Of a stretch of DNA of 64,000 bases, positions 1 through 64,000 are shown piece after piece (position 1 is the stretch's first letter; every line of letters begins with the position of its first letter). The stretch spans positions 310,001 through 374,000 of the forward strand of contig JALCKY010000001.1 in NCBI GenBank assembly GCA_022647575.1. The letters are read 5' to 3'. The notes beneath the pieces are model-generated. The model did not search any database, was not told where the DNA came from, and was given only the letters and a program-made list of their open reading frames with translations. The stretch is from Lachnospiraceae bacterium. GTDB taxonomy: Bacteria; Bacillota; Clostridia; Lachnospirales; Lachnospiraceae. A program made the position numbers and the translations under genes.

Positions 1-620
1 GTAATGGCCTGACGGATCCACCAGGTTGCATAGGTTGAGAATTTGAAACCCTTGCGGTAATCGTATTTTTCAACGGCCTTGATCAGGCCGAGGTTGCCTT
101 CCTGAATCAGATCCAGGAAAAGCATTCCTCTTCCGACATATCTTTTGGCAATGGAGACGACCAGACGGAGGTTGGCCTCTGCCAGTCTCTGCTGCGCCCG
201 CTTTCCTTCCTCGCCGCCTTTTTCCATCTGCTTGGAGAGTTCGATTTCTTCGTCTGCCGTCAGCAGGGGAACCTTTCCGATTTCCTTCAGGTACATGCGG
301 ACAGGGTCTTCAATGGAAACGCCTTCCGGAACGGTAAGGTCGATATTCTCCATATCGACTTCTTCTTCCTCTCCGATCTCGGCTTCCTCGTCATCCGACA
401 GGAGAAGAACCTCGTCATCATTTTCCGTGTCGTCCATTCTCAGGACGTCGACGCCGTTCGCCTCCAGAAAATCAATGGTTTTTTCCTCGTCTTCCGCGGT
501 AAAAGTAATGTCGCGGAAGCAGTCATCGATTTCCTTGTTCCCCAGCACGTTTTTACGCTGTGTCGCAAGAAGCAGAAGTTCCGTCAGTCTTTCCGCAAAT
601 ACTGCCTGGCTGTTTTTCAT
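1..620 (-). CDS. rpoD: RNA polymerase primary sigma factor, N-terminal part (cut by window edge)
   Basis: This is the housekeeping sigma-70 factor that directs core RNA polymerase to -35/-10 promoters. About 206 codons are visible. An acidic region of roughly 90 residues is followed by VRMYLKEIG (region 1.2), [13 protein letters not shown] and FLDLIQEGN (region 2) and [16 protein letters not shown] (regions 2.3-2.4, which bind the -10 element). Regions 3 and 4 lie beyond the window. The ATG at 618-620 has AAAGGAG 8 nt upstream and follows the dnaG stop by 3 nt. The dgt-dnaG-rpoD order is the usual macromolecular-synthesis arrangement in Clostridia, so transcription probably comes from upstream of dgt. 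Confidence 0.96.
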
Positions 621-623
621 GTT

Positions 624-2438
624 TTATTCTCCTTTATTGTCCCCGCTGTTCTCATAAGGAAGGTGAAGCATTTTTCCTCCCTTTTCAAAAGCTTCGATTT
701 CATTTTTTTCGGAAATCAGTTTCTTCAGGACGGCGGCGTCCCGCCCGTCCCAGGATTTCAGCTGCTCTTCATTGCTGTTGTTCATCAGCTTCAGGACGGT
801 GTCCGTAAAGGCCCGGTCCTGCTCCGCTTCATTTTCCACCTCGACGGAGGCATGGAACATTCCGGCGATCTGCTTCTGCGCCTCGGCATCGGCAAACCCG
901 TTGAGCAGCTGGGCCTGATTGACGCCTCCCTGCTCCTGCTGCCGGTACAGTCCTTCCGCAATGCTTCTGCACAGGGGATCCGTAAAATCCTCCGGCGTGA
1001 TGAGGCCTTTCGTTTCCCGGAAGGCTTCCGGATAATTCGCCAGATACGTCAGCATCATTTTCTGGGACTGCAGGATACCCTGCCCGGGTTCTTCCCTTTT
1101 CTGGGTTCCCGATTTCGGTCTTTCATAGTGCTCCGCCGGCGTGCCCCGGAGTGCCAGCGTATTGACCTGCCGCCGGAGAAGCTCGGAGGGAATTCCGTAT
1201 TTCCTGGAAAGTGCTTCCAGATAATTGTTCCGTTCCAGTTCTGCCGGAATTTCCAGAAGTCTTTCTGAAAGTTTTTCTTCAAAAGCCGTCAGGGACTGCG
1301 GATCCGACAGGCTGTAGTCTTTTGCCAGCGTCGCCGCTTCGAACATAAAGGAACTGCTTGCCCCTTCCAGTCTGGCGTTCAGCGCATCGAACCCTTCCGC
1401 CTTGACAAATTCATCCGGATCTTTATGGGGCGTCAGGTCGACGACCCGCGAATCGATTCCGGCTTCCTTCAGGATGGGAATGGCCCGCATGGCTGCCATC
1501 TGTCCCGCTTCATCGCTGTCATACAGAAGCAGGACTTCCGAGGTATACCGCTTCAGAAGATTTGCCTGCTGGGAAGTCAGCGCGGTGCCGAGCGAAGCCA
1601 CGGCATTCGTGAAGCCTGCCTGATGCATCGTAATGACATCCATGTATCCCTCGCAGAGGATGATTTTCTTATTCCGGGACGTCCTGGCAAAGTTCAGCGC
1701 ATACAGGTTGTTGCGCTTATTGAACAGAAGCGTCTCGGGAGAATTCAGGTATTTCGGTTTCCCATCCCCCATCACTCTTCCGCCGAACCCGATCACTTTT
1801 CCGGAGACATCGAAGATCGGGAACATGACGCGGTTCCAGAATTTATCCGTCATCCCGCTCTTTTCACTGACCATGAAAAGGCCGGATTCGTTGAGGAGCT
1901 CGTCGGCATAGCCCTTCGATTTCAGATAGCGGTAGAGGTCATCGCTGAATTTATCGGAATAGCCGAGGCCGAACTTCTTGATAGTCTCCTCGGTCAGGCC
2001 CCTGCCCGTCAGATACGCATATCCGTATTTCCCGGCTTCGGACCTGAGCTTGTAATAAAAATACGCAGCGGCTTTGCTGTTGATCTCAAACAGCCTGCTC
2101 TTCCGGTCCGCCTGTTCCATGGCTTCTTTCGAATATTCCATTTTCGGAAGGGACACTCCGGCACGGTCAGCCAGATACTGCAGGGCTTCGATAAAAGTGT
2201 ACTGGTTGTATTCCATCACGAAGGTAATGACATTGCCTCCTTCATGGCACCCGAAGCAGTAGAACATCTGCTTGCTGCGGCTGACAGAAAAAGACGGTGT
2301 CTTTTCGTTATGGAAAGGACACAGTCCGACATAGTTGGAACCGGCTCTCTTCAGTTTGACGACCTCGCCGATGACATCGACGATATCGTTTTTGGACCGG
2401 ACCTCTTCAATGAGGTCCTCGGAATAGCGCATCGGCAT
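624..2438 (-). CDS. dnaG: DNA primase DnaG
   Basis: DnaG makes the RNA primers for replication. The 604-residue length is normal. An N-terminal CHC2 zinc finger is seen at C40, H43, C61 and C64. The core catalytic domain follows, with TOPRIM motifs ILCEGYMDV near residue 260 and LLYDSDEAG near 305 (metal-binding acidic residues). The C-terminal region would bind DnaB helicase. The ATG shares one base with the dgt stop (TAATG), so translation is probably coupled. A second ATG at codon 3 is an equally possible start. The reading frame is intact, unlike that of dgt just upstream. Confidence 0.97.
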   Translation of the reverse strand: MPMRYSEDLIEEVRSKNDIVDVIGEVVKLKRAGSNYVGLCPFHNEKTPSFSVSRSKQMFYCFGCHEGGNVITFVMEYNQYTFIEALQYLADRAGVSLPKMEYSKEAMEQADRKSRLFEINSKAAAYFYYKLRSEAGKYGYAYLTGRGLTEETIKKFGLGYSDKFSDDLYRYLKSKGYADELLNESGLFMVSEKSGMTDKFWNRVMFPIFDVSGKVIGFGGRVMGDGKPKYLNSPETLLFNKRNNLYALNFARTSRNKKIILCEGYMDVITMHQAGFTNAVASLGTALTSQQANLLKRYTSEVLLLYDSDEAGQMAAMRAIPILKEAGIDSRVVDLTPHKDPDEFVKAEGFDALNARLEGASSSFMFEAATLAKDYSLSDPQSLTAFEEKLSERLLEIPAELERNNYLEALSRKYGIPSELLRRQVNTLALRGTPAEHYERPKSGTQKREEPGQGILQSQKMMLTYLANYPEAFRETKGLITPEDFTDPLCRSIAEGLYRQQEQGGVNQAQLLNGFADAEAQKQIAGMFHASVEVENEAEQDRAFTDTVLKLMNNSNEEQLKSWDGRDAAVLKKLISEKNEIEAFEKGGKMLHLPYENSGDNKGE

Positions 2439-3449
2439 TAATATTTGCTCCAGGACAGCGGCACGAAGATCTCCTTGAATTTTGCAATGGAATACTGATC
2501 TGTCATGCCGGAAATGTAATCGCAGACGACTCTTTCTTTCTTCTCGCCCTTTTCCGTAATCAGGCGCTGGTATTCTCCCGTCATCTTATCCGGATGATCG
2601 GTGTAATATCCGTACAGCTCGACCAGCATCTTGCTGGCCTTGGTCTCTTCGCTTTTGGCCGTCGGATTTGTATAGAGACAGTCAAACATGAACTGCCTCA
2701 TTTCAAACAGGGCCCCTCCGATTTCCTCCGACATCTCGATGTGATCCTTGTCGCGGGAGTTCTTCACGATATCATGGATGAAGGTATTCAGCCTTTCCCT
2801 CGTTGAATTCCCGAGGAGCCTGCGCAGGTTTTCCGGAATGCTCTCTTCCGTCAGGATGCCTGCCCTCTCCGCGTCATCCATGTCATGATGCACGTAGGAA
2901 ATTTTATCGCACAGACGCACGACCTGCCCTTCAAGCGTCGAAGGATGACGGGAGGTCCCGTGATTGAGGATTCCGTCCCGGACTTCCGCCGTCAGGTTGA
3001 GTCCGTTCCCGTCCTTTTCCAGAATGTCCACGACGCGGATGCTCTGTTCATAATGCCGGAACCCGTCCGGACAGACGCTGTCCAGGGTCCGCTCCCCGGC
3101 ATGTCCGAAAGGAGTATGCCCGAGGTCGTGTCCCAGGGCAATGGCTTCAACCAGATCCTCATTGAGGCGAAGGCATTTCGCGACGGTGCGCGCCGTCTGT
3201 GAAACTTCCAGCGTATGCATCATGCGCGTCCTGTAGTGATCGCCCTGCGGCGACAGGAAAACCTGCGTCTTGTCCTTCAGCCGCCGGAACGATTTGCAGT
3301 GCACGATCCGGTCGCGGTCCCTCATGTAGCAGGGTCCGGATATCGCATTCTTCTTCCGGTCTTACCCGTCCCGCAGACTTTGCGGCAAATGAAGCATACG
3401 GACTTAAGGTATCCAGTTCTCTTGTTTCCAGTTCAGTTCGGATCAGCAT
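2438..3449 (-). pseudogene. dgt: Deoxyguanosinetriphosphate triphosphohydrolase-like protein, broken by a frameshift
   Basis: This is an HD-domain dNTP triphosphohydrolase homologue (dGTP to deoxyguanosine plus triphosphate in characterised members). The ATG at 3449 has GGAGG 5 nt upstream and encodes about 36 residues of the family N-terminus, ending ERPEEECDIRT-like (seen as VRPEEECDIRT). The frame then shifts near 3335-3345. The rest of the family profile, beginning RDRDRIVHCKSFRRLK, continues in another frame to 2438. HD-domain motifs MMHTLEVSQ and GHDLGHTPFGH are intact. Removing one base from the CCC run restores the expected junction. The ATG at 3325 has no ribosome-binding site and would discard conserved sequence. 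It may be a real mutation or a sequencing error. Confidence 0.85.
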
Positions 3450-3511
3450 TCGCACCTCCGAAAACGTCTAATGATATATTCCGCGGAAGAGGCCCTTATC
3501 CTTTTTTTTAA

Positions 3512-3555
3512 GAAAAAACACCCCGCCTCCCCCTGATGCGGGAAGACGGGATGCT
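3512..3555 (-). terminator. Intrinsic terminator of gdhA
   Basis: On the minus strand a roughly 15-bp GC-rich stem with several G-U pairs, beginning GCATCCCGTC and ending GCGGGGTGT, is followed by six T. It lies 24 bases beyond the gdhA stop and upstream of dgt, so gdhA is a single-gene unit. Confidence 0.85.
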
Positions 3556-3578
3556 TTTGTCAGTTGTAAAGGACGGGA

Positions 3579-4913
3579 TCAGACGATGCCCTGTGCGATC
3601 ATTGCGGCAACGAGTTTCTCGAAGCCTGCGATATTGGCACCTGCCACATAGTTGCCCGCCAGTTTGTATCTTGCTGCTGCATCGGAGATGTTGTGCGTGA
3701 TGTTGACCATGATCTCCTGAAGTCTGTTTTCGACTTTTTCCTCAGACCAGCTGATACGCTCTGAGTTCTGGGACATTTCCAGAGCGGACGTTGCAACGCC
3801 GCCGGCATTGGCTGCCTTGCCCGGTACGAAAAGAACCTTGTGCTTCTGCAGATATTCCGTTGCATCCGGAGTTGTCGGCATGTTCGCGCCTTCGCAGACA
3901 GCGATGCACTTGTTCTTGACGAGGTTCTTTGCATCTTCCAGGAAGAGCTCATTCTGCGTTGCGCACGGAAGTGCGACATCGCACGGCGTGATCCAGAGGC
4001 CTCTGCCCTCATGATACTTTGAATTCGGACGATATTTCTTGTACTCGGTCAGTCTCTGTCTCTTGTCTTCCTTGATGGTCTTCAGAGCCTTGACATCGAT
4101 GCCGTCCGGATCATAAACCCAGCCGGTGGAATCGGAGCAGGTAACAGGCTTAGCGCCCATGGCCCATGCTTTTTCAATCGCATAGATGGCAACATTTCCT
4201 GCACCGGAAACGCAGACCGTCTTGCCTTCGATTGTCTCCTTGTTCATTTTCAGCAGTTCGTCGACAAGGAACATCAGGCCGTAGCCGGTTGCTTCCGTTC
4301 TTGCCTGGGATCCGCCGAAAGCAAGTCCCTTGCCGGTCAGAACGCCTTCATACAGGCCTGTGATTCTCTTGTACTGTCCGTACATATAGCCGATCTCACG
4401 TCCGCCGACACCGATATCGCCTGCCGGGACGTCCTGATCCTGTCCGATGTATTTATAAAGTTCGTTCATGAAGCTCTGGCAGAAATACATGACCTCACGG
4501 TCTGATTTCCCCTTCGGGTCGAAATTCGCTCCGCCCTTTGCACCGCCGATCGGAAGTCCGGTCAGCGAGTTCTTGAAGCACTGCTCGAAGCCGAGGAACT
4601 TGACGATGCCGAGATTGACTGACGGATGGAAACGAAGTCCGCCCTTGTACGGTCCGATTGCATCATTGAACTGAACACGGTATCCTTTGTTGATATGGGT
4701 GATCCCATGATCATCTACCCACGGGACACGGAACATAACGGTACGTTCCGGTTCGACAAGTCTTTCGAGAATAGCGTCCCTCTTGTACTTCTTCTCGTTC
4801 TTGTCGATGACAGGGCGAAGCGTATCCAGTACCTCTTTTACTGCCTGGATGAACTCCGGTTCTTCAGGATTTCTTTCGACTGTCATTTTGAAAACATCAT
4901 CTACGTATGACAT
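3579..4913 (-). CDS. gdhA: Glutamate dehydrogenase, NADP type
   Basis: The enzyme interconverts 2-oxoglutarate plus ammonia and glutamate, giving cytoplasmic nitrogen assimilation. The 444-residue length is that of the hexameric bacterial class. Motifs seen are GPYKGGLRFHPSVN, the substrate-binding PIGGAKGG, DVPAGDIGVGGREIGYM and a Rossmann fold around VSGAGNVAIYA. SQARTEATGYG is also typical. NADP preference is inferred from family resemblance, not from a tested residue. The ATG at 4913 has AAAGGAGG 8 nt upstream. The gene has its own promoter and terminator, and the promoter overlaps the terminator of the ABC operon upstream. Confidence 0.97.
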   Translation of the reverse strand: MSYVDDVFKMTVERNPEEPEFIQAVKEVLDTLRPVIDKNEKKYKRDAILERLVEPERTVMFRVPWVDDHGITHINKGYRVQFNDAIGPYKGGLRFHPSVNLGIVKFLGFEQCFKNSLTGLPIGGAKGGANFDPKGKSDREVMYFCQSFMNELYKYIGQDQDVPAGDIGVGGREIGYMYGQYKRITGLYEGVLTGKGLAFGGSQARTEATGYGLMFLVDELLKMNKETIEGKTVCVSGAGNVAIYAIEKAWAMGAKPVTCSDSTGWVYDPDGIDVKALKTIKEDKRQRLTEYKKYRPNSKYHEGRGLWITPCDVALPCATQNELFLEDAKNLVKNKCIAVCEGANMPTTPDATEYLQKHKVLFVPGKAANAGGVATSALEMSQNSERISWSEEKVENRLQEIMVNITHNISDAAARYKLAGNYVAGANIAGFEKLVAAMIAQGIV

Positions 4914-4954
4914 TGACCAATCCTCCTTTAGGATTCTCCTTGATTCCCTCAGTC

Positions 4955-4998
4955 AAAAAAAACTACGGAAAACATTATAATTCCATGTTTTCCGCAGT
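4955..4998 (-). terminator. Terminator of the BMP ABC-transporter operon
   Basis: The perfect arms CGGAAAACAT and ATGTTTTCCG, each extended by a few bases with one mismatch, are followed by eight T on the minus strand. It lies 48 bases after the stop of the last permease. The loop contains the -10 hexamer of the gdhA promoter. Confidence 0.8.
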
Positions 4999-5002
4999 GC
5001 AA
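4974..5002 (-). promoter_or_regulatory. Sigma-A promoter of gdhA
   Basis: TTGCAC (4997-5002), a 17-bp spacer and a perfect TATAAT (4974-4979) are read on the minus strand. The leader to the gdhA ATG would be about 55 nt. The -10 box sits in the loop of the preceding terminator hairpin, so the two signals share the same DNA. Confidence 0.75.
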
Positions 5003-5046
5003 GAATTTTTTCTTTGTAATTGTCTTAAAATCTTTGAGTCCGGAAA

Positions 5047-6047
5047 CTATCGGTCCTCACGGAAATACGACAGCCCCAGGCTTGCCGGCGGCTGGTTCTC
5101 TTTCCGGCTTCTTAAAGAGATGACGATCAGCACCGCGATGGTGACCAGGTAGGGGAGCATCTTGAACAGCTCGATGGCTTCTGGTCAGGCCCGGGATATA
5201 GAGGTACACCCAGAACAGCAAGTCCGAACAGATAAGAGCCCCAGATGGCGTTGACGGATTTCCAGGTGGCGAAGATGACCAGCGCCACGGCCAGCCAGCC
5301 CAGGCCTCGATGCCGCGGTCATTGGCCCATGTGCCTTTGGTGTAGTCCATAACGTAATACAGTCCGCCCAGTCCGGAAATGCCGGCGCCGATGCAGGTGG
5401 CCAGGTACTTGTTCTTGGTGACGTTGATGCCGGCGGCGTCCGCGGTGCTGGGATTTTCACCCACGGCACGGAGGTTCAGGCCCCGCGCGGGTCTTATTCA
5501 GGAAGACCTGCACCAGACGGCCATCACAATTGCCAGGTACACCAGAAAGCCGTAGGAGAAAAAGCAGCTGTCCGACCGCGCCGAGTCCGGCCAGCGGAGT
5601 GGTGGCGCGATAGCCGCCGGAGGTACGTTGCCACGGAGATCTGGCCCACGCCGCCTGCCAGCTTGTTCAGGCTGCCGCCGAAGAAGTTTGCCACGCCGCC
5701 GCCGAAGATGGTCAGCGTCAGACCGGTGACGTTCTGATTGGCCCGCAGCGTCGATGGTGAGGAAGCTGAAAATCAGCCCGCCCAGCGCTGCCGCTGCCGA
5801 AGGCGCACAGCATGGAGAGCAGCACGGCCATGCCGGGGGTGGGATTGCCGGCATTTCCGTTGGCCTCATAGAAGAACGGCGCTGAAACCAGACCGGCGAT
5901 GCCGCCCAGATACATGATGCCGGGAACGCCCAGGTTCAGGTTGCCGGACTTTTCCGTCAGGATCTCGCCGGTGGCGCCGAACAGGATCACCGTGCCGAAG
6001 ACGACGGCTGCGTTGATCAGGGCAATAATCTGTGTCATGTCGTTCAT
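5047..6047 (-). pseudogene. ABC transporter permease, NupQ/YufQ-like, multiply frameshifted
   Basis: This is a second inner-membrane permease of a BMP-type nucleoside importer. The start MNDMTQIIALINAAVVFGT and the body GEILTEKSGNLNLGVPGIMYLGG are typical of the family. The C-terminus, ending QPPASLGLSYFREDR, can be read at 5050-5175, but only by changing frame several times (for example near 5180, 5290, 5480, 5600 and 5790). When the frames are joined, a normal protein of about 330 residues with many hydrophobic segments results. The conserved residues are otherwise kept, which is unusual for true decay. It follows the first permease by 6 bases. As sequenced it cannot give a functional protein. 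Confidence 0.8.
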
Positions 6048-6053
6048 CCTCCC

Positions 6054-7200
6054 TCAGTTGTGCTTGCGGCGGAAGTTGACCTTGTAATTGATGAAGAATT
6101 CGCTGCCCAGGATGAAGAACAGGATGATGCCGGTGATGATGTTGGAGGCATAGTCGTTCAGGTTGTAGCTGGGAGGCGATCTCAATGGCGCCCTTTCCAG
6201 GAAGATCAGCAGGAAGGAGATCAGGATCATCACAAAGGTGTTGAACTTGGCCAGCCATGCCACGATGATGGCGGTGAAGCCGCGGCCGCCGGCCGTGGAG
6301 GTGGAGATGGTGTGGGAGGCGCCGGAAACGGTGATGAAACCTGCGATGCCGCAGATGGCGCCGGAGAGGGCCATGGTGCGGATGTAGACCTTTTTGACGT
6401 TGATGCCGGCATAGCGGGCGGTGTTTTCGCTGAATCGCCCACCACGGCGATTTCATAGCCGTGCTTGGAGTACTTCAGGTAGATGAACATCACGACGGTC
6501 AGCGCCATGACGACGATGATGCACGTTGAGCAGGTACTGCTTCCCGGCAATGCTGGGCATCCAGCCCTGCCTTCGGGGGTGCCCAGCCTGGTTGATGATG
6601 CCCACGGAGTTGGAGCCCGGAGGGATTCTCCCATTTGGCGACGCAGTAGCTGGTCAGCTGGATGGCCACGTAGTTCATCATCAGGGTGAAAGAGCGGTCT
6701 CATTGGTGTTCCAGCGGGCCTTGAAGATGCCGGGGATCAGTGCCCCAGACTGCGCCGGCGCCGATACGGAGGTGACGACCATCATTACCATAAAGAGGAG
6801 GGCGGGGGCAGCGCGGCCTTGGCGCCGAAAGTGATCATGCAAAATGCGGTGCAATGCCGCCTACCAGGATCTGGCCCTCGGCGCCGATGTTCCAGAACTT
6901 CATCTTGAAATGCGGGGGCCAGGCCGATGGCGATGCACAGCATCATCATGGCAGTCGCGGATGGTGACCCAGGCAGCGCTTGGCAGTGCCGAAGGCTCCC
7001 TTCGAACATGGCCGATATAGACCTTCATGGGGCTCAGCTTTGCACAATGGCGAAAATGACAAGCCGGAGACGACCAGGGCAAGCAACAACGGCAATGCCA
7101 GGGCATCGTAATGCCCCAGGGCCTTCATCCGGGAGATCCCGGTCCGCTTGGAGATGCGGATCAGGGGTTCATGTGTTCGCGGTCCTGTTTTTGTGCTCAT
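6054..7200 (-). pseudogene. ABC transporter permease, NupP/YufP-like, multiply frameshifted
   Basis: This is the first membrane permease of the BMP-type importer. The ATG at 7200 overlaps the ATPase stop (ATGA). The N-terminus MSTKTGPRTHEPLIRISKRT is followed by a hydrophobic helix. Later pieces recognisable in different frames include LCIAIGLAPAF, MMNYVAIQLTSYCVAKWENP, VVMFIYLKYSKHGYEIAVVG, MALSGAICGIAGFITVSGAS and the end FFINYKVNFRRKHN. Joining the frames gives about 370 residues, normal for the family. At least six single-base frame changes are needed. Base composition looks richer in G+C than the flanking genes. Confidence 0.8.
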
Positions 7201-8650
7201 GATGCCGTCCCTCCTTGCTTCTGCAGCTGTGTCATCATCAGGCCGATGCCCTCCTTGGTGGCGGAGCGGCCGTCCACGATGCCGCTGACCTGGCCGCCGC
7301 AGAGCACCAGGATTCGGTCGCACAGCTCCAGCAGCACGTCCAGGTCCTCGCCCACATAGATTACGGCGACACCCTTCATCTTCTGCTCGGTCATCAGATT
7401 ATAGATCGTATAAGAGGTGTTGATGTCCAGACCGCGGACGGCGTAAGCGGACATCAGCACAGTGGGGTTCATGGCGATCTCCCGGCCGACCAGCACCTTC
7501 TGCACATTGCCGCCGGAGAGCTTGCGCACAGGGGGTGGACACGTTGGGGCGTCACGACCTCCAGCTCGTCCACCACCTGCTCGGCCAGCTTCTTGGGGTT
7601 CTTGCGGTCGGCAAAAAGCCGCGGCCGGTGAGATAGCTGCGCAGCAGCATGTTGTCCGTCAGGTCCATGTTGCCCACCAGGCCCATGCCCAGCCGGTCCT
7701 CGGGCACGAAGGACAGCGCCACGCCCATCTGGCGGATCTCCAGCGGGTTCTTGCCGATCAGCTCGTGTTCCTTGCCGTCGTCGGCGGCGGTAGAGGATGT
7801 GGCTGCCCGCCTCGGGGGCACTGCAGCCCGGCGATGGCCTCCAGCAGCTGCTTCTGGCCGGAGCCGGAAATGCCGGCAATGCCCAGAATCTCGCCGCCCA
7901 TGGCGGTGAAGCTCACGTCGGTCAGGCGGTTGACGCCGTCTTTGTCCTTGACGGTCAGGTGCTGGACCTCGATGCGCTGTCAGATGCTTTTCGGCCGGCC
8001 GGTCGATGTTCAGCGTCACGGCGTGCCCCACCATCATGTCCGTCAGCTTCTGGGGGTCGGTGTCCTTGGTGGCCACGTCGCCGATGTACTGGCCCTTGCG
8101 CAGCACGGCCACCCGGTCGGACACGTCCATGACCTCGTGGAGCTTGTGGGTGATGATCACCAGGGCCTTGCCGTCCTCCTTCATGTTGCGCATGACGGCG
8201 AAGAGCTTGTCCGTCTCCTGCGGGGTCAGCACGGCGGTGGGCTCATCCAGGATCAGGATGTCCGCGCCGCGGTAGAGCACCTTGACGATCTCCACCGTCT
8301 GCTTCTGGGAGACGGTCATATCGTAGACCTTTCTGATTCGGGATCCATGTCGAAGCCGTAGCGGTCGCTGATCTCCCGGACCTTGGCGGCAATGGCCTTG
8401 CGGTCCAGCTTGCCCTTTTCCTTCAGGCCCAGCACGATGTTTTCCGCCGCCGTGAACACGTCCACCAGCTTGAAGTGCTGGTGGATCATGCCGATGCCCA
8501 GCTGATAAGCGTCCTTGGGGGAGCGGATGGTGACCTCCTTTCCGTTCACGAAGATCTCTCCCTCGTCGGGATAGTAGATGCCGGCGAGCATGTTCATCAG
8601 CGTGGTCTTGCCGCTGCCGTTTTCGCCCAGCAGCGAGAGAATCTCGCCTT
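7197..8650 (-). pseudogene. ABC transporter ATPase, NupO/YufO-like, 5'-truncated and frameshifted
   Basis: This is a tandem two-domain ATPase for the BMP-type nucleoside importer. The first domain begins abruptly at GEILSLLGENGSGKTTL (Walker A). The roughly 30 preceding residues, including the start codon, are missing, and the sequence is instead fused to the terminator of the lipoprotein gene. Also seen are IGMIHQHFKLV (Q loop), MTVSQKQTVEI (signature), ILILDEPTAVLTPQE (Walker B) and, for domain two, GISGSGQKQLLEAI, VALSFVPEDRLG and RKLSGGNVQKVLVGREI. Frames change near 8330, 7985, 7800, 7620 and 7530. It overlaps the first permease by ATGA. Confidence 0.82.
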
Positions 8651-8684
8651 TAAAAAACGGGAGCTGCCTCTTCAGCAGCCCCCG
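8651..8684 (-). terminator. Intrinsic terminator after the BMP lipoprotein gene
   Basis: A GC-rich stem, CGGGGGCTGC paired with GCAGCTCCCG around a short loop, is followed by six T on the minus strand. In this operon type such a site would let the binding protein be made in excess over the membrane subunits. Its T run touches the truncated ATPase directly. Confidence 0.82.
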
Positions 8685-8715
8685 CTTTGGGTTTTGAGAG
8701 AAATAATTCAGCTGA

Positions 8716-10059
8716 TTATGAACCTGCGTTCAGCTCTGTGATGCCGTCGATTCTCAGAGAGAAGGACGGAGCAGACTGGAAGTAGGATTCATGATAATAG
8801 CCGTCGAACACTGCTTCATCAGCATCGTTCGTGTAGTCGCCGTTCGTATCGGTTGCGAATGCACTCGTGACAGCCGCTCCGCCTACCGTGAACTTGGATG
8901 TATCAAATACATGGAGCGTGCCGGCTTTGATGGCAGCGATTGCCGTATTGACAGCATCTTCCGTGCCTGCTGCGCATGCCGTGCCGAGTTTGGAGATCTG
9001 GACTGCATCATCTGCATAGCCGTTGCAGTAATCTGTCTTCAGCGTGCCGCCGTCCATAGCGACCTTCATGATTTCAGCATAAGCGACTTTCCAGTTGTTC
9101 TGCGGAGAAGTCAGGGCAACATCCGGAGCAACCGAAAGCATATCGACGTTGTAGCCTACGGAATAAACGGTCTTGCCGCTCTTGAAAGCAGCTTCGACTG
9201 CCGACGGAGCACCCGTGGAGTCTGCATGCTGTCCGATGATGCAGCAGCCCTTCGCCATCAGCGTATTGGCCGCTTCGGCTTCAGCCGTGATATCGAACCA
9301 GGAGTTCGTGTACTGGACATCCATATGAGCCTTCGGAACGATGGACTGGATGCCGAGGAAGAATGCGGTATAGCCGGAAACAACTTCCGCGAACGGATAA
9401 GCGCCGACGTAGCCGATGTACGGATCCGTAACCTTGCCTGCATCCATGAGCTCTTTCAGCTTCAGGCCTGCGACAATGCCGGAGACGTAGCGTGCTTCGT
9501 AAATGTTGTCAAAGTAGTTGCAGAAGTTCTTAAGTCCGGCTGATTTTGCATGCGTGCCTGTTGCATGTGCAAAATAGACATCCGGATATTCCTGAGCTGC
9601 CTGAAGGATATAGGTCTCATGACCGAAGCTGTTTGCAAAGATGATCTTGCATCCCTGCTCCGCAAGGTCGACAGCCGCATCGTAGCAGCTCTCATCTTCC
9701 GGAATGGAGTACTTGTAAATGACGCTGTCCTGGCTGATTCCGAGTTCATCGCATGCCTGCTGGATGCCCTGGATATGAGCGTAGGTGTAGCCTTGGTTTT
9801 CATCGCCGACCAGAATGGCGCCGACTTTGAAATCTGTGGTTCCCGAAGCCGTGGATGCTGCTTTTGAGGCTGCCGTAGAAGCCGCTGTGGAAGCTGCCGT
9901 CGAAGCCGCTTTGGATTCAGCCACTGAGGCTGCCGTGGAAGCTGCTGTCGAAGCCGCTGTGGAAGCTGCCGTCGATGTCGTTGTGGACCCGCCGCATCCG
10001 GCAAGAAGTCCGGCTGCCATCGCCAAGCTTAAAGCAATACCGAGTACTTTCTTTTTCAT
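8716..10059 (-). CDS. BMP-family substrate-binding lipoprotein (nucleoside or purine ABC importer)
   Basis: This is an extracytoplasmic solute-binding lipoprotein of the Bmp/Med family, whose characterised members bind nucleosides (BmpA, PnrA). A lipoprotein signal peptide ends in the lipobox LLAGC (Cys at about residue 22). Residues 25-75 are an Ala/Ser/Thr linker of AAST repeats that tethers the domain to the membrane. The binding domain starts at FKVGAILVGDENQGYTY and contains FANSFGHETYI and GCCIIGQHADSTG, both typical. The 447-residue length is long only because of the linker. The gene is intact and host-like in codon use, in contrast with the disrupted ATPase and permeases downstream. 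Ligand identity is inference. Confidence 0.92.
   Translation of the reverse strand: MKKKVLGIALSLAMAAGLLAGCGGSTTTSTAASTAASTAASTAASVAESKAASTAASTAASTAASKAASTASGTTDFKVGAILVGDENQGYTYAHIQGIQQACDELGISQDSVIYKYSIPEDESCYDAAVDLAEQGCKIIFANSFGHETYILQAAQEYPDVYFAHATGTHAKSAGLKNFCNYFDNIYEARYVSGIVAGLKLKELMDAGKVTDPYIGYVGAYPFAEVVSGYTAFFLGIQSIVPKAHMDVQYTNSWFDITAEAEAANTLMAKGCCIIGQHADSTGAPSAVEAAFKSGKTVYSVGYNVDMLSVAPDVALTSPQNNWKVAYAEIMKVAMDGGTLKTDYCNGYADDAVQISKLGTACAAGTEDAVNTAIAAIKAGTLHVFDTSKFTVGGAAVTSAFATDTNGDYTNDADEAVFDGYYHESYFQSAPSFSLRIDGITELNAGS
9849..9984 (-). repeat. Short tandem coding repeat (Ala-Ser-Thr linker)
   Basis: Repeats of 12-24 bp encode STAASTAASTAAS-like residues just after the lipobox of the BMP lipoprotein. 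The copies are imperfect at third codon positions, so this is a protein-level low-complexity linker, not a structural DNA repeat. Confidence 0.8.
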
Positions 10060-10155
10060 TTTTGCTTTCCTCCTTATTGTTGCCCCTTAAAATATTTGAG
10101 TTATATAAAAATTATTTTCAAAAATGCAAAAATAACTTTTATAACCACAAAAAAA

Positions 10156-10184
10156 ATTATACACCATTTCCAATACGTAGTCTA
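10156..10184 (-). promoter_or_regulatory. Promoter of the BMP lipoprotein gene
   Basis: TAGACT (10179-10184), 17 bp and a perfect TATAAT (10156-10161) are read on the minus strand. An AT-rich leader of about 90 nt follows, ending AAGGAGGAAAGCAAA before the ATG at 10059. No known riboswitch core is recognisable in that leader. Confidence 0.65.
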
Positions 10185-10232
10185 GACCAAAGACTTTTTT
10201 TATTCATTTTGTACAGAAATCCCCCTCTGCTG

Positions 10233-10290
10233 AAAAAGGCCGTCCTCTGACCCGCCCTGTTCGGGGCACCCGTCTTTGGATAGCCTTTTG
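10233..10290 (-). ncRNA. Candidate small structured RNA, or a terminator element, between the aminotransferase and BMP genes
   Basis: The outer stem AAAAGGC/GCCTTTTT has an internal loop and a TCC/GGA helix. It encloses GAC...GTC and a GCCC/GGGC hairpin with loop CGAACA. The structure ends in five T and starts about 5-10 nt after a promoter at 10299-10326. It could be an independent RNA of about 75 nt, a riboswitch with its own terminator, or only the aminotransferase terminator. No family is recognised. Confidence 0.4.
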
Positions 10291-10298
10291 TCTTCATT

Positions 10299-10326
10299 AT
10301 TATAGCTCATTCCGTGAAAAAGTCCA
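10299..10326 (-). promoter_or_regulatory. Candidate promoter for the 10.23-10.29 kb structured RNA
   Basis: TGGACT (10321-10326), 16 bp and TATAAT (10299-10304) are read on the minus strand, just past the aminotransferase stop. Initiation near 10292 would immediately enter the structured element ending at 10233. Confidence 0.45.
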
Positions 10327-10366
10327 GTCGGACGATTGCTTTTTATTCCGTACAGGAAGATCTCTC

Positions 10367-11590
10367 CTACTCCTGATGATAGCTGCTCAGGAAATGCTTC
10401 AGCTTGCCGGCTGCCTCTTCAAGGATCTCCAGTCTCGGCAGGTAGACGATCCGGAAGTGATCCGGCGACGGCCAGTTGAATCCGGTGCCCTGTACGATCA
10501 GGACATGCTCCTGCTTGAGCAGGTCATAGGCAAACTGCATATCGTCATGGATTCCGAAGCGCTCCGTATCCAGCTTCGGGAAGCAGTAAAAGGCCGCTTT
10601 CGGCTTGACGACGGAAACGCCGGGGATCTCTCCCAGGGCCTTGATGATGAAGTCCCTCTGCTGCGTCACGCGTCCGGTCGGGCAGACATAGTCATTGACG
10701 GACTGATGGCCGCCGAGCGATGTCTGGATGATCGACTGGGCCGGTACGTTGGAGCACAGTCTCATCGAAGAAAGCATCTTGAGGCCTTCCATATAATCTC
10801 TTGCTATTTCCTTGTTTCCGGAAAGAATCATCCAGCCGACGCGGAAGCCTGCGATCATGTGGGATTTCGAGAGTCCCGAGAACGTCACGCAGAAAAGATC
10901 CGGCGCAAGCGAGGCAATGGACGTATGCTTATAGCCGTCCATCAGAAGGCGGTCATAGATCTCATCCGAAAAGATGATCAGCTGATGGCGTCTGGCAATC
11001 TCGACGATCTTTTCCAGGATTTCCTTCGGATAGACAGCGCCTGTCGGATTGTTCGGGTTGATGATGACAATGGCCTTCGTCTTATCCGTGATCTTGCTTT
11101 CCATGTCTTCCAGGTCAGGATTCCAGTCCGACTGCTCGTCGCAGAGATAATGGACCGCTTTTCCTCCTGCCAGATTGGCGCAGGCCGTCCAGAGCGGATA
11201 GTCCGGTGCCGGAATCAGGATTTCATCCCCGTTATCCAGAAGTGCCTGCATGCAGAGATTGATCAGCTCCGACACGCCGTTTCCCGTATAGATATCATCC
11301 ATGGAAACATTCGGGATATTGAGGGACTGTGCATACTGCATGATTGCCTTGCGCCCGGCCCAGATTCCCTTGGAATCGGAATATCCCTGACTTTCCCTGA
11401 GATTGGCCGCCATATCCAGAATGACCTCTTCCGGCGCATTGAATCCGAACGGTGCCGGATTGCCTATATTCAGCTTGAGGACATCGATGCCGTTCGCCTG
11501 CATCCTGTTTGCTTCTTCCACGACCGGTCCGCGAACGTCATAAAGGACGTTGTCCAGTTTGCTCGATTTGTTGAATGTTCTTTCGGACAT
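10367..11590 (-). CDS. Class I pyridoxal-phosphate aminotransferase, alanine-type (AlaA-like)
   Basis: This is a PLP-dependent fold-type I aminotransferase. Closest recognisable similarity is to the AlaA/AlaT group, which makes alanine from pyruvate and glutamate. Seen are LNIGNPAPFGFNAPEE, YSDSKGIWAGRKAI, the substrate-binding NPNNPTGAVYP, IFSDEIYDRLLMDG (cofactor Asp/Tyr) and FSGLSKSHMIAGFRVGW with the Schiff-base lysine. Length is 407 residues. I chose the ATG at 11590 because CAGGAGGTCAGGAG lies just before it; the upstream in-frame codons lack such a site. A promoter is present at 11626-11654. The exact substrate is inferred from the family. Confidence 0.93.
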   Translation of the reverse strand: MSERTFNKSSKLDNVLYDVRGPVVEEANRMQANGIDVLKLNIGNPAPFGFNAPEEVILDMAANLRESQGYSDSKGIWAGRKAIMQYAQSLNIPNVSMDDIYTGNGVSELINLCMQALLDNGDEILIPAPDYPLWTACANLAGGKAVHYLCDEQSDWNPDLEDMESKITDKTKAIVIINPNNPTGAVYPKEILEKIVEIARRHQLIIFSDEIYDRLLMDGYKHTSIASLAPDLFCVTFSGLSKSHMIAGFRVGWMILSGNKEIARDYMEGLKMLSSMRLCSNVPAQSIIQTSLGGHQSVNDYVCPTGRVTQQRDFIIKALGEIPGVSVVKPKAAFYCFPKLDTERFGIHDDMQFAYDLLKQEHVLIVQGTGFNWPSPDHFRIVYLPRLEILEEAAGKLKHFLSSYHQE

Positions 11591-11625
11591 CTCCTGACCT
11601 CCTGTGAGTATACGAAATTTCACAC

Positions 11626-11654
11626 ATTTTAGCATAGGTGACATAAAAAATCAA
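11626..11654 (-). promoter_or_regulatory. Sigma-A promoter of the aminotransferase gene
   Basis: TTGATT (11649-11654), 17 bp and an extended -10 TGcTAAAAT (hexamer 11626-11631) are read on the minus strand. It is divergent from the hsp20 promoter about 70 bp away. Confidence 0.75.
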
Positions 11655-11685
11655 ATCCGCCCGGCGGCAGAATATTTTAAAAGAA

Positions 11686-11712
11686 TTAGCACTCACCTAT
11701 TGACAGTGCTAA
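11686..11712 (+). promoter_or_regulatory. CIRCE operator (HrcA-binding site) of hsp20
   Basis: TTAGCACTC, a 9-bp spacer and CAGTGCTAA match the CIRCE inverted repeat with one change (C for G at the first base of the right arm). That base is also the fifth base of the perfect -35 hexamer, which explains the mismatch. CIRCE is the operator of the heat-shock repressor HrcA; hrcA itself is not in this window. Confidence 0.93.
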
Positions 11713-11728
11713 CAATTTGTGTTATAAC
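11700..11728 (+). promoter_or_regulatory. Consensus sigma-A promoter of hsp20, overlapping CIRCE
   Basis: A perfect TTGACA (11700-11705), 17 bp and TATAAC (11723-11728). HrcA bound at CIRCE would cover the -35 box and block polymerase. Confidence 0.9.
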
Positions 11729-11768
11729 ACACTTAGAACAAAAAAATACCACAAAGGAGGTATTCATT

Positions 11769-12194
11769 ATGTTATTACCGAGTATCTTTTCAAATAACTT
11801 TGTTGACGATTTTATGGATGATTTCGCACCGATGACGAAATACGACAGACCGGCTCCGATGATGCACACCGACGTCAAAGAGTTCGATGACCGCTATGAA
11901 ATGGGCCTGGAACTCCCGGGATATAAGAAAGAAGACATCAAGGCAGATCTGAAGGACGGCTATCTGACCATCAGCGCAGAGCACACCGAGAACAATGACG
12001 AGAAAGACAAGAACGGGAAATACATCCGCCGTGAACGCTATACCGGCCAGTGCACGCGTACCTTCTATGTCGGTGAAGACATCAAGCAGGAAGACATCAA
12101 GGCAGGCTTTGAAAACGGCGTCCTGAAGGTTACCATCCCGAAGGTCGAGGCTAAGCCTGAAGTCGAAGCAAGCAAACATATTCTCATTGAATAA
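11769..12194 (+). CDS. hsp20: Small heat-shock protein, Hsp20/alpha-crystallin family
   Basis: This is an ATP-independent holdase chaperone that binds unfolding proteins and forms large cytoplasmic oligomers. The protein is 141 residues. The alpha-crystallin domain covers about residues 35-130, from TDVKEFDDRYEMGLELPGY to the conserved FENGVLKVTIPK near the C-terminus. The ATG at 11769 is chosen because AAAGGAGG lies 8 nt upstream; the longer open frame reaching 11604 would run through the promoter and CIRCE. Regulation by HrcA is indicated by the CIRCE element. A strong terminator follows, so this is a single-gene unit. Confidence 0.96.
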   Translation: MLLPSIFSNNFVDDFMDDFAPMTKYDRPAPMMHTDVKEFDDRYEMGLELPGYKKEDIKADLKDGYLTISAEHTENNDEKDKNGKYIRRERYTGQCTRTFYVGEDIKQEDIKAGFENGVLKVTIPKVEAKPEVEASKHILIE

Positions 12195-12210
12195 TGACTC
12201 TCCTTCCGCA

Positions 12211-12239
12211 GGGGGACCGTGCAGAACGGTCCCCCTTTT
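12211..12239 (+). terminator. Intrinsic terminator of hsp20
   Basis: GGGGGACCGT and ACGGTCCCCC form a perfect stem around loop GCAGA, followed by four T. Confidence 0.93.
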
Positions 12240-12411
12240 GCATGTGAGCAGCTGTTCATAATTTGTCTTTTTATTGTTCACGAATCTTTTACATCGTCAT
12301 CAAAGCCTGCTCACATTTCAACGGTATACTTTGTTTTGTAAGAAGCAAGATGATAAACTTTTTCTTTTTCATATCCGCGCAAAGCGGTAACTCCTTCCCT
12401 TTATATTTATA
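12240..12411. other. AT-rich convergent intergenic spacer
   Basis: This lies between the hsp20 and DUF4230 terminators. I see no coding sequence. The only structure noted is a 10-bp inverted repeat, ATGTGAGCAG (12242-12251) and CTGCTCACAT (12307-12316), separated by 55 bp. Confidence 0.5.
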
Positions 12412-12443
12412 CAAAAAAGGACGGCTCGCAGGGAGCCGTCCTT
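12412..12443 (-). terminator. Intrinsic terminator of the DUF4230 gene
   Basis: AAGGACGGCTC and GAGCCGTCCTT pair around loop CCTGC and are followed by T on the minus strand. The symmetry (A run on the other side) could also stop plus-strand transcription. Confidence 0.88.
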
Positions 12444-12457
12444 TATTGCTGTCTTCT

Positions 12458-13276
12458 TCAGCCGGATGCCGATGATTCGACGTCCGGCACCGAATCCGTT
12501 TCCGCTGCCTCGGAAGTGCCTCTTTCCTCGTCCGAATACACGCATTTTACGACGAACTCATCCGAAACGGCAGCCACGACCGGCTGCAGCATTTCCTTCG
12601 CCTTCTTCAGCCCCGCCTCGTCGGATTTCTTAAAGGAAGCATCCGTCGTCAGTTCGGCCAGCATCTTATGCCGGATCTCCGCGTCCAGCTGCTTCTGCTG
12701 CTCTTCCGTCAGGGCAATGTCCCCGAATCCGAAAATGGCATGCTCCGTGTCCTCGAACGTCGTACGGTTGGCATCCACCTCCAGATAGCTCAGCGTTGTC
12801 TTCGGCAGGGAAACCGTAACATTTTTCTTGTCCAGGTCAACCGCAATGGAATCGGATGCCACCCTGCTCATATCGATCGTATAGGCACCTTTTCCGTAGG
12901 TGTGGATTTTCTTGGTCTTCTTGAAAATGTCCCAGTTCAGGAAGGCATTCGAGATTTCGGATACCGAATTGACATCCTGCTCATAGACGACCAGGCTTTC
13001 CTTTTCCCTTGCCTGACCCAGCACCGCCTTGACGAAGTCGATTTTGTTGTATCCCATGACCGAATCCGGCAGAATGCCGTTATGCGAACCGGAAACTGCG
13101 CTGTCCGATTTCCCGGACAGCGAATCCATGCGCAGCATGGCGGCACGGGCAATAAAGAACACAGCAACGCAGATGCCCGCTATGCAGAGAACGGCAATCA
13201 GCGGTCCTTTCCATTTGCTGTGCTGCAAAGGCTCATTGCCGGATGGATCTTTCTGATTCAGCGAATCGTCGTTCAT
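12458..13276 (-). CDS. DUF4230-family membrane-anchored protein
   Basis: A protein of unknown function, 272 residues. A short polar N-terminus precedes one transmembrane helix (about residues 25-46, PLIAVLCIAGICVAVFFIARA), so the bulk is probably extracytoplasmic. The central part, with YGKGAYTIDMSRV, VSLPKTTLSYLEVD and a Lys/Glu-rich region QKQLDAEIRHKM, matches my recollection of DUF4230. The C-terminal 30 residues are acidic and Ser-rich. It lies 69 bases after the AmmeMemoRadiSam radical SAM gene and ahead of a terminator, so it may be the last gene of that operon; no functional link is known to me. Confidence 0.75.
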   Translation of the reverse strand: MNDDSLNQKDPSGNEPLQHSKWKGPLIAVLCIAGICVAVFFIARAAMLRMDSLSGKSDSAVSGSHNGILPDSVMGYNKIDFVKAVLGQAREKESLVVYEQDVNSVSEISNAFLNWDIFKKTKKIHTYGKGAYTIDMSRVASDSIAVDLDKKNVTVSLPKTTLSYLEVDANRTTFEDTEHAIFGFGDIALTEEQQKQLDAEIRHKMLAELTTDASFKKSDEAGLKKAKEMLQPVVAAVSDEFVVKCVYSDEERGTSEAAETDSVPDVESSASG

Positions 13277-13345
13277 CGTTTTCCCCTCCGTCGATTCCGG
13301 CCGAAAACCGGTCGTTGATTTCTCGCTGTTCCTGCATTCCGTTTC

Positions 13346-14179
13346 TCAGCAGTTCCCCGTAAAGACATTCGTCAGGTTTCTCCGTGCCACCTCCGCCAGG
13401 TGATAGACCGTTTCCACCGGCGTCGGCGCAGCATAGAAATGATAGCGCGGAAAGCACCTGGTCACATGAAGCGGGATTCCTCTCCGGATGGAACCAAGCC
13501 AGGCGGAAAGCTGCTCCATTTCCCCGTCGGAATCATTCTTCCCGGGAACGATCAGGGTCGTCACTTCCACATGGCAGCCTCTGACCGCCCTTTCAATAAA
13601 GGCCTTGACCATTTCCAGATCTCCGCCGACGTAGCGGTAGAAATCTTCCGTGAAGCCCTTGAGGTCGATGTTCATGGCATCGATGTTCGGCAGCAGTTTT
13701 TCCAGGACATCCGTCGAAGCGGTTCCGTTCGTGACCATGACGTTCTTCAGGCCTTTGTCATGTGCCAGTCTCGACGCGTCCCGGACATACTCCCATCCGG
13801 TAAGCGGTTCGTTGTAGGTATACGCCAGGCCGATGTTCCCCTGTCGCTTTTCCGCCAGGGCTTCGGTCACCAGTTCTTCCGGGGAAATGAACCGTGCCGT
13901 GAGATTTTTCTCGCTCATCGTCGAGATCTCGTAGTTCTGGCAGAACGGACATTTCAGGTTGCACCCGAAGCTGCCGACGGAAAGCACCTTGCTGCCCGGA
14001 CAGAACATCGCAAAGGGCTTTTTCTCGATCGGATCAAGAGCCAGGCTGGTTACCATTCCGTAATTGATATCGATGATCCTGCCTTCGAGATTTCTCCTGG
14101 CCCGGCAGGCTCCCGTCTGTCCTTCCTTCAGTTCGCACTTCCGGAAGCAGACACCGCATACAGCTGTCGCTTCTGTCAT
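13346..14179 (-). CDS. amrS: AmmeMemoRadiSam system radical SAM enzyme
   Basis: This radical S-adenosylmethionine enzyme belongs to the conserved AMMECR1-Memo-radical SAM trio, whose reaction is unknown to me. It is 277 residues. The N-terminal Cys-rich motif (C8, C11, C15, C25) could bind a metal. The radical SAM signature CX3CX2C is at C73, C77 and C80 within FGCNLKCPFCQNYE, followed by YTYNEPLTGWEYV and MNIDLKGFTEDFYR. The ATG at 14179 shares one base with the upstream stop (TGATG), so the pair is translationally coupled. A longer open frame to 14323 is rejected because it lies inside the upstream gene. Confidence 0.92.
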   Translation of the reverse strand: MTEATAVCGVCFRKCELKEGQTGACRARRNLEGRIIDINYGMVTSLALDPIEKKPFAMFCPGSKVLSVGSFGCNLKCPFCQNYEISTMSEKNLTARFISPEELVTEALAEKRQGNIGLAYTYNEPLTGWEYVRDASRLAHDKGLKNVMVTNGTASTDVLEKLLPNIDAMNIDLKGFTEDFYRYVGGDLEMVKAFIERAVRGCHVEVTTLIVPGKNDSDGEMEQLSAWLGSIRRGIPLHVTRCFPRYHFYAAPTPVETVYHLAEVARRNLTNVFTGNC

Positions 14180-15567
14180 CAGTAATGCCTCACGACCTGG
14201 AATCTCTGAAGATGCACGTCCTTTTCGCCTGCGGGAATTCCCGCCTTGCTCTGCGCGATCCGGATCTGTTCGCTGACCGTCTGCACGCCGTCGAGATTCG
14301 GAAGAAGCAGTCCTCTCTTCCATCCCTTCGAAACGATCACGCCGTATTTCTTCACGTCCAGCTGATCCGGACTGTCGATGTCCTCCGCTTCTCCCAGGAT
14401 ATCGACCGTAATGGAAAGATAGGGAAGCTCATCCTCCGTGATCGGATCGAAGCGCGGGTCCTTTGTCGAAGCGCTGATGGCATTGCTGACGATTTCTTCG
14501 GCGATGCAGTTCTCCGCTGCGGAAATCGTCCCGATGCATCCTCTCAGCCGGCCGTCCTCATGAATCGAGACAAAGGCGCCGGCCTGCCCGTTCTTCATTT
14601 CCGGAGGAAGATCCTCCGGCGGCACAAGCCTTTTATGACGGCGGATATACGCTTCGACGGCGCTGCGGGCCAGACGGACATAATCGTCCTCCCGGCTTCG
14701 CTCTGCCTTAACGCCCGCCTTTCTTTTCTCCTCATAGAGATCCAGGAACCTGCGGGAAGCATCTGCTTCCAGAGGCTGATAGGCGCAGACGCCGTACCCG
14801 ACTCCGAAAGGACCTTCATAGGAAAGTTTTTCCGCCTTCACGGCCGTCCCATCCAGCGCGCCGGCCATGATCGTAAAGGAGCGGTGTCCGCATTCTCCTG
14901 CTTTCTCACAGAAGTCTTCGTCAAAGGAAAGCAGTTCGCCGAAGTTTCCCTCTCCCATTACGTCCATGATCCTTGCATCGTATTCCGGTCCTTCTTTGGC
15001 AAAACCGTAAGGCCCGTCTTCTTTCAGACGGTGTGAAAGGTCTCCGCTGCCGATGAAGACGATCCGGCGTCCGAGATCTCCGGCTGTCTTCCGGATATAG
15101 GTTCCGAGCCTGTAATGCATCGGCAGGGACAGGCCCGAAAGCCCGATGCGCACGGTGCGGTACCCGGTATAGAACTGATTCACGAAATAGAGCGGAATCA
15201 TCGAGGCATGATCCAGTTCCGGATCCTTCTCTCCCTGCGTCCCCGCGGGGAAATCCTCTTCACGGCACAGGGAAGAGAGTGCTTCCGCAAATTCCGTATC
15301 GTAATCCGTTCTGATCTTCGCTTCTCCCGCGCCGAAAGAACGGAAGGAGCCCTGTGCGCTGCGCCCCGGCGATATATGGAAATAATCCGCATACATGACC
15401 GAATGCGGTGTCGTGATGACAATGGTATCCGGATGCAGTTCCGCCGTCCTGCGTCCGACTTCCCTGTAAGATCTGATGGTTGCCGAAATTTTCTTTTCCT
15501 GTCCGCGTCCGACTTCCGGAATGATCAGCGGCGGATGAGGAACCATGAATGCACCGATAATCGCCAT
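14179..15567 (-). CDS. Fused LigB/Memo-like and AMMECR1 protein (AmmeMemoRadiSam system)
   Basis: This 462-residue two-domain protein joins functions usually encoded separately. Residues 1 to about 275 resemble the class III extradiol dioxygenase (LigB) superfamily, to which Memo belongs: MVPHPPLIIPEVGRG, VITTPHSVMYADYFH, LDHASMIPLYFVN and IGSGDLSHRL supply candidate metal-binding His/Asp/Glu. Residues about 290-462 are an AMMECR1 domain with the family motif LRGCIGTIS and DPRFDPIT. The ATG at 15567 has GGAGG 6 nt upstream. The radical SAM partner overlaps its stop, which supports a shared pathway. The promoter shares its -35 box with a divergent gene. Substrate unknown. Confidence 0.88.
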   Translation of the reverse strand: MAIIGAFMVPHPPLIIPEVGRGQEKKISATIRSYREVGRRTAELHPDTIVITTPHSVMYADYFHISPGRSAQGSFRSFGAGEAKIRTDYDTEFAEALSSLCREEDFPAGTQGEKDPELDHASMIPLYFVNQFYTGYRTVRIGLSGLSLPMHYRLGTYIRKTAGDLGRRIVFIGSGDLSHRLKEDGPYGFAKEGPEYDARIMDVMGEGNFGELLSFDEDFCEKAGECGHRSFTIMAGALDGTAVKAEKLSYEGPFGVGYGVCAYQPLEADASRRFLDLYEEKRKAGVKAERSREDDYVRLARSAVEAYIRRHKRLVPPEDLPPEMKNGQAGAFVSIHEDGRLRGCIGTISAAENCIAEEIVSNAISASTKDPRFDPITEDELPYLSITVDILGEAEDIDSPDQLDVKKYGVIVSKGWKRGLLLPNLDGVQTVSEQIRIAQSKAGIPAGEKDVHLQRFQVVRHY

Positions 15568-15596
15568 ATCTGCCTCCGTATGTCTCTGATATTTTT

Positions 15597-15648
15597 ATTC
15601 TACCTTTGCCCGTGAGGAATTGCAAGACAGGCCTTGCTATGCTAAAAT
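15597..15648. promoter_or_regulatory. Divergent promoters sharing one palindromic -35 hexamer
   Basis: TTGCAA at 15620-15625 is its own reverse complement. On the plus strand it is 17 bp from an extended -10 TGcTAAAAT (hexamer 15643-15648). On the minus strand it is 17 bp from TAGAAT (plus-strand 15597-15602). Both spacings are optimal, so polymerase binding for the two directions should be mutually exclusive. Confidence 0.75.
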
Positions 15649-15680
15649 CCACATGAAAGTAAATGTCCGGAGGTAAATGC

Positions 15681-16208
15681 ATGTCTGACATTCCCTATAA
15701 AATTCCCGTCCAGATCGGCCACAGCCCGACTCTCCGTTTTCGCCTGGCTCCTGTCAGCAAAAAAATCATGAGCGGCGACGCCGACTGGATTGACTCAAAA
15801 GAATTCTGCGTCGACAATATCTGCGGCCACGAATTCCTTCTTCCCTTCATTGAACAGTTCCTGCCCGATGAATTTCTTTTCCGCAACGAGATCAACCTGA
15901 TGCCGTTTTCCAATGCATCCAGGATGTCTGAAGAGATCCGGAAAACGGTGTCCCTTCTGAAAACCGATTACGGCAGCCCTGCCCTGGCCGGGATCAAGAA
16001 GCATTTCTCGCTGGACCTCCTCGTTTCCGGAGAGGAGTACAACCGAAAATACCTGCTGCTCTCCGGTCCCCAGAAAGCGCAGGCAGTCCGCGACCGCATC
16101 GGCGTCGTCATTGATTTCTACACGCAGTTTGCCGGCTGGCTGGATTCCGTGATTGCGGAATATGAACCGAAGGATTTCCACCAGCTCGCCGTCACTTCTC
16201 CGGCCTGA
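15681..16208 (+). CDS. Conserved-looking hypothetical protein
   Basis: I do not recognise a family. The protein is 175 residues, predicted soluble and cytoplasmic, with no signal peptide or transmembrane helix. It begins MSDIPYKIPVQIGHSPT and has an alpha-helical C-terminal half ending in an amphipathic segment. The start at 15681 has GGAGG 7 nt upstream; an in-frame GTG/ATG a few codons earlier lacks one. Promoter evidence at 15620-15648 supports it as a real gene. Its 3' end overlaps the convergent metallophosphatase by 17 bp. Confidence 0.7.
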   Translation: MSDIPYKIPVQIGHSPTLRFRLAPVSKKIMSGDADWIDSKEFCVDNICGHEFLLPFIEQFLPDEFLFRNEINLMPFSNASRMSEEIRKTVSLLKTDYGSPALAGIKKHFSLDLLVSGEEYNRKYLLLSGPQKAQAVRDRIGVVIDFYTQFAGWLDSVIAEYEPKDFHQLAVTSPA

Positions 16209-16995
16209 CAGTTCCCGGCACGTAGAATTCGGCAAGATCCTCCAGGCGGAGGCAGCCGAGCATGGCCAGATCCGGATCCGTCGAAGCGCATCCGCAGTCA
16301 ATTCCGATCAGGTGCCCCTTCCCTCCGTGGAAAATGCGGCCCCTGCCGTCAGGCGCGGTTCCGTCAAGATAGCACGTCGGCGTATGGCCGAAGACCATTT
16401 TCATTTTCCGCGGATACATTGCATAGAGCTCTTTATATTTCCCGGCGGCAGGCTGTTCCCTGCCGTCTTTTTTCTGCGGATAGTCACGGTCCCATACAAC
16501 ATGGGAAATCTCCGTCTCCGGAGCATCGGAAAGAAAAACCGGATGCCGGGCAAACCGGTCAAGGTGAGTCGAATGGCACAGATAGAAGTCCCGCCCGTTC
16601 ACTTTCAGATCCGGAATGACCAGACAGGCATTCCGGATATAGCCGATGATTTCCCTCTGCTCTTCCACGTGAAGGAGCGTGAATTCCTCCCAGGTCGTCT
16701 CGCCGCCGTTGTACTGCCAGTTCAACCACTCCTCTGACAGAAAGAAGTTTCTGCCCGAAACCGCCTCCGAAGCTTTTTCGCAGGCCTTCAGAAACAGGAT
16801 TTCATGATTGCCTGCCAGCAGGATGATGTTCGGCTGCCCCATAATGAAAAGATAGATCCGTATGCCGTCGGGGCCCCGGTCGGAAACATCTCCGAGGATA
16901 TACAGCACGTCGTCATCCGAAAATTTAATTTTCTTCAGCATGGCCCGGAAAAGGTCATACCGTCCGTGGAGATCGGAAAGAACATAGGTGCTCAC
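16192..16995 (-). CDS. Calcineurin-like metallophosphatase (PPP-type Ser/Thr phosphatase or Ap4A hydrolase-like)
   Basis: This cytoplasmic dinuclear-metal phosphoesterase has 267 residues. The signatures are in canonical order: LSDLHGRYD (D8, H10), LGDVSDRGPDG (about 34-44), LAGNHE (about 60-65), a later His in YLCHSTH and the C-terminal FGHTPT. These match the PPP superfamily, which includes protein phosphatases and ApaH-type nucleotide hydrolases; the sequence alone does not settle which. It overlaps the preceding gene by ATGA and is therefore the last gene of the operon that includes the nitrogenase-like cluster, unless transcription stops earlier. Confidence 0.87.
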   Translation of the reverse strand: MSTYVLSDLHGRYDLFRAMLKKIKFSDDDVLYILGDVSDRGPDGIRIYLFIMGQPNIILLAGNHEILFLKACEKASEAVSGRNFFLSEEWLNWQYNGGETTWEEFTLLHVEEQREIIGYIRNACLVIPDLKVNGRDFYLCHSTHLDRFARHPVFLSDAPETEISHVVWDRDYPQKKDGREQPAAGKYKELYAMYPRKMKMVFGHTPTCYLDGTAPDGRGRIFHGGKGHLIGIDCGCASTDPDLAMLGCLRLEDLAEFYVPGTVRPEK

Positions 16996-17906
16996 GGAAT
17001 CGTGCTCCCTTCGGGAATTCCCTCCTGGTCCGGATCCCAGTTCTTGATATAGGCTTTCTCAGTGTACGGATCTTTGTAAACGACTGTTCCGGCCTCCGCC
17101 GGTACGAAGCCGTGAATGATGCAGCCTTCGAAATTGACCGTCTGCGTCATATAGTCGCAGCGGTCTGCGTATTCGTCCGAGCTGACGGCCGCACTGTCGT
17201 GCGGTTCATAGAGGAACACCTCGTACGTATTGACGCCTTCCGTGACGTCTGCCCAGTAGTTCTCGTAATTGGAAGTCTTCATCCAGGAATTGTCATTTTT
17301 CGTACTGCTGAAATACAGCTCCGTCAGCAGACCGTTCCGCGTGGCAGCCTTCGTCGAGCCGTTCCCGTTTTCCCGGTAGGCATCATAGTTCTTCTTTTCA
17401 TAAAAGGTAAGGGTCATCGTATCATAGACCGGATCGGTGAAATTCTCTTCCGTGTTGTTGACGTACCGGCACTGCACGACGACATTGCCGACCCAGCAGC
17501 CCGGAATCGTCAGGCTGAACAGTTTGGTCCTGATGTCCGCGGAAGTGATGTCTTCCACGACGCTGTTGTTGGGAATACTCAGGGTTCCGTCATTCCCGAC
17601 CACCGCTTCGGCATAAGGCGAAAAGTCTTCTTCCGCCGCGATCTCGGCCGGAATGACCGGTACCGGCGTCGGCGTCGGGAAAGCGATGACATAATGGTCG
17701 GAAAGCCGGTCGTCTGTTCCGGAGACGCCGGAATCCGCCTCATTTCCGCGGACGGCCTTCAGGTTCACTTCTTTCTGCGCAGAAACCGTGCTGCCCTGTC
17801 CCTGGTTTCCTTCTCCGATGCGGTATCCGGCGAAGATGCCCGAAACCACGACCGCAGCGCCGGCAGCCGCTAAGAGAATTATTTTAGCTTGATTTTTCAT
17901 AGCCAT
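16992..17906 (-). CDS. Secreted or membrane-anchored protein of unknown function
   Basis: I recognise no family. The 304-residue protein has a basic N-terminus (KNQAK) and a hydrophobic segment at about residues 8-27, consistent with a signal anchor. A low-complexity region follows, with a proline-rich linker PTPTPVPVIP near 76-85, then a beta-rich domain with many aromatic and Asn/Thr residues. It has no lipobox or sortase motif. The ATG at 17906 and a second at 17900 are both possible. No Shine-Dalgarno is visible, and a TGcTATAAT box ends 1 base before the first ATG, so the transcript from that promoter would be leaderless from the second ATG. It overlaps the phosphatase gene by 4 bp. Confidence 0.75.
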   Translation of the reverse strand: MAMKNQAKIILLAAAGAAVVVSGIFAGYRIGEGNQGQGSTVSAQKEVNLKAVRGNEADSGVSGTDDRLSDHYVIAFPTPTPVPVIPAEIAAEEDFSPYAEAVVGNDGTLSIPNNSVVEDITSADIRTKLFSLTIPGCWVGNVVVQCRYVNNTEENFTDPVYDTMTLTFYEKKNYDAYRENGNGSTKAATRNGLLTELYFSSTKNDNSWMKTSNYENYWADVTEGVNTYEVFLYEPHDSAAVSSDEYADRCDYMTQTVNFEGCIIHGFVPAEAGTVVYKDPYTEKAYIKNWDPDQEGIPEGSTIP

Positions 17907-17907
17907 G

Positions 17908-17916
17908 ATTATAGCA
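17908..17916 (-). promoter_or_regulatory. Extended -10 element directly before the start of the secreted-protein gene
   Basis: TGcTATAAT on the minus strand (hexamer 17908-17913). The position 17 bp further upstream has no good -35. Transcription starting the usual 7 nt after the box would begin at about 17900, which is an in-frame ATG. Confidence 0.5.
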
Positions 17917-17918
17917 CA

Positions 17919-19190
17919 TCAGGAAGAGAAAAACTTTTCCCGCAGCCAGCCGGAAAAACCGCGGCCTGCAAATACCGGGATCCCGCTGCGGTACAGCCTG
18001 CCCGAATATGCTTCATGGGGAAAGTCGATGAACCTGACGTCCTTCCTTTCGATGATTCTGCGGTAAATGGGATCGGCAATGACCGTCAGTCCGGGCTGAT
18101 TCAGAAGCTTTTCAAAATCCTCTTCCTCATCAGTCGCCGTATCCCCCGGCCGAAGGAAACCGTCCGTGATTTCCGTGGGGCAGATCAGGCGCACGTTTTC
18201 AGCCCCCAGTTCCTGCTCAAGGCAGGTCCTGACGGCATTGGCAAAGACCGGCTCCCCGATGATGACGGTGCCGGATCCGCTTCCGGAAATCCGGCTGTCC
18301 GGGATATCACCGGCTGCTTCCCCGGTTTTCCCAACCGGAAGAATCTCTTCCGGTTTTCCGGTCTCCGCCGGTTCTTCCGGAATCCGCAGTGCTGCCGCAG
18401 CATCCCGGAGAAGCTGTTCCGCCGCCGCTTTCCCGGCCGGAATACCGGTCACGTACGGAATCCCGAATCTCTTCTTCAGGACTTCCGCGGCAGCGATTCC
18501 CGAAGTCGAAACGACGATGCTCAGATCGGCATCGCCTGCCGACGACAGGTTTTCAAGCGTATCGCCCATAGCCCAGCAGCTTTGGACGGACATCCCGTTC
18601 TCCGCAAGGAAAGATCTCATCGCCTCAGCGTTGCCGACGATTGAGAAGTCCAGCGGCGTGACGCCGATCAGATTGACGGAAAGCTTCTTCTGCCTCTCCG
18701 TTCCGGATCCGGAAGCTTCCTGAGTCCGGGGATTTTCATTTCTCTTCCGGCAGAAGCGCTCGGCCACTGCGGCAAAGGCGTCCCCCGCTCCCCGGATATA
18801 GGTATGCATGCCGTCCGTCCTGAATCCGAACGACGGTATTCCGCTTTTCTTCTCAAGGATCCTGGCGATGGCACGGAAATCCGTTCCGAGAAGATACGGC
18901 ATCGGACTGCCGCAGACCGCAATGAATTTCGGATGGGTCTCTTCGGCTGCCTCGAGGATGTCCCCGATGATCTTTGCATCATTTCCCAGAATGGCATCCT
19001 GCTCCGTCAGCCCCGACACGTAGATCATGCTGTCGATGTCATACCACCGCGGCTCGTCATGCGTGTTGTAGGTCGAGTTGCAGCCGGAGGCATCGTGCAT
19101 GACGATGAGTCCGCCGAGTTCATAAAGGGCGGAGCACAGTCCGAACAGGTCGGCAGAATAATTGGCCAGCACTCTCTGTACCTGCTTCAT
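17919..19190 (-). CDS. Nitrogenase component 1-like protein (second pair, NifK/N-like)
   Basis: This 423-residue protein of the oxidoreductase/nitrogenase component 1 superfamily has no known substrate. The N-terminal domain has LYELGGLIVMHDASGCN (C37), HDEPRWYD and VCGSPMPYLLGTDF (C93), with C19 a further candidate ligand; these fall where nitrogenase P-cluster cysteines lie. It closely resembles the gene at 25190-26332 (shared YELGG, DEPRW, DAILG, GTDFRA), so the two are paralogues. The middle region has an insertion rich in Glu, Pro and Gly (about residues 290-330). The ATG at 19190 overlaps its partner stop (ATGA). The longer frame to 19298 is rejected as overlapping the partner. Confidence 0.85.
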   Translation of the reverse strand: MKQVQRVLANYSADLFGLCSALYELGGLIVMHDASGCNSTYNTHDEPRWYDIDSMIYVSGLTEQDAILGNDAKIIGDILEAAEETHPKFIAVCGSPMPYLLGTDFRAIARILEKKSGIPSFGFRTDGMHTYIRGAGDAFAAVAERFCRKRNENPRTQEASGSGTERQKKLSVNLIGVTPLDFSIVGNAEAMRSFLAENGMSVQSCWAMGDTLENLSSAGDADLSIVVSTSGIAAAEVLKKRFGIPYVTGIPAGKAAAEQLLRDAAAALRIPEEPAETGKPEEILPVGKTGEAAGDIPDSRISGSGSGTVIIGEPVFANAVRTCLEQELGAENVRLICPTEITDGFLRPGDTATDEEEDFEKLLNQPGLTVIADPIYRRIIERKDVRFIDFPHEAYSGRLYRSGIPVFAGRGFSGWLREKFFSS

Positions 19191-20518
19191 CCGCAGCACC
19201 CCCATCCCTTGACGGAAATGATGGCCTTCGTGTCTGCCTCCGCAGAGCATGCTTCTTCCGCCATGCGGCAGAGCGAGACGATTCCGCGGAATCCCCACAA
19301 TCCGCCGTTCTGGATCAGGTTGACGAAATGCTTCGTGCCTGAAAAATAAGCCGCCTTCTGGCCGATCGCCAGCAGTTTTCCCTGTTCCTCCTGCGCCTCA
19401 TCCCGGGGCGCGATGCGGCACCGGAAATTGATCGTCGCACGGAGCGGAAGATCCGGTGCATTTTCCTTCAGGTACTTCAGCGCCTTTTCCTCCTCCGGAA
19501 GAACCGCATCGGCATAGACTGCCTTCACGCGGATTCCGCGGGAAATGAAGAGGGCTGCCAGGCCGAGCGGACGGCTGACCGCCGTATAGTCGATCTCGAC
19601 CGGCGTATCGCCGAGGACCGCTTTCAGACGGGCAAGCGCCGCATCCGCTTCCGATTCCAGGGCTTTTATATCAGGGACCCGGGCATGGAAACTCCCGGCC
19701 GCCTCAGTGAGTTCTTCTTCAATTTCTTCATAGTCGAAGGAAACCGGAAGGGAGACCGCTTTCTGGCCGAGCCTTTTCTCCAGTGCAAGCGCTCCCGCTT
19801 CCGCTGCCTTCCAGGTATAGATGTTCGCCGCGCTGCTTCCCATTTCCAGATACTCCGGATATTCCCGGCAGCGGCAGATATCACGGATCCGGAAGCCGGC
19901 TTCCGTCAGCATTTCCCCGAGTTCGCTTCCTGTATCAAATGCAAAATCATTGCCGACGACATTGACGGATTTCGGATCCTTCTCCTGCTGCTTCAGGGCA
20001 TCATAGAGGGAAATCCTCATCAGTTCATCCGGCGTGTATTTCGATTTTCTCATGGTCGGGAGCATGAAGCATTCCAGGATGTCGATATCCGGGAAGCGCT
20101 CACGGAGCCTCCGGAAAATCCCCGGAAGATCGATTCCCATGAAATGCTGGATGCAGCAGGAATAGACGAGCACGGCAGGCGGACGCTGCGGAAGACGGCG
20201 GATGATGTCCGTCACGCCGTCTTCAAAAAGCCGCTCCATTCTCCCATTGACGAAGTCTCCTTCTTTGACCGTCACCATGGAGAAGCGGTCGAGGCCTCCG
20301 TACTCCGCCGCGGAAAGAACGACGCCGCGCAGGCATCCTTCCGGGCACACGAAGATCTGATGCGAATGGGGAATCAGCATCGAGGTATGCGCAATGGTCC
20401 AGGTGCCCCGGGCAGGGGCTGAATATTCCAGTCCCGCCCGGAACGGCTGAGTCGTATCGATGTCAGCCATCCGGACGTCTGCATTTTCCGTATCGGTTTT
20501 ATGAAGATTGATCAGCAT
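19187..20518 (-). CDS. Nitrogenase component 1-like protein (second pair, NifD/E-like)
   Basis: This is a 443-residue component-1 superfamily member. Candidate cluster ligands are C58 and C62 in IFVCPEGCLRG and C121/C122 in VYSCCIQHFMGIDLPG, which aligns with the nitrogenase motif around the third P-cluster cysteine. Later segments, such as VNVVGNDFAFDTGSELGEM and VEIDYTAVSRPLGLAALFIS, are Rossmann-like. The protein ends GWGCCG, an unusual Cys-rich tail. I favour the ATG at 20518 (GGAG 8 nt upstream); an ATG at 20545 is possible. It lies 52 bases after hypE and overlaps its partner by 4 bp. It lacks enough nitrogenase hallmarks to be called NifD. Confidence 0.84.
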   Translation of the reverse strand: MLINLHKTDTENADVRMADIDTTQPFRAGLEYSAPARGTWTIAHTSMLIPHSHQIFVCPEGCLRGVVLSAAEYGGLDRFSMVTVKEGDFVNGRMERLFEDGVTDIIRRLPQRPPAVLVYSCCIQHFMGIDLPGIFRRLRERFPDIDILECFMLPTMRKSKYTPDELMRISLYDALKQQEKDPKSVNVVGNDFAFDTGSELGEMLTEAGFRIRDICRCREYPEYLEMGSSAANIYTWKAAEAGALALEKRLGQKAVSLPVSFDYEEIEEELTEAAGSFHARVPDIKALESEADAALARLKAVLGDTPVEIDYTAVSRPLGLAALFISRGIRVKAVYADAVLPEEEKALKYLKENAPDLPLRATINFRCRIAPRDEAQEEQGKLLAIGQKAAYFSGTKHFVNLIQNGGLWGFRGIVSLCRMAEEACSAEADTKAIISVKGWGCCG

Positions 20519-20570
20519 GCTTCCCGCTCCGTTTCCTTTCGTCATTCTTTGGCATCCCTCAGGAATCCGG

Positions 20571-21575
20571 TCAGCAGATCCTCGGCAGAAGTTCTCCGCC
20601 CGGAGGCGGCAGAAGCGTCGACCCGCCGATTTCCGTATCGATGACGACACGTCCCGGATATTCTTCCGTGACTTCTCCGATCACCGCAGCTTCCGAAGAA
20701 TATTTTCCCCTGCGCAGGACGGCAACCAGTTCTTCCGCCTTTTCCTTCGGGGCAAATACGACCAGCCGTCCCTCGCACGCCAGGTAAAGAGGCTCCAGTC
20801 CCAGCATTCCGCAGACGCCGCGGACGCTTCCGTCCACCGGGATATCCTTCTGGTTCAGGCGGATTCCGACATGGCTCTGCTCTGCGATTTCATAGAGGAC
20901 GGTTCCGACGCCGCCGCGGGTGGCATCGCGCATCACGTGGATGTCCTTGGTGACTGCCAGCATGGACTGGACCGTTCCCCACAGGGGAGCGCAGTCCGAC
21001 TTGACATCGGCCTCAATGCCGAATTCATTTCTGGAAAGGAGAATGGCGCAGCCGTGACGTCCGACGTCGCCGGTCACGATGACGGCATCGCCTGGTTTTG
21101 CGCAGGCGCCGGCAGGACTTGCCCCTTCCGTGATCCGGCCGATTCCGGTCGTCGTGATGAAGACGCCGTCGACCTGTCCCTTTCCGGCAACCTTTGTATC
21201 GCCGGCAACCAGTTCGACTCCCGCTTCCTTCGCCGTCTTTTCCATGGCTTCCGCAATCCGGTCAAGCTGCTTCATCGGGAAGCCTTCCTCGATGACAAAT
21301 GCGCAGCTCAGATACAGAGGCTGCGCCCCCATGCAGGAAAGGTCGTTGACCGTCCCGCAGATGGAAAGCTTGCCGATGTTGCCGCCCGGGAATTCGGACG
21401 GTGAGACGATGAATCCGTCTGTCGTCATGGCGATTTTTCCGCCGGGTGCCGGAAGCACGGCTGCGTCATCCGACGTCAGGTTTTCATTTGCAAAATGCTT
21501 CTTGAATACTTTCTCGATGAGCTCGGAAGTCTGGCGGCCTCCGGCTCCGTGTGCCAGTGTGACTATTTCGTCCAT
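20571..21575 (-). CDS. hypE: Carbamoyl dehydratase HypE
   Basis: HypE takes a carbamoyl group from HypF onto its C-terminal cysteine and dehydrates it with ATP to thiocyanate, the cyanide donor for [NiFe] hydrogenase. The 334-residue protein ends exactly in the required PRIC tail (C334). LAHGAGGRQTSELI, LTSDDAAVLPAPGG, DLSCMGAQPLYLSC and MRDATRGGVGTVL are typical of the PurM-like fold. The ATG at 21575 has GGAGG 10 nt upstream and lies inside the end of hypD (13-bp overlap). It is embedded between two nitrogenase-like gene pairs. Confidence 0.97.
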   Translation of the reverse strand: MDEIVTLAHGAGGRQTSELIEKVFKKHFANENLTSDDAAVLPAPGGKIAMTTDGFIVSPSEFPGGNIGKLSICGTVNDLSCMGAQPLYLSCAFVIEEGFPMKQLDRIAEAMEKTAKEAGVELVAGDTKVAGKGQVDGVFITTTGIGRITEGASPAGACAKPGDAVIVTGDVGRHGCAILLSRNEFGIEADVKSDCAPLWGTVQSMLAVTKDIHVMRDATRGGVGTVLYEIAEQSHVGIRLNQKDIPVDGSVRGVCGMLGLEPLYLACEGRLVVFAPKEKAEELVAVLRRGKYSSEAAVIGEVTEEYPGRVVIDTEIGGSTLLPPPGGELLPRIC

Positions 21576-22630
21576 TTGAATGATCCTCCGTATTTGTAAT
21601 AGGCAGAGCAGGCTCCCTCGCTGGAAACCATGCAGGCTCCGACCGGATGCTCCGGCGTACAGCCTTTTCCGAAAACACCGCACTCATCCGGCTTGCATTT
21701 TCCCTGCAGGACATCCCCGCACCGGCAGAGCGGATTCGCACGGCCCTCGATCTTCGGAAGGCTGAATTTCTTCCTGGCGTCGTAATCCGCGTAGGAGTCG
21801 TTCAGCTTCAGCCCGCTCATCGGGATCACGCCCAGTCCTCTCCATTCGGCATCGCACGGCACCATGGTCTCCGCGATGATTTTTCTTCCGCTGACCGAAC
21901 CTTCCTCGGTCACGACTCTCGGATAGCAGTTGACGAAAAACGGCTCCTCCTTCTCCGACTTGATCAGGATCACCGCCAGGGCCGTCAGGATCTCCGGTGC
22001 AGTGAAGCCCGTCACGACGCCCGAGATTCCCTCCTTCAGCAGCTCATGATAAATGCCGCAGCCGGAGATTACGCTGACGTGTCCCGGATACAGGAACGCA
22101 TCGGCGGAGCCTTTCAGGGCACGGTAGGCATTGTCCATCGTCTTGTTGGCGGTCAGCAGGGAAAAATTCTGCAGCCCTTCTTTCCTCGCATTGCGCGCCG
22201 CAATGCAGCTGGCCGGCGTCGTCGTTTCGAATCCGACGGCAAGAAAAACCGTCTGCTCCGCAGGATGCTTTTTCGCATACTCGACGGAATCGAGGGGCGA
22301 ATAGACGACTTCGATCTTCGCGCCTTTTGCCCTGGCTCCGGCCAGAGACATTTCCGTGCCCGGAACTCTGACGAGATCGCCGAAGGTGCAGATCGTCGCA
22401 CCCTTGTCAAGGGCCAGCATGACCGCCTCATCGATGAAGCCCGTCGGTGTCACGCAGACCGGACAGCCCGGCCCTGAAATCAGCGTGACGGCATCGGGCA
22501 GCATTCCCCGGATTCCCAGACGGAAAATCTCATGGGTATGCGTTCCGCACACTTCCATGATCCGGATTTTTTTCCCGTGATAGCCGCGGACGATTTCTTC
22601 CGCTTTCCGGCTTTCCGCATCCATGCTCAT
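21563..22630 (-). CDS. hypD: Hydrogenase maturation iron-sulfur scaffold HypD
   Basis: With HypC, HypD holds the iron on which the CN and CO ligands are assembled. The 355-residue protein has VCGTHTHEIFR (C28), the redox pair GPGCPVCVTP (C56, C59), VGFETTTPA and the C-terminal [4Fe-4S] region with Cys in CRCGDVLQGKCKPDECG, GKGC and GACMVSSEGAC. All family hallmarks are kept, so it should be functional. It overlaps hypC by 4 bp and hypE by 13 bp, giving a tightly coupled FCDE order. Confidence 0.97.
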   Translation of the reverse strand: MSMDAESRKAEEIVRGYHGKKIRIMEVCGTHTHEIFRLGIRGMLPDAVTLISGPGCPVCVTPTGFIDEAVMLALDKGATICTFGDLVRVPGTEMSLAGARAKGAKIEVVYSPLDSVEYAKKHPAEQTVFLAVGFETTTPASCIAARNARKEGLQNFSLLTANKTMDNAYRALKGSADAFLYPGHVSVISGCGIYHELLKEGISGVVTGFTAPEILTALAVILIKSEKEEPFFVNCYPRVVTEEGSVSGRKIIAETMVPCDAEWRGLGVIPMSGLKLNDSYADYDARKKFSLPKIEGRANPLCRCGDVLQGKCKPDECGVFGKGCTPEHPVGACMVSSEGACSAYYKYGGSFKWTK

Positions 22631-22836
22631 TGAAGTCCCTCCATAATGCTCTCCGTCTCAGCCTGATCATCCGACGTGATTTTGGCAATCGCCATGCCGG
22701 CATGCACCATGACATAATCGCCCGGCATCAGATCCTGAAGCAGCTCCGCCGAAACGGTCCTTGTCGCGCCGGTCGCATCCACGACCGCCACTCCGTCCTC
22801 TACCTTCTTTACCCTGGCAGGAAGTCCTACGCACAT
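22627..22836 (-). CDS. hypC: Hydrogenase maturation chaperone HypC (nitrogenase-like operon copy)
   Basis: HypC shuttles the Fe(CN)2CO group from HypD to the hydrogenase large subunit through its N-terminal cysteine. The start at 22836 gives MCVGLPARV with C2 exposed after Met removal, as the family requires, and places AAAGGAG 10 nt upstream; the in-frame ATG three codons earlier is too close to that site. The protein is 69 residues with H45 in the conserved VMVHAGMAIAKI. A second HypC is encoded at 41092-41382 in the hydrogenase operon. Confidence 0.95.
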   Translation of the reverse strand: MCVGLPARVKKVEDGVAVVDATGATRTVSAELLQDLMPGDYVMVHAGMAIAKITSDDQAETESIMEGLQ

Positions 22837-22841
22837 TTTTC

Positions 22842-25193
22842 TCATTCTCCTTTCATTTTTTCCATCGCAACCGCCGCCTGACCGAGGGCAATGCCCCCGT
22901 CGTTGGCCGGCGTCAGTGAATGCTCCAGTACCTGAAATCCTTTTTCCGCAAGTCCTTTTTCACACATCCCGAGGAGGAGCAGATTCTGCATCACGCCTCC
23001 GCTCAGGGCTGCCGCCGTGACCTGCGTCATTTTCCGGCATTCCTCACAGCCGCGGACGATCATGTCCGAAATGCTCCTGTGGAAAATGTAAGCCAGTTTT
23101 CCTCTGTCCTCACCGTTTTCCCGTCCCTTCGCCATCCGCCTGATCAGGGCAGCCGTATCCATTGTAAAGAAGGGCCGGTTCTCAAAAGAAGATTTAAAAA
23201 TTCCGCATTCCGTTTTCTCTTCGGCCTCCGGTTCCTTCACCTTTTCCGGATGCTCCTCCGCCCAGCGGGATGCCTCATATTCCAGAGCCATCGAAGCCTC
23301 GCCTTCAAAGGTCGACTGCCGGCGGATTCCGAGGACAGCCGATATCGCATCAAAAAGCCTTCCGGCGCTCGTCGAGGTGACGCAGTTGATCCTGCCGCGG
23401 ATCATCGCTTTCTGAAGCTTCAGTTCCTGAGGGCTGCAGAGCTGCAGGCTGAGGATCGTCCTCTCCGCCTCCTCTTCTGTTTCCATGCTCTTCAGGATCA
23501 GCGATACCGCGACGCGCCAGCCTTCCTTTGCAGCCAGATCTCCTCCGGCCTGAGGAAAAGGATCGATGGCTCCCAGCCTGCGGTATGAATGAAGATCCGC
23601 GAGCAGGAATTCACCGCCCCAGATGGTTCCGTCGCTGCCGTACCCCGTTCCGTCAAAGGAAACCCCGATTGCCTTCCCACGGAAATCATTTTCCGCAAGG
23701 CAGGCGGCAATGTGCGCCCAGTGATGCTGCACCTCGAAAACCGGAAGAGAATGCGCCGCTGCATATTCCCGCCCGAAGGCCGAGGAATTGTAGCGCGGAT
23801 GCATGTCGACCGCCACCGCTTCCGGTTCGGTCTCCAGCAGATTCTCCATGCGTGTCACGGCGGCAGAAAGCGCTTCCGCACTTCTCAAATCCGCCATGTC
23901 CCCGATATAGGGCGAAGGATAATACAGTTCCCCCGTCGCCAGACAGAACGTATTCTTCAGTTCCCCGCCGACCGCCAGCACCCTGTGCGGAATCTTTTCC
24001 GAAGAAAGGAACGGAAGGGGCGCATAGCCTCTCGACCGACGGATCATATACGGCTTTCCGTCATGCCATGCCATGACGGAATCATCCGCACGGATTCGGA
24101 TATCCCGGTCATTGGTCAGGATGATGTCGCAGATGCCCGAGAGTTCCTTCTCCGCTTCGGCATCGTTCATGCAGATCGGCGCTCCCTTCGGATTGCCGCT
24201 GGTCATCACGAAACAGTCCGTCATGCCTTCCGGATCCGGCGGGTAGTCAAAAAGCAGAAGCTGAACCGGGGCATAGGGAAGCATGATGCCGACAAAGGCA
24301 TTGTCCGGGGCGCATTCCCTGCAGATGCGGGTTCCGTCTCCGGTTTTCTTTTTCAGGAGAAGGATGGGCTTCTGCGGACCGGTCAGGATTTCTTCCTGTC
24401 CGTCTTCCACGAGGCACTCTCTCCTTACGGTATCCATATTCTTCAGCATCACGGCCAGAGGCTTCATCGGACGGTGCTTGCGCTGCCGGAGCAGCCTTAC
24501 GGCTTCGGCATTGGATGCATCGCAGCAGAGGTGAAAACCTCCGATTCCCTTGACTGCCGCAATCCCTCCTTCGCGGATGACCCGGCGCGTCTTCAGAATC
24601 GCTTCCGCGTCCCGTTCTCCGCTTCCGATCACAGAAAGATGCGGGCCGCAGTCCCTGCAGCAGACAGGCTGGGCATGGTAGCGGCGGGTACTTGGATGCG
24701 TATATTCGTATTCACAGTCCGGGCACATCGGAAATTTCCCCATGCTCGTCCGTACCCGGTCATACGGCATGGAGTCCAGAATGGTCAGTCTCGGTCCGCA
24801 GGCCGTGCAGTTGATGAACGGATGCAGATAGCGCCGGTTTTTCGGATCATAAAGTTCAGCGGCGCATTTGTCGCAGATGGCGATGTCCGGCGATACAAAG
24901 ATATCCCCTTTCACCTTGGCGCTGCGGATGATCCGGAATTCTTCCTCTCCTTCAGCCGGAAAATCCTGCGTTTCAACCTTCAGGATGGAAGAACGCTCCG
25001 GTGCCTTTTCCGTCAGATGATGCAGAAAGATTTCAGATGCTTCTTCCGTCCCTTCGATGAAGATTTCGACATAGGGACCTTTGTTGCAGACCGATCCCGC
25101 AAGCCCGTCCTGTCTGGCCGCACGCGAAACAAAAGGCCTGAAGCCCACGCCCTGCACGATGCCGTATACCCTTATCCTTTTCCGGACTCTCAT
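22842..25193 (-). CDS. hypF: Carbamoyltransferase HypF
   Basis: HypF uses carbamoyl phosphate and ATP to carbamoylate HypE, the first step to the hydrogenase cyanide ligands. The 783-residue length is normal. Domains in order are: acylphosphatase (residues 1-90, GIVQGVGFRPFV), two CX2CX18CX2C zinc fingers (C107/C110/C129/C132 and C157/C160/C179/C182), a YrdC-like domain (AVKGIGGFHLCCDA, KHRPMKPLAVM) and a Kae1-like C-terminal domain (VQHHWAHIAA, SFDGTGYG, ALSGGVMQN). The ATG at 25193 overlaps the upstream component-1 gene (ATGA); a longer frame to 25343 is rejected for that reason. Confidence 0.97.
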   Translation of the reverse strand: MRVRKRIRVYGIVQGVGFRPFVSRAARQDGLAGSVCNKGPYVEIFIEGTEEASEIFLHHLTEKAPERSSILKVETQDFPAEGEEEFRIIRSAKVKGDIFVSPDIAICDKCAAELYDPKNRRYLHPFINCTACGPRLTILDSMPYDRVRTSMGKFPMCPDCEYEYTHPSTRRYHAQPVCCRDCGPHLSVIGSGERDAEAILKTRRVIREGGIAAVKGIGGFHLCCDASNAEAVRLLRQRKHRPMKPLAVMLKNMDTVRRECLVEDGQEEILTGPQKPILLLKKKTGDGTRICRECAPDNAFVGIMLPYAPVQLLLFDYPPDPEGMTDCFVMTSGNPKGAPICMNDAEAEKELSGICDIILTNDRDIRIRADDSVMAWHDGKPYMIRRSRGYAPLPFLSSEKIPHRVLAVGGELKNTFCLATGELYYPSPYIGDMADLRSAEALSAAVTRMENLLETEPEAVAVDMHPRYNSSAFGREYAAAHSLPVFEVQHHWAHIAACLAENDFRGKAIGVSFDGTGYGSDGTIWGGEFLLADLHSYRRLGAIDPFPQAGGDLAAKEGWRVAVSLILKSMETEEEAERTILSLQLCSPQELKLQKAMIRGRINCVTSTSAGRLFDAISAVLGIRRQSTFEGEASMALEYEASRWAEEHPEKVKEPEAEEKTECGIFKSSFENRPFFTMDTAALIRRMAKGRENGEDRGKLAYIFHRSISDMIVRGCEECRKMTQVTAAALSGGVMQNLLLLGMCEKGLAEKGFQVLEHSLTPANDGGIALGQAAVAMEKMKGE

Positions 25194-26332
25194 CCTCCGA
25201 GCTTCTCCCTGAAATCCCTGAAATATTCTTCTTCCGTCCCGCAGGCATACAGACTGCCCGATACCGCGAAATGGGGAAGGTTTACATAATCTATTCTTCT
25301 TCCGGCCGGCACTCTCCTGAAAAGAGGATCGCCGGCCAGGCATCCATAATCTCCGTTCTGAAGAAGAGCGGCAAATTCCCCTTCATCCTTCAGATAAAAA
25401 TCATTTTCTCCGGTCAGCTCCGGAGAGGCGGCGAAGAAGGAAGCCGTATCGATCCTGCCCGTATATCCGGAGTCCCGGAGGACCTCCCGGAGATTCCGTG
25501 CCAGGATCTGCTGGTGGACAATCAGGATATTTCCGGATCCTCCGCGGACCGGCGCTGTCCCGAAAACATCCGCAGACTCCAGCTTCATTCCGCACTCATA
25601 CGGAATTCCGAAATCCTCCTTCATCTTCACGGCAGCGGAAAGACCGGAAGGCGAAACGACAAGATTCCTCCGTACCTTCGATGCACCCTTCCAGGCCGGG
25701 AAACCGCTTCCGAAACCATAGCAGGCGGAACGGCCTCCTCCGTTTCTTTCCACTCTTTCCTTCAGTGTCTCAGGACTCTGAAGCGTCGGAAGATCAAGAG
25801 GCGTGGCTCCCAGGATTCCCGTTTCATTTTCCTCTTCCGTACATCCTGCAAAAAGGGCTGCGGCTGCGGAAGAAGAATCCTTCTCCGCCTCGGACAGGAG
25901 CTGCAGCAGAGCCTGATAAGCTTTCTCCTGGCCGCGCTCATAAGTCTCCATGCCGTTCGTATCGACAGCAATCACCGGAAGCCCGAAGCGGCGTTCCGCC
26001 ATTCTTTTCAGTGCGCGGAAATCCGTTCCGATCACCGAGGGCACCGGCGTTCCGATCAGGCCGATGAAAGAAGCCTCCACCGCCTTCAGGGCGTCGCCGA
26101 TCTTATCCATCATCCGGCTGTCCCGTCCCAGGATCGCGTCCATGTCCCGAAGTCCCGCGGAAAAGACCGCGCTTCTCCCGCTGAACCACCGCGGTTCATC
26201 AAAACCGCATACATTTCCGGCACACCCTCCGGCATCGATGATGACCAGGAGGCCGCCGAGCTCATAAAGGACCGAAACGGCTCCGCTCTGATCCGGAGAG
26301 AAAGGGGACAGATATTTTAAAAGTCCTTCCAT
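25190..26332 (-). CDS. Nitrogenase component 1-like protein (first pair, NifK/N-like)
   Basis: This is a 380-residue component-1 superfamily member, short for a nitrogenase subunit. Candidate ligands are C37 and C42 in DAGGCAGNVCGFDEPRW. The segment GTPVPSVIGTDF, which in the paralogue at 17919-19190 is preceded by a Cys, has none here, so any metal cluster would be bound differently. The ATG at 26332 has GGGAGG 8 nt upstream and overlaps the partner gene by 16 bp; at its 3' end it overlaps hypF by 4 bp. That coupling to hypF is the strongest sign that the nitrogenase-like and Hyp proteins are made together. Confidence 0.85.
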   Translation of the reverse strand: MEGLLKYLSPFSPDQSGAVSVLYELGGLLVIIDAGGCAGNVCGFDEPRWFSGRSAVFSAGLRDMDAILGRDSRMMDKIGDALKAVEASFIGLIGTPVPSVIGTDFRALKRMAERRFGLPVIAVDTNGMETYERGQEKAYQALLQLLSEAEKDSSSAAAALFAGCTEEENETGILGATPLDLPTLQSPETLKERVERNGGGRSACYGFGSGFPAWKGASKVRRNLVVSPSGLSAAVKMKEDFGIPYECGMKLESADVFGTAPVRGGSGNILIVHQQILARNLREVLRDSGYTGRIDTASFFAASPELTGENDFYLKDEGEFAALLQNGDYGCLAGDPLFRRVPAGRRIDYVNLPHFAVSGSLYACGTEEEYFRDFREKLGG

Positions 26333-27615
26333 GAAAGTGCCTCCCCCGTCGTTCGTAAAAGATCCCCGAGACCTTTCCAGCCGAACGGCTGCTTCTCGGA
26401 ATTCCACCCGACGGAAACCGCCTCCGGGAAATAGCCGCCGATATCTTCTCCGTACGCGATGTCCGCGCGGATCTCTTTCCGGTAATTCAGCATCGTCGGC
26501 GATATTCCGGAAAACATCCTTGTTTCCGGAGCGATGGCCGCCAATGCCCGGATATACGGATAGTCATAGGAAGACGGAATCGCGATGACCGCCTTCGGCT
26601 CCATCCCGGTCCGGGCCAGCGAATAAGCCAGTTCGAACGGATTGGCATTCAGCATCTGCCCGACGGCAAATGAAGTTCCCTTTGCCCTTTCCCGGAATTT
26701 TCCAAGAAGCGACCGGGTTTCTTCTCCCAGTCCGGAAAAATCCGGATGGGTTCCCACTGCGGAGGCAAACATTTCATACTGTTTTCCGATCCGTTCGGAA
26801 TCATAGATCCTTGCCATCTCGATATAGGGAATCCCGAGGCGGTCCTTCAGATCTTCGGCGGCATAGAGTGATTCGGGATTCAGCACGATATTGAAATTGG
26901 CTTCTCCCATTTTCTGATACTCTTCCAGCGTCTTCATGGCCGAGACCTGCCGGACCGTACGGATGCCGATTTTTTTCAGGACCTCAAACAGGTCGCTTTC
27001 CGGATCGACCGGCGTAAAGAATCCCATCAGGTTCACCGCCGACGGATCCGTTTTTCCTTTTTTCAGAAGCGAATAGATCGTCCTGCGGATGGCCGTCATC
27101 GGGGGTTTGATGCCTTCCCTTGTCAGCGCATACATCGTGCTCGGCACGACATGCACGCCGGTCTCCTCCTCTGCCCTGCGGCAGACTCTTTCCAGATCCG
27201 TTCCCAGAAGGGCATCGACGCAGGTAATGCAGATGACGACAGCTTTCGGCACCGGATCCGCCGTCTTCAGGATTTCCCTGACGGCATCCGGAATCACTTT
27301 GAGATGCCGGCCGGAAATCAGATCTGTTTCATCCATATTCAGGTAGTACATTCTCTGGGCATAATCTTCCCTGCTGCCGAGTATCGTCGAATTCCTGCCG
27401 CAGCATCCGGGAGCCACCAGCAGCATCACCGATTCCGGGATGACCAGCCCTGCCCTTTTTACCCCGAAGCCGAAAGCGCCCGGGGAATTGTAGGAAAGCG
27501 TTGCCGGCGAACTGTAGACCAGATGGCAGGAAGGAATAAAGGCATCCGGAATCTGCTCCGGTCCTCTTTCCGCCAGTTCCCTGCAGGTTATGGAATAAGG
27601 TTCCGCTGTCGTCAT
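26317..27615 (-). CDS. Nitrogenase component 1-like protein (first pair, NifD/E-like)
   Basis: This is a 432-residue component-1 superfamily member. Cysteines in the positions expected for cluster binding are C30 (FIPSC), C71/C72 (VAPGCCGRN) and C129/C132 ([16 protein letters not shown], equivalent to the nitrogenase TCP-GDD region). The C-terminal half has [17 protein letters not shown] and [12 protein letters not shown]. It overlaps the NifH-like ATPase gene by ATGA, so the reductase and this subunit are translationally coupled. It resembles group IV-type nitrogenase homologues of unknown function more than NifD. Confidence 0.86.
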
Positions 27616-28364
27616 TTCTCATCCTTTAAAAGCAGTTCTGCAAGCTCCAGGAATTTCCGGCTGATCGGCAGTTCCCTGTTTCCTTCAATGACCGTCATGC
27701 CTTCATCCTCGAATCTTGAAATGTCATCGTTCCTCGGGATATCCGCCACGATCTCCAGACCGTTCCTGTCCGCGAACTCCCTGACTTTCTTTTCTTCATC
27801 CGGGGTGTTCCTGCGGTTCAGGATGATTCCCCGGACTTTTGCATAGCTCCGGTCCTCAAAATTCTTCACTGCCTGATTGATGTTATTTGCCGCGTAAAGC
27901 GCCATCTTCTCCCCGGAAGTCACGATCAGGACTTCCTGTGCGTATCCCTCCCGGATCGGTGCTGCGAATCCGCCGCAGACGACGTCTCCCAGGACATCAA
28001 ACAGGACGACGTCCGGCTTTTCCTTCTCCAGAAGTTTCAGGTTTTCCAGCAGGTCGAACGTGGCGATGATTCCCCTTCCGGCACATCCCAATCCCGGCGT
28101 CGGGCCGCCCGTTTCGATGCACAGCACCCCGCCGAAGCCTTTCCGGACAGCCTCCTCCAGCGTCGGAGGCTCATCATGCTCCCGCATATAATTCAGGACC
28201 GGTTCGATCATTTCCCCCTTCAGAAGGTTCATCGTAGAGTCCGCCTTCGGATCGCAGCCGATCTGAATGACTTTTTTTCCGAGCACGGCAAATGCCGCAC
28301 TCAGGTTGGCGGTCATCGTTGATTTTCCGATGCCGCCCTTTCCGTAGATTGCAATCTTCAGCAT
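27612..28364 (-). CDS. NifH-like [4Fe-4S] reductase ATPase
   Basis: This is a homodimeric ATP-dependent electron donor of the NifH/BchL/CfbC superfamily. It is 250 residues, a little shorter than NifH. Seen are the P-loop GKGGIGKST (residues 8-16), the switch region GCDPKADST (36-44) and the two cluster cysteines, C94 in GLGCAGRG and C130 in [11 protein letters not shown]. All residues needed for a bridged [4Fe-4S] cluster and ATP hydrolysis are present, so it should be active. It is the only such reductase in the window and would have to serve both component-1-like pairs. Its start overlaps the regulator gene by 7 bp. Confidence 0.93.
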
Positions 28365-28642
28365 GTTTCCGCTCCTTCCGTCGTGACCTTCGTAACCATG
28401 GATTTCACGGAGGCACCGGCTATCCTTCCGAGCCTGCCCGTCAGGGCGGAAATCTCATCCCCTGTTCCGTCCACGATCAGGGAAATGACCGAAATCTGCT
28501 TTTCGCGGTAGGGAACTCCCATCCGCCCGATCACGAGCCCGTTCGACTCATGAATCGCTTCGTTCACTTTCTTCACGCATTCCAGGTCGCGGATCACGAT
28601 TCCGATGATTCCGATTCTCTTATCCGTATTCTCTTCACTCAT
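28358..28642 (-). CDS. TM1266-type putative regulator of iron-hydrogenase systems
   Basis: This small 94-residue protein matches the TM1266 family, annotated as a putative regulator because it is often encoded near [FeFe] hydrogenase genes. It has a ferredoxin-like (ACT-type) beta-alpha-beta pattern: [32 protein letters not shown] and [23 protein letters not shown]. No DNA-binding motif is seen. The ATG at 28642 is preceded without a gap by a hairpin and U tract that hold its Shine-Dalgarno AAAGGAGC. A longer frame to 28684 would start within the hairpin and is rejected. It is the first gene of the nitrogenase-like/hyp operon. Confidence 0.87.
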
Positions 28643-28676
28643 AAAAAAGCTCCTTTCCGCGCAGGCGAAAAGGAGC
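28643..28676 (-). terminator. Leader hairpin with U tract overlapping the first ribosome-binding site of the operon
   Basis: The arms GCTCCTTTTCGC and GCGGAAAGGAGC form a 12-bp stem (one G-U pair) with loop CTGC, followed by six T and then directly the ATG at 28640-28642. The Shine-Dalgarno AAAGGAG (28650-28656) is in the 3' arm. The element could end transcription, hide the ribosome-binding site, or both. Confidence 0.85.
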
Positions 28677-28804
28677 ATCATCAACGGCTTATTCAGCGCA
28701 TTTCCTGATTCTGCGCCCTTCCGCTCGGAATTCTCTGCGGTCGGTGTTGTGTCGGCCGCGCATCCCCGGCGGAAATTTCCGCAGCAGATACGCCGTCTTC
28801 ATTT
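28643..28804 (-). promoter_or_regulatory. Structured 5' leader of the nitrogenase-like/hyp operon (candidate riboswitch or attenuator)
   Basis: This transcribed leader of about 160 nt between the promoter at 28811-28839 and the first start codon has several potential helices. They include the palindrome GCGGAAATTTCCGC, TTCC-GAGC-GGAA and GCGCA...TGCGC. GCGGAAGG (28717-28724) can pair with CTTTTCGC in the 5' arm of the terminal hairpin (28665-28672), giving an alternative to that hairpin. No aptamer family is recognised; Moco, NiCo and other metal- or cofactor-binding classes are the ones to test. Confidence 0.6.
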
Positions 28805-28810
28805 GTTAAG

Positions 28811-28839
28811 ATTATATCACTTGATTTCTTCCGTGTAAA
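28811..28839 (-). promoter_or_regulatory. Sigma-A promoter of the nitrogenase-like/hyp operon
   Basis: TTTACA (28834-28839), 17 bp and extended TGaTATAAT (hexamer 28811-28816) are read on the minus strand. The -35 lies inside the last codons of xdhC, and the xdhC stop TGA supplies the TG of the extended -10. Confidence 0.85.
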
Positions 28840-29845
28840 CAGGCTCAAGAAAAACGCGGATCCGGCCTCCGCAGACCATTCCGTCATCCTCCGCTTCTTT
28901 CGCGGTCATGTCGACAAGGTTCATCCGGCATCCTGTTTCCTGACGCCGCAGAAGCTGCAGGGCCTGTCCGATGATTTCCGATTCAGCGCAGCCCCCGCCG
29001 ATCGTACCGATGCAGCGCCCGTCTTCCAGAACTGCCATCTTCGTCCCGATGCTTCTCGGTGCCGACCCTTCGCGGGAAATAATCGTCGCCAGGACTTTGG
29101 CGCCCGGACTCTGAAGCGCCTTCAGGATTTCACGGTCATAGCCGCCGGTGCGCTTTTCACTGTTCTTTACCTGTATGATCTCCGCCAGGATGGCAACCGC
29201 GATCTCTTCCGGCGTCTCGGCGGCAATCGAAAGTCCGATCGGGGAATGCAGCGAATCCGTCTGCGCTTCCGTATATCCTTCGGCATGCAGGACTTCCTTC
29301 GCCCTGGCCACTCTGGCCCTGCTGCCGATCATGCCGATATAGGCATACTTTTTTTTCAGAAGATCCCGGAGGCATTCCATGTCGTAGCGATGGCCGCGCG
29401 TCAGGATCACAAAATAGGAATCGGTATCTCCCTGTACTTTCTTCAGTCCCTCCGCAAAGGAATCACAGATGACACGGTCCGCACCTGCCGCTCTGGCATG
29501 ATCGGCAAACAGCGGACGGTCTTCCAGGACCGTCACTTCAAATCCGGTCATTTTCGCAATCCGGATGACCGGAACCGATACATGTCCTCCGCCGCAGACC
29601 GTCATCTTTTTCTGCGAACCGAGCAGCTCCGTAAAAACCTTCCTGCCGCCGATTTCAAGGACGCCCGTGCTTTTTGCTGAAGTCAGCTCCGCCGCATGCT
29701 CCGTAAAAAGCGCATCCGGTTCCCCGGTTTTTACCCCGTTTTCAAACAGCGCATGCGTTCCCGTCCCTTCGCCCTCCAGGACCGTGCAGGCAATATTCTC
29801 TTTCGTATAATTCAGATTTCCGAGTTCTTCATAAAATGCATCCAT
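28817..29845 (-). CDS. XdhC/CoxI-family protein with reversed domain order
   Basis: XdhC proteins bind molybdenum cofactor and help to sulfurate and insert it into xanthine dehydrogenase-type hydroxylases. In this 342-residue protein the Rossmann part comes first (TVCGGGHVSVPVIRIAK, YIGMIGSRARVARA, SPIGLSIAAETPEEIAVAI) and the CoxI-like motif follows at the C-terminus (ISREGSAPRSIGTKMAV, GTIGGGCAE). This is the reverse of the common arrangement. No molybdenum hydroxylase gene is in the window. It has its own extended -10 promoter, and its end contains the promoter of the next operon. Confidence 0.88.
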   Translation of the reverse strand: MDAFYEELGNLNYTKENIACTVLEGEGTGTHALFENGVKTGEPDALFTEHAAELTSAKSTGVLEIGGRKVFTELLGSQKKMTVCGGGHVSVPVIRIAKMTGFEVTVLEDRPLFADHARAAGADRVICDSFAEGLKKVQGDTDSYFVILTRGHRYDMECLRDLLKKKYAYIGMIGSRARVARAKEVLHAEGYTEAQTDSLHSPIGLSIAAETPEEIAVAILAEIIQVKNSEKRTGGYDREILKALQSPGAKVLATIISREGSAPRSIGTKMAVLEDGRCIGTIGGGCAESEIIGQALQLLRRQETGCRMNLVDMTAKEAEDDGMVCGGRIRVFLEPVYTEEIK

Positions 29846-29866
29846 CGTCCGGCTCCTTTTCCTCCG

Positions 29867-29875
29867 ATTATATCA
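29867..29875 (-). promoter_or_regulatory. Extended -10 promoter of the xdhC-like gene
   Basis: TGaTATAAT on the minus strand (hexamer 29867-29872), 21 bp upstream of the ATG and just after the previous terminator. The region 17 bp upstream is T-rich without a clear -35. Confidence 0.6.
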
Positions 29876-29888
29876 GACCTGTGTCCAA

Positions 29889-29921
29889 AGAAAAAGCCTG
29901 TACCGGAAAACCGGCACAGGC
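29889..29921 (-). terminator. Intrinsic terminator of the AraC-regulator operon
   Basis: GCCTGTGCCGG and CCGGTACAGGC pair (one G-U) around TTTT and are followed by TTTTTCTT on the minus strand. Confidence 0.9.
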
Positions 29922-29960
29922 AGCATTTCTGGAAACATACATTCCGCGGGTACGGATTTT

Positions 29961-30545
29961 TTAATTTCTGAAAGATGACGGTGCTTTTCCGTATTCCTTC
30001 TTGAAAATTTCTCTGAAATAGACCTGATTCAGAAAACCTGTCTGACTTGCGATTTCCTGAATCGTCTTATCGGAATCTCTGAGCATGTACATCGCCTGCT
30101 GCAGGCGTACTTTTCGTACATACTCGGGAATACTCATTCCTGTCTCTCTGCGGAAAATCCTGCTCAGATGGTTTTCCGAAAGAAAAACCATGTCCGCAAG
30201 ACTGCTCCTTGTAAGCTTTTCGTCAAAGTGCTCGCAGATGTAGATCTGCAGATCCAGTATTTCGCGTCTCCGTGCACGGCCAAGCATGACTGCCGACAGT
30301 TTTCTTCTGAGAACCGCCAGCATCTCTTCAATCCCCAGCATCCCGTCCGGTGCATCTGTCCCTTCCGTCTTAGACACGCTGAGCATCAGCTCTCCCCGTA
30401 CATTCGGAGTTTCTTTCTCCCCTTCCCTGCCTCTGTAGCTTTCCGTCCATTCACTGATGCCGACATAGTTCTCTGAAACAGAAAGCTCCCAGAAAAAATG
30501 CGCCTCCTTGAAGCTGCTCTGGGGGTACATCTTGTTAACCCTCAT
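29961..30545 (-). CDS. AraC-family transcriptional regulator
   Basis: This 194-residue DNA-binding regulator has a divergent N-terminal half and a C-terminal AraC/XylS domain with two helix-turn-helix units at about residues 95-194. The signs are LADMVFLSENHLSRIFRRETGMS and IQEIASQTGFLNQVYFREIFKKEYGKAPSSFR. The ATG at 30545 overlaps the upstream regulator gene by 11 bp. The N-terminal half matches no sensor domain known to me. Targets are unknown; the adjacent xdhC-like gene and nitrogenase-like operon are candidates by position only. Confidence 0.9.
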   Translation of the reverse strand: MRVNKMYPQSSFKEAHFFWELSVSENYVGISEWTESYRGREGEKETPNVRGELMLSVSKTEGTDAPDGMLGIEEMLAVLRRKLSAVMLGRARRREILDLQIYICEHFDEKLTRSSLADMVFLSENHLSRIFRRETGMSIPEYVRKVRLQQAMYMLRDSDKTIQEIASQTGFLNQVYFREIFKKEYGKAPSSFRN

Positions 30546-31158
30546 TATTTTTTTCCCCAATCTGTTCCGATTTACCCCGCTTTCTGTATTCCTTCGGCGA
30601 AACACCGTAGCATTCCCGGAAACGTCTGCAGAAATAGGAAAAGTTCCAGAACCCGACAGATTCTGCCACCTCGCGGACCGGATGGTTCCCGGCTGCCAGC
30701 AGAAGCGCTGCCTTGTTCATTCTTGTTTCCAGAATGCAGTCGCCGATAGACTGACCGACCTCCCGTTTAAAAATACGGCAAAGGTAAGTAAGGGAAAGAT
30801 GCACTTTCTCAGCATACTCCCTGGCCGCGTCAGGTTTCCAGTAATTATACCGAATCATTTCCCGGACAGCACGCACCGCGTCCTTCCCGCTCCCCGTCCG
30901 TTCTTCCGTCAAGTACGGCCTGGCTTCTTCCCGGATTCTGCGGCTCATCAGATCACCGCTCTCTCCCGTCGGACAGATTCCTTCATGGACGTCGGCTATC
31001 AGGATGTCTGCGCGGGCAGATTTCAGAAAGAGCATTGCTTCTTTCAGCGAATCCACTCGGAGAACGCCTTGATGATTTTCCAGCGTCTCCCTGCTCAGGC
31101 AATGAAGCAGCCTTTTGTAACTCAGATCATTATCTGTTGCGACTAATACTGTTGGCAT
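30535..31158 (-). CDS. AraC-family regulator with a degenerate receiver-like N-terminus
   Basis: The protein is about 207 residues. The N-terminus (MPTVLVATDNDLSYKRLLH...ADILIADVHEG) has the beta/alpha pattern of a CheY-like receiver but is short. It keeps one Asp after a hydrophobic strand and no convincing acidic pocket or Lys, so phosphorylation is doubtful. The C-terminal AraC domain has YAEKVHLSLTYLCRIFKREVGQS and VREVAESVGFWNFSYFCRRF. The start may be the ATG at 31158 or a GTG at 31167. It is in an operon with a second AraC gene and has its own promoter. Confidence 0.87.
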   Translation of the reverse strand: MPTVLVATDNDLSYKRLLHCLSRETLENHQGVLRVDSLKEAMLFLKSARADILIADVHEGICPTGESGDLMSRRIREEARPYLTEERTGSGKDAVRAVREMIRYNYWKPDAAREYAEKVHLSLTYLCRIFKREVGQSIGDCILETRMNKAALLLAAGNHPVREVAESVGFWNFSYFCRRFRECYGVSPKEYRKRGKSEQIGEKNNEG

Positions 31159-31189
31159 GGATGCCACCGCCTCTCTTTAAGATGCGGCT

Positions 31190-31218
31190 ATCATAAATCC
31201 ATGGCAAAGACATGACAA
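31190..31218 (-). promoter_or_regulatory. Promoter of the tandem AraC genes
   Basis: TTGTCA (31213-31218), 17 bp and TATGAT (31190-31195) are read on the minus strand, about 30 bp before the start codon. Confidence 0.7.
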
Positions 31219-31261
31219 GCATTCCGGCGGCACAGGATACAAACCCTGCTGCCGGTGCGTA

Positions 31262-31289
31262 CAAAAGTGATTCCCTGAGGGAAAATCAC
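31262..31289 (-). terminator. Intrinsic terminator of coaX
   Basis: The hairpin GTGATTTTCCC/GGGAATCAC is followed by TTTT on the minus strand, 4 bases after the coaX stop. Confidence 0.8.
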
Positions 31290-31293
31290 CCCC

Positions 31294-32073
31294 TTACCTC
31301 TTTCCGGTTTTTACGTTCTTCTCATAAATATCAAGCAGTCCTGTCAGCATCAGTTCCCTGTCCAGAAGGATTCTGTGCCTGCAGTACGGAATGATGAGTC
31401 CGGCCAGGCCTCCGGTTGCGACGACAGTCGCATCCGTCTTCATTTCTTCCAGGAAGCGGTCGATCATGCCGTCAAATAAAGCCGCCTGCCCGTAAATGAT
31501 TCCGCTGTTCATGGAATCGATCGTATTCGTTCCGATCACCCGGCCCGGAGCCTGCAGACTGATTTTCTGCAGCTGCGAGGTATCGGAAACCAGTGCTTCC
31601 AGAGAAGTGCGGACGCCCGGAATGATGACTCCGCCGAGGAAATCCCCGTCCGGTCCGACAGCTGAAATCGTCGACGCTGTTCCCAGGTCGATCAGTACCA
31701 GCGGAGCCCCGTACTTCCGGATTCCTCCCACGGCGCCGACCACCAGATCCGCCCCGAGCTGTTTCGGGTCATCGATTCGGATTTTCAGTCCGTTCTTCAC
31801 GCCGGGACCGACGGCAATCGGTCTGACGCCGGTCGCTTTTTCCACCGCCCGGATCAGGACATCCGTCAGAGGGGGGACGACGGAAGAAATGATTCCGCCT
31901 GTCACCGTCTTCGGATCCATTCCGCAGATTTCAAAAATGTTGTGGATCAGCACGGCATATTCCAGATCGGTCTTGTCATGATCGGTCGCGACCCGTTCGG
32001 AAAAGACCATCTTTCCATCCTCAAAGCCGCCGATTTCCGTCTGCGTATTTCCCATGTCGATTGTCAGGATCAT
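31294..32073 (-). CDS. coaX: Type III pantothenate kinase
   Basis: CoaX phosphorylates pantothenate in the first step of coenzyme A synthesis. It is an ASKHA-fold enzyme that is typically not feedback-inhibited and needs a monovalent cation. The protein is 259 residues. Phosphate-binding motif DMGNTQTEIGGF is at the N-terminus, with GADLVVGAVGG, LIDLGTASTISAV and ATGGLAGLI following. The ATG at 32073 overlaps the end of the ECF S-component gene (ATGA) and has GGGAG upstream; the longer frame is rejected. The coupling suggests import and phosphorylation of pantothenate by one transcript. Confidence 0.96.
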   Translation of the reverse strand: MILTIDMGNTQTEIGGFEDGKMVFSERVATDHDKTDLEYAVLIHNIFEICGMDPKTVTGGIISSVVPPLTDVLIRAVEKATGVRPIAVGPGVKNGLKIRIDDPKQLGADLVVGAVGGIRKYGAPLVLIDLGTASTISAVGPDGDFLGGVIIPGVRTSLEALVSDTSQLQKISLQAPGRVIGTNTIDSMNSGIIYGQAALFDGMIDRFLEEMKTDATVVATGGLAGLIIPYCRHRILLDRELMLTGLLDIYEKNVKTGKR

Positions 32074-32675
32074 TTCAATGTCTCCCTTCTCCCGAAGGCT
32101 TTGGAAAGGGCGAGTCCGACCGATCCGCCTATGACAGCTGTCGCCGCCCATTCAATGACCGCATTGACGGATACGGATGCCAGAATGAAAACCAGAGGAT
32201 TCAGGACGCCCAACGACTGGCTCCAGGTCTGCACGACAGGGGCGTTCCAGAAACAGAGCACCAGAACCGTCATGAAAAATGCCGTATTGAGAAAAGCCAT
32301 GGCAAAGCTCCCGATGTAATAAGCCGGGGCATGGAGCTTCTTCCGGATTCCCCTGAAAAGGAGGCCGGACAGGAAACCGGCAAGCGTTCTCGTCGGGATG
32401 CAGACAAGAAAAGTCAGAAACGGATTGATGGTGAGAAGAGCCGCTCCGAAGGGATCGCCGGTAAAACACTGGATAAAGCTTGTGATTCCGAAGACCAGTC
32501 CAAGAAGCGCCCCCGCTGCCGGTGAAATGATGACGGCTCCGACGGCGACCGGAATGGTGATCAGTGAAAGAGACAGCGGCCCGATTCGTAGATAGCCGAT
32601 GGACGTGAAAGCCATCAGCAGGATAATTGCGATCAGAACCGCTGTTTCGGTAAGCGTGACTGTTTTATTTTTCAT
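32070..32675 (-). CDS. ECF transporter S component, probably for pantothenate
   Basis: This is a 201-residue integral membrane substrate-binding subunit of an energy-coupling-factor transporter, with about six hydrophobic segments and little else. The N-terminus TVTLTETAVLIAIILLMAFT and the following GPLSLSLITIPVAVGAVI are typical of S components. It needs EcfA, EcfA' and EcfT, which are not in this window. The ATG at 32675 has GGGAGG 8 nt upstream. The pantothenate assignment (PanT-like) rests on the 4-bp overlap with coaX and is inference. Confidence 0.85.
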   Translation of the reverse strand: MKNKTVTLTETAVLIAIILLMAFTSIGYLRIGPLSLSLITIPVAVGAVIISPAAGALLGLVFGITSFIQCFTGDPFGAALLTINPFLTFLVCIPTRTLAGFLSGLLFRGIRKKLHAPAYYIGSFAMAFLNTAFFMTVLVLCFWNAPVVQTWSQSLGVLNPLVFILASVSVNAVIEWAATAVIGGSVGLALSKAFGRRETLK

Positions 32676-32741
32676 TTTTATGTCCTCCCTGTTATTGTTC
32701 CGCAACGGATACAGTACAAGTCAGAAAAGAATGGATCCGAC

Positions 32742-33173
32742 TCAGTTTTTAACCGGCGCTTCCGCAGCCGGCTTTGCAGCAGGCTTCGGTGCGGATACCG
32801 GGATGCCTCTCTGTTTCTTCTGATAGGTACCGGAAACCTTGAGGTCATTCTCATCGGTAACGACCATGTCATAATCCTTCGACATCTCAATGGCATGCTT
32901 CGGACAGAAGTCCACGCAGGTCTGGCAGAAGGTGCAGGAGCCCATATGGAAAGTACGGGTCACATAAATCCCGTCTTCCTTCTGTTCTTCCGATGTGGAA
33001 ATGGCCTGCGGTGAACAGACCCTTTCGCAGATGTCGCAGCCGATGCATTTCTCCGGATGGAACACGATGCGTCCGCGGTAATTCGCCGGGGCTTCTTTCG
33101 GGACAAACGGATATTTCTCGCAGTCCGATTTTGAGAAAAGGTTCTTAACTGCCACTTTCATGAAAGGAAGCAT
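32742..33173 (-). CDS. Membrane-bound hydrogenase 2x[4Fe-4S] ferredoxin-like subunit (MbhN/EchF-like)
   Basis: This is the electron-entry subunit of the group 4 hydrogenase, passing electrons from reduced ferredoxin towards the small subunit. The 143-residue protein has two ferredoxin motifs, C43/C46/C49/C53 (CIGCDICERVC) and C80/C83/C86/C90 (CTFCQTCVDFC). An Ala/Pro/Lys-rich tail of about 20 residues follows, which is unusual for the family. The start overlaps the small-subunit stop by one base (TAATG). It is the last recognised hydrogenase gene; no terminator is clear before the ECF gene 66 bases on. Confidence 0.93.
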   Translation of the reverse strand: MLPFMKVAVKNLFSKSDCEKYPFVPKEAPANYRGRIVFHPEKCIGCDICERVCSPQAISTSEEQKEDGIYVTRTFHMGSCTFCQTCVDFCPKHAIEMSKDYDMVVTDENDLKVSGTYQKKQRGIPVSAPKPAAKPAAEAPVKN

Positions 33174-33616
33174 TATTTCATATTCCTCCTTTTCTCTTTC
33201 AGGATTTGCGCCGCCTTGTAGAGACCGTCTATGACGGCTTCCGGCTTCGGTGCACAGCCGGCGACCGATACGTCGACCTTCACGAACTTGTCGAGAGGTC
33301 CTTCGACAGAATAGCTGCCCTTGAAGACGTTGCAGGATCTCGGGCAGGATCCCAGGGAAACGACCACCTTCGGATCCGGCACCTGCTCGATGGTACGGAT
33401 CAGCCTTTCCCGCGACTGCGAGGTGACCGGTCCGGAAACGACGACGATGTCCGCATGCCGCGGCGTCCCGACCAGCTTGAAGCCCAGTCTTTCGGCATCG
33501 TAGCGCGGAGTCAGGACAGCAACCAGCTCAATGTCGCAGCCGTTGCAGGAACCCGAATTAATATGATAGATCCACGGAGATTTCTCCGTGCAGGAATCAA
33601 TCAGTTTTTTAAACAT
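33173..33616 (-). CDS. Membrane-bound [NiFe] hydrogenase small subunit (MbhJ/NuoB-like)
   Basis: This is the small subunit that carries the proximal [4Fe-4S] cluster next to the NiFe site. The 147-residue protein has ligands C24 and C27 (SGSCNGCDIE), C91 (LGSCPRSCN) and C121 (VAGCAPKPE), all in place. There is no twin-arginine signal, as expected for a cytoplasm-facing group 4 enzyme. The ATG at 33616 has AAAGGGGG 8 nt upstream. It sits between MbhM and MbhN genes. Confidence 0.95.
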   Translation of the reverse strand: MFKKLIDSCTEKSPWIYHINSGSCNGCDIELVAVLTPRYDAERLGFKLVGTPRHADIVVVSGPVTSQSRERLIRTIEQVPDPKVVVSLGSCPRSCNVFKGSYSVEGPLDKFVKVDVSVAGCAPKPEAVIDGLYKAAQILKEKRRNMK

Positions 33617-33629
33617 GCAAGTTCCCCCT

Positions 33630-34592
33630 TTACAGTCCCAGCCAGACAAGGATCAGGCTGATCAGAGCAAGTCCGGCAACGATCTGCCAGTAAAAACGGA
33701 AAAGCCATTCCACTTTCAGCCTTGCTGCCGAAGCATGCGGCAGCGTCATGGTAATAATCGTAAGGAGAATGCAGATGGCCAGGTCGATGACCGCATCCAG
33801 AGCCACAATGCCGGTCGTCCATCCCTGCAGGAACAGTGCCGTGAACAGTGCCGTCATGATGAACATCTTGATGGAATGGCTGAGCTCAAAGAGCGCCAGC
33901 GGTGCTCCCGAATATTCGGCCATCGTTCCTTCGCAGATTTCGGTTTCCGCCTCAGCCACGTCGAACGGCTGGGTTCCCACCTCGCCCGGAATGATCAGCA
34001 GAAAAGCAATGGCAGCCGGGATCATGGCCCAGTGGGTAATCATCATTCCGTTCTGCGCCTGATAGGCCGAAATATCGATCAGCGAGAAAGTCATCCCGCC
34101 GGTGAGTGCCATGCCGGCTTTTTTCCCGACCGTCAGAAGCACCAGGATCAGCGGCAGTTCATAGGACACGATCGTGACCATCTCACGGGAAATTCCGACT
34201 CCCGAGAACGGCGATCCGGAGGCCGCGCCGCCGATGATGATGGCAACAGCCGGAATCGTCAGAAGGTAGATGAGAACGATGATATCCGCAATTCCGTAGA
34301 ACGGGGTCAGCCCGGCAAACGGAATCAGCAGTGCCGTCACGAACAGGGAAATGAGTCCGATGACCGGAGCCCCGAGGAATACCGCTTTCGGCGCTGCGTC
34401 CGGCACGATCGTCTCCTTGCCCATCAGCTTCATGAAATCATAGAACGGCTGCGTAATCGGCGGCCCGATTCTCTTCTGCATATGAGCCAGGACTTTCCTG
34501 TCGATCCCGGCGAGAAGAAGTCCGGCAAAGGATGTGAACAGGAAACCCGGGAAGACCAGGATGTAAAACAGGTACATTGGATTGAATGTCAT
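33630..34592 (-). CDS. Membrane-bound hydrogenase membrane anchor (MbhM/NuoH-like)
   Basis: This is the complex I NuoH-type membrane subunit that connects the peripheral hydrogenase arm to the ion-pumping module. The 320-residue protein has about eight transmembrane helices. Family signs are DRKVLAHMQKRIGPPITQPFYD near residue 30 and PFDVAEAETEICEGTMAEYSG, the charged loop at the interface. The ATG at 34592 has GGAGG 6 nt upstream. Confidence 0.94.
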   Translation of the reverse strand: MTFNPMYLFYILVFPGFLFTSFAGLLLAGIDRKVLAHMQKRIGPPITQPFYDFMKLMGKETIVPDAAPKAVFLGAPVIGLISLFVTALLIPFAGLTPFYGIADIIVLIYLLTIPAVAIIIGGAASGSPFSGVGISREMVTIVSYELPLILVLLTVGKKAGMALTGGMTFSLIDISAYQAQNGMMITHWAMIPAAIAFLLIIPGEVGTQPFDVAEAETEICEGTMAEYSGAPLALFELSHSIKMFIMTALFTALFLQGWTTGIVALDAVIDLAICILLTIITMTLPHASAARLKVEWLFRFYWQIVAGLALISLILVWLGL

Positions 34593-34605
34593 GATGTCCT
34601 CCCTC

Positions 34606-36528
34606 CTACAGCAGACATACGAACGAGAACACCAGGTAGACGGCCGCAATCAGGACCGCCCAGAGGGCATAGTCATTGACCACGCCGCTGTGCATCTCGC
34701 CGATGAATCCGAAATAATGACGCAGATTGTATTTCAGGCCCCAGAACATATCAGAGCCTCCGACCATGGAATACTCGCTCTTTTCACCGCTGTAGAACGT
34801 TGCGTACTTGCCGTCGGTCACTTCCGCCGAGTGGCTCTGTGCGCCGCGGCTGTTCTTTCCGAGGAGTGCCACGATCGTAAAGGCAGCCAGCAGGACCACG
34901 AAGAGGATCAGCCAGTTGATCGGCTGCCAGTAGCCTGCCAGGACGACCGACTTGTCCGGTGCGGCATCCGCTGCCGAAATGAACTGCTCAGCATATCCGC
35001 TGCCCATCATCGCATTGATATACTTGACCGGGCTTAAGACCGCATTGACGGCCGGCTGGATCAGAAGCGAATAGACCTGGCCCGGAAGCACGCCGGTAAT
35101 GATGCACAGGACAGCCATGATCCACATCGGGATGCGCATCGAAAGCGGAGCCTCCCTGACGTTCTCCAGCTCCGGCGGCAGTTCTCCGAAGAAGACGGAC
35201 TGCGAAACCTTGATGAAGGAAGCCAGCGTCATGACCGAGACCACGACCTCGATGACCGTTACGATTGCAAAGCCGAAGTTGCCGGACTCTGCTGCTTTTT
35301 CATAGGTTGCCTGATAGATCAGCCATTTGGACACGAATCCGTTGAAAGGCGGAAGTCCGGAAATGGAGAAGGCGCCGATCAGGAAAATGATGCAGGTCTG
35401 CGGCATTTTCTTCGCCAGTCCGCCGAGCTTATCGAGGTTCGTCGTGCCTGCCGCATAGAGGACGGCACCGGCACACAGGAAAAGCATTCCCTTGAACAGG
35501 GTGTGGTTCATGGCATGATAGAGGCCGCCCGAAAGACCCAGCGCCGTTCCCAGCCCGATCGCCGTGATGACGTATCCGATCTGGGAAATGGAATGGAATG
35601 CGAGCAGCCGCTTGAAGTCGTGCTGATTCAGCGCCATCGTGACGCCGAGGAACATCGTGATCGTGCCGATCGTGACGATCAGGTTCTGCACGGAAGAAAG
35701 CCCCATCGTCATGAAGATGATGTAAAGGAGCCTGATGATTCCGTAGACGCCTGTCTTATTGACCATGGATGCCATGGCCATCGAGGCCGATGTCGGTGCT
35801 GACGTATAGGCATCTGCCGCCACCGGATGCACCGGTACGATAAAGGCCTTGATGGAAAATCCCGTGAGAAGAAGTCCGAAGGCAAATGCCGTCGTCGGAT
35901 TCATTCCTGTCTTCTGGAGAAGGGCTCCGATCTGCGCCATGTTCAGCGTATGGAGCTGTTCATAGAGAAGGATGACGCCCGTCAGGGTAAGCGAAGAACC
36001 GATCGAGCCGATGACCAGGTACTTGAAGGCCGCTTCCAGCGGGCCGTCCTCATTGTTGCGGAACGCCGTGAGGGCAACCGCCGCAAAGGTCAGGATCTCG
36101 ATCATGATGAACATATTGAAGAGGTCGCCCGTCAGCACGAGGCCGAGGACTGCTCCGGAAAGCATCAGGAACAGGACGTAATATTTTTCAAGCGTGTCGT
36201 CCCTGCTCATGTACTTCAGGGAATAGAAGCAGGACAGGAAAATCGTGAGCGCCACGATCAGACCGAAGAACAGGGACAGCGCATCGATTTCATAGCCGAT
36301 GCCGATGGCCCATCCGCTGACCGGCTCCCAGTTGCCCATCCAGTAGCTGATAATCTGTCCGTCGATCATGACCGGCTTGATCAGGCAGATCATAAGGACC
36401 AGCGGAACTGTCGAAGCCGTCATGGCGATAACACCGCGTGCGACTTTATTCCTGCTTCCGAAAAGTACGACCAGGAAGGAAGCAAGGAACAGCGTCATGA
36501 CCGCTAATACGGGAAAATGCTGCATCAT
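34606..36528 (-). CDS. Hydrogenase antiporter-like subunit (MbhH/MrpD type, probably fused to MbhI)
   Basis: This is the large ion-translocating subunit, related to MrpD and NuoL/M/N. The 640-residue protein is longer than typical MbhH (about 500). The core has many transmembrane helices with the conserved LTGDLFNMFIMIEILTFAA (glutamate in helix 5), a central Lys/His region near HPVAADAYTSAPTSASMAM and NQHDFKRLLAFHSISQIGYV. The extra C-terminal 130 residues carry an amphipathic stretch and one or two more helices, where separate MbhI genes would act, so a fusion is inferred. It overlaps mbhG by 4 bp. Confidence 0.92.
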   Translation of the reverse strand: MMQHFPVLAVMTLFLASFLVVLFGSRNKVARGVIAMTASTVPLVLMICLIKPVMIDGQIISYWMGNWEPVSGWAIGIGYEIDALSLFFGLIVALTIFLSCFYSLKYMSRDDTLEKYYVLFLMLSGAVLGLVLTGDLFNMFIMIEILTFAAVALTAFRNNEDGPLEAAFKYLVIGSIGSSLTLTGVILLYEQLHTLNMAQIGALLQKTGMNPTTAFAFGLLLTGFSIKAFIVPVHPVAADAYTSAPTSASMAMASMVNKTGVYGIIRLLYIIFMTMGLSSVQNLIVTIGTITMFLGVTMALNQHDFKRLLAFHSISQIGYVITAIGLGTALGLSGGLYHAMNHTLFKGMLFLCAGAVLYAAGTTNLDKLGGLAKKMPQTCIIFLIGAFSISGLPPFNGFVSKWLIYQATYEKAAESGNFGFAIVTVIEVVVSVMTLASFIKVSQSVFFGELPPELENVREAPLSMRIPMWIMAVLCIITGVLPGQVYSLLIQPAVNAVLSPVKYINAMMGSGYAEQFISAADAAPDKSVVLAGYWQPINWLILFVVLLAAFTIVALLGKNSRGAQSHSAEVTDGKYATFYSGEKSEYSMVGGSDMFWGLKYNLRHYFGFIGEMHSGVVNDYALWAVLIAAVYLVFSFVCLL

Positions 36529-36875
36529 CCGTTGAGCCTCCTTATTTTCGTACTGTCGATCGTTCCGTATTTCTTATAGATCTTGATGACGATTGAAAGA
36601 GCCATCGCCGTTACGCAGGCGCCGATGACGATGGACGTCAGGGTCAGTGCCTGGGGAATCGGATCCACGAAGAATGTGCCCGGCTTGATTTCGCCCGGCG
36701 TAAAGATCGGGGCGGTGCCGCCCTTCTGATACCCGATGCTGATGATCAGGATATTGACGCCGTAGTCGATAATGCCCAGACCGATGACGCTCTTCATCAG
36801 GTTCTTCTTCACGATAACCGTATAGAGACCCAGAACCATCAGAATGACACAGCCGATATAATTCACGAGCATCAT
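36525..36875 (-). CDS. Hydrogenase Mrp-type subunit (MbhG/MrpC-like)
   Basis: This is a small three-helix membrane subunit of 116 residues related to MrpC and NuoK. VNYIGCVILMVLGLYTVIV begins it and LTSIVIGACVTAMALSIVI is the last helix. It overlaps its neighbours by 4 bp on each side. The charged C-terminal tail (KKYGTIDSTKIRRL) faces the cytoplasm by the positive-inside rule. Confidence 0.92.
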   Translation of the reverse strand: MMLVNYIGCVILMVLGLYTVIVKKNLMKSVIGLGIIDYGVNILIISIGYQKGGTAPIFTPGEIKPGTFFVDPIPQALTLTSIVIGACVTAMALSIVIKIYKKYGTIDSTKIRRLNG

Positions 36876-37399
36876 TTCACGTCACCTCCTTCGTCCGGAA
36901 CTTCCTTCACATTGCCGGATGCTTTCAGATTCTCTTCCTGCTTCCTGTCCCATTCCGGTGAAAGGGTTCCCAGAAGAAGGATCAGCAGGAAGGATACGCC
37001 TGTCAGGACCTTGTAGCCGACGGCATAGTTCATGTAGCCGATGGTTCCGGCTGAGAACAGGTCGCCGACATTTCCGTTCTGATAGAAAACGTTCCGGCAG
37101 AAATTCGCTCCCGCAAAAATACCGCAGAGGGCAATGATGACATAGGCCGTAGCGCCGACAGCTTCATTCTTGCGGATCAGCTCCGGATTGACCGCCTTGA
37201 CGACGGTATCATATCCGTATCCCATGAACAGAAGCATGATGGCACCCGCGCCGCAGACGCCTCCCTGGAATCCGCCGCCCGGAGAAAGGTTGCCGTGCAT
37301 AATGACGTAAAAGCCGAACATCAGGGCAAACGGAAGAAAGAAGCCGCCCGCATTGCGAAGGATCGTATCCTCTTCAGTGAGATTCTTCCTGAACTTCAT
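36872..37399 (-). CDS. Hydrogenase Mrp-type subunit (MbhF/MrpB-like)
   Basis: This is a 175-residue membrane subunit related to MrpB (MnhB). HGNLSPGGGFQGGVCGAGAIMLLFMGYG is the family signature, split over the loop between helices one and two. The start at 37399 has AAAGGAGG upstream and overlaps the preceding gene by 26 bp. The acidic C-terminal tail VKEVPDEGGDVK is soluble. Confidence 0.92.
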   Translation of the reverse strand: MKFRKNLTEEDTILRNAGGFFLPFALMFGFYVIMHGNLSPGGGFQGGVCGAGAIMLLFMGYGYDTVVKAVNPELIRKNEAVGATAYVIIALCGIFAGANFCRNVFYQNGNVGDLFSAGTIGYMNYAVGYKVLTGVSFLLILLLGTLSPEWDRKQEENLKASGNVKEVPDEGGDVK

Positions 37400-37763
37400 C
37401 GCTGTCCCCTCCTTTCTTTTTTGTAGCCGCACGGAGGATCGCCATGGATCCGGAAATAGCGGTCAGCAGGATAAAGGACTCTCCCATCGTATCGTAGCCA
37501 CGGTAGTCGAAAACGATCGCGGTAACGGCATTCTGGGATCTGGTCTTATCCAGGTCTTCCTTGATCATGATATCCGCAACGCCGTCTGCGTCCGAGGTAT
37601 CGTATTCCGCCGGTTTCGTATAAAGCTGGTAGGCATCCGTCCCGGAACCGTCATAGGCCAGAGGCGATTCGTACATGCAGACAGCGCATACGCAGCCCAG
37701 GACCAGGAACACGGTCAGGCTGCAGATCGTGATGATCTTTTTAACCTTGTCCGCTTTTTTCAT
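37374..37763 (-). CDS. Hydrogenase subunit MbhE-like
   Basis: This 129-residue protein has two transmembrane helices (about residues 8-30 and 97-115) joined by an extracytoplasmic loop of about 65 residues. The second helix region, VFDYRGYDTMGESFILLTAISG, is the part conserved with MbhE and with the C-terminal extension of MrpA. It overlaps mbhD by 4 bp. In Mrp antiporters this part is fused into MrpA; here, as in Mbh, it is separate. Confidence 0.88.
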   Translation of the reverse strand: MKKADKVKKIITICSLTVFLVLGCVCAVCMYESPLAYDGSGTDAYQLYTKPAEYDTSDADGVADIMIKEDLDKTRSQNAVTAIVFDYRGYDTMGESFILLTAISGSMAILRAATKKKGGDSDEVQEESH

Positions 37764-38035
37764 TTGTCTTCGTCTCCTTTCTTCGTGGTCTTCCGAAGTG
37801 CAATGACGAAGAGCACCGTAGAAAGGACCGCGCCGACGGAAGCTTCTGCGATGGCAACATCGGGAGCCTCCAGAAGGATGAATTCCAGGGCTGCGAACGC
37901 ACCCGTGATTCCGAGCGCGATGACAGAGGACAGCAGCCTGTCAAAGATGACAGCCAGAAGGGCTGTCACGACAACGCCGGCCATGACGATGGTATTCAGG
38001 ATCGTGATGCCGTAAGAGGCAAAGAACTCAGTCAT
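37760..38035 (-). CDS. Hydrogenase subunit MbhD-like (DUF4040)
   Basis: This 91-residue membrane protein corresponds to the MbhD part of MrpA. The motif APDVAIAEASVGAVLSTVLF near the C-terminus is the family signature, with a conserved acidic residue in a helix. The ATG at 38035 overlaps the preceding gene by 8 bp; the longer frame to 38191 lies within that gene and is rejected. Confidence 0.9.
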   Translation of the reverse strand: MTEFFASYGITILNTIVMAGVVVTALLAVIFDRLLSSVIALGITGAFAALEFILLEAPDVAIAEASVGAVLSTVLFVIALRKTTKKGDEDK

Positions 38036-38396
38036 TTTCCTGATCCTCCCCGTAGTCGTCGCAGACCATCTTATCTTTCGGGCGGATACCGAATTTATAG
38101 GCCGCCTTGGCGATTGCATGGCTTGAGATCGGATTCGTGATGATAAAGAACACGCACAGGCAGCCGAGCTTGATGGCCATGCCTGCCGCACCGATGCAGA
38201 TTGAATAGATAAGCGCCGCGATCATCGCTCCGAGCATTCCCAGAGTGGCAACATTCGTGCTGGACTGCATACGGCAGAAGGCATCCGGCATGCGGAGCAG
38301 CCCGACCACGCCGGCCAGCGCAAAAATGAAGCCGATTGCCATGAGGACATCAATGATGATCCTTGCGGCTAATGAAATACTTACGGCATCCATCAT
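38028..38396 (-). CDS. Mrp-type antiporter subunit G (MbhC-like)
   Basis: This 122-residue protein has three transmembrane helices. GVVGLLRMPDAFCRMQSSTNVATLG is the MrpG/MnhG signature (seen from about residue 30), and IITNPISSHAIAKAAY closes the third helix. Overlaps of 4 and 8 bp link it to the neighbouring genes. Confidence 0.92.
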   Translation of the reverse strand: MMDAVSISLAARIIIDVLMAIGFIFALAGVVGLLRMPDAFCRMQSSTNVATLGMLGAMIAALIYSICIGAAGMAIKLGCLCVFFIITNPISSHAIAKAAYKFGIRPKDKMVCDDYGEDQEND

Positions 38397-38647
38397 AGTT
38401 TTCCCTCCAGATATCTCGAAATAATGACTGTTCCCAGAAATCCCAGCACTGCCAGCGTCATGGAGATGTCAAGGTAAATGCTCCTGCCCGAGAAAACCGC
38501 GAACAGTGCAAGGGAAACCGTCGTCAGGGTATCGACGCAGTCGGAAGCGACCGCGCGGTCGACGCCGCTCGGGCCCTTGACGAGACGGATGCAGACGAGC
38601 ATGGCAAGAACGGCATAGCCGATGGCAAACAGCATAAGCTCAATCAT
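38393..38647 (-). CDS. Mrp-type antiporter subunit F (MbhB-like)
   Basis: This 84-residue, three-helix protein has the MrpF signature VRLVKGPSGVDRAVASD (written here as IRLVKGPSGVDRAVASD). The ATG at 38647 overlaps the MrpE-like stop (ATGA); codons further upstream are inside that gene. It should be part of the sodium/proton module. Confidence 0.92.
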   Translation of the reverse strand: MIELMLFAIGYAVLAMLVCIRLVKGPSGVDRAVASDCVDTLTTVSLALFAVFSGRSIYLDISMTLAVLGFLGTVIISRYLEGKL

Positions 38648-39180
38648 GGCCAGATCCTCCTTATCCATTTTTCCATCGTTCCCTTGATGGCATCGCCGGC
38701 CTTCTGCGGATCCTGCTCAGCGACATCGATCCAGTGGATGTAAAACCACTTCTGTCCCTTTTTGTCCCTGGCAATATCCAGCGTGATGGTGCCGGGCGTC
38801 AGGGTAATGGAATTGGCCAGAAGCGAAGTGCCGTATTCGGATTCCTCTCCGACCGGGACCTTGACGATTCCGGGATTGATGTTCAGCCTGCCCGGTTTCA
38901 GGGCGCGCTTCGCGACATCCACATTAGCCTTGATCAGTTCCCATACGAAAACAACCAGGCAGTAATAAATGAGGATGAAGAATTTGGCCGGATTGAAAAG
39001 ATAGAACGGTTTTTCCTTGATGAAGAATCTTGCGGAGAAAAGCGCCACGGCAACCGAAATCACGCCGCCTGCGATGAGTTCCTCAGCGGCAAATGACCAG
39101 GTCATCAGCAGCCAGAAAATGAAGCACAGGACGGCGACCGAAATCACTGCCGGGAAAGAAGCTTTTTTCACCCAGAACAC
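38644..39180 (-). CDS. Mrp-type antiporter subunit E (MbhA-like)
   Basis: This is a 178-residue membrane subunit of the MrpE/MnhE family. Two to three N-terminal helices are followed by a cytoplasmic domain with NSITLTPGTITLDIA and FYIHWIDVAE, both family hallmarks. The gene follows hypA by 14 bases and opens the antiporter block E-F-G-D-E-F-G-H of the operon. Confidence 0.92.
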   Translation of the reverse strand: MFWVKKASFPAVISVAVLCFIFWLLMTWSFAAEELIAGGVISVAVALFSARFFIKEKPFYLFNPAKFFILIYYCLVVFVWELIKANVDVAKRALKPGRLNINPGIVKVPVGEESEYGTSLLANSITLTPGTITLDIARDKKGQKWFYIHWIDVAEQDPQKAGDAIKGTMEKWIRRIWP

Positions 39181-39194
39181 CCCCTTGCAATCAA

Positions 39195-39536
39195 TTAGTT
39201 TACTTCAATGCTTTCAATGTAAAATTCCCTGCCGGACACGATCCGGATATTGTCGGATCCGCAGACCGGACAGGTAAATTCATGTTCGCGGAGCACTTCC
39301 GTCCTGCCGCAGTCCCTGCACTCGACGGAAACCGGAACCGCTTCGAAAAAGAGCTTTGCCCCTTCTGCCGCCGTTCCGCGGCTGGCCGGACCGAAACACT
39401 CTTCAATCAGTTCGGGGACCACCCCCGAATAGGCACCTATGCGGACCCTGATGCTGCCGATCTTTGCGGCGCCGTTCTTTTCGGCCGCCTCATTGACGAT
39501 CTTCAGCATGTCCATCGTCAGACCCAGCTCGTGCAT
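39195..39536 (-). CDS. hypA: Hydrogenase nickel-insertion protein HypA
   Basis: HypA delivers Ni(II) to the hydrogenase precursor. The 113-residue protein starts MHELGL, giving the N-terminal nickel ligand H2. The zinc site is C73/C76 (CRDC) and C89/C92 (CPVC). The ATG at 39536 lies one base after the large-subunit stop. No hypB is found in this window. Its position between the large subunit and antiporter genes is unusual. Confidence 0.96.
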   Translation of the reverse strand: MHELGLTMDMLKIVNEAAEKNGAAKIGSIRVRIGAYSGVVPELIEECFGPASRGTAAEGAKLFFEAVPVSVECRDCGRTEVLREHEFTCPVCGSDNIRIVSGREFYIESIEVN

Positions 39537-39537
39537 G

Positions 39538-40620
39538 CTATCTGTCCAGACAGGAGAAGCACGGGTCGATGCAGGCAATGATCAGTCCGGCATCGGCAAT
39601 GGTGTTATTGCGAAGCATGACCGGAACCGTCGGGGCATTCCGGAACGTCGGAACATGGATGCTGACCCGGTGGTTCGTCTTCCCTCCGTTTGAAATGACT
39701 TTGTAGACGAGCTGGCCGCGCGGTGCTTCCAGGACAGAAACCCGCTCTCCGGCCGGAATCCTCGGGATCTTCGTTCCGAGGTTGATCGGGCCTTCCGGCA
39801 GATTCTCCAGTGCCTGGCGGATGATCTTGATGCTTTCATAGACTTCCAGGACACGGACCAGGACGCGCGCATACACATCGCAGCTGTCCACGACCGGAAC
39901 GTCGAATTTGAAGTCCTCATAGCAGGAATACGGCATGTCGCGGCGGATATCGATGTCCACGCCCGAAGCCCTGGCCTGCGGGCCGGCAGCGCCGAGGCGG
40001 ATGGCATCTTCCTTTGTCAGGATGCCGACGCCTTTCGTACGCATGGCAACGGTGCGGTCGTTCACGATGATGTCGCGGACTTTGTCCGTTTCCTTCTCGA
40101 TGACATCGAGCTTGGCCAGGACAGACTTCCTCGTCTCATCGCTGATGTCGCGCCGGGATCCGCCGATCGTGACCATTCCGTAATTGACGCGGTTTCCGGA
40201 AATCTCTTCCAGGATGTCCATGATAACTTCCCGCTTGTCCCAGATATGCATGAACAGGCTGTCGTGTCCGATGATGTGGCAGGCAATGCCGAACCACAGG
40301 AAATGCGAATGCAGACGCTCGAGCTCCGCCATGATGACGCGGATATAGGCGCCTCTCTTCGGCACGTCCATGTCGGCGATTCCTTCCAGCGCCAGCGCAT
40401 AGTTCAGGGCATGCGCATGCGAGCAGATGCCGCAGACCCTCTCCACCAGGACGATGGTCTGGATATAATTCCGCTCCGTGCACAGTTTTTCGATGCCGCG
40501 GTGGTTGTATCCGATGTATACGTCGGCATCCTTGATGATTTCGCCTTCGGTCTTCAGATTTGCATGGACCGGTTCCTCAAGTGCCGGATGGTACGGTCCG
40601 ATCGGAATCGTATAGCTCAT
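39538..40620 (-). CDS. Membrane-bound [NiFe] hydrogenase large subunit (MbhL type), without C-terminal propeptide
   Basis: This is the catalytic subunit of a group 4 [NiFe] hydrogenase, likely reducing protons with ferredoxin electrons. The 360-residue protein has both CxxC pairs for the NiFe site: C63/C66 (ERVCGICSHAHA) and C354/C357 (IDPCFSCLDR). The presence of both distinguishes it from complex I NuoD. The protein ends three residues after the last Cys, so there is no C-terminal extension to be cleaved and no maturation protease should be needed. It overlaps the NuoC-like gene by 4 bp. Confidence 0.96.
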   Translation of the reverse strand: MSYTIPIGPYHPALEEPVHANLKTEGEIIKDADVYIGYNHRGIEKLCTERNYIQTIVLVERVCGICSHAHALNYALALEGIADMDVPKRGAYIRVIMAELERLHSHFLWFGIACHIIGHDSLFMHIWDKREVIMDILEEISGNRVNYGMVTIGGSRRDISDETRKSVLAKLDVIEKETDKVRDIIVNDRTVAMRTKGVGILTKEDAIRLGAAGPQARASGVDIDIRRDMPYSCYEDFKFDVPVVDSCDVYARVLVRVLEVYESIKIIRQALENLPEGPINLGTKIPRIPAGERVSVLEAPRGQLVYKVISNGGKTNHRVSIHVPTFRNAPTVPVMLRNNTIADAGLIIACIDPCFSCLDR

Positions 40621-41108
40621 TTTCTGTCCTCCTTCTCCGAAGATTTTTTCTCCTGAACATCCGGGATTCCATCATGGTCGTCGTCGCGCGTCAGGGTATT
40701 GACCAGCTCCGACTTCGTCGCGTATTCCTCGAATGCCGAGTCGCGCAGCTCCTTGAGCGGCGTCACCAGGATCTGGCCTCTCCCGTTGGAAAGCTCTTCC
40801 GGAAGGAAAAGCCTCTGGGAAGTGTCCAGACCTTCGAATTCAAATCCCATCAGTTCATTCAGCTCCCATTCCGGCCAGCCGGCAGCGGAGTCATAGATGC
40901 CCGAAATGGACGGGAACTTCGTTTCCCCGGTCACCTGATAGGAGTGGATTGCGTGATCCACTTCATACTCATAAGCAATCACCGGCTGATTTTCCACGCT
41001 CATATAGCCGTGGACCATCAGAAGGATCCTGCCTTCCTTTTTCATCTTCTCAGCCGTCGGGATGATTTCGTCCTTTGTGATGCTGATGATTTTATACTCC
41101 TGGTGCAT
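40617..41108 (-). CDS. Hydrogenase NuoC-like subunit (MbhK type) with a Ca-binding-like tail
   Basis: This 163-residue protein is related to the 30-kDa complex I subunit, which packs against the large subunit. The middle has YEYEVDHAIHSYQVTG, PSISGIYDSAAGWPEWELNELMGFEFEG and RLFLPEEL, as in the family. The C-terminal tail includes DDDHDGIPDVQE, a DxDxDGxxD pattern of calcium-binding loops, then a charged end. I chose the ATG at 41108 because AAGGAGG lies 7 nt upstream; it overlaps hypC by 17 bp. Confidence 0.9.
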   Translation of the reverse strand: MHQEYKIISITKDEIIPTAEKMKKEGRILLMVHGYMSVENQPVIAYEYEVDHAIHSYQVTGETKFPSISGIYDSAAGWPEWELNELMGFEFEGLDTSQRLFLPEELSNGRGQILVTPLKELRDSAFEEYATKSELVNTLTRDDDHDGIPDVQEKKSSEKEDRK

Positions 41109-41382
41109 GCTTTTCCTCCTTATTTTCGGTTTTCCGTGCACATGGATAAAGGACGTCCCCCGACGCTTCCGCCTCGATGACGTCCCTGATGATGTTCAGA
41201 CTTTCTTCTGCTTCTGTTTCCTGAATTTTAGCGATGGCGATTCCTGCGTGTACGATGACGAAATCACCGGCCTGTACGCCCGGTACCAAATCCACACGAA
41301 TGGTCCTGGAAGCTCCGAATGCTTCTGCCTCCGCCTCGCTGCCGTGAATTTCCCTGATTTTCAGAGGCACTGCCACACACAT
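41092..41382 (-). CDS. hypC: Hydrogenase maturation chaperone HypC (hydrogenase operon copy)
   Basis: This is the second HypC in the window and the first gene of the hydrogenase operon. The start at 41382 gives MCVAVPLKI with the required C2; H45 is in IVHAGIAIAKI. The protein is 96 residues, with a C-terminal extension of about 25 residues beyond the copy at 22627-22836. A dedicated copy suggests it is the chaperone specific for this large subunit, while the other copy works with HypD in the nitrogenase-like operon (inference). Confidence 0.94.
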   Translation of the reverse strand: MCVAVPLKIREIHGSEAEAEAFGASRTIRVDLVPGVQAGDFVIVHAGIAIAKIQETEAEESLNIIRDVIEAEASGDVLYPCARKTENKEEKHAPGV

Positions 41383-41435
41383 GTCTGTCTCTCCGCCCTT
41401 TTTGCCGGACCGCCCTGAAAGCGGTCTATAGTTAT

Positions 41436-41463
41436 AGTTTATCACGGATAATAGAACATGCAA
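41436..41463 (-). promoter_or_regulatory. Candidate promoter of the membrane-bound hydrogenase operon
   Basis: TTGCAT (41458-41463), 16 bp and TAAACT (41436-41441) are read on the minus strand. The leader then contains the hairpin GACCGC/GCGGTC before the hypC start. The match is moderate. Confidence 0.45.
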
Positions 41464-41495
41464 GTTCCGTTTTTTGTACAATTTTGATATAGAAG

Positions 41496-42194
41496 TCAGT
41501 TTTTCAGCGGTTCCGCGCCGCATACGGTCAGTTCGCCTCCGGTGACCCGGAAACGCACGTCAAAGCCGGCATATTCCATGCCGTAAATCCTCTCCGGATC
41601 GCGGCTGGCATAAGAAGGCCTCGGATCCTCGCGCAGGACTCCCTCGAGGGCGGCCGCCTTCTCCTCCGGCAGCTTCTTTCTCAGTTCCTCCGGGAAATGA
41701 ACCGTCAGCTTCTTCGCATAGCTGATTTTCGCAAACGCGATTTCGGCATCCGGCACGCTGTCGGAATACGGATTGTAGGGCTTGATGTCAAAGACCGGCG
41801 TCCCGTCCATCATATCGATGCCTTCCACCTGAAGGACCGGGCCGAGTTTTTCATCCTGTTCGATCGACAGCAGCCTCAGGCAGGACAGACCGATCGGATT
41901 CGGCCGGAAAGGCGAGCGGCTCGCAAAGACTCCCATGTGGCGGTTCCTGCCCAGTCTCGGAGGCCGTACCGTGGCCGACCACTCCGTCCTGACATTTTCC
42001 GAAAATTCCCAGATGACCCAGATATGCGAATAGCCTTCCAGTCCTTCCAGGGCATCCGGGTTCCGGAACTCCGGTTCAAAGACGATTCTCCCCTTCAGTC
42101 CCTCCACCAGCCGGCTCTGACGCGGCACGCCGAACTTCGTCGGGAAATCCGTGTGCACCCGGGCAATGATCTTCATCTTTTCCTGCTCTGCCAT
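41496..42194 (-). CDS. trmO: tRNA (N6-threonylcarbamoyladenosine-37)-N6-methyltransferase, TrmO/TsaA family
   Basis: TrmO methylates t6A37 in certain tRNAs using S-adenosylmethionine. The 232-residue protein has the beta-barrel N-terminal part with VHTDFPTKFGVPRQS, SHIWVIWEF, GVFASRSPFRPNPIGLS and VEGIDMMDGTPVFDIKPY, all conserved. The ATG at 42194 has GGAGGGG 7 nt upstream; the longer frame to 42392 runs through the tRNA gene and is rejected. It may be transcribed from the strong tRNA promoter, but a terminator lies between. Confidence 0.94.
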   Translation of the reverse strand: MAEQEKMKIIARVHTDFPTKFGVPRQSRLVEGLKGRIVFEPEFRNPDALEGLEGYSHIWVIWEFSENVRTEWSATVRPPRLGRNRHMGVFASRSPFRPNPIGLSCLRLLSIEQDEKLGPVLQVEGIDMMDGTPVFDIKPYNPYSDSVPDAEIAFAKISYAKKLTVHFPEELRKKLPEEKAAALEGVLREDPRPSYASRDPERIYGMEYAGFDVRFRVTGGELTVCGAEPLKN

Positions 42195-42212
42195 CTTTCC
42201 CCTCCGCCGAAC

Positions 42213-42248
42213 TAAAAAAAGACCTGTAAGCTTTCGTTTACAGGTCTT
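42213..42248 (-). terminator. Terminator between tRNA-Leu and trmO
   Basis: AAGACCTGTAA and TTACAGGTCTT pair around a short loop and are followed by five more T on the minus strand, 13 bases after the tRNA. Confidence 0.92.
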
Positions 42249-42261
42249 TCTATGACTCAGA

Positions 42262-42345
42262 TGCGGAAGATGGGACTTGAACCCACACAGCGTTGCCGCC
42301 ACAAGATCCTTAGTCTTGCTCGTCTGCCAATTCCGACACTTCCGC
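42262..42345 (-). tRNA. tRNA-Leu (anticodon AAG)
   Basis: An 84-nt class II tRNA. The acceptor GCGGAAG/CTTCCGC has discriminator A. The anticodon stem CAAGA/TCTTG encloses loop CTAAGGA, so the anticodon is AAG. A long variable arm follows, then T-arm GTGGGTTCAAGTCCCAT. The 3' CCA is not encoded. A34 would need deamination to inosine to read CUC efficiently. Confidence 0.95.
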
Positions 42346-42363
42346 GTTTGGTCAACATGAAAG

Positions 42364-42392
42364 ATTATAAAAGTTTCCGTCTGTTTTGTCAA
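42364..42392 (-). promoter_or_regulatory. Perfect-consensus sigma-A promoter of tRNA-Leu
   Basis: TTGACA (42387-42392), 17 bp and TATAAT (42364-42369) on the minus strand, about 18 bp before the tRNA 5' end. This is the strongest promoter seen in the window. Confidence 0.93.
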
Positions 42393-42446
42393 CCGTATTC
42401 TTTAAGTCCGAAAGACCCGAATTTCATCCCCGGTTTTAAAAGGACC

Positions 42447-42749
42447 TTAATGCCCGAAAACGCCGAACATCCACAGCATGTAGGCAACGGCAGCAAGACA
42501 CCCGAGAACCGCGACGATTGCCGGCAGCGTCCTGCTTTTGAATTCCCTGATCGGGGCCTGAATTTCCTCTTCCGTCATTTCGCTGAAATCCTTCCGCTCT
42601 GCGCGTCCGGATTTCCGGCGTATTCCGGTTCTTCGCTCCGCCTTTTCTTCCGGCTTCACGGAAGCGGACTGTTCCCCGGATGCCGCTGCAAAAGAGTTCC
42701 CTGCTGAGGATGCGGCCGGTTCATTTTCCGGATTGGTATGGTCTGGCAT
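42447..42749 (-). CDS. Small tail-anchored-like membrane protein of unknown function
   Basis: I recognise no family. The 100-residue protein has a polar Ala/Ser/Glu-rich and basic N-terminal region (about 70 residues) and one C-terminal transmembrane helix (LPAIVAVLGCLAAVAYMLWMF), placing the N-terminus in the cytoplasm. It lies 12 bases after rseP and is probably cotranscribed with it. Confidence 0.65.
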   Translation of the reverse strand: MPDHTNPENEPAASSAGNSFAAASGEQSASVKPEEKAERRTGIRRKSGRAERKDFSEMTEEEIQAPIREFKSRTLPAIVAVLGCLAAVAYMLWMFGVFGH

Positions 42750-42761
42750 TTCCGTTCTCCT

Positions 42762-44075
42762 TTAATAGAAATTTGCAATATCGTGATACATGACGTAAAC
42801 CATCAGGAGCATCAGCAGCGCCATGCTGACCAGCTGGATGGCATTTTCCACCTTCCGGTTCATGGGCTTGCCGCGGACTGCCTCGATCAGCAGGAAAAGC
42901 AGGCGTCCGCCGTCGATGGCGGGAATCGGAAGAAGGTTCATGACGCCGAGGTTTGCAGACAAAAGGATGATCAGGTTGAACATGTTCATCCAGGTCATCA
43001 GGGCACCTTCCGACTTGCTCTGCTCATAGGTTGTGCCGACGACATCCACGATGCCGACCGGACCGGAAAGATCATTGACCGAGAACCTTCCCGTAAAGAG
43101 CTGTCCCAGGGAACGGACGGTCGTCTTGATCCAGTAATTGACTTCGATAAAACTGTATTTCAGGACTCCGGGGGCATCCGTGCCGACCCTGCCGAGGTTG
43201 CAGTCGAAGCCGAGGCTTACGCTCTGGCTCATGACCGGCGTCACTTCTTTCTCGTAGGTAAGGCCGTCGCGCACGAAAGTAATGGTGACCGTGTCGCCCG
43301 TCAGCGGATGTTCGCTCAGATAAGTGCTCAGGGAATCCGATGTCGTGATCGCAGTCCCGTTGATCGAAGTGATGACATCTCCGGCCTTTACGCCTGCATC
43401 CGACAGAGGGGATCCTTCCGAAACGGCGGAGACTTCCGCCTGATCGGAACCGGTATTGTAGGTAATGCCCATTCGGTACTGCTCGGTGATTTCCGGAGAA
43501 AAGACAAGGTCGACCGACTGCTCTCCCCGCCTGACCGTCATCGTGATCCGGTCATCCGCCTTCAGCGTATAGAGGGCAATCCAGGTTGAAACGTCACGGC
43601 CGATCTCCACCGTGTCGCCCATGAATTTCGTAATCGTGTCGCCCGTCTCCAGGCCGGCTTCCGCCGCCGGCGAACCGCTCTCGACGGAAATGACTTCCGC
43701 CGGGTCATAGCCGACCACGCTCATGATCACGACAGCAAAAATAAAGGCCAGGATAAAATTGAAGATCGGACCGGCAGCGATGATGGCCGCCCTCTTCCCG
43801 ATGGAAACGCTGTTGAATGAGCCCGGCTCCGGTTCAGCCGGCTCGCCGTCCTCGTCCTCATCGCCCAGCATGCCCTTCATCAGGCAGGAGCCTCCGAAGG
43901 GAAGGATCTTCAGCGAATAGCGCGTACCGTGAAAGACCGTGCTGACAATGCGCGGTCCGAAACCCACGGAAAATTCCTCGACATCCACTCCGTTGATTTT
44001 CGCCAGAAGAAAGTGCCCGAACTCATGAAAAATAATCAGAAGACCAAAGATCAGAACTGCTATAATCCATTTCAT
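42762..44075 (-). CDS. rseP: RIP-type site-2 metalloprotease RseP
   Basis: This is an intramembrane zinc protease that cleaves anti-sigma factors and remnant signal peptides. The 437-residue protein has the zinc motif HEFGH (H17, E18, H21) in the first helix, two PDZ domains between about 120 and 310 (for example VSEGSPLSDAGVKAGDVITSING, read across two motifs) and the C-terminal NLLPIPAIDGGRLLF, which supplies the third ligand. The second PDZ makes it longer than simple family members. It follows cdsA closely, the usual frr-dxr-cdsA-rseP neighbourhood. Confidence 0.95.
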   Translation of the reverse strand: MKWIIAVLIFGLLIIFHEFGHFLLAKINGVDVEEFSVGFGPRIVSTVFHGTRYSLKILPFGGSCLMKGMLGDEDEDGEPAEPEPGSFNSVSIGKRAAIIAAGPIFNFILAFIFAVVIMSVVGYDPAEVISVESGSPAAEAGLETGDTITKFMGDTVEIGRDVSTWIALYTLKADDRITMTVRRGEQSVDLVFSPEITEQYRMGITYNTGSDQAEVSAVSEGSPLSDAGVKAGDVITSINGTAITTSDSLSTYLSEHPLTGDTVTITFVRDGLTYEKEVTPVMSQSVSLGFDCNLGRVGTDAPGVLKYSFIEVNYWIKTTVRSLGQLFTGRFSVNDLSGPVGIVDVVGTTYEQSKSEGALMTWMNMFNLIILLSANLGVMNLLPIPAIDGGRLLFLLIEAVRGKPMNRKVENAIQLVSMALLMLLMVYVMYHDIANFY

Positions 44076-44095
44076 GTAAAAACCCCGTTATTCAA

Positions 44096-44887
44096 TCATC
44101 CCAGTATCAGCAAGGACAGAAAATAAATGACCGGCGCCGTAAAAATGACGCTGTCAAACCGATCCAGTATCCCCCCGTGCCCCGGTATAATCTTTCCGAA
44201 GTCTTTCTCATTTGCATTGCGCTTGACTGCCGATGCCGCCAGGTCTCCGATGATGGAAATGACCGCGCCTGCCGCGCAGATCACCATATACATCAGTACC
44301 GGCTGCTTGAAAATGGCACCGTACACAGCTCCCAGAACTGCTGCCCCGAGAATGCCTCCGATTGCACCCTCGACCGATTTCTTCGGACTGAGCCTCGGTG
44401 ACATCTTATGCCGCCCCATTGTCACGCCTACCAGATACGCACAGGTATCCGCGCCCCATGAAGCAAAAAAGATGAGCCAGACTTCAATCCTGCCTTTGAA
44501 CCTTCCTCTTGTCAGGAAAATGAATCCCAGCATGACGGCAACATAGAAGACGCCGAAGAATGCCGCTGACACTTCCTGTGTATGGTATTCCGGAAACGTA
44601 AAGACATATACGGCCAGAATCAGCGCACAGGATGCCGCCAGTTCCAGAAGGATGTAGCGGTCCAGGCCGAAATACAGGACTATGTAATATCCGACTGCCC
44701 CGATGTAACCGGCAAGCTCAAGCATGTTCAGACCGCGTCCGCTCACGCCCGAAGCGTGATAGAACTCCCTCATCCCGATCAGGGACAGAAGAAGCAGCGT
44801 TGCCGCAAGGATCCATCCGCCAAAGACGATCGTTACGATTGCAATTGCCACCAGAACGATTCCGCTGACAGTTCTCTTCAGAAACAT
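44096..44887 (-). CDS. cdsA: Phosphatidate cytidylyltransferase
   Basis: CdsA makes CDP-diacylglycerol from phosphatidate and CTP for phospholipid synthesis. The 263-residue integral membrane protein has about seven to eight helices. The C-terminal signature KIIPGHGGILDRFDSVIF includes the catalytic acidic residues, and SPKKSVEGAIGG precedes it. It has its own promoter, because dxr upstream ends in a terminator. Confidence 0.95.
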   Translation of the reverse strand: MFLKRTVSGIVLVAIAIVTIVFGGWILAATLLLLSLIGMREFYHASGVSGRGLNMLELAGYIGAVGYYIVLYFGLDRYILLELAASCALILAVYVFTFPEYHTQEVSAAFFGVFYVAVMLGFIFLTRGRFKGRIEVWLIFFASWGADTCAYLVGVTMGRHKMSPRLSPKKSVEGAIGGILGAAVLGAVYGAIFKQPVLMYMVICAAGAVISIIGDLAASAVKRNANEKDFGKIIPGHGGILDRFDSVIFTAPVIYFLSLLILG

Positions 44888-44916
44888 AGCTTCCCCCTTC
44901 GGTCACATCTTCCGTG

Positions 44917-44944
44917 ATTATATCATATTATCCTGCTTTTTCAA
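44917..44944 (-). promoter_or_regulatory. Sigma-A promoter of cdsA-rseP
   Basis: TTGAAA (44939-44944), 16 bp and extended TGaTATAAT (hexamer 44917-44922) are read on the minus strand. Confidence 0.78.
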
Positions 44945-44956
44945 ACAGGGAAGGGA

Positions 44957-44986
44957 AAGAAAAACGGATCCCGTCAGACGGGATCC
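44957..44986 (-). terminator. Terminator of the pyrH-frr-dxr operon
   Basis: GGATCCCGT and ACGGGATCC pair and are followed by GTTTTTCTTT on the minus strand. The dxr stop codon lies in the hairpin loop region. Confidence 0.83.
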
Positions 44987-46134
44987 AGATGGTATTTTTC
45001 ATTCAGATGCGCATTGATTTCATTTTCCGTGTCAAAAATCTCATTGACGTTCGGGGCGGCAATGAGCTTATGATGCTGCATTGCATCCTCGATGATCTGA
45101 TAGATTTCCGTGAACCGGATGACTCCCGACCGGAAGCGGTCGTTGGCCCACTCATTGGCGGCATTGAAGGCCGTCGGCATGGAGCCTCCCTGCCGGATGG
45201 CCTCAAAGGCCAGAGGCAGTCCGCGGAACGTATCGTTGTCGGGTTTTCCGAAATGAAGCATCCCCAGGCCTGCAAAATCCAGGCGTTCCGCCGGTGACGG
45301 AATCCGCTCCGGATAAGTCATCGCATACTGGATCGGAATCCTCATATCCGGCACGGCCATCTGCGCGATGATGGAGCCGTCCTCGAATTCCACTGCGGAA
45401 TGAATGGCGCTCTCCCGCTGGATCACGACTTCAATCTGATCGACGCTGACTCCGAAGAGCCAGATTGCCTCGATCACTTCAAGCCCCTTGTTGACCATCG
45501 ATGCCGAGTCGACTGTTATCTTCGGGCCCATCCGCCAGTTGGGATGCGCCAGTGTTTCCCTGACCGTTACTTTTTCCAGGTCTGCCGTCGTCTTCCCGTA
45601 GAACGGTCCGCCGCTGGCTGTCAGGAGGATCTTCCGGATCGGCGAACCCGCCCTGCCCTGAAGTGCCTGGAAAATCGCGGAATGCTCCGAATCCGTCGGC
45701 AGGATCCGCACGCCTTTTTCTTTCGCCATCGGCATGATGATATGCCCGGCCGTTACGCAGGTCTCCTTGTTCGCCAGGGCAATGTCCTTCCCTGCCTGAA
45801 TGGCTGCGACCGTAGACGGAATGCCGATCATGCCCACGATTCCGTTCACGACGAAATCCGACTGCGGCATAGCCGCCATCTGCACCAGGCCGGACATGCC
45901 GGAAAACACTTTGACGTCCGTATCGGCAAGCCTGACCTTCAGGTCTTCCGCCTGCTTTTTCTCATAGACGACCGCGCAGTAGGGATGGAATTCCCTCGCC
46001 TGCTTTTCCAGGAGGTCTATGCTTGTTTTACAGGCGATTCCCGTCAGACGGAAAAGATCCGGATGCATCCGTATGACATCGAGCGTCTGGGTTCCGATCG
46101 AACCGGTGGAACCGAATACCGAAATATTTTTCAA
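44974..46134 (-). CDS. dxr: 1-deoxy-D-xylulose 5-phosphate reductoisomerase
   Basis: Dxr (IspC) makes 2-C-methyl-D-erythritol 4-phosphate, the committed step of the non-mevalonate isoprenoid pathway. The 386-residue protein has the NADPH motif GSTGSIGTQTLDV at the N-terminus, IALANKETCV, LPTDSEHSAIFQ (catalytic loop acids), LTASGGPF and HPNWRMGPKITVDSASM. It overlaps frr by 4 bp and ends inside its own terminator. Confidence 0.97.
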   Translation of the reverse strand: MKNISVFGSTGSIGTQTLDVIRMHPDLFRLTGIACKTSIDLLEKQAREFHPYCAVVYEKKQAEDLKVRLADTDVKVFSGMSGLVQMAAMPQSDFVVNGIVGMIGIPSTVAAIQAGKDIALANKETCVTAGHIIMPMAKEKGVRILPTDSEHSAIFQALQGRAGSPIRKILLTASGGPFYGKTTADLEKVTVRETLAHPNWRMGPKITVDSASMVNKGLEVIEAIWLFGVSVDQIEVVIQRESAIHSAVEFEDGSIIAQMAVPDMRIPIQYAMTYPERIPSPAERLDFAGLGMLHFGKPDNDTFRGLPLAFEAIRQGGSMPTAFNAANEWANDRFRSGVIRFTEIYQIIEDAMQHHKLIAAPNVNEIFDTENEINAHLNEKYHLDPV

Positions 46135-46685
46135 ACTTTCATGATCTCCTTCGATTTCGCTTCAATGGCTTCATCGGCCCGTTCCGTATACTCTTCCGTA
46201 ATCTTCTGAAGTTCATCCTCGATGTCGGCAATCTCGTCTTCTGAAACACCGTCCTGCTTCTTCATTTTCTTGCAGGCTTCCAGGCCGTCACGGCGGATGT
46301 TGCGGATGGCAATCTTGGCATCCTCGCCTTTTTTGCGTACTTCCTTGACCAGATCCTTGCGGCGTTCCTCCGTCAGTTCCGGGAATACCAGCCGGACAAG
46401 ATGTCCGTCGTCCGACGGATTGATGCCGATATCCGATTTCTGGATTGCCTTTACGATTTCCTTCGTTATCTTCGGATCCCACGGAGAAATCTGGATCATC
46501 CGGGCTTCGGGAACGCTGACATTGGCCACCTGCTGGATCGGTGTCGGCGATCCGTAGTAATCAACCGTAATCTTGTCCAGTACATGCGGATTGGCGCGGC
46601 CTGCACGAATTCCCTGGAATTCAGCATTCAGATTCAGCAGCGATTTTTCCATTTTTTCTTCATAGATTTTCGTTTTTTCGCTCAT
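46131..46685 (-). CDS. frr: Ribosome recycling factor
   Basis: RRF splits post-termination ribosomes together with EF-G. The 184-residue length is exact for the family. It begins with a helical domain (KTKIYEEKMEKSLLNLNAEF) and has RAGRANPHVLDKITVDYYG and PELTEERRKDLVKEVRKKGEDAK, both hallmark segments. It lies between pyrH and dxr, a common arrangement. Confidence 0.98.
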   Translation of the reverse strand: MSEKTKIYEEKMEKSLLNLNAEFQGIRAGRANPHVLDKITVDYYGSPTPIQQVANVSVPEARMIQISPWDPKITKEIVKAIQKSDIGINPSDDGHLVRLVFPELTEERRKDLVKEVRKKGEDAKIAIRNIRRDGLEACKKMKKQDGVSEDEIADIEDELQKITEEYTERADEAIEAKSKEIMKV

Positions 46686-46700
46686 GGTGATTTGCCTCCT

Positions 46701-47396
46701 TTATACGGTCACTGAGGTCCCGTTAATACTTCCGTGTGCTGCATCGACGATGCTGTTCTCCCCGTTCAGGAGAAAGACCAGCATCGGCATTTTGTTTTCC
46801 TTTGCAAGTACGGCTGCCGCGCCGTCAACAACTCCCAGGCCCTTTTCCACGACTTCCTCAATGGAAATGCGGTCATACTTTTTCGCTTCCGGATGCGTCT
46901 TCGGATCGCAGTCGTAAACGCCGTCCACCGACTTTGCCAGCAGAATCTGTTCTGCGTCGATTTCAATTGCCCTGAGCACCGTTGCCGTGTCTGTCGAGAA
47001 ATAGGGATGTCCCGTGCCTCCGGCAAAGAAAACGACCGCGCCTTTCTCAAACAGTTCATTGGCAAGGTCTTTTGAATACAGCTTCGTGATGCCCCCGATT
47101 TCAAAAGGCGTCAGGATATCCGTTTTCAATCCCTGCGACCGGAATATTTCCGAGACGTAAATGCAGTTCATGACAGTTGCCAGCATGCCGATCTGGTCCG
47201 CCTTGGTCCGTTCGATCGTTTCCGAACTTCTGCCTCTCCAGAAATTTCCTCCGCCGATGACAATGCCGATCTGCATTCCTTCCCCGCACAGAACCTTTGC
47301 CTGCTTTGCCACGGCTGTCACGGTTGCCTCATCAAATCCCGTCCTGCGATCGCCCGCCAGGGCTTCTCCGCTCAGTTTCAGCAAAACCCTTTTCAT
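46701..47396 (-). CDS. pyrH: UMP kinase
   Basis: PyrH phosphorylates UMP to UDP and is a hexameric amino-acid-kinase-fold enzyme. The 231-residue protein has LKLSGEALAG at the N-terminus, VIGGGNFWRGR, GGTGHPYFSTDTATVLRAI and AKSVDGVYDCDPKTHP. The ATG at 47396 has GGAGG 9 nt upstream. It opens the pyrH-frr-dxr unit just after the nrdR terminator. Confidence 0.97.
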   Translation of the reverse strand: MKRVLLKLSGEALAGDRRTGFDEATVTAVAKQAKVLCGEGMQIGIVIGGGNFWRGRSSETIERTKADQIGMLATVMNCIYVSEIFRSQGLKTDILTPFEIGGITKLYSKDLANELFEKGAVVFFAGGTGHPYFSTDTATVLRAIEIDAEQILLAKSVDGVYDCDPKTHPEAKKYDRISIEEVVEKGLGVVDGAAAVLAKENKMPMLVFLLNGENSIVDAAHGSINGTSVTV

Positions 47397-47419
47397 GAAT
47401 CATTTCCTCCGATTCTCGT

Positions 47420-47467
47420 AAAAAAAAGAGCACACATTGCTGCCGTTCTAGCACAAGTATGCTCTTT
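47420..47467 (-). terminator. Terminator of ftsZ-nrdR
   Basis: AAAGAGCA and TGCTCTTT at the ends of an imperfect hairpin are followed by seven T on the minus strand, upstream of pyrH. Confidence 0.8.
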
Positions 47468-47498
47468 GCTTCTGTTTGCTGTTATTATCTTCCGTCCT

Positions 47499-47948
47499 TT
47501 ATTTCAAAAATTTCTTCAGTTCGTCCATGAAGGTACTGACATCCTTGAATTCACGGTAAACGCTCGCAAAGCGGACGTATGCAACCGGATCCAGGTTCTT
47601 CAGTTTTGACATCACGATTTCGCCGATTTCGGAACTCGGTATCTCCCGCTCGCCCTTGTTGTAAACCTCGGTCTCCACGGAGTCCACCAGTTCCTGCACC
47701 TGCTGTGCAGAAATCGGACGCTTGTGGCAGGCCCTCAGTACGCCGGCTTCAATCTTGCTCCGGTTGAACTGCTCCCGGTTCTGATCCTTCTTGATGACAA
47801 TCAGCGGGATCGTCTCAACCTTTTCGTAAGAGGTAAAACGCTTTCCGCATGTATCGCACATGCGTCTTCTGCGGATTGCCGTATTCTCATCGACAGGACG
47901 GGAGTCCACGACGCGGGTATTCTCATTACCACAGTAAGGACATTTCAT
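47499..47948 (-). CDS. nrdR: Transcriptional repressor NrdR
   Basis: NrdR represses ribonucleotide reductase genes in response to ATP/dATP. The 149-residue protein has the zinc ribbon MKCPYCGNENTRVVDSRP with the second pair in RRRMCDTCGKRFTSYE, then the ATP-cone domain from VIKKDQNREQFNRSKI. It lies 3 bases after ftsZ and is cotranscribed with it. No ribonucleotide reductase gene is in the window. Confidence 0.97.
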   Translation of the reverse strand: MKCPYCGNENTRVVDSRPVDENTAIRRRRMCDTCGKRFTSYEKVETIPLIVIKKDQNREQFNRSKIEAGVLRACHKRPISAQQVQELVDSVETEVYNKGEREIPSSEIGEIVMSKLKNLDPVAYVRFASVYREFKDVSTFMDELKKFLK

Positions 47949-47951
47949 GTC

Positions 47952-49097
47952 TTATTTCCTGTTCTTAAGAAAGTCCGGAATCTGGATATCCTTTTTCCTG
48001 ACCGTGCTGCTGACCTGCGGCTGCTGCAGATTCATCGGAGCCTGCTGCGCTACCGGGGACGGCTGCTGAAGAAACGTCGGTTTTGAAAGTTCCGGTATGG
48101 AAGAAGCAAAAAGGCTTCCCTGCTGCTTCTTCGGCTTTTCATTGGCGGTATCCTGCAGGCCGGTCGCAATGACCGTGATCTGGCAGGAATCCACATCCGC
48201 ATCGTCATACATCGCACCGAAGATGATGTTGGCTTCGTCGCCGGTCAGTTCCTGTACATAGGTAGCTGCATCATTGGCATCCATGAGGGAAATATCCCCG
48301 TGGATATTGATGATGACATTCTTCGCTCCCTTGATGGTCGTTTCCAGCAGCGGACTTTCGACAGCCTGCTGAACAGCTTCCAGAGCCTTGTCGTCTCCCT
48401 TTGCCTGGCCGATGCCGATGTGGGCGACGCCGCCGTTCGTCATGACGGTCTGGACATCCGCGAAGTCGAGATTGATCAGTGCCGGCAGATTGATCAGGTC
48501 GGTAATGCCCTGCACTGCCTGCTGAAGGACTTCATCTGCTTTTTTCAGAGCTTCCGGCATCGTCGTCCGGCGGTCAACGATTTCGAGCAGCTTGTCGTTC
48601 GGAATCACGATCAGCGTATCGACGTTCTGCTTCAGCTTTTCGATTCCCTGAAGCGCATTGTTCATGCGCGTTTTCGCTTCAAAACGGAAGGGCTTTGTCA
48701 CCACGCCGACGGTAAGGCATCCGAGTTCCTTGGCAATTCCCGCAACGATCGGGGCGCCGCCTGTACCGGTTCCGCCTCCCATGCCGCAGGTGACGAAGAC
48801 CATGTCGGCCCCGTTCAGGACCTGCTTGATCTCTTCCGAACTCTCTGTTGCCGCCTGTTCCCCGACTTCCGGCTTGGCACCGGCGCCGAGACCCTTTGTC
48901 ACTTTTTCACCGATCTGCACGATCGTAGGAGCCTTGCAAAGAGACAGTGCCTGCTTGTCGGTATTCACCCCGACAAACTCGACGCCGCCGATTGATTCGT
49001 CAACCATGCGGTTTACTGCATTATTTCCTGCACCGCCTACTCCGACTACGATAATCCTCGCAGCCGACTCAGCCTCATTGGAAGTAATTTCTAACAA
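47952..49097 (-). CDS. ftsZ: Cell division GTPase FtsZ (TTG start)
   Basis: FtsZ is the tubulin-like GTPase that forms the division ring. The 381-residue protein has [13 protein letters not shown], the GTP signature [10 protein letters not shown] and the T7 loop [12 protein letters not shown] short linker rich in Gln/Pro precedes the conserved C-terminal peptide [12 protein letters not shown], the binding site of membrane tethers. The start is TTG (49095-49097), preceded by AAGGAGG, and gives the usual MLEI N-terminus. It has its own promoter; ftsA is absent here and nrdR follows. Confidence 0.97.
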
Positions 49098-49178
49098 AGT
49101 ATTTCCTCCTTCTTACCGTGCAATCACATGCGTGATAGTTTTTTCTCTATATAGTCGTCCCTATACGGACATAAATAC

Positions 49179-49207
49179 ATCATATAGACTTTACCTTGAT
49201 TTATCAA
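49179..49207 (-). promoter_or_regulatory. Sigma-A promoter of ftsZ-nrdR
   Basis: TTGATA (49202-49207), 17 bp and TATGAT (49179-49184) are read on the minus strand. The -35 lies within the perfect palindrome CTTGATAAATCAAG. The leader is about 75 nt. Confidence 0.78.
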
Positions 49208-49223
49208 GTTTTTTTTCATTTTT

Positions 49224-50477
49224 TTAAGATTTGTCGAAAATGACCCTGTCCTGTGTTCCGTCGAAATTTTCCAGATGGAGCGTGCCCGAAAGGTCGGTCA
49301 TTTTCGGCAGGATTCCGGTCAGTTCCTCCAGCTTTGCCTCCAGGTTTTCATCCGCTCCGAGGAGGACCGACGCCTGTCCGTAAACCAGGGAAAGCGTCCC
49401 GTCTTCGGCAAAAATCACCCGGTCCGGCGGGATATTGTTTTTATTGACAATGTTCTTCAGGCTGGCAATCGTCTTGAAAACACCCGGATCGGCGACCGGC
49501 AGAGTCTCTCCCACGGCCGCTTCCGAAAAGACAAGGCCCTCGATAAGCGGGATATAGTCCCTGTCCGCTTCCTTCGGGGCTTCCACTCCGCTCCCGGAGG
49601 AGGCCGTCGATTCATCATCCTGAACGACTTCCGGTTCCAGTACCACCTGTCCTCCGGAATCCTGTGTAACCTCCTGCGGCGTCACGGTACCGGAGCCGGT
49701 CGATTCTTCGGAAGCAGCCTGCGCCGTCTGGGGAATGACTTCCGAGACCGTTTCCGCCGTGTTATCTGCCGGCGTCACTCCGGAATCCGCGGCTGAGGAA
49801 TCAGCACTGTTTCCGGAAGCATCCTCCGATGACGTTCCGGATGATGCCGGGTCCGATGCTGCGGATGAAGTCACGGATGATTCCGAGCCCGATGCTCCGG
49901 ATGGTGTCACGGAGGATGCCGGGTCTGATGCTCCGGATGACGTCACGGATGATGACGAATCCGATGCTCCGGATGATGTCACGGAGGATTCTGAGCCCGA
50001 TGCTCCGGATGACGTCACGGAGGATACTGAGTCCGATGTTCCGGACTGGGCTCCGGAGGACGTTCCGCTGTTTTCGGGAGTATCGGAGCGTACCAGCACC
50101 TTCCCGTCCGCATCGAAATACCAGTAGGCATTCTGATAGGAAACATATCCGATCAGTTCTTTTTCATTGACCTGAATGCGCACGGAATTGATTCCCGTCA
50201 TATCCACCGTGACGGAATCGATGAAATCCGCCCCTTCGATTTTCTTATGCTTGTTCAGCAGGGAAAGGATGACCGTATTTTTGGAAAACGGTCCCTTCAT
50301 CAGCATCTCTTCCACCTGGGCATCCGTGTAATGATAATTGCCGACGACCTCGATGTTCCGGACACGGAAAAGAAGAAGGAACAGAAAGAGGAGAACAAGC
50401 AGGACGGCTGCCGCTGTCCAGAGGACAATCGATGCCGTATGCCTGTTCAGGTTCTTTTCATATTCCGTCTTTGCCAT
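49224..50477 (-). CDS. ftsQ: Division protein FtsQ/DivIB with a long Ser/Thr repeat insertion
   Basis: FtsQ/DivIB is a bitopic member of the FtsQLB divisome complex. The 417-residue protein has a short cytoplasmic N-terminus, one transmembrane helix (about 17-37, IVLWTAAAVLLVLLFLFLLL) and a POTRA domain (about 38-125: VRNIEVVGNYHYTDAQVEEM). A low-complexity region of about 170 residues made of SSVTSSGASD-like repeats plus acidic Ser/Thr-rich sequence follows. The beta domain (about 305-417: PLIEGLVFSEAAVGETL) comes last. Typical DivIB is about 260-300 residues and has these two domains adjacent. It starts one base after the murD stop. Confidence 0.88.
   Translation of the reverse strand: MAKTEYEKNLNRHTASIVLWTAAAVLLVLLFLFLLLFRVRNIEVVGNYHYTDAQVEEMLMKGPFSKNTVILSLLNKHKKIEGADFIDSVTVDMTGINSVRIQVNEKELIGYVSYQNAYWYFDADGKVLVRSDTPENSGTSSGAQSGTSDSVSSVTSSGASGSESSVTSSGASDSSSSVTSSGASDPASSVTPSGASGSESSVTSSAASDPASSGTSSEDASGNSADSSAADSGVTPADNTAETVSEVIPQTAQAASEESTGSGTVTPQEVTQDSGGQVVLEPEVVQDDESTASSGSGVEAPKEADRDYIPLIEGLVFSEAAVGETLPVADPGVFKTIASLKNIVNKNNIPPDRVIFAEDGTLSLVYGQASVLLGADENLEAKLEELTGILPKMTDLSGTLHLENFDGTQDRVIFDKS
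49846..50041 (-). repeat. 36-bp tandem coding repeat in ftsQ
   Basis: About five to six imperfect copies of a 36-bp unit encode SSVTSSGASxxx (12 residues). Copies differ mainly at third positions and in the last three residues. The repeat keeps frame and is internal to the FtsQ extracytoplasmic region. Confidence 0.85.
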
Positions 50478-51776
50478 TTACGCAAGCCCCTTGACGAATT
50501 CCTTGAATTCTTTTCCCCGGACTTCATAGTTCGGGAATTCTCCCCAGCTGGCGCAGGCAGGCGAAAGAAGGACCGCATCGCCCGGCTCCGCATGGGAAGC
50601 GCAGTATTCCATCGCTTCGTTCATATTTTCCTTCATGACGATCTGAGCTTCCGGATAGCCGCATTCCAGTGCCGCCCTGCGGATATCCTCCTTCGTCTTT
50701 CCTTCCAGGACCAGGCATTTCACCTTTCCGTCAAATGAACGGATCCATTCGTGATAATCCGAGCCCTTGTCATAGCCGCCCGCGATCAGGAAGGTCGGCC
50801 ATTTCATGGCCTGTATGCCTTTAATGGCTGCATCCGGATTCGTTCCCTTGGAATCGTTGTACCATAAAACGCCGTTTACGGTTCCGGAGTACTCGATCCG
50901 GTGCTCCACCGCCTTGAATTTCTTTGCCGCGGAGGCGATTGTGTCCAGCGGCACTCCTGCACGGTACGCCATGGCCGAAGCCGCCATGACATTTTCAAAA
51001 TTATGCTTTCCGATCAGCTGCAGTTCACCGGTGCGGACCAGCACTTTCTTTTCCTGTTTCTCCTTCAGGACGATTTCGTCGCCGATCAGGCAGAAGCCTT
51101 CCTCAAGCTCCCTTTCACTGGAAAAGAAAAGGACGGAAGCCGGGCAGGTCTCCGCAAATTTCCGGAGAGTCTCATCTTCATAATTGAGCACGCAGGTGCA
51201 GGTCCTGTCCTGGTTCTTCGTGATTCCCTCCTTCACGCGGATGTACTCTTCCATCGTGTGATGACGGTTCAGATGATCCTCGGTGATGTTCAGGATGGCA
51301 CTGACTTCCGGACGGAACCGTTCAATCGTCTCCAGCTGGAAGCTGGAAATTTCCGCAACGACCGTCGAATGTTCGGTCGTGTCCAGGGCCACGGAGGTAT
51401 AGGCTGTTCCGATGTTCCCGACAACAAAAACCTCCTTCTCCCAGGCTTTCATGATTTCCCCGAGAAGAGAAGTCGTCGTTGTCTTGCCGTTCGTCCCGGT
51501 TACCGCCAGGACTCTGCCCTTCCCCGTTTCATAGGCCAGTTCCACCTCGCCCCAGACTTTGACGCCTGCCGCGCGGAATTCTTCAACCCTCGGAAGATCC
51601 GTCGGAACTCCCGGACTCATCACCAGCAGGTCATAGGAAGACGGGATGCCTTTCGGGCTGCCCATGCTGTCATCGAATATTTCCGGAACAGCTCCGACTT
51701 TTTTCAGAAGCTCCGCTGCCCCCTGTCCGCTTTTCCCCGATCCGTAGATCAGGACTTTCTTTCCCTCCAGATTCAT
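50478..51776 (-). CDS. murD: UDP-N-acetylmuramoylalanine-D-glutamate ligase
   Basis: MurD adds D-glutamate to UDP-MurNAc-L-Ala in peptidoglycan synthesis. The 432-residue protein has the N-terminal GSGKSGQGAAELL, the ATP loop VTGTNGKTTTTSLLGE, LNITEDHLNRHHTM and the C-terminal ligase motifs NDSKGTNPDAA and GGYDKGSDY. All Mur ligase hallmarks are present. It sits between mraY and ftsQ. Confidence 0.98.
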   Translation of the reverse strand: MNLEGKKVLIYGSGKSGQGAAELLKKVGAVPEIFDDSMGSPKGIPSSYDLLVMSPGVPTDLPRVEEFRAAGVKVWGEVELAYETGKGRVLAVTGTNGKTTTTSLLGEIMKAWEKEVFVVGNIGTAYTSVALDTTEHSTVVAEISSFQLETIERFRPEVSAILNITEDHLNRHHTMEEYIRVKEGITKNQDRTCTCVLNYEDETLRKFAETCPASVLFFSSERELEEGFCLIGDEIVLKEKQEKKVLVRTGELQLIGKHNFENVMAASAMAYRAGVPLDTIASAAKKFKAVEHRIEYSGTVNGVLWYNDSKGTNPDAAIKGIQAMKWPTFLIAGGYDKGSDYHEWIRSFDGKVKCLVLEGKTKEDIRRAALECGYPEAQIVMKENMNEAMEYCASHAEPGDAVLLSPACASWGEFPNYEVRGKEFKEFVKGLA

Positions 51777-51785
51777 TTCTTCTCC

Positions 51786-52745
51786 TTAGAGCGCCAGAAG
51801 CGCAAGCAGCGAGAGCAGAACCGTCACGATCGTGAAAACAGCAACGACGCGGGTCTCTGACCAGCCGCAAAGTTCAAAATGATGATGGATCGGTGCCATC
51901 TTGAAAAGCCTCTTCCCGTGGGTCGCCTTGAAATAGCCAACCTGCAGGATGACTGAAACCACTTCCACCAGGTAGATCAGTCCGACCATCAGGATGTAAA
52001 GAGGCATGTGCATCATATAGGCCGTGCCGATCACGAATCCGCCCAGTGCCAGCGACCCGGTATCCCCCATGAAAATCCTGGCCGGATAGGCATTGTAGAG
52101 CAGGAATCCCATCAGGGCTCCTGCCGCCGCGCTTGCGACCGGTTCGACGCCTGCCTGCGTCAGGAGGGAGGCAATGACAAAGAACACGGAAACGACGACG
52201 GTCACGGAAGAAGCCAGCCCGTCGATTCCGTCCGTGAAATTCACGCCGTTGACCGTGCCCAGGACGGCAAAGAACAGCAGCGGGACAGCCCAGAATCCGA
52301 TGTCGGCCATGGCCCCGTGCGTAAAGGGAATCCGGAGGGTCAGGTCGATGTCCGTCAGGTTGGTCAGGTACAGCCAGAAAAGCACCGTGATGATGAACTG
52401 AAGTCCGAACTTCTGCCAGGCAAAAAGACCGTCCGAACGTTTTTTCACGACCTTGAGATAATCATCCAGGAATCCGACGAGTCCGAAAGCCATCGTCAGG
52501 AAAATGACCGGACCGATCCGCGGATAGCGTACAAAAAACAGGACTGAGGTCACGGCAATGGCGATCAGGAAAATGATGCCGCCCATTGTCGGCGTCCCGG
52601 CTTTCTTCAGATGGGACTGAACTCCCAGTTTTCTTTCCGTCTGATCGAGTTTCAGCTTTGTCAGGAACGGAATGAAAACCGGTCCCAGAACCGCACTGAT
52701 CGCAAAAGCGATGAAGGCGGGCATGACTGCAGATAAATCAACCAT
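51786..52745 (-). CDS. mraY: Phospho-N-acetylmuramoyl-pentapeptide transferase
   Basis: MraY transfers phospho-MurNAc-pentapeptide to undecaprenyl phosphate, forming lipid I. The 319-residue protein has about ten transmembrane helices. LKKAGTPTMGGIIFL, FGLVGFLDDYLKV (catalytic aspartates), NFTDGIDGLA and GDTGSLALGGF, followed by APIHHHFEL near the C-terminus, are all diagnostic. It lies 9 bases from murD. Confidence 0.98.
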   Translation of the reverse strand: MVDLSAVMPAFIAFAISAVLGPVFIPFLTKLKLDQTERKLGVQSHLKKAGTPTMGGIIFLIAIAVTSVLFFVRYPRIGPVIFLTMAFGLVGFLDDYLKVVKKRSDGLFAWQKFGLQFIITVLFWLYLTNLTDIDLTLRIPFTHGAMADIGFWAVPLLFFAVLGTVNGVNFTDGIDGLASSVTVVVSVFFVIASLLTQAGVEPVASAAAGALMGFLLYNAYPARIFMGDTGSLALGGFVIGTAYMMHMPLYILMVGLIYLVEVVSVILQVGYFKATHGKRLFKMAPIHHHFELCGWSETRVVAVFTIVTVLLSLLALLAL

Positions 52746-52765
52746 TGCTCTTCTCCCCGAAACTT

Positions 52766-54850
52766 TTAATTCGTAATGCCTGCTTCTTCATTCGTATAGC
52801 CGTCTGTCTCCTCATTGTTTCCGGAGGTGACGTTCTGTGAATCCGCGGAGGCCTGGACGGTCGGAACATTCGTGTCTGCCGTCGTATCCGTCACTGCCGT
52901 TCCTTCGGCAGCTGCCGCATCGGCCGGTTCCTGAAGTGCCGGATCTTCTTCCGTCAGTTCTTCATCCGGATAGATGCCCAGATACGGCAGGATTTCCGTC
53001 AGGATATCCTTTGCCATCCACTGCGGGAAGCGGCTGTCCGCCTGCTCCTGTACATTCGGTTCGTCAATGACCACATAGATCAGGACCTGCGGATTCTCAT
53101 AAGGCACGAAGCCGATCCACGATACCAGATACTTTCCGTTGCCCCTCGGGATCTTCTGGGCTGTTCCGGTCTTTCCGCCCATGCTGTATCCGTTCACCTT
53201 GGCGTAGACCGATGTGCCGCTGTCCACGGATGCCTTCATATAAGAACGGAGCAGGTCCGAAACATCGGAAGAAATCGTCTGTTTCAGGAGAACGGGATCA
53301 TTTGTCTTGATGGTCGCACCGGTGCTGTCCAGGATTTTTTCAACAACTCTCGGGCGGTAATAATTTCCCCCGTTGATCACGGAGCTGACCGCGGCAGCTT
53401 CCTGAAGCATCGTGCAGTTAAAGCCCTGCCCGAAGGAAGAAGTCGCCAGATCAATCTCGCCCATCGTGTCCGAAGAGTAAAGAATACCCGTGGCCTCGCC
53501 GGAAAGGTCGATTCCCGTCTTGACCCCGAAGTTGAAAAGCTGCTGGTATTTCGTAAATTCGCTGACTCCCATTTTCAGGGCGATCTGCATCATGGCATCG
53601 TTGCAGGAATTCCTGATGACGTCGGAAACCGTCTCCTGCCCATGGCCTTCTTCTTCCGAGCATTTGATGTACGTGCCGGAAACGGTTTCCCCGCCGTCGC
53701 AGTAGAAGGTTTCATTTCCCTTAATGGTGCCGTCTTCCAGTGCCGAAGACATCGTGACCGGCTTGAATACCGAACCGGGTTCAAAGGTATCGGAAATGCA
53801 GTAGTTCTTCCAGATGGATTCCAGCGCCGACAGCTGCTGGTCATTGCTCATTGCCTTGATCTCATCCGCCGTATAGAAAGAAGAAAGATCCCGCGGGCTG
53901 TTCAGGTCATAAGGATCGGAGCTTCCCATGGCAAGGATCGAGCCGTCGTTCGGGTTCATCACGATGACGCCGATGTTGGATGCACCCTTCGTCGTGCTGT
54001 ACGGTCCGTTCTTGTATTTCTCCTCAAAGGAGGCGATGTTCTTTTCCACTACCGACTGGATATTGGCATCAATCGTGGAGACAACGGTCTTGCCGTCCAC
54101 CGGATCGATGATATTCTGCGTAAGGTCCGAATCGGAATCCCAGTATCCGTATTTCCGTCCGTCCACTCCGTTCAGCGTATTGCTGTAGTATCCTTCAATT
54201 CCCCAGTCGGCCGTATTGTCGCCGTAGGTGAAGCCGATGACATCGCAGGCCAGGGAGGAAAGGGGATACGTGCGCACGTACTCTTCTTCAAACCAGACGC
54301 CCTTCACATACTTCCGCTCTTCTTTTTCCTTGTCCGTCAGAGGATTCTCGTCCGTGCCGCTGCAGTATTCCTCAAAGGCATTCTTTTCTTCAACCGAAAT
54401 ATCTTTCTTGATGACCTGGTACTGCGAGTCCTTTGTTTTCTCATCCGTCAGAAGGGAGGTGATGCCGACCTGGTCCAGCCCGAAGACATCGTCCAGCGCC
54501 TGCATGGTAGGACCCGCATAATCCGGATCCGAATTCACGACTTTGCAGTCGAGCACGACATTGTATTTTTTCTCACTGGTGGCAAGGACCGTGCCCTTCG
54601 TATCCAGGATGTCGCCCCGCTTGAACGGCAGGACCGTGCTGGAATACTGGGACTGGGACTGCGCAAGCACCTGCTTGGCATATTGGTCGCCGCTGACGGC
54701 ATTGACATAGGTGATCCGGACAGCCAGACATATCAAAACCAGCACGACTGCTGCGAACAGTCCTGCCAGCTTTCTCTGCATCTTGGCGTTCATTTTCCTG
54801 CTTGATGGATCGGAGCGCTTCGCTCTCCTGCGTCTGGGGTCATTTTTCAC
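52766..54850 (-). CDS. ftsI: Division-type class B penicillin-binding protein (FtsI/PBP2B or SpoVD-like)
   Basis: This septal transpeptidase has 694 residues. A basic cytoplasmic N-terminus, one transmembrane helix (about 28-48), a dimerisation/pedestal domain and a transpeptidase domain are seen. The catalytic motifs are SVFK (in FEPGSVFKPVT), SCN (RNSCNDAMM) and KTGTAQ. The C-terminal 80 residues are an acidic, Ala/Thr-rich tail without PASTA domains. The division role is inferred from location after ftsL in the dcw cluster; SpoVD is the other candidate and cannot be excluded. Confidence 0.94.
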   Translation of the reverse strand: MKNDPRRRRAKRSDPSSRKMNAKMQRKLAGLFAAVVLVLICLAVRITYVNAVSGDQYAKQVLAQSQSQYSSTVLPFKRGDILDTKGTVLATSEKKYNVVLDCKVVNSDPDYAGPTMQALDDVFGLDQVGITSLLTDEKTKDSQYQVIKKDISVEEKNAFEEYCSGTDENPLTDKEKEERKYVKGVWFEEEYVRTYPLSSLACDVIGFTYGDNTADWGIEGYYSNTLNGVDGRKYGYWDSDSDLTQNIIDPVDGKTVVSTIDANIQSVVEKNIASFEEKYKNGPYSTTKGASNIGVIVMNPNDGSILAMGSSDPYDLNSPRDLSSFYTADEIKAMSNDQQLSALESIWKNYCISDTFEPGSVFKPVTMSSALEDGTIKGNETFYCDGGETVSGTYIKCSEEEGHGQETVSDVIRNSCNDAMMQIALKMGVSEFTKYQQLFNFGVKTGIDLSGEATGILYSSDTMGEIDLATSSFGQGFNCTMLQEAAAVSSVINGGNYYRPRVVEKILDSTGATIKTNDPVLLKQTISSDVSDLLRSYMKASVDSGTSVYAKVNGYSMGGKTGTAQKIPRGNGKYLVSWIGFVPYENPQVLIYVVIDEPNVQEQADSRFPQWMAKDILTEILPYLGIYPDEELTEEDPALQEPADAAAAEGTAVTDTTADTNVPTVQASADSQNVTSGNNEETDGYTNEEAGITN

Positions 54851-54854
54851 GATT

Positions 54855-55355
54855 TTATCCCTGGTCCGCGGTAGGTACCTCTTGGTATTGCCTTACATAG
54901 CCGTTGCCTTCGGTATTATACCACACTACCTGGTCTTCCGTCGCGTATTTCATCCCCAATTGGTTGATTGCCACATCTCTGACGTGGTCCCAGTCAATAT
55001 TATTGGTAATATTTTCGTACAGTGCATCATTTTCATTCTGGAGCGAAACCAGCTCGGATTTCAGCTTCGAATTCTCCGAGACCTGCGAAGTGACGGTTTC
55101 CTTCATCTGCAGGTAATAGACGCACATCAGAACCGTCATGACGGAAATGAAAGCCAGGAACAGGACATACAGCGGCTTCATCGAAAGCGCCTGTGCCCGG
55201 TTCCTCCTTGCCTTCTCACTGACGGCAATTTCTTTTGCAACATAAGGACGGCGCGGAAGCACGGCCGTTTTCCGGACCGCGCTTCCGTCAAAAGACAGCT
55301 TTTCCATATAATCTTCCGATCTTGAATTTACCCTTCGTGCTGTCTGTTTTGCCAT
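54855..55355 (-). CDS. ftsL: FtsL-like septum-formation protein
   Basis: This 166-residue bitopic protein has a long basic cytoplasmic N-terminus (about 60 residues), one transmembrane helix (about 60-80, LYVLFLAFISVMTVLMCVYYLQ) and a heptad-patterned coiled coil (about 80-115) rich in Ser, Leu, Glu and Asn. This is the FtsL plan, and its place between rsmH and ftsI fits. Primary sequence is poorly conserved in this family, so the name rests on architecture and position. Confidence 0.85.
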   Translation of the reverse strand: MAKQTARRVNSRSEDYMEKLSFDGSAVRKTAVLPRRPYVAKEIAVSEKARRNRAQALSMKPLYVLFLAFISVMTVLMCVYYLQMKETVTSQVSENSKLKSELVSLQNENDALYENITNNIDWDHVRDVAINQLGMKYATEDQVVWYNTEGNGYVRQYQEVPTADQG

Positions 55356-55356
55356 C

Positions 55357-56301
55357 TTATTTTTCTATGATCCTTTCGAATACCCGGAGCTTGGCGCTCT
55401 TGGCCCTGCTGTTCTCTTCTGTCTCTTCAATGCCCGGGACAATCGGCTTCTTCGTGACGACTCTCCCTTTCGGCTTTTTGCCGCAGACACAGACCGGAAA
55501 ATCCGGCGGACAGGTGCAGGGGTTCTCATTTCTCCGGAAAGCTTCTTTGACAATCCTGTCTTCCAGGGAATGGAACGTAATGATGCAGAGTCTCCCGCCG
55601 TCATTCAGCAGATTGATCATTCCGTCGATGGAATCTTTCAGAACGGTCAGTTCGCCGTTCAGTTCAATCCGGATTGCCTGGAATGTCCTCTTTGCCGGAT
55701 GGCCGCCCGTCTTCTGAATCTTCATCGGAATCGATTCCCGGATAATTTCCGCCAGTTCCCCTGTGGTGGCTATCGGTTTTTTCTCCCGTTCAGCGACGAT
55801 GTGCTTGGCAATGTTCTGCGCGAATCTTTCTTCTCCGTAATCCCGTATGATACGGAAGAGATCATGCTCTGTGTAGCCGTTTACGATGTCTCCTGCTGTT
55901 CTTGCTTCTCTTTGGTCCATCCTCATGTCGAGCGGCGCATCAGCCATGTACGAAAAGCCCCTGCTTTTGTCATCCAGCTGATACGACGAAACCCCGAGAT
56001 CGAGAATGATACCGTCTGCGGAAGCAATTCCCTGCTCCTTCAGTATCTCCGGCATCCGGCTGAAATTGCTGCGCACGATTGAGACCTGTTTTTCAAAGTC
56101 CTTCAACCGCTCCCCGGCAGCCCTGATCGCCGCGTCGTCCTGATCGATACCTATGAGCTTTCCAGTGGCAGTAAGGTGCCTGCATATTTCGAGTGCGTGC
56201 CCGCCGCCCCCGAGCGTACCGTCAACATAGACGCCGCCCGGCCGGATCTGCAGATTCACGATCGTTTCGTTTAACAGCACCGACTTGTGAACGTAATTCA
56301 T
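55357..56301 (-). CDS. rsmH: 16S rRNA (cytosine-1402-N4)-methyltransferase RsmH
   Basis: RsmH (MraW) methylates C1402 of 16S rRNA in the P site. The 314-residue protein has KSVLLNETI at the N-terminus, [15 protein letters not shown] (SAM-binding), [15 protein letters not shown] and [15 protein letters not shown]-type sequence (seen as [15 protein letters not shown]). It follows mraZ by 33 bases. Confidence 0.97.
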
Positions 56302-56334
56302 ACCGTTCTCCCATCACGCATAAAAGACCGCCAA

Positions 56335-56769
56335 TCAGATCCTGGCGTTGAGTTCCCCGATTTCCGCGGAGATTGTCTCGTCGTCACCGAAGTCACTGAC
56401 TTCTTTCCAGCGTTCCGGATTCCAAAGTTCGAAGCTGGTCAGGTTACCGCTGATTACAACGTCTTTCGTCAGATTCGCATGATCTCTCAGTTCCTGAGAA
56501 ATGAGGATCCTCCCCTGCTTGTCCAGCTCGCACTGCTCAGCGTTTGTAGCCACGAAACGTCTGTATTTCCTGACTTTGGGATCGCTTCCGGGAAGATCCA
56601 GCCATGACTGGGTATAGGTCTTCCACGCTTCCATCGTATAGACAACCAGATTGGCATCCCATCCGCGCGTCACGACGACCTGGCTTTTGCCGATGTCATC
56701 GCGGTACTTGGAAGGAATAATCAATCTCCCCTTGGCGTCCAATGAATGAAAATACGTATGAAGAAACAC
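56335..56769 (-). CDS. mraZ: Transcriptional regulator MraZ (GTG start)
   Basis: MraZ is a DNA-binding regulator of the dcw operon, forming ring-shaped oligomers of AbrB-like folds. The 144-residue protein has the two conserved repeats: HSLDAKGRLIIPSKYRDDI near the start and ELDKQGRILISQELRDHA in the second half. The start is GTG at 56767-56769 with GGGGG upstream. A run of MraZ-box-like repeats lies just upstream, so autoregulation is expected. Confidence 0.96.
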   Translation of the reverse strand: MFLHTYFHSLDAKGRLIIPSKYRDDIGKSQVVVTRGWDANLVVYTMEAWKTYTQSWLDLPGSDPKVRKYRRFVATNAEQCELDKQGRILISQELRDHANLTKDVVISGNLTSFELWNPERWKEVSDFGDDETISAEIGELNARI

Positions 56770-56777
56770 CTAATATC

Positions 56778-56833
56778 CCCCACTTCGTGGCAATTCTTCC
56801 CATTTCCTACCACTTATCAGTAAGTTTACCCCA
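56778..56833 (-). promoter_or_regulatory. MraZ operator: four TGGnn-type boxes at exact 10-bp intervals, plus one distal box
   Basis: On the minus strand TGGTA, TGGGA, TGCCA and TGGGG begin exactly 10 bp apart (plus-strand 56808-56812, 56798-56802, 56788-56792 and 56778-56782). A further TGGGG is at 56829-56833. MraZ is known to bind TGGGN boxes with 5-nt spacers. The boxes lie between the promoter and the mraZ start. Confidence 0.8.
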
Positions 56834-56851
56834 CTCTTCTGCAAAAATCAA
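56823..56851 (-). promoter_or_regulatory. Promoter of the dcw (mraZ) operon
   Basis: TTGATT (56846-56851), 17 bp and TAAACT (56823-56828) are read on the minus strand, directly upstream of the MraZ boxes and directly downstream of the lgt-type terminator. Confidence 0.65.
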
Positions 56852-56861
56852 GCAATTACGC

Positions 56862-56893
56862 AAAAAAAAGGAGGAAACCAATCGGTTTCCTCC
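56862..56893 (-). terminator. Terminator hairpin with T8 (left copy, original lgt terminator tail)
   Basis: The arms GGAGGAAACC and GGTTTCCTCC (56870-56893) are followed on the minus strand by eight T. The hairpin is repeated on the far side of the IS, but only this copy has the T run. Confidence 0.85.
56870..56893. repeat. Left flanking 24-bp direct repeat of the IS1182-type element
   Basis: Identical in orientation and in its asymmetric AATC loop to 58588-58611. Because the loop is not self-complementary, the two copies are a perfect direct repeat (24/24) but not a perfect inverted one, which points to target duplication. Confidence 0.75.
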
Positions 56894-56923
56894 ACAGACT
56901 GAAGACAAACGGGGTATTGAGAA

Positions 56924-58390
56924 TCAGCTGATTCCCAATTCCCTGTTTTCTTTTACATAGAAAAAGATGACAAGCTTTGAAAAAAAGTGCAAAGGGCCGT
57001 TCTTCGGCCCATACTTCTTTATCATCATTGCCAGTTTCTTCAGGTTCATGCACGTGTAGGTAAGCCCGACCTTCATCCTCATCCGGGCTGCTCCGATCAT
57101 GTTCGTATATCTCATCTGGTGGAACTCCTTCGCCGTGCCGAAGATCCGCTCGATGGTCTCCTTACGCTTCTCATAGACGGCTTTCATGCCGAGCGTCTGA
57201 CGGATCTCCTCGCACTGCTCCATGTAGTCTTCCCACACATGCCTGTTGATAACCTTGACGTGGCTGGCACTGTGTGTGCATTGCTCAAGGAAAGGACAGG
57301 TGCTGCATTCGTGAGGATTGCTTTTGTATTCCCTGTATCCCATCCTGTCCACCGTGGAGAATTCAAGGGTCTTGTCGTTCGGACAGACGTAGCAGTCGAA
57401 GTATTCATCATAGGCGTACTCGTATTTCCGGAAGAATCCCTTCGCCGTCATCGGCCGCTTGTAGGGGAAAACCGGCTTGATCCCGTCATCCAGCAGCATC
57501 TTCGCGATCGGAGGGGTCTTGTATCCGGCATCGACCACGATGCATTCAGGATTGAGGCCCTTAACCTTTTTATAGATATCAGGGAATGTCCTTGAGTCGT
57601 GTTCGTTTCCGGGATGGATCGTGTACCCGAGGATCCATCCATGTTCATCGCATGCCGTCTCGGCGGTATAGGCGAATACCTGCTTGTGCTCGCCCTTATG
57701 GAACCATCCGCTTTCCGGATCCGTCGTGCTTTCCTTCACGGTGCGTCCCTCGCCGCCGCCCGGGGCTTCCGGCCCTTTGGGTCCGCCGTCATCGTCGTCA
57801 TCCTCTTTCTTCTTCAGGGGCTTCTTTCCGGATTCCTCACGTTCCTTATCGATCTCCGCGTTCAGCTTCGCCTCATAGAACATCGCCTCTTCCTTCGCGG
57901 CCCGGTTGATGAATTTCTTATTGTTTGCGCAGGCCTTGATGTGCGTGGCATCGATGAAGACCGTCGAGGTGTCGACGAGCTTATGGGATATGCACTCCTC
58001 AAGGACATGCGAGAAGATCTGCTCGAAAAGGTCCGTGTCCTTGAATCGCCTCGTGTAGTTCTTCCCGAAGGTCGTGAAATGGGGAACCGGATCGTAGATG
58101 CCGAGCCCCAGGAACCAGCGGTAGGCCATGTTGACCTCGATGTCGCGGATTGTCTGGCGCATGCTCTTGATCCCGTAGAGATACTGGATGAGCGGGATCT
58201 TGATGAGGACCACCGGGTCAAGGGAAGGGCGTCCCTGGTCCTCGGAGTACTTCTCTTTCACGAGATCATAAATAAAAGACCAGTCTACGGCACCGTCGAT
58301 CAGGCGCAGGAGATGGTCTTTCGGGACGAGCTGGTCCATGGAGAAGAACTGCATCTGCTCGCGATTCTTGTCTTTATCAACTGTCATCAT
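56924..58390 (-). CDS. IS1182-family transposase
   Basis: This DDE transposase of 488 residues appears full length and undamaged. The N-terminal DUF772-like region is at FFSMDQLVPKDHLLRLIDG. Candidate catalytic acids are the Asp in FIDATHIKA, the Asp in CIVVDAGYKTPP and the Glu in RKETIERIFGTAKE. A linker rich in Lys, Asp and Gly (about 195-220) lies between. A Cys cluster (CSTCPFLEQC) precedes the last catalytic segment. The element may still be mobile. Confidence 0.93.
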   Translation of the reverse strand: MMTVDKDKNREQMQFFSMDQLVPKDHLLRLIDGAVDWSFIYDLVKEKYSEDQGRPSLDPVVLIKIPLIQYLYGIKSMRQTIRDIEVNMAYRWFLGLGIYDPVPHFTTFGKNYTRRFKDTDLFEQIFSHVLEECISHKLVDTSTVFIDATHIKACANNKKFINRAAKEEAMFYEAKLNAEIDKEREESGKKPLKKKEDDDDDGGPKGPEAPGGGEGRTVKESTTDPESGWFHKGEHKQVFAYTAETACDEHGWILGYTIHPGNEHDSRTFPDIYKKVKGLNPECIVVDAGYKTPPIAKMLLDDGIKPVFPYKRPMTAKGFFRKYEYAYDEYFDCYVCPNDKTLEFSTVDRMGYREYKSNPHECSTCPFLEQCTHSASHVKVINRHVWEDYMEQCEEIRQTLGMKAVYEKRKETIERIFGTAKEFHQMRYTNMIGAARMRMKVGLTYTCMNLKKLAMMIKKYGPKNGPLHFFSKLVIFFYVKENRELGIS

Positions 58391-58530
58391 AAGGCTCGAT
58401 ACCTCCGCTGATTCTTATTATAAAGTCCATCCTCAGCGGAAGGAAGAGGATTCTGATGCGGGAGATAAAGTCGTGTAAAACGGGAAGAAAAAAAGGGAAC
58501 GATGTGGATAAAAAATCTTAAAGAAAAAGA

Positions 58531-58574
58531 AAAGTACTGGAATCCGGGGCTGTGCCCCGGGAAACCAGTACTTT
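58531..58574 (-). terminator. Terminator-like hairpin at the right end of the IS
   Basis: AAAGTACTGG pairs with CCAGTACTTT, and inside CCGGGGC pairs with GCCCCGG. On the minus strand it is followed by TTTTCTTTTTCTTT. It would stop transcription from lgt entering the transposase gene. Confidence 0.8.
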
Positions 58575-58587
58575 GTCTTCAGTCTGA

Positions 58588-58611
58588 GGAGGAAACCAAT
58601 CGGTTTCCTCC
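58588..58611. repeat. Right flanking 24-bp direct repeat (hairpin without T run)
   Basis: Second copy of the sequence at 56870-56893. On the minus strand it is the hairpin following lgt, but now leads into the IS end instead of a T tract. Confidence 0.75.
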
Positions 58612-58669
58612 ATCCTGTTTCTGTATTCCGGAAAGCAGCTGATTCCTGCCCTCTTACGGTTCTTCCCTG

Positions 58670-59617
58670 TCAGTCTGACGGCTTTTCAGCATCATCCTGC
58701 CCGGCATCCGATGCCGTCTCATTGTCTTCACTGCCGAAGGCCGCCCTGAAAGGCAGCGGCTTTCCTTTCGCCATCCTGCTCCGCACGATCACGATGTATA
58801 CGGCCGATGCGGCAGCCGCGGCAGCCGACACGACCATGGATACCGGAATCGAGGTATTCGGAATGATGAGCTGATCCGTCCTCAGCGACTCCACCCAGAA
58901 CCTTCCGATTCCGTAGCCGATGATGTAACGGAAGAAGTTTTCTCCCCTGAACTTCACCTTGTTGCGGAAAATGAACAGGAGGATCAGCAGCGCCAGATTC
59001 CACATGCCTTCATATAGGAAGGTCGGGTGCACCTGGATGAATTTGATGCCGTCGATGCTGACGACATGGTTCCACATTTCCGTCGTGATCTCATTCGACC
59101 TCACGGCCGAGACCGGAAGCTGCATCGCAAAGAGACCGTCCGTATAGCCGCCGAAAGCTTCGCGGTTGAAGAAATTTCCCCAGCGTCCGATGATCTGTCC
59201 GGCAGCAACGCCCATGACGACCGTGTCGAGAATCGTCCAGATGTTCTTATGCTTTACCCTGCAGTAAACGGCTGTCGTGATGATTCCGGCGATCAGTCCG
59301 CCGTAGATGGCGATGCCGCCGCCCCGCAGGTTGAGGATCTGCAGCAGGTCGTTCTTATAGCTGTCCCACTGAAAGGCAACGTAATAGGCACGGGCGCCGA
59401 TAAATCCGAAAATGACCAGCAGGATAAAAAGGTCGATGTAGTTTTCGCTCTTCTGCCCGGTCTCCTTCGCGCGGAGCGAAGTCAGCCACAGTCCGACCAG
59501 CAGGGCGGTCGCCATCGTGATCCCGTAGATGGCAATCGTGAAATTTCCGATTGCGATCGATTTGATGACATAGTCAAAGTGTATTCCCAGATGCGGGAAA
59601 TTAATCTGATAGTCCAT
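58670..59617 (-). CDS. lgt: Prolipoprotein diacylglyceryl transferase
   Basis: Lgt transfers diacylglycerol from phosphatidylglycerol to the lipobox cysteine of prolipoproteins, such as the BMP lipoprotein here. The 315-residue protein has about seven transmembrane helices. The signature GQIIGRWGNFFNREAFGG is present, as are GGIAIYGGLIAG and HPTFLYEGMWNL. The C-terminal 40 residues are an acidic extension. The gene follows ychF by 14 bases. Confidence 0.96.
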   Translation of the reverse strand: MDYQINFPHLGIHFDYVIKSIAIGNFTIAIYGITMATALLVGLWLTSLRAKETGQKSENYIDLFILLVIFGFIGARAYYVAFQWDSYKNDLLQILNLRGGGIAIYGGLIAGIITTAVYCRVKHKNIWTILDTVVMGVAAGQIIGRWGNFFNREAFGGYTDGLFAMQLPVSAVRSNEITTEMWNHVVSIDGIKFIQVHPTFLYEGMWNLALLILLFIFRNKVKFRGENFFRYIIGYGIGRFWVESLRTDQLIIPNTSIPVSMVVSAAAAAASAVYIVIVRSRMAKGKPLPFRAAFGSEDNETASDAGQDDAEKPSD

Positions 59618-59631
59618 ATTCTCCTCCGGCC

Positions 59632-60738
59632 TCAGACATTAAAGCGGAACAGGATCACGTCACCGTCCTGTACGACGTAATCTTTTCCTTCCATCCTGAT
59701 CAGTCCTTTTTCCTTCGCAGCCGTATGCGATCCGCAGTCCAGAAGATCCTGATAATTGATGACTTCCGCCTTGATGAAGCCGCGCTCGAAATCCGTATGG
59801 ATCTTTCCTGCCGCCTGAGGAGCCTTGCAGCCGATCGGAATCGTCCACGCGCGCGTCTCGTCTTCCCCTGTTGTAAGGAAGCTCTGCAGTCCCAGCAGGT
59901 GATAGCTTGCCGCAATCAGTTTTTCAAGACCTGATTTCTTAATGCCGAGCCCTTCCAGGAACTCTTTCTTTTCTTCATCGGACAGCTCGGAGATTTCCTG
60001 CTCGATCTGTGCGGAAATAACGAAGACTTCGCTGCCGTGCTCCTTGGCGATTTCCTTTACTTTTTCCACGAACGGGTTGCTGGCTCCGTCGTCTGCGAGG
60101 TCATCATCCGAAACATTTGCCGCATAAATGACCGGCTTGTCCGTCAGCAGGTCCAGGCTTTTGCGGAAAGCCTCATCATCTTCGTCGGCGAATTTCTCCA
60201 GCGTGATTGCCAGATTGCTTTCTTCCAGATGGGCCTTCAGGGCCTCCAGGACTTTCAGTTCTTTTGCGGCATTCTTATCCGCACCGGACTTTGCCGATTT
60301 TCCGGTCTTCGAAATCCTGCGGTCCAGAACATCGAGATCCGCAAAAATCAGTTCCAGGTTGATGGTTTCGATGTCCCTTGCGGGATCAATGGATCCTTCC
60401 ACATGGATGACATTGGGATCTTCGAAGCAGCGCACGACATGCACGATGGCATCGCATTCACGGATGTTCGCCAGGAACTGGTTGCCCAGGCCTTCACCCT
60501 TGGAAGCACCCTTGACGAGGCCGGCGATATCGACAAAATCAATCGTCGCCGGCGTCACCTTTTTCGATTTGCTGAAATCTCCCAGAAGCTTCAGTCTTTC
60601 ATCCGGCACCGTTACGACGCCGATGTTCGGGTCGATCGTACAGAAGGGATAATTCGCCGCATCTGCTCCGGCCTTGGTCAGTGAATTGAAAAGCGTGCTC
60701 TTGCCTACATTCGGTAAACCGATGATTCCCAGTTTCAT
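59632..60738 (-). CDS. ychF: Ribosome-associated ATPase YchF
   Basis: YchF is an Obg-family P-loop protein that prefers ATP to GTP and associates with ribosomes. The 368-residue protein has LPNVGKSTLFN at the N-terminus, DFVDIAGLVKGASKGEGLGNQFL (G3 region), IYAANVSDDDLAD at the altered G4 and the C-terminal TGS domain ending KDYVVQDGDVILFRF. It overlaps thiN by 4 bp. Confidence 0.97.
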   Translation of the reverse strand: MKLGIIGLPNVGKSTLFNSLTKAGADAANYPFCTIDPNIGVVTVPDERLKLLGDFSKSKKVTPATIDFVDIAGLVKGASKGEGLGNQFLANIRECDAIVHVVRCFEDPNVIHVEGSIDPARDIETINLELIFADLDVLDRRISKTGKSAKSGADKNAAKELKVLEALKAHLEESNLAITLEKFADEDDEAFRKSLDLLTDKPVIYAANVSDDDLADDGASNPFVEKVKEIAKEHGSEVFVISAQIEQEISELSDEEKKEFLEGLGIKKSGLEKLIAASYHLLGLQSFLTTGEDETRAWTIPIGCKAPQAAGKIHTDFERGFIKAEVINYQDLLDCGSHTAAKEKGLIRMEGKDYVVQDGDVILFRFNV

Positions 60739-61391
60739 TTTTCTTCCCTGTCCTTTGACATGATCAGCATCAGGATTCCCCCTGTGAAGGAAATGCCGGC
60801 TGTCTTCGATTGTATTTCATTGCTGACTCCGACGGTGCCTCCGCGCGCAAGCGTGTAATTCTCCAGCGGATAGCGAAAGCCTGTCAGGGTAATACCCGTC
60901 ACTTTTTCCGAAAACGGAAGCAGCGAGACATACTTGCCGAACGCCTCTTCCTTCCGGATCCGGAGCGGTGCATCCAGCAGCAGGATGCGGTTCTGCGGGT
61001 CGTCGATTTCCGCCGGTATCTTCTTCTTCAGCGGAATCAGCAGGATCTGTACATTTGCCAGGAAATGATCCAGACGCCCTCCTGCTGCTCCCAGCAGAAA
61101 GATCCCCTCGCTCTTTTCCTCAACCGCCTTCCTGACCGCCGCTTCCGTATCCGTAAAATCTTTTTCCGCATGATAATGCTCCGTCGGCACGCCGGCTTTC
61201 TCATACCGGCTGACCAGTTCCCTGCCGGCCGAATCATAGTCCCCCAGGATCAGATCTGGTACCGTCCCGATCTCATCCAGCACATGCAGCCCGCGGTCCG
61301 CCGCAATGATTTTGGCGCCCGGATGCCCTGCCAGGAAATCCCGGACAAATCCGGGGTCTGCCTCTCCGCCGCTGACGACGATATGCTTCAT
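60735..61391 (-). CDS. thiN: Thiamine pyrophosphokinase
   Basis: This enzyme converts thiamine and ATP to thiamine diphosphate. The 218-residue protein has IIAADRGLHVL, DLILGDYDSAG, HAEKDFTDTEAAVRKA and LGAAGGRLDHFLAN, all family motifs. Its genomic place after rpe and rsgA is standard in Firmicutes. It overlaps rpe and ychF by 4 bp each. Confidence 0.95.
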   Translation of the reverse strand: MKHIVVSGGEADPGFVRDFLAGHPGAKIIAADRGLHVLDEIGTVPDLILGDYDSAGRELVSRYEKAGVPTEHYHAEKDFTDTEAAVRKAVEEKSEGIFLLGAAGGRLDHFLANVQILLIPLKKKIPAEIDDPQNRILLLDAPLRIRKEEAFGKYVSLLPFSEKVTGITLTGFRYPLENYTLARGGTVGVSNEIQSKTAGISFTGGILMLIMSKDREEK

Positions 61392-62053
61392 GACCCGCTA
61401 CGTTCCCTGAAACGGGCCAGTACTTTTCCGACGTTCTTTTCGATATCCCCGTGAAAGATCATGCTGCCCGCCACAATCACATTGGCCCCGGCATCGAGAG
61501 CTTCCGGCAGCGTATTCTCATTGATTCCGCCGTCGACTTCGATATCGAAGGAAAGTCCTGACTCTGTCTTCATTTTCTTCAGTGCTGCAATTTTCTCCGT
61601 CGAACCCGGCAGATAGGCCTGCCCGCCGAATCCCGGTTCCACGGTCATCAAAAGGACCATATCGACATCTGCCAGATACGGTTCAACAGCCGAAAGCGGG
61701 GTCGCCGGCTTGATCGTGATTCCCGCCTTCTTTCCGTATTTCCGGATTTCCGCAATGGCGGCAGCCGGATCCGGAGCCGCTTCCTGATGGAACGTAATCA
61801 TATCCGATCCCGCTTCCGCAAAGTACCTGATGAGACGGATCGGATCCGTAATCATCAGATGCGTATCCAGAAAAAGGGAAGTCTCCTTCCGGACCGATTC
61901 GATGACCGGTATTCCCAGCGAAATATTCGGTACGAATACCCCGTCCATGACATCCATGTGAAGCCATGTCGCTCCCGCTTCTTTAACTTCCCGGATCTGC
62001 TCTCCCAGCTCATTGAAATTGGCCGCCAGGACAGACGGTGAAAGAATATACAT
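61388..62053 (-). CDS. rpe: Ribulose-phosphate 3-epimerase
   Basis: Rpe interconverts ribulose 5-phosphate and xylulose 5-phosphate in the pentose phosphate pathway. The 221-residue TIM barrel has LSPSVLAANFNEL, WLHMDVMDGVFVPNIS, DTHLMITDP, VLLMTVEPGFGGQAYLP and DIEVDGGINENTL, giving the metal-binding His and Asp residues. The start shares a base with the rsgA stop. Confidence 0.98.
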   Translation of the reverse strand: MYILSPSVLAANFNELGEQIREVKEAGATWLHMDVMDGVFVPNISLGIPVIESVRKETSLFLDTHLMITDPIRLIRYFAEAGSDMITFHQEAAPDPAAAIAEIRKYGKKAGITIKPATPLSAVEPYLADVDMVLLMTVEPGFGGQAYLPGSTEKIAALKKMKTESGLSFDIEVDGGINENTLPEALDAGANVIVAGSMIFHGDIEKNVGKVLARFRERSGS

Positions 62054-62943
62054 TATGAGTACCTCCTTTTTTCTTTTTCAGCAAGTTCGCGGTAGATTTC
62101 CGCATAATCTTCATAGCGTACAGAACTGATCCTGCCTTCCGATACGGCTTCCTTGACTGCACATCCCGGTTCCTGCATATGCGCGCATCCCTGGAAGCGG
62201 CATCTGCCTTCATACTCCCGGAATTCGGGGAAGCAGTCCTTCAGTTCCTCTTTCTCCATTTCCGACAGTTCAAATGCCGAAAAGCCCGGCGTGTCCATCA
62301 GAAAAGAACGGTCATCGAGCGGTATCAGTTCGCAACGGCGTGTCGTATTTTTCCCTCTTGCCAGTTTTCTGCTGATCTCGCCGGTTTCCATATGGATGGA
62401 ATCCTGCATCAGGTTCGTCAGCGATGATTTCCCGACGCCGGAAGGTCCGGCGGCAACCGTCGTTTTTCCGATCAGATGCTTCTTCAGCTCTGCGATGCCT
62501 TCTTCCTTTGCGGCGCTCGTCAGAAAGATCGGATAGCCGGCTTTCCCGTATGTTTCCTTCAGAAGCTTCAGTTCCTTCTCCCGGCCGAGATCTTTTTTGT
62601 TGAAGCAGATCAGCACGGGAATCTCTTCCCTTTCCATGCAGATCAGGAAGCGGTCCAGAAGCGTATAGCTGACCTTCGGGTTCTCCAGGGCAAAAATAAT
62701 GAGTGCCTGGTCCACGTTGGCAGCTGACGGCCGGATCAGTTCATTCCTGCGGGGAAGGATTTCCGTTACATTTCCCTTACGGTCCTGACCCTCCAGGATT
62801 TCAAACCGGACATCGTCACCAACCAGGGGTTTTTTCTGTTCCTTTCGGAAGATGCCCCGGGCCCTGCACTCATAAACACCGGATTCCGCTTCGTAAACGT
62901 AGTAGAATCCGGCTATTCCTCTGATGATTTTTCCCTGAGCCAT
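62053..62943 (-). CDS. rsgA: Ribosome small-subunit-dependent GTPase RsgA
   Basis: RsgA is a circularly permuted GTPase that assists late 30S assembly. The 296-residue protein has an N-terminal OB fold, G4 motif FNKKDL, then G1 GPSGVGKSSLTNLM and G3 DTPGFSAFEL, in the permuted order. The C-terminal zinc site is CRFQGCAHMQEPGC. The start overlaps the kinase stop (TGATG), so the pair is coupled. Confidence 0.97.
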   Translation of the reverse strand: MAQGKIIRGIAGFYYVYEAESGVYECRARGIFRKEQKKPLVGDDVRFEILEGQDRKGNVTEILPRRNELIRPSAANVDQALIIFALENPKVSYTLLDRFLICMEREEIPVLICFNKKDLGREKELKLLKETYGKAGYPIFLTSAAKEEGIAELKKHLIGKTTVAAGPSGVGKSSLTNLMQDSIHMETGEISRKLARGKNTTRRCELIPLDDRSFLMDTPGFSAFELSEMEKEELKDCFPEFREYEGRCRFQGCAHMQEPGCAVKEAVSEGRISSVRYEDYAEIYRELAEKEKRRYS

Positions 62944-64000
62944 CAGCCTGCGCTGAACGGGACTTCCCAGTTCGCACGGATGACGTAGCTGCCGTCTACC
63001 AGTTCATACAGATGAACCTTCCCGGTTGCCACTCCTTCCGCACCTGTCGTCTTGAGTTCATACGGGAAAGTGATGGTATCGCCTTCAACGATTGTCGTCT
63101 CCGTAGAAGCGCCGTTGACCGTCTGCTCCAGGGTAAGCCTGTAGGCTCCACCCGTATAGTTGCTCGGGGCGCCCAGTCTCTGGTCGCAGCTCCAGGTCGA
63201 AGCCGTCGACGTCGTCGATGCGGAGGAAGCTGACTCCGATGCCGTCGAAGAAGCGGCACCCGGCGTATTGATCGTCAGCGTGATTTCAGTCCCTGCCGTC
63301 ACTTCCGTGCCTTCATCGATGCTCTGGGCCATGACTTCGCCCTGGCCGACGACATCGGAAGTTCCCGTCGCGATGGAAACGACCAGACCGAGTTTCGTGC
63401 AGGCCTCAGTGGCAACATCCTGCGTCAGTCCGGTATAGCTTCCGACCGTAACCTTCTCATTGGTAGCTGCACCGGTGCTGACCGTAACCGTAATGGCGGT
63501 TGCGGCATCTGCCTTTGTCCCGGCAGCCGGATCGATAGAGATGACGTTGTTCAGCGCCACCGTATCGCTGGAAGCCTTGGCAATCGTAATGTTCGTGAAG
63601 CCGGCTGCCGTCAGTGCACTCTGTGCTTCCGTCAGCGTCTTGCCGGTCACATCCGGGATCGCGATTGCCGCAGGTCCGGAGCTCCTGTAATAATAAATGG
63701 TCGTGTTTTTCTGAACCTGGGTTCCGGCAGCCGGATCCTGGCTGACAATGTTGCCTGCCGCCTGGTCCTCGGAAGCCTGCTCTCCCTGGTATTTGATGCC
63801 GAGGCCGAGCGCCGTCACAGCGGTCTGGGCCTGCGTCTCCGTCATGCCGACGATATTCGGAACCGTCACGACATTCGGGTCTGTAGACGTCGTCGCTGAA
63901 GATGTCGAAACGGATGCCGTCGAAACCGTGGCGCTGGAGGCAGCTGAATCCGTCGAGCCTCCGAACTTGAAGATGCCTGCTGCCCTGCCGATGAAATAAA
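62943..64000 (-). CDS. prkC: PASTA-domain Ser/Thr protein kinase, C-terminal part (cut by window edge)
   Basis: The visible 351 codons are the end of a transmembrane helix (YFIGRAAGIFKFGG region), a Ser/Thr/Ala-rich extracytoplasmic stalk, three PASTA domains (from TVPNIVGMTETQAQTAV, IAIPDVTGKTLTEAQ and VTVGSYTGLTQDVATEA) and a Ser-rich spacer with a final beta-rich domain of about 90 residues. PASTA domains bind muropeptides or lipid II. The kinase domain lies outside the window. Identification rests on the PASTA array and on the prkC-rsgA-rpe-thiN order, which is conserved in Firmicutes. Confidence 0.88.
   Translation of the reverse strand, partial: YFIGRAAGIFKFGGSTDSAASSATVSTASVSTSSATTSTDPNVVTVPNIVGMTETQAQTAVTALGLGIKYQGEQASEDQAAGNIVSQDPAAGTQVQKNTTIYYYRSSGPAAIAIPDVTGKTLTEAQSALTAAGFTNITIAKASSDTVALNNVISIDPAAGTKADAATAITVTVSTGAATNEKVTVGSYTGLTQDVATEACTKLGLVVSIATGTSDVVGQGEVMAQSIDEGTEVTAGTEITLTINTPGAASSTASESASSASTTSTASTWSCDQRLGAPSNYTGGAYRLTLEQTVNGASTETTIVEGDTITFPYELKTTGAEGVATGKVHLYELVDGSYVIRANWEVPFSAG

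Follow-up and report, generated by a model that had tools for sequence, protein, structure and literature searches.

The ten-gene operon described here is probably part of a HydG-independent pathway for maturation of the [FeFe]-hydrogenase H-cluster, a reading to which we give a probability of roughly 70%. It lies in a 64,000-nucleotide stretch of Lachnospiraceae DNA (the window, to which all coordinates refer) and combines genes for a NifH-like ATPase and two pairs of nitrogenase component-1-like proteins (c1 and c2) with hypFCDE. Tyrosine, which HydG cleaves, is reported to be the origin of all five CO and CN ligands of the H-cluster (PMC3105041). In a 2022 survey, typical HydG was undetected in 5 of 8 clostridial acetogens with HydE and HydF, for which no straightforward explanation was seen (PMC9431212). 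We found no account of a nitrogenase-like, HydG-independent hydrogenase maturation in the open-access literature, and the route thus appears to be unreported. If the reading is correct, many anaerobic bacteria would build an Fe/CO/CN centre with nitrogenase-like enzymes in place of HydG. The nitrogenase-like module, joined in one version to hypFCDE, would then provide named candidate enzymes for the HydG-less acetogens and for the open question of where hydrogenase CO comes from in anaerobes. Cultured carriers include Loigolactobacillus rennini and Intestinibacter bartlettii, the latter also possessing HydG. L. rennini DSM 20253 has HydF in its c2 locus and an [FeFe] domain, and its genome shows no HydG above the cut-off.

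Gene content and layout of the operon

The first-pass annotation placed twelve genes in one operon (16192-28642). All twelve open reading frames were found on the minus strand, and the overlaps of 4-16 bp given for them agree with the ORF coordinates, including the ATGA overlap between c1b and hypF at 25190-25193. Overlaps of 4 bp also occur between c2a and c2b and between the last two genes. The operon is real, but its conserved unit consists of ten genes (17919-28642, minus strand), since none of 26 examined relative loci contained a match to the genes for the secreted protein and the phosphatase (16192-17906), which were rejected as members.

The unit starts with a TM1266-family protein that putatively regulates the [FeFe]-hydrogenase system (28358..28642; PF21699, 98.5 bits; TIGR03959, 102.7 bits against a cut-off of 60.8), for which a longer ORF with a TTG start at 28684 is possible. 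In relatives this family is also found at Hyd loci and fused to an ABC ATPase. It is followed by the NifH-like ATPase H1 (27612..28364; PF00142, Fer4_NifH, 286.8 bits) and by the alpha-like c1a (26317..27615; PF00148, Oxidored_nitro, 113.6 bits) and beta-like c1b (25190..26332; PF00148, 60.3 bits). Then come the HypF carbamoyltransferase (22842..25193; TIGR00143, 733.7 bits), HypC (22627..22845; PF01455, 79.6 bits), HypD (21563..22630; TIGR00075, 381.8 bits) and HypE (20571..21575; TIGR02124, 425.5 bits). The alpha-like c2a (19187..20518; PF00148, 68.1 bits) and beta-like c2b (17919..19190; PF00148, 115.3 bits), both of the kind that relatives encode in linkage with HydE/HydF, complete the unit. 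All are encoded on the minus strand. Genome-wide, the window's own genome has one true NifH copy and no other, and the c2a profile matched only c2a, c1a and c2b of the operon.

Upstream of the regulator lies a promoter-like site on the minus strand (28811..28839), TTTACA-17-TATAAT with TG before the second hexamer, identified by consensus match only. It is the best match (11/12) of the scanned stretch, in which 8 such sites were observed and 5.6 expected by chance. Directly before the regulator's ATG, a strong terminator-like hairpin with a T run (28649..28676, minus strand) could either terminate the upstream gene or act as a leader attenuator; 21 terminator-like sites were observed in 15600-30000 against 15.1 expected, which makes the scan uninformative. 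A search of the leader RNA against Rfam gave no family at gathering score and two sub-threshold matches.

Genomic distribution of c1, c2 and HydG

The linkage of the NifH-like and c1 genes to hypFCDE is not a peculiarity of the window's genome, a possibility that was rejected as it recurs in 13 further genomes (in one of them split over two contigs), including a Megamonas genome and one of another phylum, a Lentisphaeria. As seen directly in the sequences, all 14 linkage genomes have an [FeFe]-hydrogenase and none, the window's own included, has HydG over the cut-off. A [NiFe]-hydrogenase large subunit (models PF00374 and PF00346) is absent in 12 of the 14, the exceptions being the window's own genome and Megamonas, in which a second HypD adjoins the [NiFe] large subunit, the c1-linked HypD being on a different contig. 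The Hyp residues that we take to be catalytic are kept in all 14 genomes: HypC Cys2 (the Cys of MCVG), the CGTH and GPGCPVC motifs of HypD and the C-terminal PRIC of HypE. In one locus (L047) a NifH-c2a fusion gene adjoins HydE, HydF, c1 and hypFCDE. Locus L054 was left out of the c1 count: its best scores are to c1a/c1b and a transporter is present, but its alpha subunit groups with an ABC-linked sister type, apart from c1a. Other matches of the survey, the short loci L027-L035, do not resemble c1/c2, scoring 65 bits or less against c1a.

The decisive context lies beyond the letters of the window: it is the [FeFe] system (HydE, HydF, TM1266 regulator) and the lack of HydG. Compared with the c1-hyp linkage, c2 has a much wider distribution, and c2a relatives are encoded in 562 of 584 matched stretches of GTDB genomes. 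Among 80 GTDB c2 loci, HydE is present in 40, HydF in 28 and a TM1266 regulator or fusion in 66, with one or more of these in 75 and HydG in none. HydE adjoins the c2-type NifH gene in 37 loci, with an exact 4-bp overlap in 13 of these, and in locus L058 both HydE (557.7 bits) and HydF (566 bits) score above their equivalog cut-offs. The commoner version of the system (type A) lacks c1 and Hyp and has a FecBCD-like ABC transporter, for which the closest models are those of siderophore, haem and B12 transporters; such transporter genes occur in 71 of 77 c2 loci without c1, and in none of the 13 c1 loci themselves. HypD is absent in 47 of the 50 tested genomes in which c2 is linked to HydE/HydF. 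No other gene is constantly found beside c2; the additional neighbours seen in the largest clusters are all lineage-specific. A sister group (L053, L055-L057 and a Treponema plasmid) is ABC-linked without Hyd genes, showing that near relatives serve something else.

According to transcribed tables for 391 genomes of the class, most of the compared genomes being MAGs, 29 have HydF but no HydG. The c1 or c2 genes occur in 16 of these 29 and in 0 of 232 genomes with both HydF and HydG (Fisher 5e-18, a value that ignores kinship). By these tables 261 genomes were HydF-positive (E under 1e-85) and 239 HydG-positive, compared with 260 and 240 when counted by profile cut-off; seven with HydG but no HydF were left out of the comparison. 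At most four candidates per genome were scored, so c2 may be under-counted in HydG-containing genomes. Within one genus (g67), HydG is absent in all six members with c1/c2 and present in all three HydF-containing members without c2; a c2-negative genome of this genus, taken as control (L147), has the gene order regulator-HydE-HydG-HydF. Among 47 GTDB genomes whose c2 locus contains no c1, HydG over the cut-off is lacking in 41 and present in 6. An [FeFe]-hydrogenase was found in 32 of 32 genomes tested. Three complete HydF-positive, HydG-negative genomes (G160, G283, G334) have no c2, and HydG can therefore also be dispensed with by other means; reading their loci by eye revealed no replacement. 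Eight less complete genomes of this kind also lack c1/c2, and genus member G260 has an [FeFe]-hydrogenase without HydF, HydG or c2. The window's own genome encodes HydF (550 bits), has four PF02906 matches, three of them above 170 bits, and may encode HydE, judged from a HydG-profile match (8.8e-16) of the size that a HydE gives.

A possible route to the [2Fe] unit and its alternatives

From this distribution we infer a role of the nitrogenase-like system in [FeFe] maturation; what each pair makes is proposed more tentatively. In the window's version, HypFCDE would be the source of cyanide and iron, with HypF and HypE forming cyanide from carbamoyl phosphate and HypC and HypD holding the iron. 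The c1 and c2 proteins would be two NifH-driven component-1 heterodimers, probably with a bridging Fe-S cluster, and would deliver ATP-gated electrons of low potential to the synthesis of the diatomic ligands otherwise cut from tyrosine by HydG. Most likely c1 would make CO or install it on the Hyp scaffold, and c2 would convert an Fe-CN-CO species to a mononuclear synthon at the Fe(CO)2(CN) level that is accepted by HydE, after which HydE and HydF would complete the [2Fe] unit. In type A, c2 may work on an imported precursor. The earlier suggestion that an ATP-driven reductase takes part in Fe(CN)2CO chemistry is in part borne out: it fits the evidence, the proteins lie outside the clades tested and the linkage recurs.

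In favour of such chemistry, reduction of CO2 to CO is reported for NifH-type proteins on their own (PMC9571451). Against it, labelling experiments in R. eutropha ruled out exogenous CO2 as the direct origin of the CO ligand in [NiFe]-hydrogenase (PMC12134894). The type A transporter suggests an imported substrate, which synthesis of CO from CO2 would not need. A more far-reaching and rather doubtful reading is that anaerobes use dedicated nitrogenase-like enzymes to make the CO ligands of hydrogenases, and possibly to rearrange the CN ligands. NifH-c1 would make CO for HypCD-bound iron, and the Hyp product, mostly not destined for [NiFe], would be converted by NifH-c2 to the substrate of HydE. 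Hyp-less bacteria would import an organometallic or iron-cyanide precursor through a dedicated ABC transporter. If true, there would be a chemical link between [NiFe] and [FeFe] maturation.

A plain accessory role, in which the nitrogenase-like proteins help HypFCDE to build the cofactor of an Mbh-type [NiFe]-hydrogenase, had also been proposed. The window does encode a group 4 (Mbh/Mrp-type) large subunit outside the operon (39538..40620, minus strand) with all four Cys (RVCGIC and DPCFSC), its operon contains a second HypC, and HypB is found elsewhere in the genome. This large subunit is likely a second client of the Hyp proteins in the window's genome, which thus probably also serve the one Mbh-type enzyme. 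As the main role, an accessory function for [NiFe]-hydrogenase was rejected and is very improbable, because 12 of the 14 linkage genomes have no [NiFe] large subunit but all have [FeFe]-hydrogenase, and c2 is linked to HydE/HydF in genomes that mostly lack HypD.

It also seems unlikely that c1 and c2 use ATP to reduce an imported iron chelate or tetrapyrrole (siderophore, haem or corrinoid) and contribute only iron to Hyd/Hyp maturation. The type A transporter and the models nearest to it would suit such a function, as would the ABC-linked sister group without Hyd genes and the known relatives BchNB and CfbCD, which reduce tetrapyrroles. Still, it leaves unexplained why HydG specifically is absent and why c1 lies in an operon with hypFCDE and without transporter. 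Scarcely more probable is a system that produces another kind of Fe-CN or Fe-CO cofactor and whose association with HydE/HydF reflects shared TM1266 control. Apart from the transporter, no partner is more constant than the TM1266 regulator or fusion, and HydG is also present in six c2 genomes; yet the adjacency of HydE to the NifH-like gene in 37 loci, 13 of them with overlapping ends, and the strong inverse relation of c1/c2 to HydG speak against this reading.

Relation to known systems

As first noted, the NifH-like protein keeps the P-loop and both cluster cysteines (C94 and C130), which are invariant in 19 relatives. Invariant cysteines of the component-1 proteins are C71, C72, C129 and C132 in c1a, C37 and C42 in c1b, C58, C62, C122 and C441 in c2a and C37 in c2b. 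The two pairs are paralogous (hhalign E 1.9e-46 for c1a/c2a and 5.1e-68 for c1b/c2b), and c1a shares 46-51% identity with orthologues in 10 loci. In the NifH tree, H1 falls in a clade of 14 rows with support 100/100, and the clades formed by the NifH-like and component-1 proteins are separate from those tested here, Nif, Mar and Bch. Membership in the nitrogenase, chlorophyll, F430 and methylthio-alkane reductase families was rejected on these separate clades and on sub-cut-off scores.

Like NifEN and nitrogenase, c1 and c2 have the component-1 fold, with NifE/NifN as best Foldseek matches (E about 1e-16; for the c1a AF2 model, mean pLDDT 80.7, the best PDB match is NifEN, E 1.6e-16), and some of their Cys are at P-cluster positions. 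Unlike these, they are distant in sequence (best E 1e-9 to 1e-22) and form their own clades, and the NifH-like protein stays below the nifH cut-off (297 vs 394 bits). No conserved Cys is seen at the presumed position of the cofactor ligand in the nitrogenase alpha subunit: c1a has no invariant Cys beyond C132, and in c2a the next one after C122 is the C-terminal C441. With DPOR (BchLNB), CfbCD and Mar the system shares a NifH-type ATPase and two component-1 subunits that do not serve nitrogen fixation, and it would extend the nitrogenase superfamily by a new role. It differs from protochlorophyllide reductase in profile scores (BchL 214.8 vs 345 bits for the NifH-like protein; BchB at most 56.4 vs 490 and BchN at most 18.4 vs 420 for the component-1 proteins), and the NifH-like protein is also below the BchX cut-off. 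From CfbC it is set apart by profile score alone (300.4 vs 402), with component-1 scores of at most 21.5 against a TIGR03282 cut-off of 268. In the tree it is apart from both BchL and MarH, the latter (9fmg) lying outside the 45-row clade that holds H1. HypFCDE resembles the [NiFe] maturation system in that all four proteins keep the conserved catalytic Cys, but differs in sharing an operon with nitrogenase-like genes, mostly in genomes without [NiFe]-hydrogenase. Finally, the c2 systems have HydE, HydF and the TM1266 regulator in common with the HydEFG route, whereas HydG is missing in most c2 genomes and in all 80 loci, where the NifH-c2a-c2b module is found instead.

The hyp-linked operon and its distribution

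All twelve open reading frames of the first-pass annotation were found on the minus strand (16192-28684), profile matches upheld the family names given to them, and the described overlaps of 4-16 bp, including the ATGA between hypF and c1b (beta-like gene of the first component-1 pair, c1a/c1b), were correct. Their reading as a twelve-gene operon held in part: the ten genes from the TM1266 regulator to c2b, the last gene of the second pair (c2a/c2b), are conserved, but the secreted protein and the phosphatase that follow had no counterpart in the 26 relative loci examined, and we therefore consider the ten genes as the conserved unit. The best promoter-like match in the scanned stretch sits just upstream of the regulator, where the leader folds better than shuffled sequences (z -3.6). 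A terminator-like hairpin with 12 pairs and six T (28649-28676, minus strand), directly 5' of the regulator ATG and 3' of a strong promoter-like site, could be an attenuator. Immediately upstream of the operon lies an XdhC-like aldehyde oxidoreductase maturation factor (28817-29845, minus strand; match below its cut-off) and downstream an AmmeMemoRadiSam set, an AMMECR1/LigB-type protein with its radical SAM partner (13346-15567, minus strand). The window also encodes a second HypC-family protein (PF01455; 41092-41523, minus strand) within an Mbh/Mrp-type hydrogenase operon, and an IS1182-family transposase (56924-58390, minus strand).

Linkage of the nifH-like gene to hypFCDE, which at first pass might have been confined to this genome, was seen in ten other genomes of the class and three GTDB genomes. 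The observation is genuine and widely distributed, and of greater interest than it seemed at first pass. With c1a as query against 391 same-class genomes, orthologues of 47-52% identity were found in ten others from three families, nine with the order NifH, c1a, c1b, hypF, hypC, hypD, hypE. In eight of these nine a regulator or second NifH and c2a-c2b follow, except that in one of the eight, locus L047, the regulator or NifH precedes the run. Genome G355 has c2 on a separate contig from the NifH-c1-hyp run, and the tenth genome, G311, is split over two contigs (NifH-c1a-c1b-hypF and hypCDE-c2a-c2b-HydF-HydE). L047 encodes a NifH-like protein fused to c2a (698 residues; 10709-12805, minus strand) beside HydE, HydF, c1 and hypFCDE.

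A c2a-alignment scan of GTDB genomes matched 584 stretches, 562 of which encoded relatives; locus counts cover the best 80 of the 584. Three of these 80, from an uncultured clostridial genome, a Lentisphaeria genome and a Megamonas genome, contain c1a and hypFCDE (c1b was not called in Megamonas). The remaining 77 lack both c1 and hyp (type A). One or more genes for a FecBCD-like ABC transporter are present in 71 of these 77; some of the six others are very short contigs. No transporter genes were called at the 13 c1 loci, considering the loci only. In 44 of the best 80, and also at L060 (12726-13784, minus strand), a single fusion protein combines a FecE-like ABC ATPase with a TM1266-like domain. 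By eye, a HypB-looking GTPase occurs near c2 at L123 (3549-4226, plus strand) and four related loci, and a FeoB-like protein, which suggests iron supply, at L058, L065, L075, L080 and L098.

Hydrogenase maturation genes and the absence of HydG

Among the best 80 GTDB loci, 40 encode HydE, 28 HydF and 48 either one; a TM1266 regulator or fusion occurs in 66, at least one of HydE, HydF and TM1266 in 75, and HydG in none. HydE and HydF of L058 are equivalogs by NCBIfam, and those of other loci were called by similarity to these and two more references. HydE adjoins the NifH-like gene in 37 of the 80, and in 13 of these the two genes overlap by exactly 4 bp. In whole-genome searches HydG exceeded its cut-off in none of the 16 genomes of the class that encode c1, c2 or both, and in six of 50 GTDB genomes tested from the best 80 loci. 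Three of these 50 are c1 genomes, all HydG-negative, so that six of 47 remaining c2 genomes have HydG; the 50 include at least two genomes that are also class members, G228 and G378.

If HydF is taken to indicate the pathway, 29 genomes of the class, as read from the search tables, have HydF without HydG, and 16 of them contain c1/c2 (11 with c1, five with c2 only). None of the 232 genomes with both HydF and HydG showed c1/c2 with the c1a query, which gives a Fisher value of 5e-18, uncorrected for kinship. Four of the latter (G072, G148, G179, G269) encode an ABC-linked sister type. Two further HydG-less genomes, G280 (L040) and G368 (G368:C38), have a different NifH/component-1 type outside the clades described below (G368 by matches only). 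The other 11 comprise three genomes over 90% complete (G160, G283, G334), in which c2 was not found by profile, and eight less complete ones, including G057 with a weak match. Loci L152, L151 and L153 of these three genomes, respectively, contain HydE, HydF and the TM1266 regulator and neither HydG nor c2. Within the single genus g67 the two replace each other cleanly: six members have c1/c2 and lack HydG, and three have HydG without c1/c2; a c2-negative member has the order reg-HydE-HydG-HydF (L147). In the tenth, G260, a PF02906 protein was present and c2, HydF and HydG were not found. The [FeFe]-hydrogenase domain PF02906 occurs in all 32 genomes tested, including all 14 c1 genomes.

Every one of the 14 c1 genomes encodes HypD, as do three (G391, G406, G419) of 50 tested genomes whose locus has c2 and no c1. 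Of the c1 genomes, only Megamonas and the window's own matched the [NiFe] large-subunit model PF00374, and only the window's own matched PF00346. Megamonas encodes HypD twice, once near its [NiFe] large subunit and once, on another contig, in the c1-linked set. All 14 c1-linked sets keep HypC Cys2, HypD CGTH and GPGCPVC, and HypE PRIC, which we take to be the catalytic residues. Since these are kept and both [NiFe] models are absent, twelve c1 genomes have a complete cyanide-and-iron machinery with no [NiFe] recipient found, beside HydG-less [FeFe] maturation genes.

A possible route to the H-cluster

We propose, with a probability of about 70%, that these genes belong to [FeFe]-hydrogenase maturation without HydG and have a role in it. 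HydG converts tyrosine to a mononuclear Fe(II)(CN)(CO)2 synthon, which HydE then reduces and dimerises (PMC12752695, excerpt). A replacement for HydG is required. The hyp-linked version (type B), to which the window belongs, offers HypF/E for cyanide from carbamoyl phosphate, HypC/D as a scaffold for iron, and a pair of ATP-driven reductases. Because ATP would be needed to reduce CO2 to CO at about -530 mV (PMC12134894, excerpt) and A. vinelandii NifH forms CO from CO2 in vitro and in vivo (PMC9571451, excerpt), c1 might deliver CO to the Hyp scaffold, and c2, common to both types, might pass HydE a species at the level of the synthon. The transporter of type A occurs where type B has c1 and Hyp, which suggests that the precursor is imported. 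Where a single NifH-like gene exists, as in the window, its product may serve both pairs.

This specific chemistry is tentative and less likely than not to be right as drawn. Against the proposal stand the three complete genomes without both HydG and c2, the six c2 genomes with HydG, the other use of the ABC-linked sister group, the fact that HydE of the window's own genome was not directly located, and a labelling study in R. eutropha by which the CO ligand of [NiFe]-hydrogenase does not come directly from exogenous CO2 (PMC12134894, excerpt). Stray CO and CN may also be enough for cells that lack HydG, since an activation of about 1% was obtained in vitro with HydE and HydF alone (cited in PMC9431212, excerpt). 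The partition of c1/c2 and HydG in the class favours HydG-independent maturation. Searches of an open-access library with limited coverage of subscription papers and bioRxiv preprints turned up neither a nitrogenase-like system that takes part in hydrogenase maturation nor hypFCDE adjoining nitrogenase-like genes.

Relation to nitrogenase and its relatives

Trees included 23 of the best 80 GTDB loci and class loci L037 and L043-L062. Hyp-linked NifH-like proteins (H1, 14 rows, 100/100) and c2-type ones (H2, 31 rows, 99/91) each form one clade; the two unite in a group of 45 rows (99/91), whose sister is a set of ABC-linked relatives that lack Hyd genes. NifH, MarH and BchL fall outside H1 and H2, with CfbC compared by profile score only; the branch of the BchL row is very long, and support for the fork splitting Nif/Mar from the rest (94/99) is not full. 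The window's protein scores under the cut-offs for NifH, CfbC, BchL and BchX. Its P-loop and both cluster cysteines, noted at first pass, are invariant in 19 of 19 aligned relatives, and R97, the arginine after C94, is kept in nearly all. A sister-type locus on Treponema saccharophilum plasmid pTS1 (L167, 11959-18255) has a NifH-like gene, two component-1 genes and an ABC transporter, with no Hyd genes nearby.

All four component-1 proteins match PF00148; c1a and c2a are paralogous, as are c1b and c2b. The tree of alpha subunits separates c1a (14 rows, 99/97) from c2a (38 rows, 100/100) as two clades and puts NifD/NifE outside both, a placement that carries a long-branch warning. No conserved cysteine occurs in the four alignments at the position where a cofactor ligand would presumably be expected. 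Since c1a C72 and C132, c2a C122 and c2b C37 fall on NifE or NifN cysteines in profile alignments, a bridging Fe-S cluster is likely. Profiles of c1a, c2a and c2b found only distant solved relatives, best NifE (E 1e-9 to 1e-22), and the structures that AlphaFold predicts for c1a and c2a (mean pLDDT 80.7 and 82.6) most closely resemble NifE/NifN and other component-1 chains.
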